Under the pieces are notes generated by a model. The model had not been told where the DNA came from. It did no database searches and saw nothing but the letters and a program-made list of their open reading frames with translations. A program made the position numbers and the translations under genes. From Amyloporia xantha (taxonomy: Eukaryota > Basidiomycota > Agaricomycetes > Polyporales > Adustoporiaceae), in contig JAYKKR010000028.1 in NCBI GenBank assembly GCA_036971615.1, forward strand, positions 496,001-560,000: 64,000 nt of DNA, read 5' to 3'. Every line of letters begins with the position of its first letter. Within the stretch, counting starts at the first letter, position 1. Below are positions 1-64,000 of this stretch, piece by piece.

Positions 1-2200
1 AAGTGAAACATGAGCTTCCCGACATAGAGAGCTGGAGGATCCGCGCATCGATGAGGAGGAAGCGCACCAGTGCAAAAGCGAGGTCCCATTGGCAAAATCG
101 TCTGAGAAGAGGTTATCCGACGGTCTGAAGCTGCAGGCGTTAACGAGATGGTCGTAGCCAGCGATGGTGTCGACGCACGCGGCAGGGAACGCGCCTTCGG
201 GAGGTACGAGGGTAGTGCGCGAGGCAGTACTCAACGTGGGACAAGCGCGGAGAGCCATCGGCGTGTCTAGGCCTCCTATCGTACTTGTAACCGTCCTCAG
301 GCTCCCACCCTAGCATCGCAGAGCTGAGGGAGTTCCCGCCACCATGGAGTCGTATATGTATATGACCTTCTAGCCCGAGTCTGCAAGCTGACGGACTCGT
401 ACATCCGCGCCCCGCTGTCCGCACCAGCGGCGCATACAAGTACGACGCCATGCAAAGCTGCCATCGTTTCTATATCCCCCGCGCTGCGCTCTGGTGTGGT
501 GTCTACCCATAATCACCCCTCGTTCCCTGCGAGCCTCTCTCTGTCGATGACGGAGCGGATTCGTCACCAGATGCCCGTGGAAGGGGGCGGGGAACGGGCG
601 GTGTGTCGCTTGTTCTGTGCCCTGCCAGAGGCGGTGTAGACACCTGAGATCAGACGGCGTGTACTAGGCGCACCATAGGATGGAGGTGGTTCAATACCAT
701 ATTGGACTGGCAAGAGCGGGGACGATCCGGACACGGCGTCCTGACCCTACCGTAGCACCAGAGGCCGACTCGAGCCGATAGGCCTGCGCCTGCGTCAGAA
801 CAGGACATAAGTATGCAACGGCAGGGCGAGAACATCAGCGTGCGGCGTGCGGCATGTCGCTCAGACGCAGGAGTGCACTGTTCCGACGAGAGGGGCAGGG
901 TCAACGCGCTGACAGCCAATGGCGCGCAGGTGTGCTCGGTAATACAGAGAAAGGCAAGAAACAATGGTGTGACTCAGGATTTTCACTGCAATGCAATACA
1001 CGGGAGGGAGGAGAAACGAGAAGGAAGGAGACCATGCGGTCTGAGATGTGAGTGCGAGGGAGGGATCCGTGAGCCGTGTGTCCCTAAAGAATGAACACAA
1101 AGAATGCTCCGCCTGCGTTTGCGCTTGGAGGCCAGCAAGACGGGACGCGCGACCGACGCTACCCCCCGTCCTTGTTGCTGCAGCAATCGAACGAGCGGGC
1201 CCAGCGGACTGGCCATAGGTCAAAGTCGGGAGGCTCATCGTTGGTCCCAATCACCGCTACCCACAGATTGCTGACCGACTTTCGAGGCTCGATCACCGCT
1301 GGGTGGAGACGGAGACGTTGGGGCGGGACAGAGAGCGATCTCGTCTCCCATTTTCCGCCGCTGCCGGCAGGCCTGAGAGTGAGGATGCGGATGACTGCGA
1401 GTATTGCCGAGTGCCGAGCCCGGAGGGAAGTTGGACGCGTTCACGTCCGTGACTGTGACTGCTTGTGCTCGTGGCGGGTGTGTGAGTACCGGGATCAGGG
1501 CCCGCGGGTGCAGAAGGGGGAAAGACGGTGGTGGCCCTTGGTGGCAGGAACGGCCGGGATAGCGTGGGTGTGCGTGAGTATATGAGGATGCAGGTAAACG
1601 CACAGACAGGGACGGGGTGCGCTGTGGTTACGTATCTGCTGTGAGGTGTGGATGGAGGTCTGGGTGAGAGTGAGTAGAAAGGGGAGACTGGGTTGTGGGT
1701 GGATGAAAGAAAAGGGAGAGACGATAATAGAGGAGACATACAATAAAGCCTGCTATGAATATGCCTGAGTATCATAGATACGGACATACGTGTACACTGC
1801 AGGGTTCTGCACTGGCGAAGTGCCGGCCGTCGTCGGCAGACGAAAGGCCTGAGGTGTCGTACATGCCACGGGGGACGGATTCAGATAGGGTGAAAGGCGC
1901 TATGCTGGTAGTGGGCGTATCGACCTAAGACGTATGACGTTACGATGGGGAAGAGGCGAACGAAGTGGAAGAGGTGATAGGATATTGTCAGGTCTGATAG
2001 TATAGAGTCGCGTAAAGGCCTTGGGGCAGCTGCGTAGATTGACATGGTGAGAGCACTGGCATCCGTTGATAGACACGCAGCCCGCGAGCGGCGGGAGGCG
2101 GCAACTGGCAGTAAGCAAGTCATTGATCCCAGCAGGCTATGCCGCTATGAATGGTTGTCGCGCCCGATGTGATCTCTCGGAGGTAGAAGTGGGCGCCTAT
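1..2200. other. Region with no supportable gene
   Basis: Open frames here are short, overlap on both strands and show no recognisable domain or plausible splice structure. From about 950 to 1740 the plus strand is purine-rich and the minus strand correspondingly CT-rich. That looks more like promoter or untranslated sequence than coding DNA. Several plus- and minus-strand frames of 100-165 codons in this stretch are low-complexity Ser/Pro/Leu or Arg/Gly translations. A diverged gene fragment cannot be excluded. Confidence 0.5.
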
Positions 2201-2399
2201 GGTGGGATTGGAAATTCCAAGGCAATGTCACGGTCACGTGGTGCTGGTGAACTCTACCTCGTGGCCCGTCACTGACGACGACCGTCCCTCACTCTCACAA
2301 CTACTCCCAGGGGATACTCAAGGTCTGCCCCCGAAGGATATAAGCCTTTAATTGCAACGAATTAACCCTCCGCACTGCCACAAGATCTACTCACCCGCC

Positions 2400-2986
2400 A
2401 TGACTGAAGTCGCCACGCTGCAACAATCCTTCGAAAATATGGCTGTGAGTTCCTGTTGTCTACCAACGGAGATGTATGATAGAGAAAATCCTCTACCTCG
2501 CAGCTTGAGAAGAGACCAAATTTGCTACCTCCAGATCGCAGCAAGCCTTCAGGACCTGCTCAGTACCCCGCTCTACCCGAAGGCTTCAAATCGCACGAAC
2601 GGCATTACGTGCTGGGCTGGAAGATTGATATGGAGTGGTTTGCGTCCTTCACCAAACGGTATTTCGCCAAAAAGCAACAGTTTGGCCTCGGACCAGTTGA
2701 GTTTGGCTACTACAAGCTGAAGGCCATGATGGGATATGACCACTTGTTTTGGATGACCGTCATTCCGGATGGAGACCCTATACCAGAGGATGTGGACGAT
2801 CCCAGCGTCGCTTATCAAGATCTCTTCGTTGTATCGGTCACCGCATCGGACTACTTGCTCAACAAGAGGAGACCCACGCAAGCGCAGTATGAGTGGTTGG
2901 TGAATGTGATAGGCGAAGAACCTATATGGTACAGGGACGCGTCCCCAAAGGAGGAATTTTACGAAAGCTACGGCAATATTTGTTAG
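2400..2986 (+). CDS. Conserved orphan protein of 175 aa (two exons)
   Basis: Function not recognised. Exon 1 is 2,400-2,444 (15 codons). A 59-nt intron (GTGAGT...CGCAG) follows, then exon 2 at 2,504-2,986. The model is in phase and is supported by the paralogue at 43,170-43,755, which has the same exon lengths and splice sites. The protein is 175 residues, soluble-looking, rich in Tyr, Trp and Phe, with no signal peptide or membrane segment. The central part (HERHYVLGW, KLKAMMGYDHLFWMTVIPDG, DLFVVSVTASDYLL) is the best conserved between the two copies. Divergence between copies with both frames intact suggests coding constraint. It lies tail to tail with peptide-gene copy A. Confidence 0.7.
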
Positions 2987-3480
2987 CTGATGCGCAGCGA
3001 AATGTACTACGCGTTGTGGCCATTATCTTTTGTTAATATCATTCTTACACATTCAATTGAGGATTCCCTACATACATGACACGCTCTCCGACTCTTCCTG
3101 ATACACGATTAGTATGTGTGGCATGGTTCACAACACGTCCACACCCTGAGTCCTGAAAACAGGGCCCCAGTTCGCGACATGGTTCTTGAGAATTTACGTG
3201 CACAACCCTATCCAACGCTCATGGTAAAAAGCCGTCATGAATACGTAGCAACAGACGAGTGCTCATCGTGCCATGTGGTCCATACGCTATGCAACGAAAT
3301 GCACTTGTATTCAAGCCAAGGTTAAAAATCCTACACGTCGACTGCGCTTTCCCCCATCGTGTCAGCCCCATGGACAGCTCCGCTTATCTCGGTTTTGCAG
3401 GTATGCCTGAAGGCTGAAGGCAGAGCCGTCAGTCGATATCTCCATATATCCACCGATGTTTACATACCTCCGTCGAAGCA

Positions 3481-3631
3481 TCACTTGCTCTTCGGGGGCT
3501 CCGCGCAGCCGCAGGTAGGCCAGGAGCAGGTCCCGCCGTTAGCCTCGGTGTTTGCGCATTTCACGGTGTCCTAGATGGACATGAGATCACTCTGCGCTGA
3601 CATCGCAGACATGGACGATACTCACAGACAT
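3481..3631 (-). CDS. 31-aa cysteine peptide gene, copy A
   Basis: Exon 1 is 3,626-3,631 (ATG TCT), the intron is 3,571-3,625 (55 nt, GTGAGT...CTAG) and exon 2 is 3,481-3,570 ending in TGA. The predicted peptide has 31 residues with Cys at 7, 17, 22 and 24 (C-x9-C-x4-C-x-C), a single Trp19 and a Pro/Lys-rich tail ending PPKSK. There is no signal peptide. A TATA box (TATATAAAG, 3,715-3,723) sits about 92 nt upstream of the ATG. Its nearest relative by flanking sequence is copy G at 42,519. Function unknown. A metallothionein-like metal or thiol role fits the cysteines, but four cysteines is few for that class. Confidence 0.8.
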
Positions 3632-4316
3632 GGTGGTATGAGGATGCGGTAAGTAAAGATGAAGGAGTTGCTGGCTGGTATAGGAGGGTGAGGTGGACAC
3701 GCTGCTCTCAGACTCTTTATATACGGCGTGGATACCTCTTTGGCGGTTCAGGCGACCTACGGTGGCTTGGAAATACAAGACAATTGATTGGACGCTGCAC
3801 CGGTCCCAGAGATTGAGTCTACGGTCCTGTACCCGACCAATGGAGCGAGGTAATTCTTCACTGTCTTCTCGGAGACTGGACTGCACAATAGAACATACCT
3901 GATTGGCGTGTTCGATTTGTCCAGAGTTGGATACGCGGTAATCGTCGTGTACGCATGCGTATGCAATGAGTCAGTGCTGGCCGGCGACCCTCGATACCGA
4001 GCGGCATCTTCACATCGTGCAATTGAGGTCGTTTCTCAGATCAAATTCGATCTTTTGGAGGACGTTCATCCCTTTTGTCCGACCTTGGTATAGAGACATC
4101 CTACAGTGCCGAGTGGTCATTCCTGGGAATTCAACATGGGTCAGTACTGTAGGTCGCGATTGTAAGCACTACCTACCAAAACGATGTTGGCCAACTAGCG
4201 GTGCGCACATGGGTTTTCCCACCGGCACCCAAGTAACCAGTGACCACGAAAATGTTTAGAAAACGGTTGTGCTGAACGGTCGATCCTCTGTCACGGTCAT
4301 GCGCTGACACTGAGTT

Positions 4317-4340
4317 GACGCGTTTGTGACTAGACGCGTC
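4317..4340 (-). repeat. MluI-box (ACGCGT) pair, copy 1
   Basis: A 24-bp imperfect palindrome with two ACGCGT boxes separated by a GTGACTAG-type spacer. On the minus strand it matches the 40,862 copy with one mismatch, and a diverged third copy with an extra box lies at 57,626-57,671. ACGCGT is the MCB element recognised by MBF-type factors in fungi. Whether these copies regulate anything is inference. Here it lies between peptide-gene copy A and the kinase gene, 140 bp upstream of the proposed kinase start. Confidence 0.5.
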
Positions 4341-4478
4341 TAACTTGTCACGCCTTGTCGCCAATTACACACCAAAGACGTGTCGCTGTTGGGATTATCT
4401 TTCAGTCTCTTGCTAGGTCTCCTGTTGACGCAGAATCAAACAAGGTTTCTCACTTTCCTGAGAGACGATGAGACCGTG

Positions 4479-6676
4479 ATGTCTCAGGACGATCCACAGT
4501 CTACTAGCTTTGTGGAATCGCTACTGTCCGCGCTTGCCGACGACAACGGTGTACCGTACAATATAGGTTTGTCCATCTGTTGCATTAACGTGTTGGATGC
4601 GTAATGTCCCCTCGCTGATGTCATTGTCTATCTGTCACTCTGAAAGGCGGGGAGGACTTGTCTCAGACCGTTCCGATAGCCGCTAGAGATGATACAGACC
4701 CGGAGAGTGGCTCACTTCGACATTCACGCGAAGGCTTCGACTCAATTTCGCCTGTCATTGCGAGCTTGGAGGACGCTAGCAAGGTCCACCCGTTCCTTGA
4801 AGGTCATCATATCGTCTTTCCTGGCCACTTAGTAGCTCCGCTCATATAGATACCCCTAGTCGTGGTTGTGGTTTTCAAAGTCTTTTACGTGTTAGAATCG
4901 AAGCGTCGTCACATCGACGGTAAGGTTCTCGCTATCCTTGTGGAGGTGAAGGACACGCTAAAAGTACTAGTACGGTATGAATCTTTGACTTCCGCGTACC
5001 ATGATGTATTGATGTATAATGTGACAGACTTAAGGATGTGGGACAGGGTGCAACACTTCAAGGTGCCGTCAAGACAACACTAGATGAACGTATGAGGGAG
5101 CTTGTGGAACTTACGGCGAAGGATATCCTTGATTGCGCGAACGTGTGCGACGGCTACTCCAAGGCGAGACTAGTAACGAAAGTTTGGGGGAGTCGAAAAT
5201 GGGAGGATACTTTCGTCGCATTCTCGAAGCTTTTTGCTAAGCGTAGAGATGACTTGAATTTTGTTCTATCAATTTATATCTCAGCCAAAGGGAAGGAAGC
5301 TGAGGAGCAATTAGGCACGACTAAGACGCCGAAAGAGAGGTGAGATGCATTGCCTATTAGGCCAGCTGAAAACGCTTGACAATTCGTCGTCCAGGACAGA
5401 AACGGCTGAGGACGAAGCAGACGCATCAGCACCGCCACATGAAAATGAAGATGGCATCGACAAATTCGATCAAGTATGCTCATATTTCCTCACCAGAGCT
5501 TTGCGAATGTGTTCTAAACGCACGATACAGATTGCAAGCCTAATGACACCCTATAACTCGCAGTTTCGGCCGATTCTGCGAGAACTATCAAAGCTTTGTA
5601 CAGAAATCGGACGGCTTCCGGCTTCTTACTTCATCGTGTCTAAACGTCTTGTCAAACACGGTTTATATCCCGAGTTTCGCAGCGGCTTCGCAGATGTCTG
5701 GCGTGGCAAACTTGACGGCCAGGACGTCGCTCTCAAAGAGCTACACATTTCCGAGCGGGATGATCTACATGCCATTCGCAAAGTAAATATCGATATTCTC
5801 ATGGGGACAGGTCCTCAACGGAAAAACATAGACTTTCTTCAGAGAGGTGATTCATTGGAAATACCTTCGCCATCCGAATGTGCTGCCATTCTTGGGAATC
5901 AACGAGACCCTCTTTAAGTTTTGCGTCGTGTCACCGTGGGCAGTAAACGGGCATATCAGGAAGTATCTGGAGGAGAGCGCACATACAGATCGCTTGAAGC
6001 TGGTTAGGACACTGTGATTTACGTTTGCGTTTTCTGCTTATTTCTTGTCATCTTCTAGCTTAGAGAAGCTGCGTTGGGGCTCGAGTACCTACATTCAGTA
6101 GGGGTTGTTCACGGTGACCTGAAATGTGTACGTCAAACCCCACTTTGCACTTAAATGTGTACACTTATGTCTTCGGTACAGGTAAATATCCTTATCAACG
6201 AGAAGGGTGTCGCGTGCCTGGCAGATTTCGGTCTATCTACGTTGATACAAAACCTCGATAGTGTGAGTGCATTTCAGACGACGTCTGCGGGCGGTCCCAA
6301 GGGGACTATCCGTTGGATGGCACCAGAAATCATGGATCCCGAGGCGGCTGGGTGTGAAGACTCACGTCCCACTACACAAAGCGACGCGTATTCATTTGCG
6401 ATGGTGATGTGGGAAGTATGCATATGCCCAAGTTACATCAAACAGGCGCTGACGGTATCGCCCTTGGTCTTCTCAGGAAGTATTCCATTCGCTGAGTGTC
6501 GGACTGATGCTGCTGTCATAAGGAAGGTCATCGCAGGCCAGCGGCCGCCACGTCCACTGGACGCTTCCGCTCTGGGGCTTTCAGACGAAGTGTGGATTTT
6601 GATTCTTAGTGGGTGGGATCCGGATCCGCGGAAGCGGGTTCAGATTTCTGAGGCTGTCAGAATATTGTCACTGTAG
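4479..6676 (+). CDS. Tyrosine-kinase-like (TKL) protein kinase with N-terminal helical adaptor region
   Basis: Multi-exon gene with approximate 5' boundaries. The N-terminal part (about 4,479-5,340: VFKVFYVLESKRRHIDG, LDERMRELVELTAKDILDC, KLFAKRRDDL) resembles the four-helix MLKL_NTD-type region that precedes the kinase in many Agaricomycete TKL proteins. The kinase domain follows: glycine-loop region GFADVWRGKLDG, lysine in VALKEL, HPNVLPFLG, catalytic loop HGDLKCVN (HGD instead of HRD), DFG in LADFGLS, and APE in WMAPEIMD. Clear junctions are 5,782/5,847, 6,002/6,059 and 6,127/6,182, with the stop at 6,674-6,676. The linker near 5,338-5,366 contains an in-frame TGA without a good intron, so a frameshift or mis-modelled exon is possible. 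The gene is absent from the matching right duplication arm. Confidence 0.75.
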
Positions 6677-7180
6677 CCTCTCAGGGGCATATCCTATTCC
6701 GGTATGTGGCAAGGTCTGTTTGATACTTAACCGGCCCATTCATGAGAACCTTGTATACTAAGTATGGTGCAATCTTATGATTCGAGGGCTCAATTCTGCA
6801 TTACAGAAAAATCTGGCGCAACCCGTGGACCTTAGATCCCGCACAGCTGACATGCCAAGCTTAGCAGCGTCCGGTTTGATACAAGAGCTGAAATTCCACC
6901 GATCGGCAATGCTATGATCGTCCAGGTAAAAGACACTTGCTGACAGTTGAGGTGTGCTCACTCGGCTCAGAAGATGCAGACAACATCAATTTCTGCATTC
7001 ATCATCGCTGCTACAGAGTACAAGACCTCATCCTAACATCAAGACAACTTCTCCGACGCCCGAGCCATCAGGCTTGCGACTACTGATGGTCAAATTGAAG
7101 TCTCGTCATTTTCCGCATCTCGTTGAGGCACTTACATAAAATACGCACATGCGAAATGTTTTGTGGACCAGGAAGCGCAA
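6677..7180. other. Intergenic; 3' flank of peptide-gene copy B
   Basis: No gene seen. From about 6,950 the minus strand matches the sequence downstream of copy F (40,002-40,200), so this belongs to the duplicated block. Confidence 0.5.
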
Positions 7181-7335
7181 TCACTTGCTCTTCGGGGGCT
7201 CAGCACAGCCGCACGTCGGCCAGGAGCAGGTCCCGCCGTTGGCCTCGGTGTTAGCGCACTTCACGGTGTCCTGTGTGATGCAATAGGTGAGTCGTCTCGA
7301 CGAGGAGGGTCTGCTCTTTGGATACTCACAGACAT
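7181..7335 (-). CDS. 31-aa cysteine peptide gene, copy B
   Basis: Exon 1 is 7,330-7,335, the intron 7,271-7,329 (59 nt, GTGAGT...CACAG) and exon 2 is 7,181-7,270. The peptide is identical to that of copy A, with synonymous differences in codons for Lys, Ala and Pro. A TATAAG box lies at 7,436-7,441. The upstream 700 bp (7,340-8,060) closely matches that of copy F, so B and F are partners in the inverted duplication. Confidence 0.85.
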
Positions 7336-8240
7336 TGTGGTTGAGTAAAGAAGAGAGTTGGAAGACGAGTGGGCGGTTGTGTGATGTAGTCGAGGACTGA
7401 TGGTGGTCGGTGTCCAACTCTTCCTCTTATAGCTTGCGACACGACCGGGCTTGCGGTAATCCTTGATCTCCTATAGGTCTAAGTCAAATGTCAAGAAAGT
7501 TATTGGCACAGGAGCGGGCGAATCAGAACGCGACACTATGTCATTGCATCACAGGTTCTCCCTTGCTGGTGCTGCTTCTCCCGTTGTATGTGGAATGTGA
7601 TCAGTCTTCGTTCTTCTTTGCGCTGCAAAGCTTCCGTGCGATGTGTCTGCCTCACAACTTTCACAGGTGGTCGAAGTGGGCTAATTTTGGACGTTGTGCT
7701 TCTCTATGTGTCCTTATCGGTTCCTTGTCGTCCATACACGTTGGTGTACTACAATTCTTCCCTCCGCGTACGAGCGCGGAGACAGCATGCGTACCGCAGC
7801 GTGTGGATGAATTCACGGTCATCTGACAGCTGCCTGATCTTTTCTTCATGACCACGTCTACACATGGCGAGGCCCTCGCGGGCCAAAATCCTTTTTGACA
7901 CCTTTCATAGCTTGGGACACGGTTCAATTGGATCTGATCGTATTTTAACTAACTCTTCACATAGGCAAAACTCCGCGAACTTGATACCGGTTCAACAGAC
8001 ACCGTCGAGTCCGAAGAAAGACTCTGGAAGCGTAGATCAAAGAAATCTCGGCATTTTGGTACAATATGCTACAGAAGCAGTAATGATCCGAGCCTCCAAA
8101 CGTCCCACCGCGCATCCGTATCAGCTACGAAACACTCCGGTCCGTTTCTGCAGCTACACAACTGATCAGACTCCCCTTCGCGCTTCAAACCTACAAACTG
8201 CACATACCTACAGCTTAATGCTGGCGAGGTTAGTGACAGC

Positions 8241-8411
8241 TCACTTGCTCTTCGGCGGCTCCGCACAGCCGCATGTCGGCCAGGAGCAGGTCCCGCCGTT
8301 CGCTTCGGTGTTAGCGCACTTGACTGTGTCCTGTATGCGATGCGATGGGTTCAGCGTGCTGTTCTTCTCACAGCGCAGGACGATGGGGAAGGGGGGAGTA
8401 CTCACAGACAT
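8241..8411 (-). CDS. 31-aa cysteine peptide gene, copy C
   Basis: Exon 1 is 8,406-8,411, the intron 8,331-8,405 (75 nt, the longest in the family) and exon 2 is 8,241-8,330. The peptide is identical to the other intact copies although exon 2 has its own synonymous changes (GTC for Val5, GAA GCG for Glu-Ala). The TATA box (TATAAAG, 8,472-8,478) is only about 67 nt from the ATG. The downstream flank matches that of copy E. Confidence 0.85.
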   Translation of the reverse strand: MSVSTPPFPIVLRCEKNSTLNPSHRIQDTVKCANTEANGGTCSWPTCGCAEPPKSK

Positions 8412-8479
8412 GATGAGTGAGTGAATTGTGGAGTAGTCGAGGACTGATGGACTGAGGTATCGCAGGGACCTCTTTATAC

Positions 8480-9168
8480 TCTTAGACCGACGATTATGGA
8501 GAAGCGGCTAGGGAGACGGATCGAGCACATGATGGTAATCCCTGTCGCCTTATTGGACTGCCAGATGTATGAGATCCTAGGACAGACATTGGACGGTGAC
8601 GAGGCGAATCATAGTATAGAACTTTGTCAAAGCGCGGATCCCAAAATTGCTTCCATGTATACTCCCGTTGAGAAAATCTAATCGGGTCATGTCGACACAG
8701 ATGCAGGGTAGAGGCTTAGTAGTCATGTCACCATTTTGCTTTGAACATGTTCCCGAACTTGTTTGAATCAGACACCAGGTTCTTAGCTGCGTTTTAGGTC
8801 TACCTTAGGCTAGTGTAGCGTATTCGTCGACTATAGCCAGCGTCCTAGAGACAGTGAAGCGATCGTGCTCGACTGTTAGGATCAAGCTGAATCGTCAACG
8901 GATATGTAGGCCCAATGCTACTGGAACCCGCGCGGTGGCAGCTCGCAGGATTCAATACTCGATCTCGGATTCACTGACCCTGAATATTTCGGTATGCAAT
9001 GGATAACATACAAAAGTTCAAGAAAGATGGGTGAAGCCTCCTGTAATTGAGGGCACATCAGACGAGCGGTGAACGTGAAGTGTCGATGCGTAGACGCTAA
9101 CGACTCGGAAGTCTTTATGAAGAAGTTCGAAGGCGCTTGAAAGAGAGCGCGGGAGGTACTTACGTAAG
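8480..9168. other. Intergenic, no feature seen
   Basis: A 61-codon plus frame (8,496-8,681) and a 95-codon minus frame (8,918-9,205) show no family resemblance or splice support. The last five bases (9,164-9,168, GTAAG) are the left target-site duplication of element 1. Confidence 0.4.
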
Positions 9169-9445
9169 TGTGACGCTCGCGGCTTAGATAAGTCGGTGGT
9201 GTCACAAGAACGTCGCGATAGACAGGTTATAAGGCTGTTTTGAATTCGCTGTACGCTACCGGACTAGGTACAAACGGCCTCCCTTATATACGCAAAGAGA
9301 AGAGAAATTTTAAGGCTAATGACTCGTAGGAATGGAGGGGATTATTAAGGCGATGAGTCAAGGGATTATAAAGAATAAGGAAAATATTATAGGAATATAC
9401 CACAAAAGGCATACACTGGAACGTGTCACGTTACAGCCCGTTACA
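9169..9445 (-). repeat. Element 1 3' LTR (277 bp)
   Basis: Matches 29,723-29,999 over its full length with no difference found by reading. On the minus strand it contains a TATA box (GTATATAAG) around 9,284-9,292, placing the transcription start inside the LTR. Termini are TGTAACG...CGTCACA in transcription orientation. Confidence 0.95.
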
Positions 9446-9475
9446 TACGCCCTCCGGCCATTGCGCAGTAATGGT

Positions 9476-10255
9476 CTACTTCGTGTCCATCGGTTCGACC
9501 GCCTCGCCGGTCTTGTGAGTGTCGTCCTCCTCGTCGACGGTCTCGGTCTCGGCCTTCTTGTTGACCCCCTCGACCCTCGCGCCCTCCATCGTGCCGCGAC
9601 CCTTGGAAGAGCCGGCGACCGGGTTGGCCTCGACCTTGCGCCTCTTCGACGCGCCGTCCTTCTCCACGCCCTCTATCGCCCGAGCCCGCTTCCCTTCGCC
9701 TCGGTCGTTGCCCGCCCGGTTCGCGCGGAAAGACATCTCGCGGAACGCGGCGTCCCAGATCATGGCGTCGATCACCCGCTCTTGGTCGGGTGTGTACTTC
9801 GAGACCTTCACGATCCTCTCGACACCTTCGGCTGTCTTTCCAGCCCCCTGGCCGACGGCGTTGTTGTCCCTTCGAGTGGTAGCCTGAAGTGGAACCATAG
9901 GCACGAGATCCTCCAAGGGGAACACCTCCCCCTTGACCTTGTACGTATCCACGGACGAATCGTACTCGCAGAGAGGGTGAGTGCATTCGGCGTCCAGGTT
10001 CCAGAATTCGACGAAGAGCTCGTACCCTCCGGGAACTGACTTGGTCCTTTTGTCGAAGGTCCCCTTGCGCAGCTTCTGATCGAACTTTGCGATAAGCCGG
10101 ACTTGTTCGACGGTGAACAGATGGCGTGTGGCTTTCTCCTTCTCGAGAGTGTCGCGCAGAATGAACGCGCCGTCGGTCAGACGAGTGGCGTAACGATTGG
10201 TGATCATGATGAAGGGTGGATAGGATATTGGAGAGATCGGCGAATAGAGTATCAA
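9476..10255 (-). CDS. Element 1 accessory ORF of 259 aa, between integrase and 3' LTR
   Basis: Function not recognised. The frame differs from pol and overlaps the end of the pol open frame. The more likely start is the internal Met at about 10,207 (MITNRYATRL). The N-terminal half looks globular (LFTVEQVRLIAKFDQKLRKG, GGYELFVEFWNLDAECTHPLCEYDSS). The C-terminal half is charged and disordered, with a basic cluster ASKRRKVE that resembles a nuclear localisation signal. A minus-strand TATAAAAG at about 10,311-10,318 lies about 55-110 nt upstream of the candidate starts, suggesting its own subgenomic promoter. It sits where env sits in errantiviruses but has no signal peptide or membrane segment. 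Codon use is GC-rich, like the adjacent pol region. Confidence 0.65.
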   Translation of the reverse strand: MILYSPISPISYPPFIMITNRYATRLTDGAFILRDTLEKEKATRHLFTVEQVRLIAKFDQKLRKGTFDKRTKSVPGGYELFVEFWNLDAECTHPLCEYDSSVDTYKVKGEVFPLEDLVPMVPLQATTRRDNNAVGQGAGKTAEGVERIVKVSKYTPDQERVIDAMIWDAAFREMSFRANRAGNDRGEGKRARAIEGVEKDGASKRRKVEANPVAGSSKGRGTMEGARVEGVNKKAETETVDEEDDTHKTGEAVEPMDTK

Positions 10256-12815
10256 TAACCTCGAGTGATGGTTCTCGAGATTGGGATGTTGTACGCCATG
10301 AAGGTCTTCCTTTTATACGATTTCTTCGGCATGAGTCAACTCCCAGAGCCCCGACGAAGACCTGAGGATCCGCAGGTGGGACCCCACTTCCGGGCGGGAG
10401 TTTAGTAACATCCGCAACGCCTAAAGCTTCAGTGTAGGTTTGCAGAGCGGGTAAGTGCTCTATGGAGGTGGCAGGTATCCACGTCCGGTCACCCGACTTC
10501 CACAGTGCCTCGACAATAGCATCGACACCCGTTCCGTAATGTGACAAGATCCGGTCCACGGCCCATTCATTGTCACGATCCTCCAATTCCGCAATCTGAC
10601 TGTCAAGCCGTCCTGGGAAGAGCCGGTCATCATTCGGCTCATGTATTCGGAGCAGACTTGCATGGAATACGTTATGAATCCCCCGCCGCTTCAGGTTTGG
10701 AGGTAATTCTAATTGGAAAGAGCTATTCCCGTAGTCTCTTAGAACCCGATAAGGTCCAATATACTTTGGAGACAGCTTGCGAGCTAGTCCCTTGGGTAGA
10801 GATATGTTCTTTGTGGAGATATACACCAAATCCCCAACAGCGAAAGGAGCTGGTCTCCGCCTCCTATTCGCATCCCGAGTCTGTTTTACACGAGCGGCTA
10901 TGATGCTATCATGTGCAGACATTATCGCTCCTTTTACTTTCTGAGCGTAGGCCCGAACCCCCGGATATTCATCTGATCCCGCGCCTTCCCAGATCATTGA
11001 ACGCGGCATACGGCCGGTGTTCAGGAAGAACGGAGCATATCCGGTGCTCTCAGATCGAGCCAGGTTGATCGCAAACTCAATTGCGGGTAGTTTCATAACC
11101 CAGTCCTTCTGACTAGGCCCAACACATTGCCGCAACATCTGGGTCACAGTCCGGTTGGCTCGCTCAGTCGAGCCGTCTGATTCCGGATGGTAGGCACTGG
11201 ACATACGGAGTTCCACTCCCATGAGCCCATGTAGATGAGTCCAGAACTGACTTGTAAACAAGACATCTCGGTCACTTATTATGGCCTTTGGCAGCCCATG
11301 ATGACGGTATACTTCCGAGAACACAAGCTCCGCGATCTGGCGAGCAGTATAGTCTGTCCTGCTCGGGACAAGATGTACCATTCCAGAGAGTAAGTCAATC
11401 ACCACTGTGATCGAGTCATACACTCCGTCTCGGTCCTTCGACTCAGGCAAGGGACCCACGAAATCCATTCCGATCGCGTCCCATGGAGAGCTCGGAACGG
11501 GTAATGGATTCAGTAATCCGTAAGGTTTCTGGTTTGAAGGCTTACTCCTCTTGCAGGTCATGCAAGAGTCGCAGTACTTCTGAACGTCAGTGCCCATGGT
11601 CTTCCACCAGACATGGTCCTTTAACAGGCCGTGTGTCTTGAATGCACCCAGATGCGCCAACAACGAGTGCGCGTGCGAGATTACAATCTCACGAGAGCTC
11701 CGTTCATTGACGAGAACGTTCGGTATGCACAGTAACTCACGTCCTCGCTCTCGGATGACGATAAGTCCCTCTGTGACGGCGAAGTTCTTATAGTGCTTCG
11801 GATTATCGACAATGATCCGGAAGAATGGATCCTCCGTGTACCGTCCTCTCAGGTGAGCAACTAGGTCCAAGCCGTCGCCTCCAGACGCTATGTACCCAAG
11901 AAACTGACTGCTAGTCGGAGAGGGGGTGGTGTCGTCGTTCGCCGTGCCCGCTCTCTCCTCGGCGTTTCCTGATTGAGCAGGCGCTTTGTCAGCGCCAAAC
12001 GCGCCGTTCTCAGGACCGTGCGCTGGCACACGGTCGTTCTCACCACCACCATCTTCGCCCGCGCCCTCCAGAGGCAACACGCCCTCCGGATGCAACACAG
12101 GCTCGAGTGCTAGCCCACCGTCTCCCGGTGAGTACAGTGCTCCGTCGAGAGTGTCCTTTGCTGATAGACTGGGAGACTTCTGTCCTAGGTCCCCGCCCTC
12201 CTGTCGTCCTCCACGGGGCCCGTGAAGAACGACACGACGAATTCGTTTCGCGAACTCGCGAGACGTCTCAGGGCGTCCCGACTCCGCGGGCAGCGCCGCC
12301 CGCGAACGAACATCCCTTCGCGCGCCGTCTAGGAGCGCGTCGTCCCCCGCCTGTCGTCTCGCACCGCCATATGGCGCTGTCGCCTGACCGCGCCTGCGGG
12401 AGTGCGACGCGACAGTACGCATCGGATGGCCAGCGCGCACCCGCGCCGACGCAGCCCTCGGCTGACCCGCTACAGGCCCAGCCGTCGACCCCGACTCGGG
12501 AGCCAGCGCGGCCGCCTCCCCACGCCGCGCGGGCGACCCAGAGTGGTCTCGCGCCAGCGCTGTAGTAGGCAGTTGTGCCAGCAAACGCGGCCCGCTTCCC
12601 GCAACAACCTGGGCAACAGCGCGCGCCGCGCCCCCGGATCCGTCTCGCGCATGACTACGGGTGCGCACCGCCATCGCCTCTATCCCCGTGAACACCGGTT
12701 GCGAGACAGGCACGCGAACCAGCCTTTCCGCCAGGCGTTCGTCCTCGTCGTACTGCGTGTATTCGGACGCGGCGCGCACCGTGCCCGGCGCGTCCGACGA
12801 GTATAGCCGCGAGAG
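10256..12815 (-). CDS. Element 1 pol, integrase part (frameshifted from RT)
   Basis: The open frame actually runs 12,866-9,441 on the minus strand; the functional part ends near 10,300. After a low-complexity linker it shows the integrase zinc finger (HAHSLLAHLGAFKTH ... CDSCMTCKRSK) and the D,D35E core: MDFVGPL, ISDRDVLF and the Glu in STERANRTV. A GPY/F-like C-terminal module (KLSPKYIGPYRVL ... RRGIHNVFHASLLR) follows. A short tail with DRTWIPATSIEH resembles a degenerate chromodomain-like end and is not a clear chromodomain. The frame joins RNase H only through a shift at about 12,808-12,818, where the typical LADALSRL motif is broken. Confidence 0.85.
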
Positions 12816-14480
12816 CGTCGGCGAGTACGTTCTCCACGCCGGGCACATACTCGACCTTGAAATCATATTCGGCGATCTTCTCCAACCAGCGAGCTTGCCT
12901 CCCAGACAAATTCTTCTGAGCCACCAGATGGATGAGACCCTTGTGGTCAGTTAACCAGGTGAAATGGCATCCCAACAGGATGTCTCTATGCCGCTGCATA
13001 GCTTCGACCCCCGCTAACATCTCTATCTCGTGGACAGGATAATTCATCTGGGCCGCTGTCAGCTTCGCAGAGAAAAACGCTGCCACTTTTGCCTTCCGAA
13101 AGTCATCTCCCTGTGCCACTACGCCGGCCACCCCGCCGTGCGATCCATCCGTGATCAGCCAAATGCGTGGTGCGCTCGCCGCATAGTCCAGGGGCACACG
13201 ATGATGGTCTCGATGCGCCTGCACAAGGCGCTTAACCTCGTCGAAAGCTCGCTGGTGCGTGTAGTCCCATTTGAAGCTCGACTCAGATCCCGTCAACGAA
13301 GCTAAGATCCCCATAGGGATTCGCACCATAGCAATATCGTCGGCAAGATATCCCACAGACCCCAAGAAACCCCTGAGCAGTTCCTTGTTAGTGGGGACCT
13401 TCCAGGCCACCACTGAGTCAACCTTGCCGGGATCCATCCGGATCCCACCCTGATCAACTATGCGCCCCAAGACCTTCATCTCCGCGCAGAGAAACCGAAG
13501 TTTAGACGCACTAAGGTACAGCTCTTCCTTCCGGAGGACATCTATCACTGTCTTGACATGGCTAACATGCTCATCCACAGTGTCCGAATAAATGATGATA
13601 TCATCGAGATAGACATCCATAAAGGTGGAAATGTACGGCCCGAAAATGTGATTCATTAAAGACTGGTATGTCGCCACGGCATTGCAATCCCCCTGCTGTA
13701 GGACCAGACTGACCATAGTCCCGTCAGGAGTGGTCATAGCCGTACGCGAGACGTCCTCCGGCCTGATACGAATTTGTTCATAAGCATCCTTGCCGTCAAT
13801 GAGGGAGCGGTAGGGCTTCCGCGCGGCACGGCGCAAGATCCCCTCCATATCCGGCAATGGCGACGCGACCTTGTGGGTGTTCGCGTTGCGCTCGCGCAAA
13901 TCGCACACCACCCGCAGACGCGGCGGCACGCCGTTGACGCCTGTCCCAGGCTTCTTTAATAACAACATCGGAGCTGCGTTGCGTGCATTCGTCATACGCC
14001 ATCGCCCGCTCACGAGATAGGCATCCCGTTTCTCGCACCACAGTGCACGCAGTGCGTCAGGGCACTTGGATGGACGCCATGAATAGACCTTCGTGTCATC
14101 CTTCAGGGGGATGGCATGGTTGATCTCCCGCAGGGGTGGCAACGGCGAGTCGCTCGCTTCTTTGCAGATAGGAGCCGCGTACTCACGCAGCTCCCGCCGT
14201 GCCAGTTCCAGATGTTCATCCAAAACGTCGGCTGCCCGCGATTCGAGTACTCGCAGCTGCTTGCCCTCTAGTGGCAGAGCATCTGCACTGCCTATTTGCA
14301 CCGTGGTTGGGTTCAGCCCAATTGAGATCTTGTGTTGGAAGAAGAACGGCGTGCCCAATATCAGGTCATAATTGAGTAAGTTGACAACGTCAAAGTACCG
14401 TTGACCACGGATGGCTTGGTAGCCTAACTCAGCATTGCAGCCGGAGTTAATCTTCGCACGAGATCCCTGCACCGCCAAGT
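12810..14480 (-). CDS. Element 1 pol: protease C-terminus, reverse transcriptase, RNase H
   Basis: Begins within the protease at the nested insertion (LILGTPFF is the protease flap-to-end region). It continues through reverse transcriptase: LRVVCDLRERNANT, SLIDGKDAYEQIRI, MDVYLDDIIIYS with the YLDD catalytic box. RNase H follows (PRIWLITDGSHGGVAGVV, HEIEMLAGVEAMQRHR, LTDHKGLIHL). The reading frame is exactly continuous with the protease half at 26,134 once element 2 and one CAAGT are removed. At about 12,810 the LADAL motif runs into a wrong frame, and the frame terminates at 12,655. The break lies in a CT-dinucleotide run, consistent with a 2-nt slippage loss. Without frameshifting the product lacks integrase. 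Confidence 0.9.
14476..14480. repeat. Target-site duplication of element 2 (CAAGT)
   Basis: CAAGT directly precedes the left LTR and is repeated directly after the right LTR at 26,129-26,133. Removing 14,481-26,133 restores an uninterrupted protease frame of element 1. Confidence 0.95.
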
Positions 14481-15530
14481 TGTTAAGAACCAGGGTAGTA
14501 CTAGTACCTAAGCTCGTATACCGGTAACGGATAGGATAATAAAAATACTTAGACTGTATGCTTGAGTCCTAATGGCTAGTTAGGAGTGGAATGCCGGTAT
14601 ACCAAGTAAGAAGTATAAGACCGTAGGGTCTTATGTTAGAGATTGGCGTGAGCCTAAGAGTATCGCTCAAGACCGAAGGTCGTTAGGTTAAGACCGACTT
14701 AGAGAGATACCGCTTATGTTCACGCAGAGATAAGGTTTAAAGGTAGAACTTCCTAAACAAAGATAACTCAAATCCTTCGCAAGTATTGTTGCCAGACCAA
14801 GGGCTTTAGGTAGCGCGAAGCAATACCGAAGACCGCTACTTAGCGCGAAGCTATAAGTAGTTTGTCAAGTCTGGGATAGATCTCTTTACCAGCGCGTAGC
14901 TATGGTAAGATCTACAATGATATGTGAAGGAGACAAGGTCTCGTTGTGCTAAGAGCTCAGAGGTAAAATAGATTGCTTGAAACCGAAGACCGTCGGTCTT
15001 CTTAAATACAAGTGAGAAATGCTAGAACCTTCTAAACATGCGTAGTCCGTACTTCTACAATACACTGCCCAATACCTGTGCATCTATTGTTCTCTACGCA
15101 CTGCCTTGAATACTCACTGAGACCGCGCTGCTATCCTCGTGTGGCGGAGTGGCGCACCTCGGGCATTCATCGGTCTTGCCTCGGTCTTCCTCGATCCATA
15201 AGGTGAGATCGGTCCGCTCTCCGTAGGTCGGATCGTGCTACCGGTCCTCGAGGTGTTTCACGGGACTCGACCTCTCACGCGAAGTGTGGGCGTTTGTGGG
15301 TCCCGAGGATCCGCTTTCTCTAAGAAGGAAATGGAGGACTACCCGTTGAGCGGGAGACCGAGTCATAGTCCCAATGAGTATCGGTTTCACACGCAAAGTA
15401 TAGGTGCTCGCGGGTCCCGATGATCCGCGCGGTCTTGAAGGGTAGTGAAGGACTACCCGTTGATGGAAGACCGAGTCCTTTCTTGGAAAGAACTCGATTA
15501 TAAGAAGGCCACATCGGGATATCCATAACA
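14481..15530 (-). repeat. Element 2 3' LTR (1,050 bp)
   Basis: Contains twelve AGACCG/CGGTCT hexamers, starting at 14,618, 14,670, 14,691, 14,830, 14,987, 14,994, 15,120, 15,171, 15,182, 15,355, 15,430 and 15,468. About 0.5 would be expected at equal base frequencies. A plus-strand TTATAAGAA at 15,498-15,506 lies 79 nt before the ATG of the antisense gene at 15,580. Confidence 0.95.
15498..15506 (+). promoter_or_regulatory. TATA-like box inside LTR facing the antisense gene
   Basis: TTATAAGAA lies 32 nt inside the LTR edge and 79 nt upstream of the ATG at 15,580. The antisense gene could therefore be driven by LTR sequence. The same box in the other LTR points into element 1. Confidence 0.5.
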
Positions 15531-15532
15531 TA

Positions 15533-15543
15533 GCCCCCCCAGT
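15533..15543 (-). promoter_or_regulatory. Element 2 polypurine tract
   Basis: On the minus strand, a run of seven G preceded by ACT lies three bases from the 3' LTR start (TGTTATGG). This is the expected position for plus-strand DNA priming. Confidence 0.6.
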
Positions 15544-15579
15544 CCGTCACTATCCTCTTCAAGACCGTCTATACTCACC

Positions 15580-16864
15580 ATGTCCTTGCTCTCCCTTCGC
15601 GACATCCCTGAAGAGTCTATTCCGGACCACTTCGAGATTCCTCCCGTCCCCTCGCGTTGGACTCCGGATCTTTTGAGAGCGTTTGAAGCGGCCCTTCATG
15701 AAGTTCTTCAGCCCGAACGGTATGAGTGGACTCTAATCGACGCCATACACCGCGCTTTCATGGTAAGCAGAATTGATTTCCTAAAAACCCTGCTAACGTC
15801 GGTCGGTTTTGTAGAATGACGAGATTTTAGATTCCCTCGAGGAGCAGCCAGAAATGGAACTGCCTCCAATAATGGACGCTCTGACGGTCTGGAGATTAGA
15901 CCTTGAAGACTTACCGCCCACTTATCCCGCCTACCTCGCGTCGCTAAACATCATAGACGCGGATCCCGAGTATTGGCTAGGTAAGCATTCATCCTCTTGA
16001 ATTATTGCGCTAATGCCCTTCTTATTCCGTTGCTTAGTGGCAGGAGAGCACGATCATATCGAGACCGACGCGCTTCACGAAGCGGTAGACATGATGGCGA
16101 GCGTAGGTACATTTCAAGACCTTTGGAATGATTACTGACTTAGAGCACGACTTCAACAGTTTGAAGATGACCGTCGCTGTGATAGGTGCAAGACCGCCGG
16201 TCTTGAAGTGTGCGAGATCATGAGGCCAGGAGGGGCCTGCTCCCATTGTAGTCAGCGGAAGCAGAAGTGCTCTTTGAGCACGGGGAGAGGCCGCTACCGT
16301 CGTCGAACAGGCGAAACAGTCGGTCTTGCTGTGGCTCCTCCAGACCGCGCCTTCTCCACCTCCTCCAAGCGTTCGAGTAAGTAACTTTGAGCTTGATTTC
16401 CCCTCACAGGCTGACGTTCCTATTACTCAGTTTCTCCCTCCGAGCGGTCTAGTCGCTCTAAGCGGTCTCGAAGGACCGTCAGGTCGTCTCGTGCGACGAC
16501 TCCTCCCGTTACGCCCCTCGATACCGACGAGTTCGAGCCGTGGGGCGGTATTGACGTCGTTGGCAGAGATTCTCCGATGGAGGAGGTTGCGGTTTCGTAC
16601 GAGCCTCCAGTAGTGAGTGAGACCGCGGGAGCTGGTCCGGGGCCCGCCACTCTGGCTCAGCAAGAACGTGCCCAGTTGGAGGCGCAAATTGCGGAGCTGA
16701 AGCGTCAACTGGACGAGCAGACCAAGCGACAACGGTCTAAGAATGCGGAGAAGAAGCGTCGTCAAAGGGAGAAGAAAAAGGGTCGTAAGAATGCAGGAGC
16801 CGGCAAAGGGAAAGAGGTAGACCGCGACGAAGAGGAGGCTGAGTCCGATGAAGGGGACTCGTAA
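15580..16864 (+). CDS. Element 2 antisense gene: Zn2Cys6-like cysteine cluster plus basic coiled coil (360 aa, 5 exons)
   Basis: The gene opposes gag-pol. The model closes exactly in frame: exons 15,580-15,762, 15,815-15,980, 16,038-16,106, 16,146-16,376 and 16,431-16,864 (1,083 nt). Residues 151-181 contain CDRCK...CSHCSQRKQKC with spacing C-x2-C-x7-C-x8-C-x2-C-x6-C. This differs from the fungal Zn(II)2Cys6 pattern only by seven residues instead of six in the first loop. A Ser/Arg-rich linker follows, then a heptad-like coiled coil (about 291-320, LEAQIAELKRQLDEQ) running into a Lys/Arg-rich segment and an acidic tail. This suggests a nuclear, dimeric, DNA-binding protein. Zn2Cys6 domains typically contact CGG triplets, and CGG is the core of the enriched hexamer; direct binding is inference. 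The exon 3 donor and exon 4 acceptor are the least certain junction. Confidence 0.75.
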
Positions 16865-17030
16865 AATAAGGACTTCATTTACGGCGTGGATGTACTTATC
16901 GGTTTCTTTCTAATGCATATTTGCGATGAATCAAGACCGATAGATGGGACAATAAATATCTCATGAATTGCTTGGTACAAACAAAACATATAGTCCACTT
17001 TCCAATCCTTCCTTTTAGCCGGTTTTGATT

Positions 17031-17825
17031 CTAAGCTTGGAGAAACCGACTGCCGCACTCTTGGTATTGATGGGTATTCCCGCATCTATCCCCCCCCACC
17101 AAAATGAAGTCCTCATCAGAGTCCTCCGAGTCGTCAGCCATCGTAGTGTCGTCGGTCTCGCTGGTTACCCTGTCGAAGTAAGGCGAGACCGGGTCATACT
17201 CTTCTGCACGACGGATGGAAAGGGTTGGATGGAGAATGAGGTCCCGACATTCATTGGCGGATTCGCCTTCTGTGAAACCGGGCCATCCAATGGATTTGTA
17301 GTACGAGACCAACTGGCGGTCGACGGTCTCGACACCTGTAAGACCGTTGGGGAGCTCCAGGCAGGCATGCACAAATTCCCCTACCCAGGAAACTGCGTCC
17401 ACTCCGTCTCGCTGGGCGTCGGCAACCGCAGTCATAGCTTCTTCTTCCGTTGAGAAGAATCGATTCAACTCGTTAAAACCTCCGTGGAAAGGGTTGGTAA
17501 GGAAGACCGGTGGAGACCGAATGCCTAGTTCGCGACAAGCGAGCTTGATCTGGGGCGTGATGGTGAACTGCGTATGGACGGTCTCCAAAGCAAGCCATAA
17601 GGCCGCTGCGAAACCGGTATGGATGATAGTGCGGTCAGGAAGACCGACTTGGGTGATATATATAGGGAAAGGCGGAGTCCAGGTGAAGAAATTTCCGACA
17701 AACATGGTCGAAGGGAAGTAAGGGTTGGTGACTTGAGCAATGGGGATAGTGGGGATGAGAGCGAGCTCTCGGGTAGCTGCAGTGAGGGCGGTCATGGAGC
17801 GGTCTTCGTCGAATACAGCGGACAT
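17031..17825 (-). CDS. Element 2 accessory ORF of 264 aa
   Basis: Function not recognised. It is a single uninterrupted frame downstream of pol in the same orientation, starting MSAVFDEDRS. A minus-strand TATTTAAG about 90 nt upstream (near 17,913) could be its own promoter. The sequence looks globular to about residue 200 (FFTWTPPFPIYITQVGLP, FAAALWLALETVHTQF, GFNELNRFFSTEEEAMTAV, DAVSWVGEFVHACLELPNG). It ends in an acidic Asp/Glu/Ser tail, with a run of eight G near the C-terminus that could hide a frameshift. There is no signal peptide or membrane helix, so it is not env-like. It carries many copies of the hexamer. Conservation in sister elements would decide whether it is a real gene. Confidence 0.6.
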   Translation of the reverse strand: MSAVFDEDRSMTALTAATRELALIPTIPIAQVTNPYFPSTMFVGNFFTWTPPFPIYITQVGLPDRTIIHTGFAAALWLALETVHTQFTITPQIKLACRELGIRSPPVFLTNPFHGGFNELNRFFSTEEEAMTAVADAQRDGVDAVSWVGEFVHACLELPNGLTGVETVDRQLVSYYKSIGWPGFTEGESANECRDLILHPTLSIRRAEEYDPVSPYFDRVTSETDDTTMADDSEDSDEDFILVGGDRCGNTHQYQECGSRFLQA

Positions 17826-18090
17826 GATACGAAATAGGCTGAGGAGTTGTTGAACTTCTGAAGGGAGTATAGAGGACAGATTGCTGTGAGACGGAGAAGA
17901 ACCGAACTCCTTAAATAATGGTTCTGTAAGGATATAGATATAGTCCTTGAAGACCGAACCAGCGGATAATTAACTTATTGTGCAGAGTGGCACGCTGGAT
18001 TGTGAGAGACCGCTAGGGAGAGGAAGGAGGGACAAACTTACTAGGAACGTCGGTCTTCGATCCACGAAACCGTATTGAGCCCGTCTTGCA

Positions 18091-21000
18091 TTATGCCACT
18101 GAGGTCTGGCTAAGCTTGCTAGCCACTACCGCTCGGTCTCGACGGTTTTGCCAAGCCTTCAGAATATCAGGAGCGTTCCGTAGCTGAGTGCGAGTTAGCC
18201 ACTCGTCGTATTCTGGACCATACCCGACGAAGCGAGTTTTGAACAGGGCGACTCTTCGTCCATTACGGCTCTTTCGAGACCGTTCCGCTATAATGGATTC
18301 CACCTCAAATTCTGGTAATTCATTGAAATCTTGTCGAGCAAGATCCTTGGTCGGTCTTGCCCCAAATTCAGGGGGCGACTCATGGTATCGCTCTAAGTGC
18401 GCAATGTTGATTACGGGATGAATACCGTAGGAAGCGGGCAGACGGACTTGATAGGCTACGGAGCTGATTTTTCGGATAATTTCGAATGGTCCGTCATACT
18501 TCATAAGGAGCTTCCTTCCGCGACCAGCTTGAGACCGAAGAAGCTCCAATGAATCCACATTGAGCACTACTTTGTCCCCAACCTCGAATTCGGTCATGAT
18601 TCTGCCGTTATTGTATGCTCGCTTCTGGTGAACTTGACCCAGATATAGGGCTTCTTGAGCGTCATGCCGGTCAGCCATAAAACCGTCTACCATATCTCCA
18701 GCCTCGGGGTGGCTTGTATCTGAGACCGATCGCGGTATTGAAGGACCGGGGTTCATTAATGTGCCCCCTGTGATCGGATGATAACCGCGGAGTAGATAAG
18801 CTGGGGAATACCCCGTGGCTGAGTGCGGACTCGTGTTATAGGACAATCGAAGACCGTCCAGGTGATCGGACCAATCGTCCCGAGATGGACCGATATAGGC
18901 TCGAAGAGCGATTTCCAAGGTTTGATTCAAGATTTCGGTCTGACCATCCGCTTGAGGATGGTATGACGTAGTAAGAGACCGTTCAATCTTCATGAGCCGA
19001 CAAACCTCCTTCCAGAAATCTCCCCTCCAGCGTACGTCTCGGTCGGAAATAATCTGCTTGGGAAGACCGTATTCACTGAAAATATGCTTGAACAAAAGAG
19101 CGGCGGTCTCCTTTTCCGTGATCCTAGTAGTGGTTGGTATAAATAAACCGTACTTGGTCAGCTTGTCCACTATCACCAGTATATTGTCGAAACCGCTGGA
19201 ATTGGGTAATTCAGGGATGAAGTCCATGGTGATAACCTCGAAAGGTCGTGTCGGAATTGGAATAGGTTGCAGAAGACCGACAGGCGCATGCCTCCGCGGT
19301 TTCGACTTCTGGCATACGTCGCAGGTGGAAACATATTTCTTGATATCGCGAGACATCCTGGGCCAGTAATAAGTAGAGGCGATCCGGTTGTAAGACCGAT
19401 GATAGCCTGAATGGGCCCCTTCCGTCATTAAGTCATGCGCTTCCTTCATTACTTGAACCCGAAGTTCCTCTGGTACGCAAAGCCGACTATTACCTTGGTG
19501 ATCCTCAAAATATACAAGTCCCTCTGGAGTGGTTGTGTATTGCGGAAATTCAGGATTAGACCAGTCGGTCTCGGTCTCCAAGTTCTTCTTGACGATCTTG
19601 AAGTGTTCATCCTTGCTATAAGCCTTCTTCCAAGTCTGGACCTCGCCAGGAGTAATACCGACTAGCAGCGAGTGCTTAGAAGATGCTTGATAGACCAAGC
19701 TCCAGGGGTTCTCGGTATCTTCTGAACTGTGAGTTGCAAACAAGACCGTCAGTTCCTCACCTTCATCTTCTTGGTCCAGGGTTTCGCAAAACCGAGAGGC
19801 TACCTTGATTAGCTTTTCTTCGAACTGTGGTCCTAATTCCTCATACATGTCTTTCAGCGGGTCCTCTAATTCCTGATGAAGCTGAAGAGCGTCTGTAGGA
19901 TCAGAGGAAGGACCATCCTGGTAAGGGATCCTCCGTCGAAGTCTCGAGATAGGATCTACGTTTGAGTGAACTCTTCCTGCTCGATGAATGATCTTGAGAC
20001 CGGGATATGCTGCGAAAACCGTTCCCCAGGTGAGTAATCGTCGGTTTACGTTCTGAAAGGTCCGACTCCAGGTTAAGGCTGCATGATCTGTGATAGCCAA
20101 TACCGAAGATCCTTCCAAGAACGACTGAAACTTAATTAACCCTTCCTTAAGAGCGAGGGCCTCCCGTTCTGTAGGAGAGTAATTGCGCTCGGCGGCTTTC
20201 AGAATGCGAGACCAATAAGCGATAACCCTTTCGACGTAGACCGTAGTGTCTTCAAAACGCTCCGCCCATTTACCAGGAGACGGTACATCACTCTCTGTGG
20301 GCGAGACCGAGACCACTAGGTTCGGTATTGGTTCCTTATTGTCAAACGCCTTCTTTAACCGTTCATAGATCTTGGTACCTCGCAAGTCCTTGATTAACAT
20401 GGGCTGAACCTGTTGAAGGATAGCGGCGAGACCATAATCACAGGCGTCGGTATATAATCGGTATGGTCTTCCCGGCATGGCATAAGCTCGAACTGGAGCG
20501 TTGACCAGGACTTGCTTACAAAGGTTAAAAGCTTCTTGGTGAACGTCAGTCCATTCCCACCCTAATCCTTCTTTCTTGAGAAGACCGAATAATGGAGCAG
20601 CAATCCAGGCGTAAAAAGGGATGTAAGACGAGAAGTATACCATCATCCCTAGGAAGACTTGCAGCTCCTTTACATTCCGTGGTTCCATGAGACCGACGAT
20701 AGCGTCTACCTTTTCCTTGTGGGTGGATATTCCGAGCCTAGACACCTTTTGTCCTAGCAGAAGTAGGGACTGATAGGCCAGGTGACACTTTCCTGGAGAC
20801 AAGGTGATACCGGCCTGTTCTATAGCGAGGAAGACCGAGTCGAGGTGCTTGACATGATCTTCAAACGAAGTAGAATACACCACAATATCATCGATGTATA
20901 CCAGAGCGAATATCCATAGAAATGGTGCCAGTATGTTCTGCATGACCCTCTGAAAGACACTTGGACCGTTCCTAAAACCGAAAGGCATACGCCGGAATTG

Positions 21001-24000
21001 GTGAAGACCGCGGTGAGTCCGAAAGGCGGTCTTCTCCTTATCCTTGTCTGCCATTTCTAACTGAGTAAAACCGGAGAGCGCATCGAGAGTCGACAGCCAT
21101 TGAGCACCGGTAAGGGCTTGTAGAATGTCCTCCTGTTTGGGTAGAGGAAACTCATCCGGTATTACTTGGTCATTTAACTTTCGAAAATCAATGACCATCC
21201 TTGGTTTCCCATTTCGGTATACGATAAATGCTGGAGCGCCCCAGGGGCTCTTAGAGGGTTCGATTACTCCCAGTTCTAGCCAAGTATCCATCTGCTTATC
21301 CATAACTTCACGCTTAGCCGGGGATGAAGGAAACGGAGGAAGGGAGACTGGGGTAGAATTCGGTTTCAATGGTACTTCAACCTTAGCGTTGTAATGTCCT
21401 AGCCGTCCATTGAGGCTGAACGCTAGCTTATGCTTTAGGACCACTTGTTCCAAAACCGAACGCTGGGAGTCCGATACATGGCTGCTGAAATCGACTTCTT
21501 TAAGAAGCTGAGACTCGTCGATAATCTCTTCTGGGGGCTCGCCGGTCTTAGGTCCGCCTTCCAACGGTTCCGTAGATGAAGGGTCTTCTACGGTGTCCTT
21601 TCCTCGACTGGTGATTAGGTCTTGAACGGAGCTGGAGACCGTCTGCCCTTGAACTAGGTGACTAAGGACGTCTATCGACCCGTTACTCTCTATTAATAAA
21701 CGAATAAACCGAGCATGGGTTACCGCCTTAGTCCAGGCGGTCTTACCCATGGTTTCTGATCGGTCTAGCCATTTATTCGGGTCGAATGCCTTGCCAAGGA
21801 CCTGTCCTGAAGGAATAACCATAGGATGCTTGCTGAAGTTTGCGACATGCAGCGCTGGTCTCTCAGAAGAGATGAACGAGTCTGTGGTTGCAAATACGTC
21901 GTCCATATTCTTATGAGTTTGAAAAGACCGTTCCACAAATAAAGTCTTCAAGTTGTCTTCGAAGGGCGCGTAGACCGATACTAACTTGGAAGATTCAGGA
22001 GGAATGATAACCATTTGCTTGGCTCTGACTAAGTTATCTTGAGACCGAGAGCGTTGTTGACGCTTTCGTCGCTGATTCTTCTTATGCAGTCTCGTCCTCC
22101 CCGTGCGGTCTCGCGATCCAATGAAGACCTTGAAGGCTTGTCCATGGTCATCCGTAAGGGAAGAAGTCGAATTCTCCACCTCTAGGGAGATGCCAGTGTC
22201 CGCAAACTGTATAGCGGTCTTACCGTCTTGCCTCAGGACCGAAAGTGAGTATTGGTCCGCGAAGTCGTTGCCTAAAATGAAAGGAGTCGTCATTCCTTTA
22301 ACGACATAAGCCTCGACGTTCATTTTAATGGACCGCTCTTCGGTCTTGAAGATCAAGTCGATAGGAACATAACCAGAAATCTTAGCTCGCCCAGTGACCT
22401 GTACCAAGTTGATCTTCTGGCCCGCCTTGATTTTGGGAGGATGTATCATCGCCTCTAAACACTTTGCAGAGATGAGAGTAATGTCTGATCCCGAGTCGAT
22501 GATGATATCCTGCATTTCGACCTCTCGGTCTCCTAAAAATCCGCGAGCCTTTGTAGCCTTTGATCCAAGGAAGGAACAACCGGGCGGTCTAGCAAGGTGT
22601 TTACGAAGTTCTAAGACCGGCTGGTTATCTAGGGAAACTGGCCCTTGGAAAAGAGACCGAAGGTTCTTAGTCGCTAAACGTCGACTGCGTCGTAGAGGAG
22701 GAGGAGCTGGGCGTGCGCTATAAACCGTGACGGATCTAGTTTCCTGAGTAGCCGAGGGGACTGCCTCTCCCTCCAGGGCCTTACCTGCTGCTTCGGTCTT
22801 GCTAGGCTGAGCAAGATATACAGAAGGTTCGGTAGACTGGAGGGATTTACGAAAATCCTGCTCGGTCTCCGATTCGACGTCTGACAATCCTAAGTAAGCG
22901 ATCTCATAGTCCTCCTCTGCGCGTAGTTCCTCTTCAGAAAGCTGGATAAAATTGGTTCGGGCAAACCGCTGTCCTTGTCGAGCGTGCTTACATTCGTTGT
23001 CCCAGTGGAAAGGACTATCACAGTGCCGACAAGGTCGCTTGCCTAATTCCTGCGGAGTTTTTCGAAGCTTAGACCGGTTGGAATCGTCTCGAGGAAACTT
23101 AGGTGGAGACCGGTTAGGAGTAGTGGAGTCCGCGGCATTAGAACGTGAATCCCTAAACCGATTTCGTCGGTCTTCAAAGGAGGGTTTCAACGGCTCCTTC
23201 GAATCAGTACCAAGGCCGACAAGGGTTTCTTCATAGTACTTAATGGCGTTCTGAAGATCGACGACCTTAGCATATAGGTGAGGGGATAGAACGGTGTTCC
23301 ACATGACCGGGGCTCCGTCAAGGATTTCACCAACCAATTCGGTTTCAGTGTAATCATATACGAATTCGAGCAGTTCCAACTTGCGAATGTAATATTCAGA
23401 AGGCAATTCCCTCTGATTTCCGCTGTCTCGGTATCGAGCACGGTTGGCTTTAGACTTTTGTCGGTCTAACCAAGCCTTGTTCATGTAGTGCTTTCCAATA
23501 GCTTTCCGCAAGGAGGTCCATCCTTTCTGAATGCGCTCTCGTTCATAACCAGGAAGCGAGAAATACCAGTTTTCCGCATGAGACCGAAGACGCCTAGGTA
23601 CGACGGATCCAAGCTGTTTGGCTATCATGGAAGATCCTTCAGCTATTTGATTGACCTTCATAATCCATCGAGCTAGAGTCTCGGTATCCCCATCCCAAGT
23701 GGGTACTACATCGATTTTCAGCTTGAGATCAAACCGAGGGACCTCTGCTGGTCTAGGATCATCGCTGTCTGAGTTGGAATTCTTCGGTTTTCGTTTCGAA
23801 GGAATAGGACCCGTCGGTTTCTTGGGAGGTCCGGTCGGTTTCTCATCATCTGAAGAGTCTGACGGATCGCTGGGATCATCTCCAGGAAACCGTCTCATAC
23901 GCGGTATTCCCCCTTTACCGAATAATTCCGTGATGCGGCGACCATGCCTGGCGGGCTCTGCTCGCTTCTTCTTGGCCTTCTCCCTCATTCCCGGGATCCT

Positions 24001-24378
24001 TGAGGTTGGGTCTTGATCCTCGTCGTGAGGGGGTTCTTCAGCCTCGGATTCTTGAGGAGCGGGAGCGGTGTCTACTAGAGCGGTTTCAGTCGGTCTTGCG
24101 CTATCCTCCATATGAGGCGGCTTGGGTCGGTTAGAAAACGGAGTTCGTCGAAGAGCGGAAGAAACAGTAGGGACCTCTGCTGGAGTTGTCGGTCTTGCGC
24201 TTCGAACTGACATATTACTATGCCGACTAGATACTCGGGGAGGTGTTTCATCCTCATCCTCATCGGGTACTACCTTCTGACGAATCCCTAACACCCTTCC
24301 TAGAAACATCAGAAAGGTCTCGACCTCCGCTCGGTATGCTACTCCTAGAATCTGAAAATCGTTGACTGAATAAACCAC
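18091..24378 (-). CDS. Element 2 Gag-Pol polyprotein with chromodomain
   Basis: One open frame of 2,095 codons. The frame is actually open upstream to about 24,660, so the listed start is not the real N-terminus. Gag capsid region lies at about residues 220-400. A CCHC knuckle CRHCDSPFHWDNEC is near 450. Protease has DSGSD near 626 and FILGNDF near 695. Reverse transcriptase includes MVIDFRKLND, FGFRNGPSVFQRVM and catalytic YIDD near 1,160. RNase H includes YRLYTDACDYGLA and LAITDHAAL. Integrase has an HHCC finger (CDVCQKSK) and a D,D35E core (MDFIPEL near 1,717, ISDRDVRW, QTEILNQT). A C-terminal chromodomain lies at about 2,010-2,070 (FEVESIIAE ... FKTRFVGYGPEYDEWL), which may target insertion to heterochromatin. 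All catalytic motifs are intact. Nothing suggests decay except the Gag frame change upstream. Confidence 0.95.
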   Translation of the reverse strand: MVYSVNDFQILGVAYRAEVETFLMFLGRVLGIRQKVVPDEDEDETPPRVSSRHSNMSVRSARPTTPAEVPTVSSALRRTPFSNRPKPPHMEDSARPTETALVDTAPAPQESEAEEPPHDEDQDPTSRIPGMREKAKKKRAEPARHGRRITELFGKGGIPRMRRFPGDDPSDPSDSSDDEKPTGPPKKPTGPIPSKRKPKNSNSDSDDPRPAEVPRFDLKLKIDVVPTWDGDTETLARWIMKVNQIAEGSSMIAKQLGSVVPRRLRSHAENWYFSLPGYERERIQKGWTSLRKAIGKHYMNKAWLDRQKSKANRARYRDSGNQRELPSEYYIRKLELLEFVYDYTETELVGEILDGAPVMWNTVLSPHLYAKVVDLQNAIKYYEETLVGLGTDSKEPLKPSFEDRRNRFRDSRSNAADSTTPNRSPPKFPRDDSNRSKLRKTPQELGKRPCRHCDSPFHWDNECKHARQGQRFARTNFIQLSEEELRAEEDYEIAYLGLSDVESETEQDFRKSLQSTEPSVYLAQPSKTEAAGKALEGEAVPSATQETRSVTVYSARPAPPPLRRSRRLATKNLRSLFQGPVSLDNQPVLELRKHLARPPGCSFLGSKATKARGFLGDREVEMQDIIIDSGSDITLISAKCLEAMIHPPKIKAGQKINLVQVTGRAKISGYVPIDLIFKTEERSIKMNVEAYVVKGMTTPFILGNDFADQYSLSVLRQDGKTAIQFADTGISLEVENSTSSLTDDHGQAFKVFIGSRDRTGRTRLHKKNQRRKRQQRSRSQDNLVRAKQMVIIPPESSKLVSVYAPFEDNLKTLFVERSFQTHKNMDDVFATTDSFISSERPALHVANFSKHPMVIPSGQVLGKAFDPNKWLDRSETMGKTAWTKAVTHARFIRLLIESNGSIDVLSHLVQGQTVSSSVQDLITSRGKDTVEDPSSTEPLEGGPKTGEPPEEIIDESQLLKEVDFSSHVSDSQRSVLEQVVLKHKLAFSLNGRLGHYNAKVEVPLKPNSTPVSLPPFPSSPAKREVMDKQMDTWLELGVIEPSKSPWGAPAFIVYRNGKPRMVIDFRKLNDQVIPDEFPLPKQEDILQALTGAQWLSTLDALSGFTQLEMADKDKEKTAFRTHRGLHQFRRMPFGFRNGPSVFQRVMQNILAPFLWIFALVYIDDIVVYSTSFEDHVKHLDSVFLAIEQAGITLSPGKCHLAYQSLLLLGQKVSRLGISTHKEKVDAIVGLMEPRNVKELQVFLGMMVYFSSYIPFYAWIAAPLFGLLKKEGLGWEWTDVHQEAFNLCKQVLVNAPVRAYAMPGRPYRLYTDACDYGLAAILQQVQPMLIKDLRGTKIYERLKKAFDNKEPIPNLVVSVSPTESDVPSPGKWAERFEDTTVYVERVIAYWSRILKAAERNYSPTEREALALKEGLIKFQSFLEGSSVLAITDHAALTWSRTFQNVNRRLLTWGTVFAAYPGLKIIHRAGRVHSNVDPISRLRRRIPYQDGPSSDPTDALQLHQELEDPLKDMYEELGPQFEEKLIKVASRFCETLDQEDEGEELTVLFATHSSEDTENPWSLVYQASSKHSLLVGITPGEVQTWKKAYSKDEHFKIVKKNLETETDWSNPEFPQYTTTPEGLVYFEDHQGNSRLCVPEELRVQVMKEAHDLMTEGAHSGYHRSYNRIASTYYWPRMSRDIKKYVSTCDVCQKSKPRRHAPVGLLQPIPIPTRPFEVITMDFIPELPNSSGFDNILVIVDKLTKYGLFIPTTTRITEKETAALLFKHIFSEYGLPKQIISDRDVRWRGDFWKEVCRLMKIERSLTTSYHPQADGQTEILNQTLEIALRAYIGPSRDDWSDHLDGLRLSYNTSPHSATGYSPAYLLRGYHPITGGTLMNPGPSIPRSVSDTSHPEAGDMVDGFMADRHDAQEALYLGQVHQKRAYNNGRIMTEFEVGDKVVLNVDSLELLRSQAGRGRKLLMKYDGPFEIIRKISSVAYQVRLPASYGIHPVINIAHLERYHESPPEFGARPTKDLARQDFNELPEFEVESIIAERSRKSRNGRRVALFKTRFVGYGPEYDEWLTRTQLRNAPDILKAWQNRRDRAVVASKLSQTSVA

Positions 24379-24589
24379 CTCCTTGGACAGTCCTGTTTTG
24401 TCGAACTTAGGGAAAGGAGGAGGAGTAGAACCGCAAGCCTGAATGCGGTTTCCGTAGGTATAAGTAAGCTTTCCGAGTAAAGCGTTAAGCTTATTATAAA
24501 GATTAAGGTCTGGACATACTCCTATAATATCGTTATCGGAGGAGTATAGAATAGGGTTGCGTAGCAGTTGGTCTAGTAGATCTATTTCC

Positions 24590-25009
24590 TTATACCAATA
24601 CCGACTCTCCGTTCGAGATAGGTGCGTGCCATCGCGACCGTCTGGAAGAGTGTAAGGGGCGCTTTAAGTATTCTTGAGCTAGCAGGGTTGCGTCGTACCT
24701 ACGGCCAAATACTGCACCAAGTGGTCCGTCGGTGTTAGCAAGGTCGCGCAAAGCATTGGTTATCGGAAATTCCAAGGGGACCGAACTTACGTTGGTAAAC
24801 CGTACTGAATCGACCGGTCTTGCTCCTTTGACGGCGACAAGGTCGGTCTCGAATAGTGATTGATCCACGAGTTCCTCGTCTTCTTCGGAATTGTTTTCCC
24901 TAGGAGATGAACCTGGAAGGGGATGATCCGCTGGGTCATCTCGGTCTTGAAGACCTTGCTGATAAGAGGCGGCATCCTCGCTTCCTACTGCTACAAAGGA
25001 CATTGACAT
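24590..25009 (-). CDS. Element 2 Gag N-terminal frame (139 aa)
   Basis: Starts MSMSFVAVGS shortly after the primer-binding site and ends at 24,590. From about 24,660 downward a different frame (TLPDGRDGTHLSRTESRYWYKEIDLL) is open continuously into the long gag-pol frame. That frame and the end of this one (ALRDLANTDGPLGAVFGRRY ... EYLKRP) appear to be two parts of one Gag protein. The switch needs a +1 shift near 24,655-24,665, close to CCC TTA. It is either programmed +1 frameshifting or a 1-nt mutation. Confidence 0.6.
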   Translation of the reverse strand: MSMSFVAVGSEDAASYQQGLQDRDDPADHPLPGSSPRENNSEEDEELVDQSLFETDLVAVKGARPVDSVRFTNVSSVPLEFPITNALRDLANTDGPLGAVFGRRYDATLLAQEYLKRPLHSSRRSRWHAPISNGESVLV

Positions 25010-25060
25010 TGTTAGTGAATCTATACTGAAGGAAATGTGAGTAACTTTTCAAAAGGAAGT

Positions 25061-25077
25061 TCCCAGTGCGTCCACCA
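25061..25077 (-). promoter_or_regulatory. Element 2 primer-binding site
   Basis: On the minus strand, one base after the 5' LTR, TGGTGGACGCACTGGGA begins with the TGG complementary to a tRNA CCA end. This is the usual layout for tRNA-primed minus-strand synthesis. The tRNA species is not identified. Confidence 0.65.
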
Positions 25078-25078
25078 A

Positions 25079-26128
25079 TGTTAAGAACCAGGGTAGTACT
25101 AGTACCTAAGCTCGTATACCGGTAACGGATAGGATAATAAAAATACTTAGACTGTATGCTTGAGTCCTAATGGCTAGTTAGGAGTGGAATGCCGGTATAC
25201 CAAGTAAGAAGTATAAGACCGTAGGGTCTTATGTTAGAGATTGGCGTGAGCCTAAGAGTATCGCTCAAGACCGAAGGTCGTTAGGTTAAGACCGACTTAG
25301 AGAGATACCGCTTATGTTCACGCAGAGATAAGGTTTAAAGGTAGAACTTCCTAAACAAAGATAACTCAAATCCTTCGCAAGTATTGTTGCCAGACCAAGG
25401 GCTTTAGGTAGCGCGAAGCAATACCGAAGACCGCTACTTAGCGCGAAGCTATAAGTAGTTTGTCAAGTCTGGGATAGATCTCTTTACCAGCGCGTAGCTA
25501 TGGTAAGATCTACAATGATATGTGAAGGAGACAAGGTCTCGTTGTGCTAAGAGCTCAGAGGTAAAATAGATTGCTTGAAACCGAAGACCGTCGGTCTTCT
25601 TAAATACAAGTGAGAAATGCTAGAACCTTCTAAACATGCGTAGTCCGTACTTCTACAATACACTGCCCAATACCTGTGCATCTATTGTTCTCTACGCACT
25701 GCCTTGAATACTCACTGAGACCGCGCTGCTATCCTCGTGTGGCGGAGTGGCGCACCTCGGGCATTCATCGGTCTTGCCTCGGTCTTCCTCGATCCATAAG
25801 GTGAGATCGGTCCGCTCTCCGTAGGTCGGATCGTGCTACCGGTCCTCGAGGTGTTTCACGGGACTCGACCTCTCACGCGAAGTGTGGGCGTTTGTGGGTC
25901 CCGAGGATCCGCTTTCTCTAAGAAGGAAATGGAGGACTACCCGTTGAGCGGGAGACCGAGTCATAGTCCCAATGAGTATCGGTTTCACACGCAAAGTATA
26001 GGTGCTCGCGGGTCCCGATGATCCGCGCGGTCTTGAAGGGTAGTGAAGGACTACCCGTTGATGGAAGACCGAGTCCTTTCTTGGAAAGAACTCGATTATA
26101 AGAAGGCCACATCGGGATATCCATAACA
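25079..26128 (-). repeat. Element 2 5' LTR (1,050 bp)
   Basis: Same length and, as far as read, same sequence as 14,481-15,530. Short frames inside it are identical in both LTRs simply because the LTRs are identical; they are not treated as genes. CAAGT (26,129-26,133) follows directly. Confidence 0.95.
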
Positions 26129-26133
26129 CAAGT

Positions 26134-29100
26134 GCACAGGCAAGGGTTTTTCAAGTTCAAATGTTTTTACCCCTAACTGATGTGCCAATTTGGCAGACAT
26201 GAAGTCCGCTAAGGATCCGGAGTCCAACAACGCTCGCGCAGGATGCCCATTCACTTCCACCACCACCACAACGGGTTCAGGTATTATGCGACGAAAGTCC
26301 CTCGGAGTCCCGGCGTTTCGTTGCAAATGTAGGATGGGCTCATGCACAGCCCTCCTCGAAACAGCGTTCAGCTCTAAGAACCGTCCGCTCCGACTGGAGT
26401 ATACAAAGTCGCTCCATTGCTCGTCCCTACCGAACGCGCAAGGAGCTAACTTCTTTCGCACCTGCCGCGCATAGAAGTTGGCTAAGTCGAAATACCGGTT
26501 CCGGAGCAATGTCTCAGGAATCACAAGCTCAACCCCTAGGTACGCGTCGCGAACCTTAATACCAGTTCCATCAATGGTCCTGGTGCAGCGAAACCGTTCT
26601 GACCACGGATCGTCAGGATCTCCCTTGGTGGGGTGTTCGATTTCCTTCGTTAGAACAGCGGACACTTCCCGGGCAATCGAGACAGTCCCGGCTTTGGACA
26701 TGCCCCATTGCTCCGAGGTGGGCAGACAGTGAGGGTGCCCGAGTTGCTGCGCAACTTCTAGTCGGAACCACCAAGCCACATCGAACTCCTCATCCTCCAG
26801 ATGCTCCGCAGCAATGAGGAACTCTCCGTTAGGTGCGCCGTCCCACGCCACTGCGTAGAATTCATCTGACACACGCATCACATAGTAGATATCATCAGCT
26901 TCGCAACGCGTATCACTTCCCTCCGCAGAGTGCCTTACACAACAGTACGGCGCATGCTTCCGCAGAGCTCGCAGGGCGCTACTAGCATGCACATCCTCGA
27001 GAGCTGACGGGTACCGCCCTTCCCGTGTGGTGATGGGTAGCACAACATAGTCTTCCGACATATCCCTCCGCTGTTCCGCCAATCTCGCGAAAGGACTCGT
27101 AGGCGCTGTCCGTCCGTCATGCAAACTTCCCTCCCGCTGGTCCCTACAACACGGCGTGCTGAGCGAGTGGGGAGTGTCGATATGGCAACGACAGCCGTCC
27201 CCACTTCCTCGTTCGGCGGGATGTGTTATAACGTCGACATGATTCAGGCTGATCGCGTCCATTGGCGCAGTAGAGTCCACTAAGGTGCGAAGCTCATCTA
27301 CTGCCCCGAAATCAGGGTGAACGCTGAATGAGGTGAGTCCCGGAGCGCGGCCGCTCCGGTTAGACCTCACCTTGTGCATCTCGGGGCAGTTTCTACTCAT
27401 GTGCCCCGTCTGCTTACAAACAAAGCACTTCCCCGCAGCCTGCAGCTCAGCCCGCTCCTTATCCGACAACAGAGGGCGCGCCGTTACACGTTGCTGACTC
27501 GCTGCTGTGGAGGGACGAGGCCCATTCGACCCCCTCATCACACCGGCTCCACTCGCGGCCGCCCCATCTCCCCGGCGTGGCCGAGAACGAACTTGTTTCC
27601 GAGTGGGCGCGCGCTCACCCTCCACAGCAGAGGTAAACGGCAGTTTACCGCCCTTAGTTGACCGTCGGTCAGAAGACATGGACGGGCCGACGTTAGAGGC
27701 TATTTCCTCGATCTCTGCGGCGGCTCGAACGTCGTCCCAGCTAGCAGCGGTAGGAGTCAAGCCTTTACGCCACAATTCCCTCTGGATGCTGAAGGACAAC
27801 CCTGACCAGAGCTTGTCCACCCGATCACGTTCGGACCATACACCTGACATCTTCGCCAGACCATCAAGTTCGTGCACGAACTCACGCACGGTGCGTTCTC
27901 CCTGCTTACACCTATTGAATTTCGCCCTCATTTTTAAGCGAAAGTCAATAGGGAAACAGTAGTTAAATAGATCCATGAAAAGGTTCTTCAAAGTCCATGC
28001 CCAGGGTTTCTTAGACACCGAGTTCACGTAGAAGTCGTAAGCTTTCCCAGTGAGAAAATTCGACACCGTGATTGCGTGTCGTTTTCGTTCGAGCTCATAG
28101 CCTCGAATATATTCCGTGGCTTCCGCCATGAACTTATGAAACTTCTGTACATCCAGTGAGCCATCGTAAGGCTCGGGTTCCTTAGGTTTCAACACAGGGA
28201 CCCTGGAACGCTTCGACTTCTTCTTTTTCCTCCTTCGCCCCTCCCTGCTGTCTTCGGAGGAACTAGAAGGTTCTGACCCTCCTTCCGAACTCGAGTCGGG
28301 AGGGGAAGAAGGAGGGCTATGGTCATCGGAGTCTTCCGACACCTCACCTAACCTCTTCTCGAGAGTCCGAAATGCTCTACCCAGGTAACTTCCGGGCTCT
28401 ATTTCGGTGATAGGTTTTAGATAGGCTGAGACAGGCTTCTCACTCGCCTTGTCCTTGCTGCCATCTTCCAGCCGAACGGTCTTACCAGACCTCGTCCTGC
28501 TGTTGTGCGAAACAACTGAGGCAGTTGCGAGCTGCGCCCGAAGTGAAGCCATTTCTCGTTCCATAGCCGTGATACGTTCCACCTCGGGAGAGGGGTTTTG
28601 TTGCACGGCTGATGGGGCAGGCGCCGACGGACTAGCTGTCTGCGAAACTGCTGGCATAATGCCTGTTACAAGAGATGGGCCCGCCGCAGGCAGCAGCGTC
28701 TTCGTTGGCACAGCTCGTCTGGCCCTCCAGTATTCCAGAGCCTGACGTTGCTCTTCAACGCTTATTTCCTGGCCATTCTCGTCCAGAAGGCGTGACTGAG
28801 GGTTGGAAAAGGATTCAAGCTTTCTACGTTGAACTTCCACATCCAATTCCTCCGAAGCTATAGATACATTTCCCCAATTCCTGGGATCTACACCCTTCCC
28901 CTTCCCCTCTACAGGTATCCCAACATTACTAGGACCCCCTCGTTGCGAGTCAGATCTTTCTAGAGCTCGCTCCTCACGTATAGCCTGGAACCGTCGTGCG
29001 ATGCGATCGCGGTCTCCAGCACTCAACGCTTGCTCCGCCGCCTTCACTGTCTCGAAGACGGGAGCCGGGATAGGCGACGGGCCTATCAGGCGATTGACCG

Positions 29101-29539
29101 CCCTCGTGGATGACTCCCTAGCCAGGCTCGGGGAATCCATACTGCGGCTTCGCCGAGCATAGGAGACCTGCCGCCATCCCGGGTCTAGTTCGTTAGCGGC
29201 TTCCTCTAGCCTACTAACCCCTACCGTACTACTCGGTCGTTTAGGCACCGGAGTAAATGGTTGTGTTCCCTCCCGTAGCACGGGGCTAGGTGAGGAAGGT
29301 GTCACCGGAGCGACAGGCAGCGGTGACGGCGCGGGAGACACAACTCGACTGTACAAAAGTCCCGGTCGAACCGCGGCCGGCGACCTTGGTCGTGCGCTCT
29401 CCGTGCCTGATAACGAGTGCCCTCCCGGCACAGATTCAAGATTCTCCAATTTAGGTACTAGAAACTCACCTGGGACCGAAGGTTCGGTATCCCCGGGTAC
29501 AGAGGCGCGACGTGAGCGCAAATTGTACCGAGTAGTCAT
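26134..29539 (-). CDS. Element 1 Gag and protease N-terminal half
   Basis: Starts MTTRYNLRSRRASV. A long Pro/Ser/Arg-rich N-terminus precedes a retrotransposon gag capsid domain at about residues 460-600 (PYDGSLDVQKFHKFMAEATEYI, FNRCKQGERTVREFVHELD). A CCHC knuckle (CFVCKQTGHMSRNC) is near 705. A long spacer leads to a retropepsin with the catalytic triad in ARALLDSGSLADFMSAKL near 1,105-1,125. The coding sequence is cut after EKPLPVHL by element 2; in the present arrangement it reads a few LTR-derived codons and stops near 26,096. The continuation is at 14,480 downward in the same frame. Confidence 0.9.
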
Positions 29540-29722
29540 TCTAGGACAGAGTTGAAGAAACGATAGATTTCGAATGAAAGCAAAAGAATAGTCCTAAGAC
29601 CTTTTTGAAGCAAGTCGACAAGTCGGAGAGTCGAGTTGATCAGACCCGAGTAAGACCAGACAGAGTCGACAGCAGGAGAGTTTGTCGTAGTCGATAGAAA
29701 CCGCCTAAGACTGTCAAAAAGA
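29540..29722 (-). other. Element 1 untranslated leader
   Basis: Sequence between the 5' LTR and gag. It contains several GTCGA/AGTCGA repeats but no obvious tRNA-complementary primer site next to the LTR. Confidence 0.5.
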
Positions 29723-29999
29723 TGTGACGCTCGCGGCTTAGATAAGTCGGTGGTGTCACAAGAACGTCGCGATAGACAGGTTATAAGGCTGTTTTGAATT
29801 CGCTGTACGCTACCGGACTAGGTACAAACGGCCTCCCTTATATACGCAAAGAGAAGAGAAATTTTAAGGCTAATGACTCGTAGGAATGGAGGGGATTATT
29901 AAGGCGATGAGTCAAGGGATTATAAAGAATAAGGAAAATATTATAGGAATATACCACAAAAGGCATACACTGGAACGTGTCACGTTACAGCCCGTTACA
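29723..29999 (-). repeat. Element 1 5' LTR (277 bp)
   Basis: Full-length match to 9,169-9,445 including the TATATAAG-containing promoter stretch. GTAAG follows at 30,000-30,004. Confidence 0.95.
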
Positions 30000-30147
30000 G
30001 TAAGTTAAGCGCAACTACCCGACGACCCTAACCCCACTGTGCCCTGTGTTTCTCCACTCGCGATTGCAGTGAAAGAAGTTGACGACGTCATGGCATCCTC
30101 GTCCGCGTCATGTTCCAGTAGACTCTGTCAACCCGCCCCAGCCTTCC

Positions 30148-30155
30148 TTTATATA
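30148..30155 (+). promoter_or_regulatory. TATA box of the Ish1/Msc1-like gene
   Basis: TTTATATA about 145 nt upstream of the ATG at 30,298, followed by pyrimidine-rich leader sequence. The retroelement right edge lies only 150 bp upstream, so part of the original promoter may have been displaced. Confidence 0.5.
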
Positions 30156-30297
30156 CCCCACTGCCCCCCAGCTCTTGTCTTCTTACTTTTATCCCCATCT
30201 TTGAATTGCTTTTTCACTCTGTATCGCCCACTTTTCTGTCTCTAACGACCTCACGACACGGCTTTGAACTAAACAACAATACGACGACTACGCGACG

Positions 30298-32253
30298 ATG
30301 AGAATAACGGCCAACCTCGTTTTCCTCGCGCTGACCATTGGCGCCGCCCAAGCGTCATGGTTTGGCTCTGACAAGAAAGAGCCAGGTATGTTTCTCCATT
30401 CCGCGGCCTCTTCGTGATAGTGAACAGACTCCCTACAACAGAATATCATTCTTGGGCACCTGCTGAGCTCAGCGCCTGGCTCTCCTCCCGCCGTATCCCC
30501 ATCCCCACCACCACGCCCGGACCTTCTGTAGCCGAGCTTCAGTCTCTCGTCTCCGCTAACTGGGACGTCGCGACTTCTACTGTTGGCGCCTGGACAGCTG
30601 AACAGACGGAATGGGCCGCCGACCAAGCTGGCGGCGCACAACAAGCGTTTTTCGACACCTACGGCAACCTCAAGCAAGACGCGTTCGACACATGGGACGC
30701 GTCGCGCCTGCGCGAGTTCCTCCTGGAGCAGGGTGTCGTGGACCCGAGCGGACCACGGGAGCAGCTAGCGCTGTTGGCGAAGCAAAAGTGGGCGCAGGCG
30801 AGCAGCACCGCGAGCTCATTAGCGAGTACTGCGAGCCGGGGCGCGAGCACGGCTGTCTACGGAGACACAAAGCACCAGGCGAGCAAGAGCGCAAGCAGCC
30901 TCGGGACGAAGGCGTCGAAGAGCGCGGTGAGCGCGGCCAGCCAGGCGTCTGCTACTGTGGACCAAGCGTTGGATGACTCAAAGGATTATGTCTATTCGAC
31001 GTACGCCAGGCGCGCTAATGTTGGTATTAGTTGATGCTGATTGACCTGGGCATAGGTGGGACGACAATGCTTTACGATCGTACCTGGAAGAGAAGGGCGT
31101 CTTGCAGTCGAAGCAACAGGCGTCCCGTAGTCAGCTGTTACAGTGGATGCGTGATACATACGCCAAGGCAGCGGATCCGATCTGGGAGGCATGGAGCGAT
31201 TCGTACATTGTGCGTACCTTATCTTTCTTTCTCACTGCGAGGAGATTGCCACAACCTAGTTTCTGGTATATAGCATCAATGGCTCGTCCAACACGGTATT
31301 ATCAGGTCCGACGCGCAGAAGAAGCATGATGAGTACTTGGCCTTGATGAAGCAGTATTATTATGGTCCTCAGGTGATTATATCCAGCATCCCACGTATCC
31401 TGCCGTGAGCCAGATGCTAATGTATCAGTAGGAGTTCGCATACTCATCGTGGAAAGAATCACAGATGAAGCAGTGGCTCGTGGACCATGGTGTTGTCAAG
31501 ACTGATGCGCAACTAAAGAGGGAGAAGCTGGAGAAGTTGTTAGCGTACGTAATGTCTATTTGAATACCGACGAAGACGACGCGCATATAGCCACTTCATG
31601 TCGTCTCTGGGGTCAATATGAATACTGACGTGATGTCTATTCACAGGGATAACTATTCAAATGCCCAGGATTCGATCTGGAGCGCGTGGACTGATTCGGA
31701 CATGAAGGCGTGGCTCGTTGAGCACGGCTACCTCCGTAGCGACGCGCAGAAGACGCGCGACGAGCTCGTCAAGTTGATGCAGGACAAGTACGTCTACTGT
31801 ACCTTACGTAGTTCTTATCTCTTACTTACGTCCACACAGATACACCGAGTTCAACGCACGCACGGCGCCATACCTCGTATGGCCTGACGCACGGCTGCGG
31901 GCATACCTCAGGGAGCATGGCCTTTCGGAAGAGGCGCTCCCGACGAGCCGCCCGGGTCTGTTGCAGGAAACGCGGATTCGGTACGTGCAGGCGTCGGGGC
32001 GGGCAGAAGCGCTCTTCGGCAAGGTGAGGGACGTCCTTAATGGGGGCGTGGAGGCGGCGGAGGACAAGCTTGGCAAGGTGGGTGACTTCTTTGTTTTGCT
32101 CCTTTCGAAGATATGCTAATGGGGTCCATGTAGGTGTTGGACATCTTGACGGGTGGGGCGGAGCACGCGAAAGAAAAGACGGGCGAGGGTATGCAGGCAG
32201 GTGGAGAGAGCGTGCGGAGTGCGGGAGAGAAATTGTCGAAGACGGAGCTGTGA
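30298..32253 (+). CDS. Ish1/Msc1-like stress protein (503 aa, 8 exons)
   Basis: Exons 30,298-30,385, 30,442-31,000, 31,056-31,209, 31,274-31,372, 31,432-31,544, 31,647-31,787, 31,840-32,077 and 32,134-32,253; all phases agree (1,512 nt). An N-terminal signal peptide (MRITANLVFLALTIGAAQAS) is followed by repeated Ish1-type helical modules. Examples are WAPAELSAWLSSRRIP, TWDASRLREFLLEQGVV, WDDNALRSYLEEKGVL, HQWLVQHGII, WKESQMKQWLVDHGVV, WTDSDMKAWLVEHGYL and WPDARLRAYLREHGL. Between the first modules lies an Ala/Ser-rich stretch. In yeasts this family (Ish1, Msc1) is nuclear-envelope or ER associated and stress responsive. That role is carried over by family and is not shown here. Confidence 0.9.
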
Positions 32254-33407
32254 ACGCTTCTGCTCGACTCGGACGTGAAGATGAAGGGTTTGTGTCGGAG
32301 GATGCACTGATTCTGCATAGGTGGCCGCTGATACGGTCTGTTTTGAAAAGTGACCCGCGATGTACTGTACATGATGTTTCGGCTTTAGCTCTGTAATCGT
32401 AGTGTATATATTCGGAATGATACGTATGGAACAGTCTTAACGTGCGTGCGGACCATGAACGTGAACGTTAACAGTAACATAGGAACCCTTCAAACTAGCT
32501 ATATATAGGGGTAGACATTGGCAAGGAAGTGACGTGGAGCAGTTCGAAGTAGGGGTAACTTATCCTCACGTGATCGCGTTTTCGGGTACCTGGAGGCTGG
32601 CAGGCAGGCAGCATTTAAAGTATCTGTCTCTCGAAACGCTTTTTCGCATCTTCTTCTTTCAGTCGACCAGCTCCTGGTTTGCATTCAAGATGACTCCTCT
32701 TGTGTGGGCAGTACATTCTTCAAGTTTGAGACAATTTGAAGTCCTTCCAAAAGTCAGCATTGAATATCGAGCATTCTCGATTTATGTATCAAGTCTCTGC
32801 AATTTTGCAAGCGAAGCAAATGGAGTGGGCACGGGGGCGCTTTGGGTACGTTATCAGTGGACACTATCAGAAGCTCACGGCGTGCTCAAGTGTCTTCTAT
32901 TGGCAGTGATGGAGAACTTCATCGCTCTCGTGATATCCTCGCAGGATTGCGCCATGACGCTCGTAGCCTGAATCAATGTTTTCGCTTAATCCATGCTGGC
33001 TAGGAGTGGCAAAAAATGTAAGATCTAGGCGACACAGGACTCCACAATGGCGCGCGACTGCAGTCTCCTCAAGCTTGGGCCGTACAGAAAATTTGAGTTC
33101 TGAGGGAGTTCGGGGCCGCAGGCACACGGCGTGAGACGCCATGTCTCGAGATGGTTCTCAATCTCTCCACATCTACGTCGGCTAGCCATCTTCTCTGTCA
33201 AAGTCGAGCACGCGGCCTCGCCGCAGTCCGAGTCTAGCGGGGTCGCGCCATGCCAGTGGGCAATGCACATCGGAGGGTTCTGATACGAGTGCGCATTTTT
33301 GATTGACAAGTCGATCCTGGACGCTATATATGCGATGGACGTCTTGGCCGTCCCTTCCGTTTGCCTTCTCTCCCCTTCCACTTGCAGGCGTACCGCGATC
33401 TTCTCCG
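32254..33407. other. Intergenic between Ish1-like gene and permease
   Basis: No convincing gene. A 145-codon plus frame (32,534-32,971) lacks any recognisable domain. It may be an unrecognised gene or chance. Confidence 0.4.
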
Positions 33408-36400
33408 ATGGCTTCGTTTGACGAGAAGATACAACCGGAATCGCGGGCATCGGGCGTCGATGTGGATGCCCGCTCGATCTCGGGCTACGATCGTTCTCGT
33501 GGAGTTGAGGACGACGATGACAAGGTGCTCGAGGCGATCGGATATGTCCCGTCCTTCAAGCGGGAGTTCTCGAACCTCGCTACGGTGCGCATATATTCAG
33601 CACACCTGATCTTGCGATCGTGGCGTTGAACTAGGGCGGAATGACATGCAGATAAGCTTTGCGTTTAGCATCATGGGCCTGTGCTCTAGTGTAGCCACGA
33701 CGTTCAATACACCGCTCCTGATGGGCGGTCCTGCGTCTGTCACCTGGTGCTGGATCCTTGGCGCATGCATGTGCTTTACATTGGGTAAGTTCACACTGAT
33801 CTTATTATTGGCGATTATACAAATCGGTGAACCCGTCGGTGTGTAATCATCAGGGACTAGCATCGCAGAAATCGTAAGCGCATTCCCGACATGCGGGGGT
33901 ACGTAAGTGTCGCGCTTTCTGCCAGGGCACGGGTATTAAGTGTCCTATACTCACCGCCGGAATATCAGCTATACCGCAACGGCGCAGCTGTGTCCACCTC
34001 AACATCGCGCCGTCGTTGGTTGGATTGTAGGGTGGCTCAAGTTGCTTGGTGAGCTTCACTTATTCGAATTTACCCCGAAATCGTCAGTGCTTTACTCATC
34101 CCTGCTACCAGGACAATTCACAGGGCTGGCTTCGACCGAGTTAGGCCTTGCCAATATGATCTGGGCTGCTGTGGTAGTGTCCAAGGTATGCATTGGACTA
34201 CCTAAGACGTTTCCCACTGAACAGATTATCTTGCAGGATGGAGATTACGTCGTCACTCATGGGATGACCGTAGGATTATTCGCTGGACTACTGGTGTTCA
34301 ATGGATTCCTCGTGAGTTTCTACCAGCTTGTCCGTACATCCCACTGCTATACAGTTGACGCTCACTAGAACTGCCTCGCCACACGTGGGCTTGCGCTCTT
34401 CACGAAAACCTTTGTGTTCGTGAATCTCGGGACCACCGTTAGTGAGTGCGATTAAAGTTTCCACTCCTGACGGCACTGTTGATTGTTTGACGAGCAGTCA
34501 TCATCATCGTCCTCCTTGCCATGACGCCGAGGTCGGAGATGCACGCAGCGAATTATGTCTTTGGCTCCGCCGGGCTGGTGAATGGGACCGGGGGATGGAA
34601 TGACGGCCTCGCTTTCCTTTTTGGACTACTGAGCGTACAATGGACTGTACGTACTTCTATTTTTGTTGCCGGAAATATTCATTGGGCTACTGTCTGCATT
34701 AATGACGCTGATCTCACCAAACCGTTGCTCGACTTCTAGATGACTGTGAGTGTCGTTTTCACCAGTTCAAGTCACAACTTGATGATTTCGTAGGGTTACG
34801 ACGGGACGGCACATATCTCGTACGTCGCCTCTAATCCCCTATATCTCATCATTTCCCTATACAATTTGCTATATACGTTTACCAATATTATCAATATTAT
34901 CCATGTAACTTTCATATCGTGTACTATTTTGTAATCTTGTTGATTTGGCTGAACTCGGTGACACTAACCCTAGCATTGGGTTTATTCACATGCAGACCGG
35001 GTGCTTCACGTCAAATTCTGATAACCACTTCATGCTCTTGCTCCCTATTTCAGTCCTTTTCTGCGTCGCCTGTACGGTAATGAAAAAAGTGCTGATCAGT
35101 TGCTTACAGCGAAGAAATAAAACGTGCAGCTTATGCAGGCTCGTCCGTCCTCCTTGCGTCGTTTGGTTTCCGTCTGACCATTACATACGCCGTCTCTAGC
35201 ACCTTCCGCCATTTTCATAGCTGGTTTGTATGCAGCTTGTTCATATGTACAATTCACTGATGTGATAGCTTCAAGTCATTGGCACGGGCTTGCTTGGATG
35301 GGTTTTCAACATTGTCGTAGTATTGTGCTCTGGACCTCTGTTGGTTTCTGTCGCCTCCCTCTCGGAGACCTGCCCATCTGAAAATCATATAGGGAGAACC
35401 TACCAGGTCCTTCGAATTCGGCTTTCCTAGAAGTGAGTCACACTAATGCCGCTCATATACGCCTCGACCGGTGACCCTTCTTACGCTGAAATCTGATAGA
35501 TCATGGTTCTACGCATTGGCAAACCTGGCGCACTCTTCCTCTGGGTCAGAACCACCTTTGCAATGGCCTGCGGTGATACTGACCCATTATCAACAGACCT
35601 TCGTATGCCTCACGGCGTTTTTCTGCTGCCAATCTACTCTGCAGTCTTGTTCTAGAATGATGTATTCATTCAGTCGCGACCATGGTATGTACATATTTTG
35701 TAATGCGGCTCTGTCCCCATTAACATCCATCCCTTTTTTATCTACTAGGTCTCCCTGACCGCGGGTACTTCAGCCACATATCGTCATGGACTAAAACGCC
35801 TCTTCGTGCAGTGTGCTTCACCCCGATTTTCGCGGTACTTCCGGGGCTGCTCGAACTTGCAAGCCCCATCGCTGCCAGCGCGGTCTTTGCACTCTGCGCC
35901 ATAGCATTGGACTCATCGTATATCATCCCGATTGCCCTGTGCGTACAATGCTATTCTTCATATGCCTGCACGATTGTGATTATGCTGAATTGTTCTGCCA
36001 CGCTGCAGGAGACGAGTGTATCGCAACCATCCCGAAGTGATTTTCAAACCCGGCCCATTCTACATGGGTGATGGCATCCTCGGCTGGGCAGTCAACTTAA
36101 CATGCATATTCTGGACGACGTTCGTTTGCATTATTTTCTGCATTCCTACCGAGCGTCCGGTTACCAAACTCAACATGAATTATGCATCCGTACGTAACAT
36201 CAGCTCGCGAATGTCTGTATACGCGGCTTTCCTGACAAGGCAAAATCCTTTGCAGCTGATGCTAGGTGGGGTGATCATTCTCTCCGGGTAAGTCTTAACA
36301 ATTTCCCAGAATCTGGGATCACCTCTAATATCTTTTCAACAGGATCTGGTACATTTGCGGGTAAGCTCTCACTAAGTAATCCTCGTCGATTCATTTCTGA

Positions 36401-36520
36401 CCAAATAACAGAGGACGTCGTCACTATCATGGCCCTATTTCTAATATTCCGAAGCATGAGGATGACGGGACAGATAGGTACTCAGAGGAAAGCGAAAAGA
36501 AAGACAGGGAGACCGCGTAG
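33408..36520 (+). CDS. Amino-acid/GABA-type permease (APC superfamily), many introns
   Basis: Starts MASFDEKIQPES and ends at the TAG at 36,518-36,520. An acidic N-terminus leads to VLEAIGYVPSFKREFSNLAT. Multiple membrane helices follow in short exons: ISFAFSIMGLCSSVATTF, WCWILGACMCFTLG, SIAEIVSAFPTCGG, QHRAVVGWIVGWLKLLG, GLFAGLLVFNGFL, TTVIIIIVLLAM, GLAFLFGLLSVQWTMTGYDG, SCSRMMYSFSRDHGLPDRGY, AVCFTPIFAVLPGLLELASP and FWTTFVCIIFCIPTERPVT. This matches the fungal Uga4/GABA-permease-like class that imports amino acids, GABA or choline at the plasma membrane or vacuole. Substrate cannot be told. Roughly twenty short introns are implied, and not every junction was resolved. The last exons encode a hydrophilic, acidic tail. 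Confidence 0.85.
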
Positions 36521-37017
36521 GGTCCATTCTTTCCTCAAGTCAAAGTCAAATCTTCTACAATCGTCTGAATGATATATCGATGGTTTCTTCCTTCTTTACG
36601 ATGCCATTCTGCTATGATTGGCAACATTGTCCCAACGATTAAGATGTGCACATCGATGCCAATGCACGTCGTTTGAGGATTCGAACGTGTTCGGATCATA
36701 GATACTGACCTACCGTCTGCGCTACGGAGCAATTGCATGCGTGGCAATTGAATGCAGTCGATGGGCCAATGCCATCGTCTTCATATCGAGAGACAGAAGA
36801 CAAGGTGCGTTCATAAATAGTCTCACCGGATTGATGCATGTCTCCACCAATAGCAGGTTGCACATTTGCACGAGGCCTTCAGCAATTCGAACATTATCAT
36901 GAATACTACCGCGGTACGGACTATAAGAGACCACCATCGTGCAGCGTAACTCCTCAGTCCTCACCCACCCAAACAACCATCCACTCATCTTCCCCTTCTC
37001 AACTCCACTCAACGACA

Positions 37018-37169
37018 ATGTCTGTGAGCTCGACGTTTATCTAATTTTCGAGGACTTCCTCATCTAACATCTTGACCAGGACACCGTGAAATGCGCTAAC
37101 ACGGAGGCCAACGGCGGCACTTGCTCCTGGCCGACTTGCGGCTGTGCGGAGCCCCCCAAAAGCAAGTGA
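37018..37169 (+). CDS. 31-aa cysteine peptide gene, copy D
   Basis: Exon 1 is 37,018-37,023, the intron 37,024-37,079 (56 nt, donor GTGAGC) and exon 2 is 37,080-37,169. The peptide is identical to the family consensus although this copy has the most synonymous changes (ACG for Thr10, ACT for Thr16 and Thr21, CCC CCC AAA for Pro-Pro-Lys). TATAAG at 36,922-36,927 is 96 nt before the ATG. Confidence 0.85.
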
Positions 37170-38650
37170 TCTTGCGCCCGTAGGGATTCCGGAGCAGAGG
37201 TATGCCACAGTCTTTGCTTTTTGGGTGATTGGTTGTGCTAATCGAGTATGGCTAAGCATGCTGGACAGGACCCGGACGAGCCTTGCTGTTGGATATGGGA
37301 GACAATCATGTAGATCCGACTGGGCACGCAGAGGCTGCGAAGCTATGTTCAAAACCTTCCGTTGCGCTGCCATGCGTTGTTGTACAAGTTTCTTGCATAT
37401 ACGAATTTGTGCCACATTTCATTGACAAGGATTCTTGCAAGGCAACTTGCAAGACTAGCAGTGACTACGACCTGTTACAGCTGGCGGCTCCCGACGTGTC
37501 AGAGCATAAAAAAGGAGGCTCCTGCCAAGCGCCAGCACTTGTGGGATTGAGTATCCTCAGGCAGCATTCGTCTACAAGAGCGCAACCTGGTTCAATAATA
37601 GTAAGGATCCTCCTTGTGAGAACTTGATCTGGGCGTACATCTCATTGAGATTAAGCGTGAGAACCATACATAATACGACACTCCTGATAAATTTACGAGA
37701 AGAAAAAGGTCTTTATGCTTCTTTCACCGAGATATTGAGTAAATCCTCGCAAGGCGCGCGTCGCGACAACCACACGTCTCATCAAGACACCTGGTGACCG
37801 CGAAAGCCAAGCCAGGCCTACTTTCTCGAGTCTCGACGTGAAGTCCACAGACATCACTACAACAAGAAAATAACATTTCCCGTCAGGAAAGTGGCCCTCA
37901 GCTTGAGGTGTACAAGGAGACTAGTGCTCAAGGCAAGACTCCCTCAATTTCAACATTGACCACTCATTGCAATCGATGCAATCGAGGACGGCTGATATGG
38001 GGTCGGCGACGTGGAGGCTGACATGGAAGACACGAGCAACCGTAGCTCCGTCTGGCATTCTATGCCTGTAATGAGTGGTGACTAAGTGACGCGCACCATG
38101 AAAGAAGTCAAATTTGTCTGCTGACCTGAGATAAAGTTTGCGCCGAAGCTGTACCCTTGTGAAAGGTGGGTAAAAATACGATAACACCGAGGATCACCGT
38201 CGTCGAGATCCAACTGAATCTTATCCTAAGCTGTAAGGGGCGCCAAATAATCGTGAATTCGTCCGCACGTCGTGGCACGCATGCTGTCTCAGCGGCGGTA
38301 CGTGGAGGGGGTAATAGTAGTATCTCGATGCCTTGATTAATGTCAAACCAATGCCGCCACAGCAGATAAGAGCACACGGCCAGGGATCGCATCCGAAAAC
38401 CGCCGACTTTGACCACCCTTGAATGTTGTATGGCAGATCAACCGCGCAGAAGCTCTGCAGCGCGGCCCAAAGAAGAACAAAGATTGATCACATCCCACAT
38501 ATAACGTGAGAAGTAGCACCAACAAGGGAGAACCTGTGATGCACTGACATAGTGTCGCATTCTGATTCGTCCATTCCTGCGCCAATAACGTTTTTGACAT
38601 TTGGCTTAGACCTGTAGGAGTGCAAGGATTACCGCAAGCCCGGTCGTGTC
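37170..38650. other. Intergenic, no gene supported
   Basis: Short frames only. From about 38,100 the sequence matches the upstream flank of copy F and, inverted, that of copy B. Around 37,985-38,035 there is a GACGTGGAGGCTGACATGGA stretch also found near 41,160 and, diverged, near 58,205: a further dispersed repeat. Confidence 0.45.
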
Positions 38651-38752
38651 GCAGGCTATAAGAGGAAGAGTTGGGCACCAACAACCATCAGTCCTCGACT
38701 ACCTCACACAACCACCCACTCGTCTTCCAACTCTCTTCTTTACTCAACCACA

Positions 38753-38907
38753 ATGTCTGTGAGTATCCACGGGGAACATCCTACTCGTCAAAACGACTTA
38801 CCTGCTGCATTTTATAGGACACCGTGAAGTGCGCTAACACCGAGGCCAACGGCGGCACCTGCTCCTGGCCGACATGTGGCTGTGCGGAGCCGCCGAAGAG
38901 CAAGTGA
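38753..38907 (+). CDS. 31-aa cysteine peptide gene, copy E
   Basis: Exon 1 is 38,753-38,758, the intron 38,759-38,817 (59 nt, acceptor ATAG) and exon 2 is 38,818-38,907. Consensus peptide. TATAAG at 38,657-38,662. The 60 bp around the leader (GTCCTCGACTACCTCACACAACC) are shared nearly unchanged with copies F, J and K, pointing to a conserved promoter/leader. Confidence 0.85.
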
Positions 38908-39846
38908 GCTGTAACAAGCCTCGCTAGCATTACGTCGTAAGTATGTACTGCTTGTAGGGTCGAAGCGCGAAGGGGAGTCTGACCAGTTATGTAGTTGCAG
39001 AAACGGGCCAGTGTTTTGATAGCTAACCACGGGCGCGCGGTTGGATGCTGGGGAGTCGGGTCATTACTGCTTCTGTAGCATATCGTACCAAAATGCCGAG
39101 ATTTCTTTGATCTACGCTTCCAGAGTCTTTCTACGGACTCGACGGTGTCGAACCGGGATCAAGTTCGCGGAGTTTTGCCTATGTGAAAAGTTAGTTAAAA
39201 TACGATCAGAACGAGGATCTACACCATCGAGAACGGAGATCCAATTGAATCATGTCCCAAAGTATAGGTGTCAAAAATGACTTTGGTCTCCATTTGTGGT
39301 CCGCGAGGGCCTCGCCCTGTGTAGACATGGTCGTGAAGAAAAGATCAGGCAGCCGTCAGATGAATTCATCCACACGCTGCGGTACGCATGCGGTATCCGC
39401 GCTCGCACGCGGGGGGAAGAATGGTAGCACGCCAACGTGTAGAAGCATGGACGACAAGGAACCGATAAGAACACATAGAGAAGCACAGCGTCCAAAATTA
39501 GCCCACTTCGACCACCTGTGAAAGTTGTAAGGCAGACACATCGCGCGGAAGCTTTGCAGCGCAAAGAAGAACGAAGGTTGATCACATTCCACATACAACG
39601 GGAGAAGCAGCACCAGCAAGGGAGAACCTGTGATGCAATGACATAGTGTCGCGCTCTGATTCGCCCGCTCCCGCGCCAATAACGCCTTTAACATTTGGCT
39701 TAGACCTATCGGAGAGCAAGGATTACCGCATGCCCGGTCGTGTCGCAAGCTATAAGAGGAAGAGTTGGGCACCGACAACCATCAGTCCTCGACTACCTCA
39801 CACAACCACCCACTCGTCTTCCAACTCTCTTCTTTACTCAACCACA

Positions 39847-40001
39847 ATGTCTGTGAGTATCTAGGAAGTAGACCCTCCTCGTCCAGACCACTCACCTGCT
39901 GCATTACACAGGACACCGTGAAGTGCGCTAACACTGAGGCCAACGGCGGCACCTGCTCCTGGCCGACATGCGGCTGTGCTGAGCCCCCGAAGAGCAAGTG
40001 A
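39847..40001 (+). CDS. 31-aa cysteine peptide gene, copy F
   Basis: Exon 1 is 39,847-39,852, the intron 39,853-39,911 (59 nt, acceptor ACACAG) and exon 2 is 39,912-40,001. Consensus peptide. TATAAG at 39,751-39,756. About 700 bp of upstream DNA matches that of copy B, and part of it that of copy E, so E-F is a tandem pair within the duplication. Confidence 0.85.
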
Positions 40002-40199
40002 TTGCGCTTCTTGGTCCGCAAAACATTTTGCATGTGCGTATTTGTGTCAGTGTCTCAACGAGAGGCAGAAAATGAGGAGACTTCAATTTTACCGTCAGTA
40101 GTGGCATGCCTGAAGGCTCAGGGAAGGGGTCGGACAAGTTGTCCCGATGAGGCGGAGGTCGTGTACACTGTATCAGCGATGAGGAATGCCAAAAGTTGT

Positions 40200-42060
40200 T
40201 TGATCTGCATTTCTAAGGTGATGGCGCGTAGCAAAACATCCGCAAGATGACAGCGTCGCCGATACGAGCATTTGAGTGAATCGACCAGACGTGAATCGAT
40301 ACTGACCAGACCCTGCTCTTCATCTGATTTGACACGAATAGTATTTGGAGACCTACATCACCCGAAGCAAGGTTGCTACGCTTCTCGTTGATTTCGAAAT
40401 CTGAGGGTTTACTGGTTGCTCAGCTTCTGTTACAATCGTCCTTTCAGCTTTCGAATATGGAAGCATTATACCCTGAAACTTGAGTGTTCTGAATGAGCGA
40501 CTCGGAGTTACATAACGGACATACCGTGCAATATGCTGAAAAAGCTTATACCCGCCCAAAACCACGGAGACAGATCCCTCAGCACTCAAGTCAAAGAGAT
40601 ATCAATTCTCTCCTGTAATTTCGGATCCCGTCCGCTGAGAGCTAAATATCGGAGAGTCAGGACGAAAAACGACGCGCAGCATACAACATAGCAATCAGGG
40701 TCGAAGATCTGTCGAGAGCCAAACTTAGTAGTACAGCTTACGTATAGAGTACTACTCAACAGGTATGAGCTTGCTTATGCGTTAACAGAGGACTTGGGAA
40801 GAAACTAAAGAAGAATTCTAATACGCCGAGGCTCTGGAAGGAATATAGATGTGACACTGGGGACGCGTCTGGTCACAAACGCGTCAGCCTTTGTCACAGT
40901 CAACCTCGTGACCTCAACATCTGCCTGAGCGACCAGGAGCGACCGTGAACGACGGACAAAATCAGTACGAGAACAAAACAAATTGGTCAGATCGCAAGAA
41001 GCATTGCATTGCATACAGAATAAGTATGCTTGAGGGGGAGCAGCAGCGATTACCGACCATGGAGCCAATAGATCCCGACGTTGACCAACCCTACTCGAGC
41101 GACCCGCCACTGCGTCCAACAGAGCCGACCAGAACGGCTGACTGCGTGGCAGACTGGTTGACGTCGAGGCTGACATGGAAGACACCGCGACAAACAAGCG
41201 CAAGTCCCTCCAGCGTATAAATAGTCGCCCAGGACGCACTCTCCCCGCATATGGGTTAATCCCGACCAGGTATATTCCTCCTCCCCTCCTGATCTATTCC
41301 GCACTTACCAATCGATTCATTCTTCTCCTAGCCCCCCGCCTATAGAATGCTGGCTCTGTTCCGCTATCAGTTGATTCGACATCAGTACTTATGAACATGC
41401 TAGTGATTCCTGGCACAATAAAATCAAGTCTCGTCCTTCAGGCAAGCACGCCATCAATTTCTCGTTATCTCATATAGTTTTTCACGTAGGATCTACATGT
41501 CCTTGACATAGCTAGTTTGGAGAGTATCGGGCTCCTTGATGCCTTGCACTACGTGAGGGCCTCACCCTGGTTGTGGCTCGCATGCCGTTGACCCACGTGC
41601 TTTACTGAGCAGGAAGCAATGAAGTCAAGTGTGGAATAGACGTAACCAGCAAGACTTATCGATCTCTCCAAGAAAACGGGATTATGGAAAAATGCTAGGT
41701 GATCCCGCGTCGCGGGTGAGCGCCCACTGGTCAGCCGGAGTTTGAGTGTCGAGCTCCCTCTGGTCAATGTGCGCCCACTCTCATAGCCACCGCATGCAGA
41801 AGCAGACGAAGAAGACGACGAGAACGACGACTAGAGATTGTAGGCAAGGGAGGGAGTCGGTCCTAGCGCCGGCCTACTCGTGGCTATTGGTCGCTTGGGT
41901 ACTGGAGCGGAAAGTAACGCGCGCGACCGTCAATTAATTCGCATCGAAGTTGGTAGGTGGTGCTTTCAATCTCATATACTGCTCATCGATATCGAACCTC
42001 TAGAAATAACAAACTCGCTTCGGGACAAGCCGTACGCAAACCGATACGATGAAAGGTCTG
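40200..42060. other. Intergenic stretch without a supported gene
   Basis: Contains the second MluI-box repeat and the GACGTCGAGGCTGACATGGA repeat near 41,160. TATAAATA at about 41,217 is followed by a CAG/GTATAT-like donor around 41,270. The 41,220-41,460 stretch ends in TCTCGTCCTTCAGG, also seen near 58,420 and 58,627. This may be a noncoding transcript family; no open frame is convincing. Confidence 0.35.
40862..40885 (+). repeat. MluI-box (ACGCGT) pair, copy 2
   Basis: Two ACGCGT boxes 17 bp apart start to start, in an imperfect palindrome. It is in opposite orientation to the copy at 4,317, as expected from the inverted duplication. Confidence 0.5.
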
Positions 42061-42518
42061 GTGTGGAAACAATAATTATTCAACATAGTGAATTTAGGCT
42101 GGTGAAGGACCAAGGACCGGAAGGATCCTCACTCGTACGACACAATCTTGCCATTCAATACCGAGGATCGCGAGACCAACTTATGAGATACACATGTGTA
42201 CATGAGGTCCACCGAGTATCGCATCTGCACACATTGAATACGCCAATCAGATGTGTTCGATTGTGCGGTCTAGTCCCCAAAGAAGCAGTGAAGAAGACTG
42301 GGCCATGGCTCCATCCGTCTACCACAGGAGAAGAGCTTATGCTCCAGAGACAATGCACCATCCAATCGATTGTCTCGCATTTGCAAATCACCGCAGCTCG
42401 CGCGAACCGCCAGAGGCATCCGTGCTGTATATAAAGGGCTACGGAGTAGCGAGTACACCCCATTCTCCTATACCAGCCATCAACTCCTCATTCTTACTTA
42501 CCACATCCTCCTACCACC

Positions 42519-42667
42519 ATGTCTGTGAGTATCGTTCGTATCAGCAGTGTCCGCGCGGGTTGATGATTTCCATACAGGACACCGTGAAGTGCGCAAACAC
42601 CGAGGCTAACGGCGGCACCTGCTCCTGGCCCACCTGCGGCTGCGCAGAGCCCCCGAAGAGCAAGTGA
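42519..42667 (+). CDS. 31-aa cysteine peptide gene, copy G
   Basis: Exon 1 is 42,519-42,524, the intron 42,525-42,577 (53 nt) and exon 2 is 42,578-42,667. Consensus peptide. TATATAAAG at 42,428-42,436, 91 nt upstream of the ATG, differs from the TATAAGAG type of copies B, D, E, F, J and K and is shared with A and H. The promoters therefore form two subfamilies. Confidence 0.85.
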
Positions 42668-43169
42668 TCTTCGACAGAGGTATGTGAAGTTTGAACATTG
42701 GTGAATATATGAAGATACTGACTGACGGCCGGGTTCTGCCTTCAGGTCTACCTGCAAATCCGAGATGAACGGACCTGTCTGTGGGGCAGACACGATGGGG
42801 AAAGTGCAGTCGACGTGTAGTATCTGTAACCTTGGTTTGAATACGAATGCATTTCGTTGTATAGTGTACAGGCCACTTGGCACGCTGAGCGCTCGTCTCT
42901 CAGTGCGTATTCATGGCGGCTTTTTACCATCAGCGTTGGATGGAATCGTGCACGAAAATCCACAAGAGCCACATTGTGAGCTGTGGCACTAGTGTCAGGA
43001 CTCAGGATGTGGACGCGTTGTGAACCGTGCCACACGTACTAATCGTGTATCAGAAAGAGGAGAGCATATCATGTATGTAGTAGGGAATCCTCAATTGACA
43101 TTAATGTGTAAGAATGATACTAACAAAATATCATGGCCACAACGCACGGTACATTTCGTCGCACACCAG

Positions 43170-43755
43170 TTAACAAATATTGCCGTAGGTTTCGTAGAAT
43201 TCTTCCTTTGGCAGCGCATCCCTATACCACATGGGCTCCTCGCCTATCACGTTCACCAGCCACTCATATTGCGCTTGCGTGGGTCTCCTCCTGTTGAGCA
43301 AATAGTCCGATGCGGTGACCGATATGACGAAGAGATCTATATATGGGACGTTGGGATCGTCCACCTTCTCTGGTATAGGATATCCATCTGGGATAACGGT
43401 CATCCAAAACAAGTGGTCATATCCCATTATGGCCTTCAGCTTGAAGTAGCCATTTTTGAATGATCGGAGGCCAAACTGTCGCTTTTGTGCGAAATACCGT
43501 TCGGTGAAGGACGCAAACCACTCCCTATCAAGTTTCCAGCCCAGCACGTAATGCCGTTCGTGCGATTTGAAGTCTTCGGGTAGAGGGGGATACTGAGCGG
43601 GTCCTGAAGGCTTGCTGCGATCTGGAGGTAGCAACCGCGGTCTCTTCTCAAGCTGCAGGGAGAACGCTTCCTCGATTATGTATTTCTGTTGGTAGATAGC
43701 AGGAACTCACAGTCATACTTTCGAAGGATTGTCGCAGCGTCGCGACTTCAGTCAT
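43170..43755 (-). CDS. Conserved orphan protein of 175 aa, second copy
   Basis: Exon 1 is 43,711-43,755 and exon 2 is 43,170-43,652, separated by a 58-nt intron (GTGAGT...CTGCAG). It is a paralogue of 2,400-2,986 with the same splice positions and length. Differences are mostly conservative (for example KIDMEWFASFTKRYFAKKQ against KLDREWFASFTERYFAQKR), and the frame is intact. No known domain. It is convergent with copy G, as its twin is with copy A. Confidence 0.7.
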
Positions 43756-44717
43756 GGTGGGTGAGTAGATCTTGTGGTAGTGCAGAAGATTAAGTCGTTG
43801 CGGTAAAAGGCTTATATCCTTCGCGAGCAGACCTTGAATATCCCTTGAGAGTGGTTGCGAGAGTGAGGGACAGTCGTCGTCAGTGACGGGTTGGTGACGG
43901 GCCACAAGAGGCCACAAGAGTTCACCAGCACCACGTGACCGTGACATCCCCCTAGAATTTCCAATTTGGTAGTTTCATACACGGTGGTTGCACGGTGGCA
44001 CAATGTTCGATGCCTCTAAGACCGCCGCTGGGCAAATATAGTACTAGTATTATGTGTGTATTGCGAACGTGTACGCTCAGCTCTCTATACAGTACACTGG
44101 CTTGGTTGAAAACAAAATTTGACACATCCCTTCAAACTCGTAGCTTGATCAAGATCAAACGATCCGCATCTGCAGGCCCAGCTTCCACGGCATAAATACA
44201 TACTGGCAGTACAGATATATCGCACGCAAAAAGAAGCCTGTTGACAAGGAATGTGTGTAAATATAGCACGGTAAGTCGTTGGTAAAAGTGATAACTCTGA
44301 TTGACAGTGAATTCAATATGAACAGGGAACAACGACCGACAGGGTCTTCACTCGCCGAATGTGGGGTTATAATACCGAGCCTTGCGCACGACGGGCTCAT
44401 GGAATGCACATGTGTACACGAGGTTCACCGTGCATTGGATCCGGGACACATTGAACGCGCCAATCAGGTGTGTTGAATTATGAAGCAGTGAAGAAGACTG
44501 GCATCGCTCCATTCGTCTAGTACAGGCGAAGAGCTTAATCCCCAGAGACAGTGCAGCGTCCAATCCATTGTCTCATATTGCCAAATCACCACAGCTCGTC
44601 TAAACCACCAGAGGCATCTGTGCTGTATATAAAGAGCTAAAGAGCAGCGAGTACACCTCACCCTCCTACACCAGCCAACAACTCCTTCAACTTTATTTAC
44701 CACTTCCTCCTACCACC

Positions 44718-44887
44718 ATGTCTGTGAGTATCGTGCGCATTGCTTGTGTCTGCACAGGCTGATGATATGCATATAGGACACCGTGAAGTGCGCAAACACC
44801 GAGGCTAACGGCGGGACCTGCTCCTGGCCCACATGCGGCTGCGCGGAGCCCCGAAGAGCAAGTAATCCTTCGACTAAAGGCATGTGA
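44718..44887 (+). pseudogene. Cysteine peptide gene, copy H, with shifted C-terminus
   Basis: Exon 1 is 44,718-44,723, the intron 44,724-44,776 (53 nt) and exon 2 starts at 44,777. The frame is normal through all four cysteines and Pro27. One C is then missing from the CCCCCG run, which replaces PKSK-stop by RRASNPSTKGM with a stop at 44,885-44,887 (38 residues in all). The old stop is now an out-of-frame TAA. Promoter and splice sites are intact, so it may be a recently damaged copy or a functional variant with a longer tail. Confidence 0.7.
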
Positions 44888-45059
44888 GCATCAGCAACTA
44901 TGTGGAGACAATAATTAATTTCCAGATTCTGACTTAAGTGTTGCTTTCCGAGCCTTGATGTCTACGAGACGGGCACGATGAGGGAGAACGCAGTCATTGG
45001 GTAGCAATAGTTTAATTCGATATGAATACGAGCGCATTTCATTGTGTCGTGCGATTCGA

Positions 45060-46265
45060 GCTGTCGACGACGGCCTGCAGGCAATGAGAGCTTGACATAT
45101 ATTCAGACCGATATTCCTCAATAAGGTTGGCATCAAGCGCATTGCTCTCTCAAATTCTAATGACCCACGCAGCGTTCCATGACGGACAAAAACATGATAC
45201 GGATCATTTTTATTATATATCGTGCACAGGAGAGCGCAGGTCATAGAAAATCTACCACCGATATCAATGCAAGAACAGTACAAACAAATGATCACGACAA
45301 TGACACATGGTACATTTTGCTGCACGGTCATTGTGGTGAATATATGCTTACATGTACGAGTACTTGCGTAGGGCCAAAGTGTATGTCTACTTCTCCTCTA
45401 TTTCAATTAGCAGAAAAATCTGTCAAGCTTGAGCTTGACCGCTCGAGGAGTTGTATATAAAGCATGCGATTCCAGGAGCTCCCAGAATATCTTTTGTTAT
45501 TTCTTGTCACCAAGTTCGGCTCCCGTATCTTCCCCAAGAATTGTCTAGATTGGGGGCCCTTTTGCCCGTTTCGTATATATTGACATCTTTCCAACGATCA
45601 TCCGATACCTAGGATTGGCAGGGCGTAGCATGAGACAGCACGGATCGTAAAGACTGAACTTAGAAGAGGGAGTCCGCTCATGGACTACAGGCAATTGCAA
45701 TGTTCATATACTTTGGATCACGGACCGTATTTATGTACATGTACAGAGTCGTGATTCACAGACGGTCAAAAACAATGAAAAGCCGGTGAAAGTGATATGG
45801 AGAGCATGAAGAGAGTAGTGGGATAAGGCGGAGCGCATCGCGTACTTGAAACAGGGGATGGCTATATACTATACAGAAGAACTAGTGAGCTTCGAGAATA
45901 CTCGGACGAGAAAATGACAGATATATATATTGTACAAGCCGACCGATTCAATCTAGAGGACTGCGCGGCTGGCAAGCGGTGTGCGCAGGCGGCGGGCGCT
46001 CATTGTCTCCGCCGCCAGACCTAATGTCCGAATTGTTATTCGCTGGCTCGACGAAGATGGACCGCGTCGAGACTCCGGTCGAAAAGAAAGTGCTGGTTGG
46101 CTGTCGAAGATGTGCGAGAAAAAGGAACACCGTGATGGTGGAATGGTCGACACTCGATTAGAGATAATATGCATATGCCGGAGGCACTCCGAGTATATTC
46201 AGTAGGAGATCCCGTCTCTAGAAATATGTAGGATATGTTCACGAATGCGATCGCAGGGTGTCCAT
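45060..46265. other. Intergenic, no gene supported
   Basis: AT-richer DNA with only short frames and no recognised repeat or domain. Confidence 0.4.
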
Positions 46266-46414
46266 CTACTCATCCAGCGGAGAGGTAATTGTAACCGGTT
46301 TGTTGTCAAGGAAAATCTGGCATGGATAAAATGTAAACTGTACTTCGGATAGGTCTGATATCAAGATACAAAACGCACTGTAGAATTCATCGCTCATGCG
46401 GCACAGGTAGGACG

Positions 46415-47591
46415 TCATCTGCGGCCAGAATTCCTTTGCCATATCTTCCGACGAGGACTCCACATGTCGCGCACGTTAAGGGCGACCCTTCCAAGGTCGG
46501 AAAAGGCAGGGAGAGAAGACAGAACCCCATCCAGCCGGGTGCAGAAGTCTTGACGAATTCTTACCACGGCCTTTGGGTCGTCTTTCTGTATGAATGTAAT
46601 TGAGATGTTCTTGATGATGTCAGATGTGATTTGCGAGAGAGACCCAAACAGCCAGTCGTAATTGGTATTTTCACGGACGTCACGTAGTGTCAGTACTAGA
46701 TCTATAAGCTTTGGACAAGAAGAAAAGTTCAGACAGGCTGCAGGAGAAATTAATTCAGGGGTAAACGGTGTTCTGTCAACAAAAGGACATGGACGTACGG
46801 CTGTCGGCGATCGGATCATAGTTGGATCCCACGTTCAACGACAAACACAGTGTATCCAACGATGCTCCTGCAGTATTCAGCAATGCTTGTAGGGATGCCG
46901 AACCACGTGCATGTGCAGGAGACTCGATATGTCGGCAGTCAAAAGACAGATCACACAGGTTGTAAACAACACCGGAAGTGAGCAAGAGGTGCTCAATGTC
47001 ACTGGTCAAGCCCACACTGTCGGATAGGAGTAACGATGATAGCTCTTGTGGCCACTCTGCAAATGCCGGAGGAGCAGCTCCATAATCCGAAAAGGACAGA
47101 TGGGAGCATGAAAGCGATCGGAGATTTCGGAAACAAACAGTGACGCCACATAGCACTGCGATCGATGGGAAAGTGACTTGACTAAGCACGAGTTGTGTGG
47201 TGGAGAAGGAAAAGGGAGAGCGATGGAAGTAGATGAGCACTCCCATGTACCCTTCACGCCACACAGCGTTTCTGATATGCAGATTCCACACTCGGGTCCA
47301 TTGGTCTGCTAGCCTCATGGCAAACACGGTCAGATGAGGGATTAGCCTACGCTCGCCATCTGTGCCTCCCCATAGCTGCACCGCCTCCGGTCCTTTCCAT
47401 AGTGTTCCACTATCCTGTGCAGCCTTCACGACCTCGTCTTGGCTGTAAAAGCATATTTCATAGGGTAGGTTATGCCGGCTTCTCGGCTCCCAGGACTTGC
47501 AGACCAGCATGCAAGCCAAGAGCACGTTGTATTCACCATGTAGGCAATCAATGACGTGGTCCCAGATCTCGGGAGGAAGGATTGGCATCAT
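46415..47591 (-). CDS. F-box protein with leucine-rich-type C-terminal region
   Basis: Exon 1 is 46,799-47,591, the intron 46,738-46,798 (61 nt, GTACGT...TGCAG) and exon 2 is 46,415-46,737 (371 aa). It starts MMPILPPEIWDHVIDCL, a typical Agaricomycete F-box that would bind Skp1 in an SCF ubiquitin ligase. The rest resembles the variable Leu-rich region of this expanded family (LRSLSCSHLSFSDYG, GASLDTLCLSLNVGSN, PKLIDLVLTLRDV). At about 46,470 the frame ends in an Arg-rich tail. The adjacent frame (SEDMAKEFWPQMTSYL, to 46,266) looks like the natural C-terminus, so there is a frameshift or an unseen intron. Target unknown. Confidence 0.7.
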
Positions 47592-47699
47592 GACAAATTC
47601 GAATTCGACCTCGAACTGCCAACAAACGAGGATGTACGAGATTCTAAATATTCTAAATGTCATTGATTCAAATTGATTGACCAACATTGAGTGTTTCGG

Positions 47700-50031
47700 A
47701 CTTACGATGGACGAAGGGCGATATTCCGTCTAGCTGTACATGCAGAGTACTGTGCTATAGTCCAAAATGAGGGTACGTAACAACTGTGCAGAGATAGCGA
47801 TAACGGCAGCGGCGGGGCAAATAGACAAGTGGTTTTCAGTCCGTCTCATAGAGAAGTGGAGAAAGGGCGTAGGTGGGATCTTGGACTCGGATGAGAGAGA
47901 TGCAGAGAGTGGCTGCCTCAAAGGTTTCCTCGAGCGGACGCGACAGGACGGGGCACGTGCTCCAAGGTAGCGCTCATCGTCAGCGCTTATCTCTTGGAGT
48001 CTATGCACATTGCACTCAAGAGTCAAACTGCAAGCTTCAAGCTTAGCTTCAAGGCTCGCGATAGCTCACGACGTCCGTCGGGTCGGTGTCAAGTCGGAGA
48101 TCACTGACGACGAACCCTTACAATACATCACTTGATTATACATCACTCGATAGAAATCACCATATGCAGTGGAAACCAAAAGCACGAACATTCAATATGA
48201 AATCGAAGCCCGCCCGACGCGATGAGCTATAATTAATTAAGTAGCGGTGCTGTACTCCATCCAGACATCAATAAAGTCAGTTATGTCGGTCAAAATCCCA
48301 TAGTGTTTGATGACTTCGAGTGCCCAGTAATATCAGCTTTGACCGGAACTAGAGAATGACGAGGTTAAAAAGGTGACATTCGTGCTGGCGGATGGACCGT
48401 GCCAGCACAAACGTAAAAGAAACAAAGTACTATAGATCCCAATGAATTCTAGCATGACCCGGGAGCAAGGCGGAGAGACGACGGCCTAACATCGCAACAA
48501 TGCGAGGTATACGAACCGTGAACGCACCTGAATGCATCTGCGAGAACTGTTTTCGGCAGGCGGCATCGACAGCTTTTGTAGAAACGCATGCAGATGCTTC
48601 GCACCACTGGCAGAGGGACGGAGAACTTGTAAACACTGAGAAATGTCTTGACTTGACGAGATGCTAAACGGATGAGAACTATGTAGTCTTCGTAGATAAA
48701 ACAGGTACGTCACAGCTGGTGAACGATACGACTCATACGAGTCGTGGCGGGAGCGGTCTCAACCACCGAGTCCCGCGGTTGGTGAATCGGAGAGGACGGA
48801 GGTGTCGTGGAGTGCATCATCACCGATCACCTTAGCGAGAGTCGTGAGTGGATGACACGGTAGATGCATTTTACACGGTCCAAAATTGTAACACTTTGCT
48901 GAAGCAGCGGTTCAGGAAGCGAAGTCCTCGAAGGGCGATGGATGGCAAGTCACGGCTCGAGACGCTGGACCTAGGCCAGATGCTATGTGGCCCCGTGCAA
49001 TCAGGCACAGATCCTGCTAGTCGTCGTATGAGGGAGTACGAGAGCCTCCCAGCACCTTTCAGCGCTTGGTGGGCAATGCAGTACTAGTGCGAGGATTCCT
49101 CGGTAAATTTGCCTGCTTGAAGCCATGGAGAGAGGGCTGTGTGTACAACCGACACGCCGCAAGATAATCTTGCGCTTCGGAGGGTATGCCTACGGTCACA
49201 CCGGAACGCTCATTCGACGTCCAATGGTGCCATTCGGTCAGCGATTGGGCACGACGGATGCATAGCTTCGCACCTAACGCACAGGGAGTTGGTATGATCA
49301 GCGGCGGCCCTCCGAACGGAGCTCGTAGAATGTGCTACGGTGTTGACGGGTCGGCGCACCGTCGAAGTACCGCTGGATCTTTCCGTCCACGACAATGATA
49401 CTTCGGTGGAGAAAGAACGGGTCGAAATAAAGTTGGCATAATATTACTGAGCTGTGTCAGACACGATCATGAACTCTGCTCGTAGACGAATTCTGCCGGT
49501 GGTCACGGGAGGGCCTTACAGTGCTTCCAAGTATCTTTTGCAGAACCTTATAAAGGGGTACATGGTTTAATTAATATGATATTATTGAGGAACCATTGGT
49601 ATATGTTGTGCGTACTTTCAATGCACACAGTGAGGGGTCTTTAATACCAACTTTAGAGCTGTATAATATTTGTATATATGTTCAGAATATACCCTCAAAG
49701 CGCCTCAAGTGTGTTTAGTACTCGCCATTTCGCTATCGAAGCCTGGCTTGTCCATGAGTGAGACAACTGAGAAGAAGCGGAACGTTTCCGATAACCACAC
49801 GTGAGAATGAGAGAGGCCTCGTATTGCGATACCGTTCGCACGTAGAATGCACCGCCAGGCGTCTGCCTTGATGCTGTGGTCCCTGACAGATGAGCTATAT
49901 ATGCACCGGGGCTGCAGGCTGGAACACGCACTTCATACCATAGGAAATGTACGAGGAGTGGCCCACTTGTGCCTTCCATCACCATCCTGCTTCACCATCA
50001 TAACGCACCTACAGGGTAAAGGAAGAATCCG
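47700..50031. other. Long stretch without a supported gene
   Basis: Frames of 60-100 codons on both strands show no domain. No tRNA-like or repeat structure was seen apart from GC-rich patches around 48,750-48,850. TATAAAGG near 49,550 has no gene immediately downstream. Confidence 0.4.
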
Positions 50032-51780
50032 ATGGAGAGCGAATCATACTCTTTAGAGAGTGACATGAAAATCAGCACCGTGGTGACCGCACACGGACAT
50101 GAGCAGGACACAAGCTTACTGCCCATGGCTATTCCATCTGACGGCGATATAATCAATGGCTCAGCAGGAGTACCAGGGTCCAGTAACGAGTCTCCACATC
50201 TGAGTCTCGAGCTGCAACAACGACAGCAGGGTCGGAGAAGCGTGGCAAGAGCGGCAAGGGTGACAAGAGAAGCAAGACAAGTAGGTGGAACTACCCACTG
50301 GCACATCTATCCGTTCCAGCTCAGCATAATTTGGTATTTATTCTGCAGTCCAATCCTCGCCTAGCTCGCCGTCTTCCGCCTGAAGTTTGGGACCACGTCG
50401 TTTCCTACTTGCAATATGACCTCGACGCGCTGGTGGCCTGCGAGGAGGCCTACCCTGGACGCGAATGGTACCAGAGATGCTGCAGATACGTGCCGCCAGA
50501 ATTCAAAAGACATTTCGTTCTGTTTTCGAATCGGAACGAGGTGGCGCGGTTAGGGAGGATGAAAAGCCGCTGGGGAGGACCGCAGAGAGTGCATATCAGT
50601 GGGAAGGCTATTGAGCGTAAGGACGGCAACTGGAGATCGATTGCACACCTGGGTACATTCGCCGCGATGCTAGGGGGAAGGTGGACGGAGACACAGCGTC
50701 TCATGATCTGCAATGCAGAGTGGCGAGCGTCGGAGATGCCACTCGACATCTTCCGTAATCTGGCAACGTTTTCCGGGATCACCTGGCTCAATCTCTATGA
50801 TATCACACTACCGGTAGTCGCCACCTTTGGCCGGCTCGTCTGTGCCCTCCCTGCGCTGGAGAAGCTGCAATGCAGGGGACTGCACTTCGAGGCGCATCAT
50901 TTTATTCACACCACATTTCCGCGATGCAATGCCACGATGAAACTCTCGCAAGTCACCCTCTACTCCTTGGACAGTAGTTCCATGGATAGTATCACGGGCT
51001 TCTTCGTGGCTACGGGCATATCTGCCAAGCTCACCAACATAGAACTCGGCTATGACTGGTCTGTCATGGATCTCGTTCCTTTAGATCCTTCATATTTTGC
51101 CTCTGGAAATTTGTCACAGTATGTGCAGACTGCCGGCGCTTCACTCCGGAAGCTCTTTCTGAATCTGGTGCCTGGCGGTAAGCCGTACCGCTGCTTGTTC
51201 AGTCCTCAAAGCTATCTCATCCGTATTCCCACAAATTTCCAGAGTATCCCCTGGATCTTTCACATAATACACAGCTCACATGCTTCAACCTCTTCCTACA
51301 TATCGATATCGATAGTATGGATTTCGACATTAGCTGCGTACCTCAGCTCATCTCGCAGCTCACATCCCACGTTATGGATGAAATCCGTATCACATTCGAT
51401 GTATACTCTTCGAAGTCCGATGTATACCCTTCGAAGTCCTACGTATACTCTTCGAAGTCGACTGACCATGAGAAGCTCGTTTCAGTCCTGACAAAGTTGT
51501 CCCATGGCTGTTGCTCTCAACTTGACCAGATCTTTGGCTCTCCGGTATTTGACAAGCTTACCAAGGCTGAGATCAAAGTCCGTCTCTGGCGAAAAGATAG
51601 GCAGACTGACAATGAAGCCGAAGCAAAGTGGAATGAACTGCTGCAATCTCAGATGCCGGCAGTACACAGTCGACGTATCCTCAGGTGTGTTCGCGTTCTG
51701 TTGCTGCCGTATCGAATCGACTCATGTTCGATCCAATTTTGAATCTCTTACCATACAGAGCCTATCTCTGGTCTAAATAA
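50032..51780 (+). CDS. F-box protein (513 aa, 4 exons) with in-frame heptapeptide repeats
   Basis: Exons 50,032-50,280, 50,349-51,177, 51,243-51,684 and 51,759-51,780; phases close exactly. Exon 1 encodes a polar, Ser/Gln-rich extension. Exon 2 opens with the F-box (LARRLPPEVWDHVVSYLQYDLDALVACEEAY, about residues 86-117). A Leu-rich variable region follows (FSGITWLNLYDITLP, LEKLQCRGLHFEA, LSQVTLYSLDSSS, GASLRKLFLNLVPGG). It is related in layout to the minus-strand F-box gene 3 kb upstream. Three 21-bp units at 51,398-51,460 encode (D/Y)VYSSKS-type repeats. It probably serves as an SCF substrate adaptor; substrate unknown. Confidence 0.8.
51398..51460 (+). repeat. 3 x 21-bp coding minisatellite
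   Basis: Three tandem 21-bp units with 2-3 mismatches, in frame inside the F-box gene. Confidence 0.85.
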
Positions 51781-52727
51781 CGCAGTTGATCGCAGTCCGT
51801 TTCCACCCTCTTTGCCTTCGCTGCCTCAGACCCGCGATCTCCTGCTTGCACCCTGCCAACTGAGCGGTTATCAAGCATGCATGCGCTGCGGCATTCAGTC
51901 TAAATACAGATCCGCATCGATCTTCAGCGCAGGATCCGCCACGAAGCCAGGAGCAGGAATTTATCTAAATCTGTCACGGCCTATTGCCTATGGCATAGAC
52001 TCGGATGATGACGTCTTCCCGGCGAGTACATTCTCATACGGCCATTGACGTGATCGGGCCGTATCTTGTTTAATTGTATTGATGCCCTTGGTATACGGTA
52101 TACCACTGTATTTGCTTTCATGCCAGTATCACGCAGATCTACGAGCCGCTTTGCTAGTTTATACATGATATTTCTGCCGTCTCGAATGGACTACTTTAAG
52201 CTTGGAATTTGCTTGGAATCAGCACAACGGGACTCTCAGCGCTTGAGTCAATCCCCGTTCCCACGAATTCTCTATACAGTAGGGGGTCTGAACTTCCTGC
52301 TGGGTTTGTCCTGCGTCATACCAGCCTCTGAACTGATGAACTGGTCAAACTCTCTGTCATATGGCACAGGGCCTGAAGCGGTGCGGTGTATTCCTTCTCA
52401 GTGGTGGCGTGCGGCATAAGAGGTCTGGGCACGAGACCATCCCTTTCGTCTAATCAGCCCGGTCTTTCCAGGTCTTTGGCGCTCGCTGCGTACATGTCAA
52501 CTTTGACTTGTGGTGGTGGTAGTTACGCAGTCATATACAGGGCTGCGGCGTAATCAACTGTGCGCTGCGAATTGCCGTAAACCTCTCGGGTAGAGGGATA
52601 CTGGCCTGGGCGTTCATCTGAGGTAAATCGCGCAGTTCCTTGGGAGGCCGTATAAGTTCAGGAGATTCCCATCCCTCCTCCTCAGCCTGAGTACGATTCA
52701 TTCCCGCCATCCAATCACAAACACGCC

Positions 52728-55170
52728 ATGTCTGTATTATCCACATCTTATCTGCTATGGCCTTGTGGTGCAGCTGCACTCGCTTTCGCCGCGTGGAAGC
52801 TCTTCAAATTTCTGGCCTACCCCTACTCTTCCACTCTGCGCGACCTTCCGGGACCACCGAGTCGCAGCTGGATATGGGGAAACATCAAAGAGATCATTGC
52901 TGCGAGCGAGGGAGCCGAGCAGTTCGCCCTGTACGATGAATGGGTCGAGCAGTACGGACCCACCTACAGGTACAAGGTATGGGCGAGTGTGAGTATGATT
53001 CGTCCTGTCCCTTATATGTGCGCTCATGTACAACGGCGGCAGTACGACCGACTCTGGACCGTCGATACGAAGGCGATCAACCATGTGCTCAGCCACTCGT
53101 ATGATTTCCCCAAGCCGGAGATGACACGCTTGGACCTAGCGGAAATTCTGGGACCCGGTACGTGGTCCACCTCCGAGCCCGCTCAAATAGTGGTGTTGCG
53201 GCGATACTGATGATTTGGACGACAGGGTTGGTGGTTGCAGAAGGTAAGTGATCATACTGACATCGAAGGTGATCTGACTGCATTGGGTGCTAGGCGAACA
53301 TCATCGTCAGCAGGTAAGCCCACTGATGCTACCATCTCTAGAGTTGCGGAAATACTTATGTTTTGGTCCGATTTCTTTGTACAGAGAAGGATAATGGTAA
53401 TCTTATCAACTTGTTGCACATCATAGCTTTCACTGACCGACCGCTCAGAACCCGGCATTTGGCCCTGCCCAAATCCGAGAGCTGACAGAAATATTTGTCG
53501 AGAAAGCCAAACAAGTATGTGTCCCCTGGTGCTGTCCGTGCTTCACTACATGAATACACAAAGCTGCGCGATATGTGGAGCGCTACACTCGCTGAAAATG
53601 GTGGATCCGCTCGAGTCGACGTCGCAAGCGGCCTGACAAACATGACGCTCGATGTCATCGGCCTAGCGGGTAAGTTCAAGTAGCTTGTCAGATACCCGGT
53701 GTTTACATACTAGCGACTCGACACTCAGGCTTCAACTACGACTTCGACGCGTTGAACCCCGACGGAAAGGAAACGGAGCTCGGTGCGGCCTTCCGGGCGA
53801 TGTTCCAGTCGCTCACCAGCACGCGGAACAGCTACTATCGCGTACTCCGCGCCTACATCCCCATCCTACGGGTCATTGTCTGTAGCGCTTCCCTTTCCCG
53901 CCATATCGTACATGGAATGCTGATATTCGCACTTGTTGCACAGCCGGATGGCCCCACCAGACGGATGGCCGCTGCACAGAAGGTCGCGCGACGCATCGGC
54001 TTGCAGCTCGTTGCGGAGAAGAAGGCGGCCGTTCGGAAGGCGGCACAAATGGGCGAAAAGGACATGGGGCAGTCACTGGGGAGCCGCGACCTGCTGACGC
54101 TGCTCATCAAGGCGAACATGAGCCCTGAGATCCCCGAAAGCCAGAGGCTCTCAGATGATGACGTTCTAGCACGTACGTCCGCTTCCTGCAGGCCTTGCCG
54201 AAATTCGCTGATCTATCTGCAGAGGTCCCGACGTGGGTTGACTTTTGATCGCGCATATGAATTGCTACAGGATGTTCACTGTTCGCTTGGCCAGGTTCCT
54301 TGTCGCCGGGCACGAAACGACCAGCAACGCCACGACGATGTGTTTATTCGCGCTTGCTAACGCACCCGATGTGCAGCACAAGCTGCGCGAGGAGCTGTGG
54401 GGAGTTCCGACCGAGGACCCAACCATGGACGAGCTCAATGCTCTTCCGTATCTCGATGCCGTCGTCCGCGAGACCATGCGCGTTCACCCGCCTGTTATTG
54501 CCACCGCCCGTGTGCCATTAAAGGACGAAGTGATCCCGTTGGAAACGCCGTACACGGACGTGCATGGGCAGGTGCACGATAGCGTCAGGTACATGTGTCT
54601 TGCTGGTCGTCCAGGTCGATCAGCTACAGGTGCGGTTCGCTGATGGCATCTTGTTCCCGTATTTCAGATTGAGCAAGGACACACCGTTTATCATCCCTAT
54701 TATGCCACTGAATATGTCCAAAGCATTATGGGGACCTGATGCCCTCGAGTTCAAGTGAGCGAGCCGGCAGTAGGCTGTTACGCCGTGCCTCATCCTGACC
54801 CTATTGTCATGACCAGACCCGAGCGCTGGGAGTCACTCCCTGAATCCGTGCAGCACATCCCTGGTGTATGGGGAAATATGCTAACATTCCTAGGTGGGCC
54901 GCGGGCATGCATCGGATACCGCTTCTCTCTCGCAGAGTGAGTCTTTCCCGGTCATTATCGCCTCCCAATTGCGTCTGAATCACATCGGCTCTGATTTGTA
55001 GGACGAAAGCGCTGGTGTTTACGCTGGTGCGCGCCTTTGAGTTTGATCCGGTGGTGGCCCCCGAAGAGATCATCAAGAAGTCAGCTGTTGTTAACCGTCC
55101 CTACATTCGTAGTGAGATGGAGAAAGGTACACAGATGCCTATCCTGATTAAGCCATATGTGCGAGCATAG
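52728..55170 (+). CDS. Cytochrome P450 monooxygenase (class E, membrane-anchored)
   Basis: Starts [23 protein letters not shown], an N-terminal ER anchor, followed by the proline-rich hinge [12 protein letters not shown]. First exons are 52,728-52,976 and 53,043-53,157, with about ten more short exons to the TAG at 55,168-55,170. The total is about 530 residues, normal for the family. All signatures are present: I-helix [13 protein letters not shown] (A/G-G-x-E-T-T), K-helix ExxR in [15 protein letters not shown] in [10 protein letters not shown], and heme ligand loop [13 protein letters not shown] with the Cys. It would use NADPH-P450 reductase to oxidise a small lipophilic substrate, which cannot be predicted. 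No secondary-metabolite backbone gene is nearby, so a detoxification or stand-alone role is as likely as a cluster. Confidence 0.9.
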
Positions 55171-55937
55171 ACAACTGGGAAACACGTGGATAGCGTTGTA
55201 TTCGGGCCCGATACATGACTTCCTATATTCATCTGTAGGTTTCCATTTTATTTTTAGGGTGGCACGCGGACTCTGGTTGTCTTCGATGTAGCAGTGTCGC
55301 ATGTGATCGAAGCGAAGGAGGTTCTGGCACCGAATGTTTGCCTCAAATAGTGTATTATTTGAAGGAATCTTTCAGTCTGGTTCCAACACGACCGAAATTA
55401 AAGTGAGTCGTAGCTTGATATTTATAGAAGCCATCTCGCAGATTGCGATCGCAGCGCCACGGTCGGCGCGGAGTCATTACATTTACCACTGTCCTTTAGC
55501 AGCTGATGTCAATCTTGCGGCTGCCATCGGAGACAGAGCGCGGGATAGGGTGAATCGTGATGCATGTTGCCTTATACGACGTAGAGACAAGTGGAGCAAC
55601 GGCGGCGCTTACAAGTTCAGACTGGTATCCTGTGCAGCTTCATACTTAAAAGCATGTACAGATGAGCGTCCTCACAATCGCGGTACGTAAAATCAGCTCC
55701 ATACGTACCCTGACATCGTGCACCTTTACGATCCAGTTGGCCGATGTCCAATGGCGGCCCCGGTATCTCATATAACCAGTGGTGAAGGCCAGTTAGCAAA
55801 CCAGCAGGTTTGCCACGTCTCCCTCGTTATTGTATAAGGCTCGCCGATATCTATGATCATTTAGTCCATGGTATAAAGGGACTCTGCAATACCTTACGAC
55901 TTAAGTCCTCGACTACTCCACAACCCCCTCAATCGTC
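55171..55937. other. Intergenic upstream of copy I
   Basis: No gene. GTATAAAG at 55,871-55,878 is the TATA box preceding the decayed peptide gene. Confidence 0.45.
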
Positions 55938-56065
55938 ATGTTTGTAAGTACTTTTCCTTATCATTGTATCGCGACTGGAAGGACAATAGCACTGACCACT
56001 GTCGAGCACAGGACACATTTAAGTGCGCCAATACCGAAGCGATCGGCGGGATGTACTCCCCATGA
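55938..56065 (+). pseudogene. Decayed cysteine peptide gene, copy I
   Basis: TATA box, leader (AAGTCCTCGACTACTCCACAAC), start codon and splice sites are still visible. Codon 2 is TTT, Val5 has become Phe, Asn13 Ile, and the second Cys is replaced by Tyr. A small deletion after the Ser18-equivalent codon gives a stop at 56,063-56,065. Only one of four cysteines remains. It shows what the family looks like when selection is lost. Confidence 0.8.
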
Positions 56066-56552
56066 ACTGTCGAACGCTCATCAATTCATCCGCACATTGC
56101 GGAGAATTCTCCGCCTTGGCGCGACCATGACCAAAAAAGTAACTTGTTACCTCCATATCACGAACGCCGTCCCATCGGTGCCATTTGACTCAGCGCGAGC
56201 TCGCAGAGAAGCATGATCTCATGAGCACTGCTGGCCCGCGATTTACCGGAGTCACGGAACATTTGTACCCTAGAGGCACAGACGGATCCATATACAGAGA
56301 ACCGACGATGGATCACGTTCCACATGATGAGATGGAAACTGCGATGCATGAGTATAGTGTCGCATTCTATTCGTGCGCGCACGGTCCAATAGCATTCTCG
56401 GTGTTTACCTCAGACCTATAAGAAAGCAATGATTATTGTCTGCCTGGCCGTTTTACAAAATATAAGAGGAAGAGTCGAGCACCAACACCCTCGACTACCC
56501 CACACCACGCGATCACTCACTCATTTCCTAACTCTCTTCTCCCCTATCCACA

Positions 56553-56707
56553 ATGTCTGTGAGTATCAGGGGGGTCCTGTTCGCTCTTCAATACGACTCA
56601 CCCATTGGAATTCACAGGACACCGTGAAGTGCGCTAACACCGAGGCCAACGGCGGCACCTGCTCCTGGCCGACATGCGGCTGCGCTGAGCCTCCCAAGAG
56701 CAAGTGA
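56553..56707 (+). CDS. 31-aa cysteine peptide gene, copy J
   Basis: Exon 1 is 56,553-56,558, the intron 56,559-56,617 (59 nt) and exon 2 is 56,618-56,707. Consensus peptide. TATAAGAGG at 56,461-56,469 and the GAAGAGTCGAGCACCAACACC leader are near-copies of those of E and F. Confidence 0.85.
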
Positions 56708-57625
56708 TTTCCATATTCCTTCTTGTTCTGATTATGTGCGAAGTACGTACTTTACTCGGTGCTGAGGGGTACAATCACAGAACAGCTCTTGCATAGCAGC
56801 GAATACGGAGCAGAGGCGAGAAAATTCTGGGGTCATGTTTGCAATGTATCTATACGCTTTGTGATGTAGATCAGGGATAGACAGACATTGTCTTTAATAT
56901 GCTGTAGCTATCATTGTATGAAAGCAACTGTGCACCCGCTGGTTGGTTCATCCTTCCACGTTGCCGGCTCATGAGAATACAAGATGTTACAATTCGAGTG
57001 AGAACACAGCTACAATGTAGCGCAGAGTACATCAGTCGAGCGACATTATTATGATCACATACTGAACTGACTTTCAAGCTGTCAGACGGACGTCGACGGC
57101 TGCAGAAGGAGACGACCTTACGCGACCCGTCTTCATGCCACACGCCCGGCGTCTGACTGTCAGTGTGTGGTTAGTGGTTGTAAATATAATATCTGTGTCC
57201 AACATCAGCAAGGCCAGAGACAGCAATGGCAATGCGATAGAACCTAAAGAAGGGTTTAGCACTGGCTTTGACAGGTACGAATGGCGCCGTTTCGATCATC
57301 CTATTAATTCAACCGAATAGTCACCCCGTGCCATTCGTCTGCAGCATCTCGGTACGGTCGAAAAGGCAGCAGATATAATCTCACAGATGAACGCAAGCGT
57401 CTAGCATGCAGGTTTAGTAGTCTGTATGGTCGTTAGTAACACAACGCCTGATGTCACTACATACCTCCAAAGGACAATGCCAATACTAGTAATCAAACTA
57501 GTGGTAGTAGCATGGAATTGCTCAACCTCCTAGGAGACACAGACAACATAGGACACAGACCTATTCAGCCCACGACACGGCTGGGACAAACGAGCACTGG
57601 ACTGCGGGGAGGCTTGGTTTCTACT

Positions 57626-57671
57626 GAACGCGTCCAGTCACAAACGCGTTACTAAGTGTGACAAACGCGTC
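57626..57671 (+). repeat. MluI-box (ACGCGT) triplet, copy 3
   Basis: Three ACGCGT boxes within 46 bp, two of them preceded by (G)TCACAA/GTGACAA. This is a diverged, extended version of the repeats at 4,317 and 40,862. Confidence 0.45.
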
Positions 57672-58383
57672 TGCACGTTCAATTTCTCTCAAGTCCCCGT
57701 TGTCCATTGTACAACGATCCGATATGCCCAATACGGCGGTCAAACAATATAGACGCACTGCAGATGAGTACAGATGTCCCGATATGATACATGCACCGCG
57801 GTCGGGATCTGTTGTTCGAAAGCTGAACTCCTTCCGGACATTTTCCGTCGCTGATAACATTAACCAAAGGAGGACAATCTATTGATTCTGGGTCCGAACA
57901 TAGGCTGGCTGGCCAATCAGAGGCCGTTCTTCAGGATGTTCAAATTCCGAAAACACCAAAAGTCTGTAGTCAGAAAATGACTTCCCTATCGGAAAATGTC
58001 TGAGAGATGTTCGCCCGTCGAACATCTCATCTAGCCCGCGGTGATGCATAGCAATCGCAACGCCTCGGCTAAGTACAAGGACAAGACAACTAGCGCCGTG
58101 GCGTGGAGGAAAAGTTTGAATGTTGACCAACCACCGTCCTCAGAATATCCAGCCGCAGATTCCGAACTCCGGCGGAGATGAACGCTGTGGGCGTCTTCGA
58201 TGTGGCTGACATCGAGGCTGACATCGAGGCTGGCTAGAATCACGCGCCGTGCCGCACTCACCAAACCTATAAAGAGCCGTCCAGAACGCCGCATTCCCCA
58301 ACACTCCTTCAACAGGTACGTCCTCTATGTCCCGTCCCTACCCATCCGACACTCGACCGTCTGCTCCTTGCTAAACTTGACAA

Positions 58384-59005
58384 CTAGGCACGTGGACAAG
58401 AACAAGAGCAAGTCAAGAATTTCGTCCTTCAGGTGAGCAGCACCATACACTTACTGTGGCGCCATCTCATCTGCATCCGTGTGTTTGCTTCCTGGGGCCC
58501 CGCAGCAAAGCATAGTCCATCCTTATGGGACTACAGTCGTTGCCCTTCAAAATAAATAAATGAAACAAAAATAATGAAAATAAAAATAACGCCAGTCAAG
58601 CGGTGAAGGATAGGCGAATGTTCTCGTCCTTCAGGTGAGCAGCACCACACACTCACCGTATTCGTCGCCTCATTTATACATGCGTCGTCAGTTGTGGGCA
58701 TTATATATGCCTCCTGGGGCCCCGCAGCAAAGCATAGTCCATCCCCATGGGACTACAGTCGTTGCCCCCGACGCAGTTAGTCGGGCGGAGTCCGACGGCG
58801 CAGTTTGTGGGTGGGAGCGGCACCCGTTCTGGGTGTTTCCGTTCCTGGCGAGAAGGCGTCGAGAAGAACAGCTCCTCGTCAAGCATCCGGGGGGCTGACA
58901 TCGGCGGTGCTTGCGCCGCACGATGAAGACGTCGAAGATTCAAGATAAATAAATGAAACAACAATAATAATAACGCCTGTCAAGCGGTGAAGGATAGGCT
59001 CAATT
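58384..59005 (+). repeat. Imperfect tandem duplication, noncoding
   Basis: Two units share, in order, TCGTCCTTCAG/GTGAGCAGCACC (a good splice-donor context), a CTGGGGCCCCGCAGCAAAG stretch, a short hairpin (AGTCC...GGACT), AATAAATAAATGAAACAA and GTCAAGCGGTGAAGGATAGGC. The second unit has a GC-rich insert of about 120 bp. Similar TCGTCCTTCAGG sequence occurs at 41,440. The pattern suggests exon-like pieces of a repeated noncoding transcript. Confidence 0.55.
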
Positions 59006-60236
59006 CATCAAGCGCACAACAGGGTGCTCAGCCTACGCAAGAAAACACTTACTATTTTACAGCGAGTCGTATGACTATATAAACGGATGATGATGAAACG
59101 CGCGCGAGTGGCGAGGGGTGGCGGTTCTTGCGACTGTCACCCCCAGTGGGATATATCAAGGTCCGTTCCTCGTCGTGTTTCCAGTGCCGTATGAGCTGAT
59201 CATTGTCGCATCCAGAAAAGTGTGCATCAAGAATTTAAGACCCTGCAAGACTCCTAGACGCAAGCAGGACTAGCAAGCGGTCAAACGTGTGCCTCAAGCT
59301 AGAATGCATCAACATGCACTATTCTTCAAACAGTCCGACGTTGACGCCGCGTCTGGAGGGAATAGACTTCCGTCGGTTGCAGTTGGTGCGTTGACCTCTT
59401 TACCCTGTCGCCCATTTACTCTAGTAGCCACGACGGCGAAGAGGAAGATGAAGAGGCTCGATGTGAAAGACGTGTGGAGGTTAGCGGGGAGGTCCCGAGG
59501 TAGGGGTCGGCTTCGCCTTTGGGAGTCGGTCCTGGCGCAGGCCTTTTCGTGGCCCTCGGGATAAGTACCCATCTGCATCCCTGCTTGTCGAGGCTGCGGT
59601 GGGGAAACTAACATGCGCCAAAATAGTTTTCAAATGTTTTTGTAATTTTACGATCAATGTCTATGACCAGAAATGAATACATACCTTCTCCAGTCATATG
59701 ATACATTAAGACATTAAGCATGATATGTCTCGTATCGTTGAGGCGATAGTATTCTGGCGTGTATATTTCTATAAAAGCAGTTCTGCTAGAAGTCCACGAC
59801 TAACAGGTTCACAGGCGGAACAGAGAGAATCAAGGATTACTGAAAATATAGATGACCCTTTAGCTGTCGGAACATGTCGAGTACTGCTGACCCGCACCCT
59901 CGCTGAACATAAGCCGTTCGATGGACACATAAATTGTGTATCATAGTGGCACAGAGAGATCCATATTAAGAAGAGCGAAGGTGGAACACTTCCCACAGAT
60001 CGCGAGAGAAGCATAACCAAGCAGAACTTGACATACCGTCGCATTCTGATTGGTAGATGACCAGACCAATGCAGTCTAAGACATTTACCTGAAGCCTATA
60101 GGAAATGAGAAATTACTGTTGACGCCGCACCACTGTGAGCTATAAGAGGCAGGGTTGACTACCGCTAACTTCAAGTCCTCGACTACCTCACACAACTTTC
60201 CATTTGCGTTCCAACACTCTTCCCAACTTATCAACA

Positions 60237-60391
60237 ATGTCTGTGGGTATCAGTGAGGTCCTATCTGCTCGTGGACACGACTCACCTTTCGTACTTCACA
60301 GGACACCGTGAAGTGCGCTAACACCGAGGCCAACGGCGGCACATGCTCGTGGCCGACATGCGGCTGCGCTGAGCCTCCCAAGAGCAAGTAG
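60237..60391 (+). CDS. 31-aa cysteine peptide gene, copy K
   Basis: Exon 1 is 60,237-60,242, the intron 60,243-60,301 (59 nt, donor GTGGGT instead of GTGAGT) and exon 2 is 60,302-60,391. Consensus peptide, but the stop is TAG instead of TGA. TATAAGAGG at 60,141-60,149. Confidence 0.85.
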
Positions 60392-60903
60392 ATGCGATAC
60401 TCCTCTTGCAGCTGCGCATATTGAGGGTGAGTGTTTCCTATGCCACCATGGATGGGTCGGAGGATCTGATAACCTCACATCTAGACCATCATCGTTACCC
60501 TGTGCGGCGATAGTTTTGCGTTGATATATGTATCAGTTCGACGTGAGGCATAGCGGCCAGTATGTTTCTGCATTGCAGCTATTATCAAATGACGAGATGA
60601 TTCGCATTTCAATCTTTTCTGAAAGTCTGAGCTGCGAGAATTATACGGAGTGAACGAACTACTAGTATAGTGCAAGCATTGGAATCACAAGCTCTGAGGC
60701 ATCGTAATAAGCGTAAAGCTGGTGGAATATCTAGTTCTCTGTCGAAGAGGGGGTCCCACTTGTACAGAGTAACGCAAGTGTGGCTGTCGTCCAACCTGGG
60801 GGTCGGACACGTAAACACGATCACGTGATTTCCGCGCTCACGTTGAACGCGAATGCATCTGACCCCACGCCACCAACTCACTCTCTACAACTCACTCTCT
60901 ACA

Positions 60904-63900
60904 ATGCCTTCTGTGCCCGCAAAGTCTCGTCAAACAGCCTCTCGTATAGGTCGGCCAGCTGCGAAGTCGAAAGTGCCTGCTGTTTCACCTGAGGAGCTGG
61001 CGACACAAATCGCTACCAAATTGACAATTTCTGACCCGAAATCGAAAGGGAAAGCGAAGGCCAAGAATTTGTCTTGTGAAAATTCTCCAGATGAACGTCG
61101 CACGAATGCAATGCGTGCGGTCAACACAGCTTCTCAAAACCTTGCCTCTCTCGAGAAAGAGAAATCCCCGCGGAATGTACGAAGTGTTGGGAGCTGGGTA
61201 GCTTCGGCGAGGAGCTCTTTGACAGAGCTGCGAGAACTGTGTCCGGGCGATGTTGACACTGAGCGTGCAGCATCGAGCATTATTGGCAAGCTTGTCTCAC
61301 TTGAGCTGGTACGTGACTTAGAGGTCGCTGAAGCCCATTGTAGACTGACCATTTGAACCTCAGCACAGCTCAGCAATGCAGTTACTTGAGGACATGCGTC
61401 CGGCACTCATTGCTATTTACATGCAAGAACACGAATCACCACGAAAGTCTGCAATGCAACTTTTGACTCTCCCTATCGTCCATGATGACAATCGCCCTTC
61501 AGAAGTTGTACTTACCCTCGTTGCGACATTCCTGCTGCATGCATTGACTCTCCACTGCCGAAAACCGACCGACTTCCCGGAATTCCTCGCGGTTCTACAT
61601 GATCTTGCGCTTCCTACATTACTTCCATGGGCCCCGCATTTTGTGAACCTGCCACCGAAGCAGCACGACGCGCTATTCACACGGGCTTACACGGCTGTGG
61701 CGAAGATGGTCCCTCCAGCTGATGCTACACCGGTCCAGAAGTTCCAGCTGAAGAAGTATGCACTGTTTTGTCTTGTGCGTACTCGCCCCGGCGTGATCCT
61801 CGCAAACACGTTCTGGGACCAGGCAGTAAAGTGGACCCATGGGTATACGGCGGAGCGTGAGACTGAAGAAGACTCACGTAAGGAGTCGACAGCAAAGACA
61901 GTTCTGAACACATTCGAGGAGCTAGTGCGCTGCGTAGAAGGGCGTGACGATCGAGAGATATTCTTGCAGGGCCAGGGATTCACTAAATTCTGTGAGTTCT
62001 GGGTGGGCTGGGCAAAGCAGGTAGGTCGTGGTTGATTCCAATTCCTCTCCTGCCGCTTCTCGGTGTTTCTAATTGATCATTGCGACAGGCAGGGGATCTT
62101 CGTACTCTGGACAGGATCATGACCCTGATGCGCAGTAGCTCGGACGCTCTTCTACGCGCAGTTTCTCAGCCTTCGGTCGCTTCCTCCAGTCAACTCAGTC
62201 ATCAGGACGGCATGAATGAGCACAGGACCTACGATCAAGGTCATATGATGTTGGAAGCTGCTACTGTATGCACCGCACTCGCTCAGGCGGGTACACTTTT
62301 CGAAAGATGGGCAGGTGAGCCATATCTATCGACCTACGCGTACAATCTCGTGTCGAGTCCTAATATCTCGTTTCTAGAATGCTCAGTTAACGACAAGGCT
62401 GTTCGTCTCGAGGGTGCCCTCGAGACCATTAAGGCATCCTCCCATTTCCTCTCCTATCATCGCACAGATCTTAGTTCGAAGGCTTCCACAGGGAGCAATG
62501 ACATCAGAGCGAAAGTGCGTCGTGCACTGGAAAGACTGCGCCGGGCAGTAGCAAGAGTTCTGGAATCACCTACATCCGAGGGCGGATTTCCTGAGGACCA
62601 AGTCCGAGGTGCAAGGGTCGTTTTAGAAACCGTTGCTGAGGTACTAGTGGCTGCTATTCAAGAGGTGCGGTGTCGATCATTATCCTTGTTATCCACAATC
62701 GCCTGAGCGATTTTTGCTGATGTCCATCTGTTTTCGTTGAACGCATCATGGCGCGAATATCTAGGGTATCGAAGGTGGCAAAAGTGTAGAGGCTGACACG
62801 GATATATTCACGCCGGCCTTGGACTCTCTTCTGATCCTCGCACGGACAGTGCTGGTCGTGCGTAACCCTGACACTTATGGGAAGTCATGGGAGCTTCTCC
62901 AACATGCGAAGGAACTGGTGCTCCGGAGTATCACTGAAGCAAAGCGAGAAACTCTCCTCGGGACGGATGTAACCGTCGAAGAGGATGGAGTATAAGGAGA
63001 ATTACAATGGAGGTCACCACCCGGCAGGCAGTCTGGTACTTGCGAACTATGTCCGTTGTGTCGCAGGCGCCTTCCACAATATCGCAGGCACACTGTATCA
63101 GGCTGACAGGATTTCGCACGCCATACGATTCCTGAACGAAGGATGTGAGCTGGGCAGACGAGCACTCGTCATGCATCACAGATGTTTACGGTTTGGATCT
63201 GTACCAAAAGAGGATGAAAAGGAGAGGGACGTTGAGGGGTGGAGGCAGTTAGAGGAGCAATTATGGCGTCGGTGGGAAATACTGGGTGTATGCCAAGCCA
63301 AAATTGGAGATCGCAGAGTATGTTGGCCTTCTCACTTTCCGACGTCGTATGACTTATTCCGTTTCCACAGCTCGCATGTCATGCATTCCGGGAATGCATC
63401 AGGGCGTTCCCTTTCAGCCAGATTCCATTTGAGGAATTACTGCGAACATCCACCGTTGCGGCAGTCTTTGAGGGATCGACAATTCTGAAGCAGCTAGGCG
63501 GAGTTGTCGACAGAGTCACTTATATAAGCGCATGCGACTTATTTCTCGAGCCTTCAGCTATATCGGCAAAATCGTGGTACATGGCTGTCGATGACGCAGC
63601 TGAATTGCATCCTCAAACTGGGGCTGCAATCATCCATGAGCGAGAACTGAGGTGTATAATTGGCGCATTGCTCGAGCGTCAAGTCGCAAGCCTTGTCGGG
63701 AGCAAATGGAAGCGGGGAGTGCATCATGTTATTCAGCAGTTGCTGATCGACGCGCAAACCGTGTACAACACGCGCGACACTCCAATCAGGAGAGCCAGAA
63801 TCGTCTTGGACGCTTTGGAGATGGAGTACTATGGCGGCACACAAATAGGGCCAGTGCTGATACTGGGATTGAGCGTGGAGGAAGTGGAAGAACAGGCCAA

Positions 63901-64000
63901 ACATTTGCTGGGCCAAGAAGTAAGCAGTATTAACCACTTATCTTTGTTCTGTTGCTGACGCGTAACTAAGAACGCTGGTCTCGACTCCGGCCTTGAACGA
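60904..64000 (+). CDS. Separase-like protein, 5' part (runs off the window)
   Basis: Exons 60,904-61,308, 61,364-62,020, 62,089-62,664 and 62,765 onward, with more exons to the window edge. The N-terminus is basic (MPSVPAKSRQTASRIGRPAAKSK). The body is long alpha-helical, TPR-like sequence (ERAASSIIGKLVSLE, LANYVRCVAGAFHNIAGTLYQADR, AIRFLNEGCELG, RRWEILGVCQAKIGDRR, IPFEELLRTSTVAAVFEGS). This matches the large N-terminal helical region of fungal separase (Esp1/Cut1), the cysteine protease that cleaves cohesin at anaphase. The catalytic domain would lie beyond 64,000, so the call rests on the helical part only. At about 62,985 one frame meets a TAA while the next opens seamlessly: a missed intron or a 1-nt frameshift. 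Confidence 0.65.

Follow-up and report, generated by a model that had tools for sequence, protein, structure and literature searches.

Why should a retrotransposon carry the same six-letter word again and again, on both strands and inside its protein-coding sequence, when the host DNA around it does not? In the window (the whole stretch of DNA that was analyzed, 64 kb long), AGACCG/CGGTCT occurs 119 times, and 98 of these sites fall within positions 14481-26128. The main features of this interval are as follows.

14481..26128: 98 AGACCG/CGGTCT sites with a footprint of about R-AGACCG-A, in both LTRs, gag-pol, ORF2, and antisense-gene exons
14481..15530, minus strand: 3′ LTR, 12 sites, starting with TGTTA and ending with TAACA
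15531..15545, minus strand: polypurine tract, a seven-G run on the minus strand adjoining the 3′ LTR (read by eye)
17031..17825, minus strand: ORF2, 264 aa, sense, downstream of pol, 9 sites
18091..24378, minus strand: gag-pol frame, open to 24663, 46 sites (Pfam, open frame)
25062..25077, minus strand: probable primer binding site, TGG... just inside the 5′ LTR (read by eye)
25079..26128, minus strand: 5′ LTR, 12 sites

A Ty3/gypsy element on the minus strand

The interval is a Ty3/gypsy LTR retrotransposon on the minus strand, with LTRs, a target duplication, a probable primer binding site and polypurine tract, and the RT-RNase H-integrase order all present, as for Ty3/gypsy. The two LTRs are 100% identical over 1,050 bp, and the element is flanked by 5-bp repeats (CAAGT). 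The gag-pol product is ordered as zinc knuckle and protease motif, RT, RNase H, integrase, Tf2-1-like SH3, and a weak chromodomain. Matches to RVT_1 (3.9e-29), RNase H, Integrase_H2C2, and SH3_Tf2-1 (55 bits, cut-off 30) are above the Pfam cut-offs, while those to rve, gag-asp_proteas, and Chromo (at 2024-2079, after the integrase; 21.4 bits, cut-off 25.1) are below them; the zinc knuckle was recognized by eye. ORF2 has no known domain, and its dN/dS is 0.083 against copy C32 of a sister family (family B, described below).

Excess of the word within the element

Across one LTR and the interior (14481-25078, 10,598 bp), there are 86 sites, and AGACCG is the top hexamer (strands merged); dinucleotide-preserving shuffles of the same interval gave a mean of 6.7 and a maximum of 13 (n = 100). 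The word also ranks first when the LTR, the post-pol region, and pol are each considered on their own. The 700 bp from the pol frame to the 5′ LTR hold 3 sites (shuffle mean 0.4), and there AGACCG is not top-ranked. Sites are unphased, spread along the whole length and over both strands (47 versus 39), and about as dense in the body of the element as in its LTRs. They do not lie in tandem arrays, and no tandem array is listed inside the element. The related words AAACCG (35) and ATACCG (24) are enriched as well and ACACCG (5) is not, a pattern that looks like the degeneracy of a binding site.

In gag-pol, read on its own (minus) strand, the 46 sites compare with a mean of 7.8 and a maximum of 17 in codon-preserving shuffles (n = 500), and with a mean of 13.2 and a maximum of 23 when the codon-boundary bases are held too. 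The counts per strand and frame register are 4, 11, 6 and 10, 8, 7, with all six registers occupied.

Elsewhere in the window, the word is at or below chance: 9 sites in 1-14,480 (shuffle mean 8.4), 2 in 26,129-32,000 (4.1), and 6 in 37,000-64,000 (11.8). The genome is also at chance, as the 46.8 Mb contain 21,760 sites (0.46 per kb) and 27,327 occurrences of the same word read backwards.

These results agree in most respects with a preliminary description of the locus. Its twelve sites per LTR and about fifty in 18,000-25,000 were recounted as 12 and 51; its statements that sites occur on both strands and in every pol frame, and that host DNA is near chance, hold; and the proposed hexamer ranking placed AGACCG first. 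Its exclusion of a repeated peptide or codon preference stands as well, given that the codon-preserving shuffle, which it had named as a possible refutation, did not reproduce the frequency. The description had placed sites in LTR, leader, and coding DNA, and is correct for the LTR and coding DNA; because the element is on the minus strand, its "leader" (15,531 to about 18,000) is the region between pol and the 3′ LTR.

Conservation of sites in a sister family

Family B differs considerably from the family of this element (family A): LTRs are 71 to 74% identical, and gag-pol dS is about 1.2. We found that family B copies carry 84 to 86 sites, and that six copies from the two families have 84 to 87 sites each, despite site gain and loss. 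Of the 49 sites in pol and the 5′ region, 37 are common to family A and C32 (ordinary hexamers, 28%); the two pieces that make up this comparison hold 31 and 18 sites, of which 24 and 13 are shared, and ordinary hexamers lead one to expect 9.0 and 4.6. On the same basis, the post-pol region keeps 11 of 25 sites (3.2 expected), and the LTR sites taken alone show a weak excess of sharing. Sites in pol are more clearly conserved, at synonymous positions, than those in the LTR. A codon-matched test of synonymous conservation found 70 identical motif codons among 79, where 43.3 are expected; in 20,000 binomial simulations the count never exceeded 61. The reverse test gave 75 of 83 versus 48.8. Conservation is raised across roughly 8 bp in pol, and likewise in a stretch of LTR and post-pol DNA that includes antisense-gene exons and is therefore not purely non-coding; the resulting footprint is about R-AGACCG-A (TCGGTCTY).

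Motif sites are thus kept beyond protein-coding need, with selection at synonymous positions in pol. Sister copies lacking the excess had been named as a second possible refutation, and family B has the excess in full. The codon shuffles, the synonymous-site conservation in family B, and the near-constant site number support the earlier proposal that a DNA-level function is distributed across the element. In three related families of the same genome, sampled in part, no motif excess, no antisense zinc-cluster gene, and no ORF2 were seen; families A and B have both motif and antisense gene.

An antisense gene with a predicted zinc cluster

The preliminary description had suggested an element-encoded or a host factor as the reader of the word. 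For the first option there is a candidate, which it had missed, on the opposite strand of the element between pol and the 3′ LTR. New here are this five-exon zinc-cluster gene and the minus-strand orientation of the element.

15580..16864, plus strand: antisense gene with five exons, four GT-AG introns, and a 360-aa product (splice enumeration)
15580-15762, 15815-15980, 16038-16106, 16146-16376, 16431-16864, plus strand: its exons
16178..16270, plus strand: Zn2Cys6-type cluster, CX2CX7CX8CX2CX6C (pattern scan)

Splice enumeration in hand-chosen windows gave three solutions, which differ in the second acceptor alone. The four introns (202 bp in total) contain none of the AGACCG/CGGTCT sites in the checked site list. 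An intron in the sense direction should be lost in the RNA cycle and an antisense one need not be, which would allow this gene to keep its introns. A gap of 50 bp separates its start codon from the inner end of the 3′ LTR, so the promoter is probably in the LTR. Copy C32 of family B also encodes a 360-aa product, with matching exons (pS 0.77, pN 0.30 versus family A).

The product consists of an N-terminal part, the six-cysteine zinc cluster, a likely coiled coil (called by eye), a Lys/Arg-rich stretch, and an acidic tail. The cluster pattern, with its basic residues, is present in both families, and the six cysteines are invariant in a four-row alignment; so is K41, a lysine four residues past the fifth cysteine, which by our own reading may correspond to Lys18 of Gal4. 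The Pfam Zn_clus profile (PF00172) matches exon 4 at 19.1 bits (under the cut-off of 21) and the whole family A protein at 12.0 bits (also under the cut-off), and has no match to the whole family B protein; the match falls on the last three of the six cysteines, as though the two halves of the cluster had exchanged places. In a weak predicted model, two short helices begin at the CX2C pairs, and of the 19 Foldseek matches to it (E up to 10), the top 17 are chains of zinc-cluster proteins, none significant alone, including a chain of CBF3. Protein searches with the product found no relative. Judged from its sequence, the product is a candidate DNA-binding protein of the Zn2Cys6 type.

Proposed explanation

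Zn2Cys6 proteins typically read CGG triplets. We propose that the protein encoded by the antisense gene would recognize about R-AGACCG-A, an asymmetric site with one CGG triplet, and that selection may have packed such sites into the element at every place where protein-coding constraint permits. Since the sites are spread through the element, an integrated copy could be coated along its length, and such a coat, extending over gene bodies, would be more in keeping with an effect on the scale of chromatin than with one at a promoter. The LTR sites would also serve transcription. The zinc-cluster protein may well be the reader of the word, which would make the element self-marking in the manner of VANDAL elements. 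That it binds this motif we consider likely; the effect would most likely be sequence-specific anti-silencing of the element's own copies rather than another whole-length use. The explanation as a whole, in which the element's own protein reads dispersed sites, coats the element, and most likely counters silencing, we regard as probable on balance. Its fullest form is an independently evolved self-marking system, in which the product of an antisense, intron-containing gene coats every copy via about 86 dispersed sites, most of them in protein-coding sequence, whose number is held near constant by synonymous-codon selection while individual sites turn over. This form we hold tentatively, as a little short of probable.

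Among the alternatives, mutation bias or a simple codon or peptide bias for the word is hardly credible and is largely contradicted by the observations. Arg-Ser is encoded as CGG TCT ten times in pol, and the stricter codon shuffle does not separate ORF2 alone (9 observed versus 7.0, maximum 10), but all six registers are used, both pol shuffles fall short, the LTR has the excess too, and motif codons are better conserved than the same codons elsewhere. It is also quite improbable that the zinc-cluster protein is a plain activator or repressor of LTR transcription, with the body sites as a by-product. The density of body sites and the stronger synonymous conservation in pol argue against such a role, even with 12 sites per LTR and an antisense promoter probably located there.

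A host DNA-binding protein could instead read the word, the element having gathered sites to recruit an activator, a chromatin opener, or a tether, with the antisense gene serving another role. Host DNA-binding proteins that act on the Tf elements of fission yeast are a precedent, and at least 21 Zn_clus matches above the cut-off were counted in the host genome. Against a host reader stand the lack of a genomic excess, the word being rarer than its backwards reading, and the joint presence and absence of motif and antisense gene among the families as sampled; we consider it unlikely. Decidedly unlikely, in our view, is that the protein coats double-stranded cDNA or integrated copies for another end, be it cDNA protection or import, tethering of integration to old copies, or copy-number control. 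The unphased two-strand distribution suits a DNA molecule as well as chromatin, and LTRs of families A and B lie within a few kb of one another at several places. Against this alternative, such clustering may be ordinary for chromodomain elements, and the inserts inside two family A copies (C24 and C34) are motif-free in the 1-kb bins wholly within them and so do not resemble self-insertions.

If the anti-silencing explanation is true, the element would be a clean example of two codes in one sequence, and the action of one protein over a whole element would become directly testable. It also hints at what antisense genes of gypsy elements may do when they lie between pol and the 3′ LTR.

Comparison with known systems

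The element resembles fungal Tf-type gypsy elements in its Tf2-1-like SH3 after the integrase and its weak chromodomain match; its additions to that plan are ORF2, the antisense gene, and the saturating word. With the plant gypsy elements Retand and Grande, it has in common an additional gene that runs opposite to gag-pol and is placed between pol and the 3′ LTR. According to the cited parts of PMC11963269, TRP28 of the antisense ORFs is predicted to bind DNA and has no known role, and Retand is a non-chromovirus with TRP28 in its antisense ORF and with tandem arrays, no word tied to the protein being reported there. In contrast, the antisense gene here encodes a zinc cluster and is interrupted by four introns, and a weak chromodomain match lies at the end of pol; the TRP28 domain (PF04195) has no match up to E 1 in the exons or spliced products of the antisense gene.

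The antisense product is like Gal4, Pho7, AlcR, Ppr1, and Leu3 in its six-cysteine pattern, its two predicted short helices (in a weak model), a likely coiled coil further on, and a putative CGG-containing site. It differs from fungal Zn2Cys6 regulators in its sub-threshold Pfam match on the second cysteine trio and in the absence of relatives in protein searches. In the cited sections of PMC5559640, Pho7 reads TCG(G/C)(A/T)xxTTxAA, with a single CGG in some of its sites, and Lys18 of Gal4 contacts CGG where Pho7 has Asn.

VANDALs are Mutator-like DNA transposons, unlike this LTR retrotransposon. The logic of this precedent, raised in the preliminary description, fits: as with VANDAL and VANC of Arabidopsis, a mobile element is rich in its own short word and encodes a reader, here a proposed one (cited parts of PMC5735166 and PMC10398659). 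Its layout does not fit, as the VANC words in those sources, YAGTATTAY and AGTTGTCC/AC, are found in tandem repeats outside coding sequence and were lacking from the coding probes tested, whereas the sites here are dispersed and dense in coding DNA, and the zinc cluster of the candidate protein is of the fungal type. The VANDAL group of plants, with its non-coding repeats, is the precedent that we found for an element that carries a short word together with the reader of that word; a fungal retrotransposon with sites inside gag-pol would, if our explanation is true, indicate that the strategy arises independently.

Structure and setting of the element

A single complete Ty3/gypsy-type LTR retrotransposon in minus orientation occupies 14481-26128, inside another gypsy-like element. 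It is bordered by CAAGT repeats and has identical LTRs of 1,050 bp each. The outer element is flanked by a 277-bp direct repeat whose two copies are identical (9169-9445 and 29723-29999), and its minus-strand frames flank the insertion (gag-like, 26096-29539; RT, 12655-14478). The inner element has the following features:

15531: seven-G run adjoining the 3′ LTR (by eye)
15580-16864, plus strand, antisense to gag-pol: antisense gene, five exons (splice enumeration)
17825 to 17031, minus strand: ORF2, 264 aa
18091-24378, minus strand: gag-pol (Pfam)
25079: TGG primer site adjoining the 5′ LTR (by eye)

In gag-pol, the RT, RNase H, integrase zinc-binding and Tf2-1-like SH3 domains score above Pfam cut-offs; matches to integrase core, chromodomain and protease fall under them, and a zinc knuckle was recognized by eye. 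ORF2 and the antisense gene sit tail-to-tail in the interval from pol to the 3′ LTR. A Pfam search of ORF2 found no known domain, and 901 candidates drawn from 5.8 billion proteins included only two homologs (97% and 65%), both on short unnamed contigs.

Elsewhere in the window, repeated stretches of 160-300 nt with 60-92% identity (38462-40011, 42494, 44693, 56454 and 60138) are perhaps a local gene family, and ORFs 30414-31034 (+) and 46776-47687 (-) match, respectively, an Ish1 domain (above cut-off) and an F-box (weak, under cut-off).

Excess of the hexamer in two families

The element contains 98 copies of AGACCG/CGGTCT. A single LTR plus interior accounts for 86 of them, compared with a mean of 6.7 and a maximum of 13 in dinucleotide shuffles (n = 100), which confirms the excess reported in the preliminary description. 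AGACCG is the highest-count hexamer in that sequence; the median count of the 90 distinct letter permutations of the motif is 4, and the next three words in rank overlap AGACCG. The near-variants AAACCG (35) and ATACCG (24) are enriched, and ACACCG (5) is not. Neither phasing nor even spacing of the sites was found in the element. Host DNA had been placed at chance level, and this holds: the motif density is 0.46 per kb across the genome (46.8 Mb, 60 contigs), and counting in the outer gypsy-like element revealed no excess.

Codon usage does not reproduce the frequency. On its own strand, gag-pol carries 46 sites, compared with a mean of 7.8 (maximum 17) in codon-preserving shuffles and 13.2 (maximum 23) when codon-boundary bases are also fixed. 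This stricter shuffle does not separate ORF2 alone (observed 9, mean 7.0, maximum 10).

An LTR search of the genome gave at least 41 matches, which were 81-100% identical in the element's own family (A) and 74-75% in a sister family (B). The excess extends to the sister copies, with 84, 86 and 85 sites in C32, C60 and C17 of family B, compared with 86, 86 and 87 in the window element, C25 and C58 of family A. Sites divide between the strands 47 to 39 in A; in C32 the split is 50 to 34. Another word, AGAGCG, is found at 17 places in family A versus 6 in family B (element 14481-25078) and is modestly enriched in pol over codon shuffles (12 versus 3.1).

Compared with the window element, the family A copies C25, C58 and C34 (L033, L036, L037) are 92.9-94.9% identical in the 3′ half and 98.3-98.7% in the 5′ half, as if the post-pol region had been exchanged or evolved faster. 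Insertions interrupt pol in C24 (L031/L032) and C34 (L037/L038); 1-kb bins wholly inside them contain no motif.

Conservation of sites between families

Because B copies are near-identical among themselves, A versus B counts as a single comparison; C32 was used for all of it, and C60 and C17 for part. The RT proteins are 99% identical; across the 5′ part of gag-pol, dS reaches 1.24, with a dN/dS of 0.026. Same-place sites in C32 number 24/31 and 13/18 in the pol and 5′-region pieces (ordinary hexamers predict 9.0 and 4.6) and 11/25 post-pol (3.2 expected). The signal is weak in the LTR (5/12, 3.4 expected), where the B stretch overran its LTR by 87 bp; the B LTR proper contains 7 in C32 and 8 in C60. 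The pol pieces have 12 sites specific to A and 15 specific to B; the corresponding numbers are 14 and 12 for post-pol DNA and 7 and 4 for the LTR.

Among 1,701 codons whose amino acid is unchanged between families, 79 belong to the motif and 70 of these are identical, where the rate for the same codons outside the motif predicts 43.3; the reverse test gives 75/83 versus 48.8. The CGG codon is retained in 8 of 9 motif occurrences, versus 24%. Of all hexamers represented by 8 or more sites in pol, AGACCG shows the top conservation z (5.3; 37 of 64 either-family sites are common to both), followed by words overlapping it. Conservation peaks mainly at -1 to +6, in pol as well as in the combined LTR and post-pol set, with isolated high positions at -3 in pol and at -10 and -9 in the latter set. 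The footprint is an asymmetric R-AGACCG-A, with A rare at -2.

An antisense gene with a zinc-cluster pattern

Splice enumeration, run in windows that we picked, gave three solutions for the antisense gene, distinguished solely by the second acceptor; the longest encodes 360 aa. C32 also yields a 360-aa product from matching exons, its third intron found only once the search was widened and its last intron having two solutions of equal length. Between A and B (C32), pN is 0.30 while synonymous sites are saturated (pS 0.77), and the protein is therefore under constraint. The presence of introns would be explained by the gene's antisense orientation. Its start codon is 50 bp from the 3′ LTR, which suggests an antisense promoter in that LTR.

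The products of both families contain CX2CX7CX8CX2CX6C after which comes a basic stretch; inspection by eye adds a coiled coil, a Lys/Arg-rich stretch and an acidic tail. Pfam Zn_clus scores 19.1 bits on the second cysteine trio (cut-off, 21) and 12.0 on the whole A protein, with no match in B. The genome itself is fungal, judging from its Zn2Cys6 genes, and equal-score pairs of Zn_clus matches on different contigs in it (C45:205091/C26:134349; C9:745322/C35:247155; C21:386209/C6:146995) are possibly mobile or duplicated zinc-cluster genes. With a weak fold model, the top 17 of 19 PDB matches (E up to 10), none significant alone, are zinc-cluster protein chains, from Ppr1, Pho7, Gal4, Put3, Hap1, AlcR, Leu3 and CBF3, the last of which has a zinc-cluster subunit.

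All 16 genome matches of exon 4 are next to, or flanked by, LTRs of family A or B. Three related families in this genome (C10, C16 and C12; RT 64, 69 and 60% identical) carry the motif at 0.5 to 0.8 per kb, and neither the zinc-cluster pattern nor an ORF2 match was found in their sampled stretches (11.5, 7.0 and 6.5 kb), which cover partial elements without defined LTRs and reach about 3 to 4 kb past pol.

On the opposite strand, the footprint reads TCGGTCTY. Zinc-cluster proteins typically read CGG triplets, and the Pho7 target is TCG(G/C)(A/T)xxTTxAA (PMC5559640). The antisense product is a good candidate for an element-encoded reader of the motif.

Possible function of the motif

The codon shuffles and the conservation in family B strongly support the earlier claim of a DNA-level function spread through the element. 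About 86 sites, including those in coding DNA that each cost codon freedom, are more than a promoter needs. A host factor could possibly read the motif instead, but the host genome is without motif enrichment. Other uses acting over the whole length would be cDNA coating, integration tethering and copy-number control.

For a motif read by the element's own protein, the simplest purpose would be to make the whole integrated element recognizable to that protein, which, once bound, would keep the element open. We favor anti-silencing as the likeliest outcome of the sites together with their reader. The role proposed for the element's protein is the same as that of VANC for the VANDAL transposons of Arabidopsis, as described in PMC5735166 and PMC10398659.
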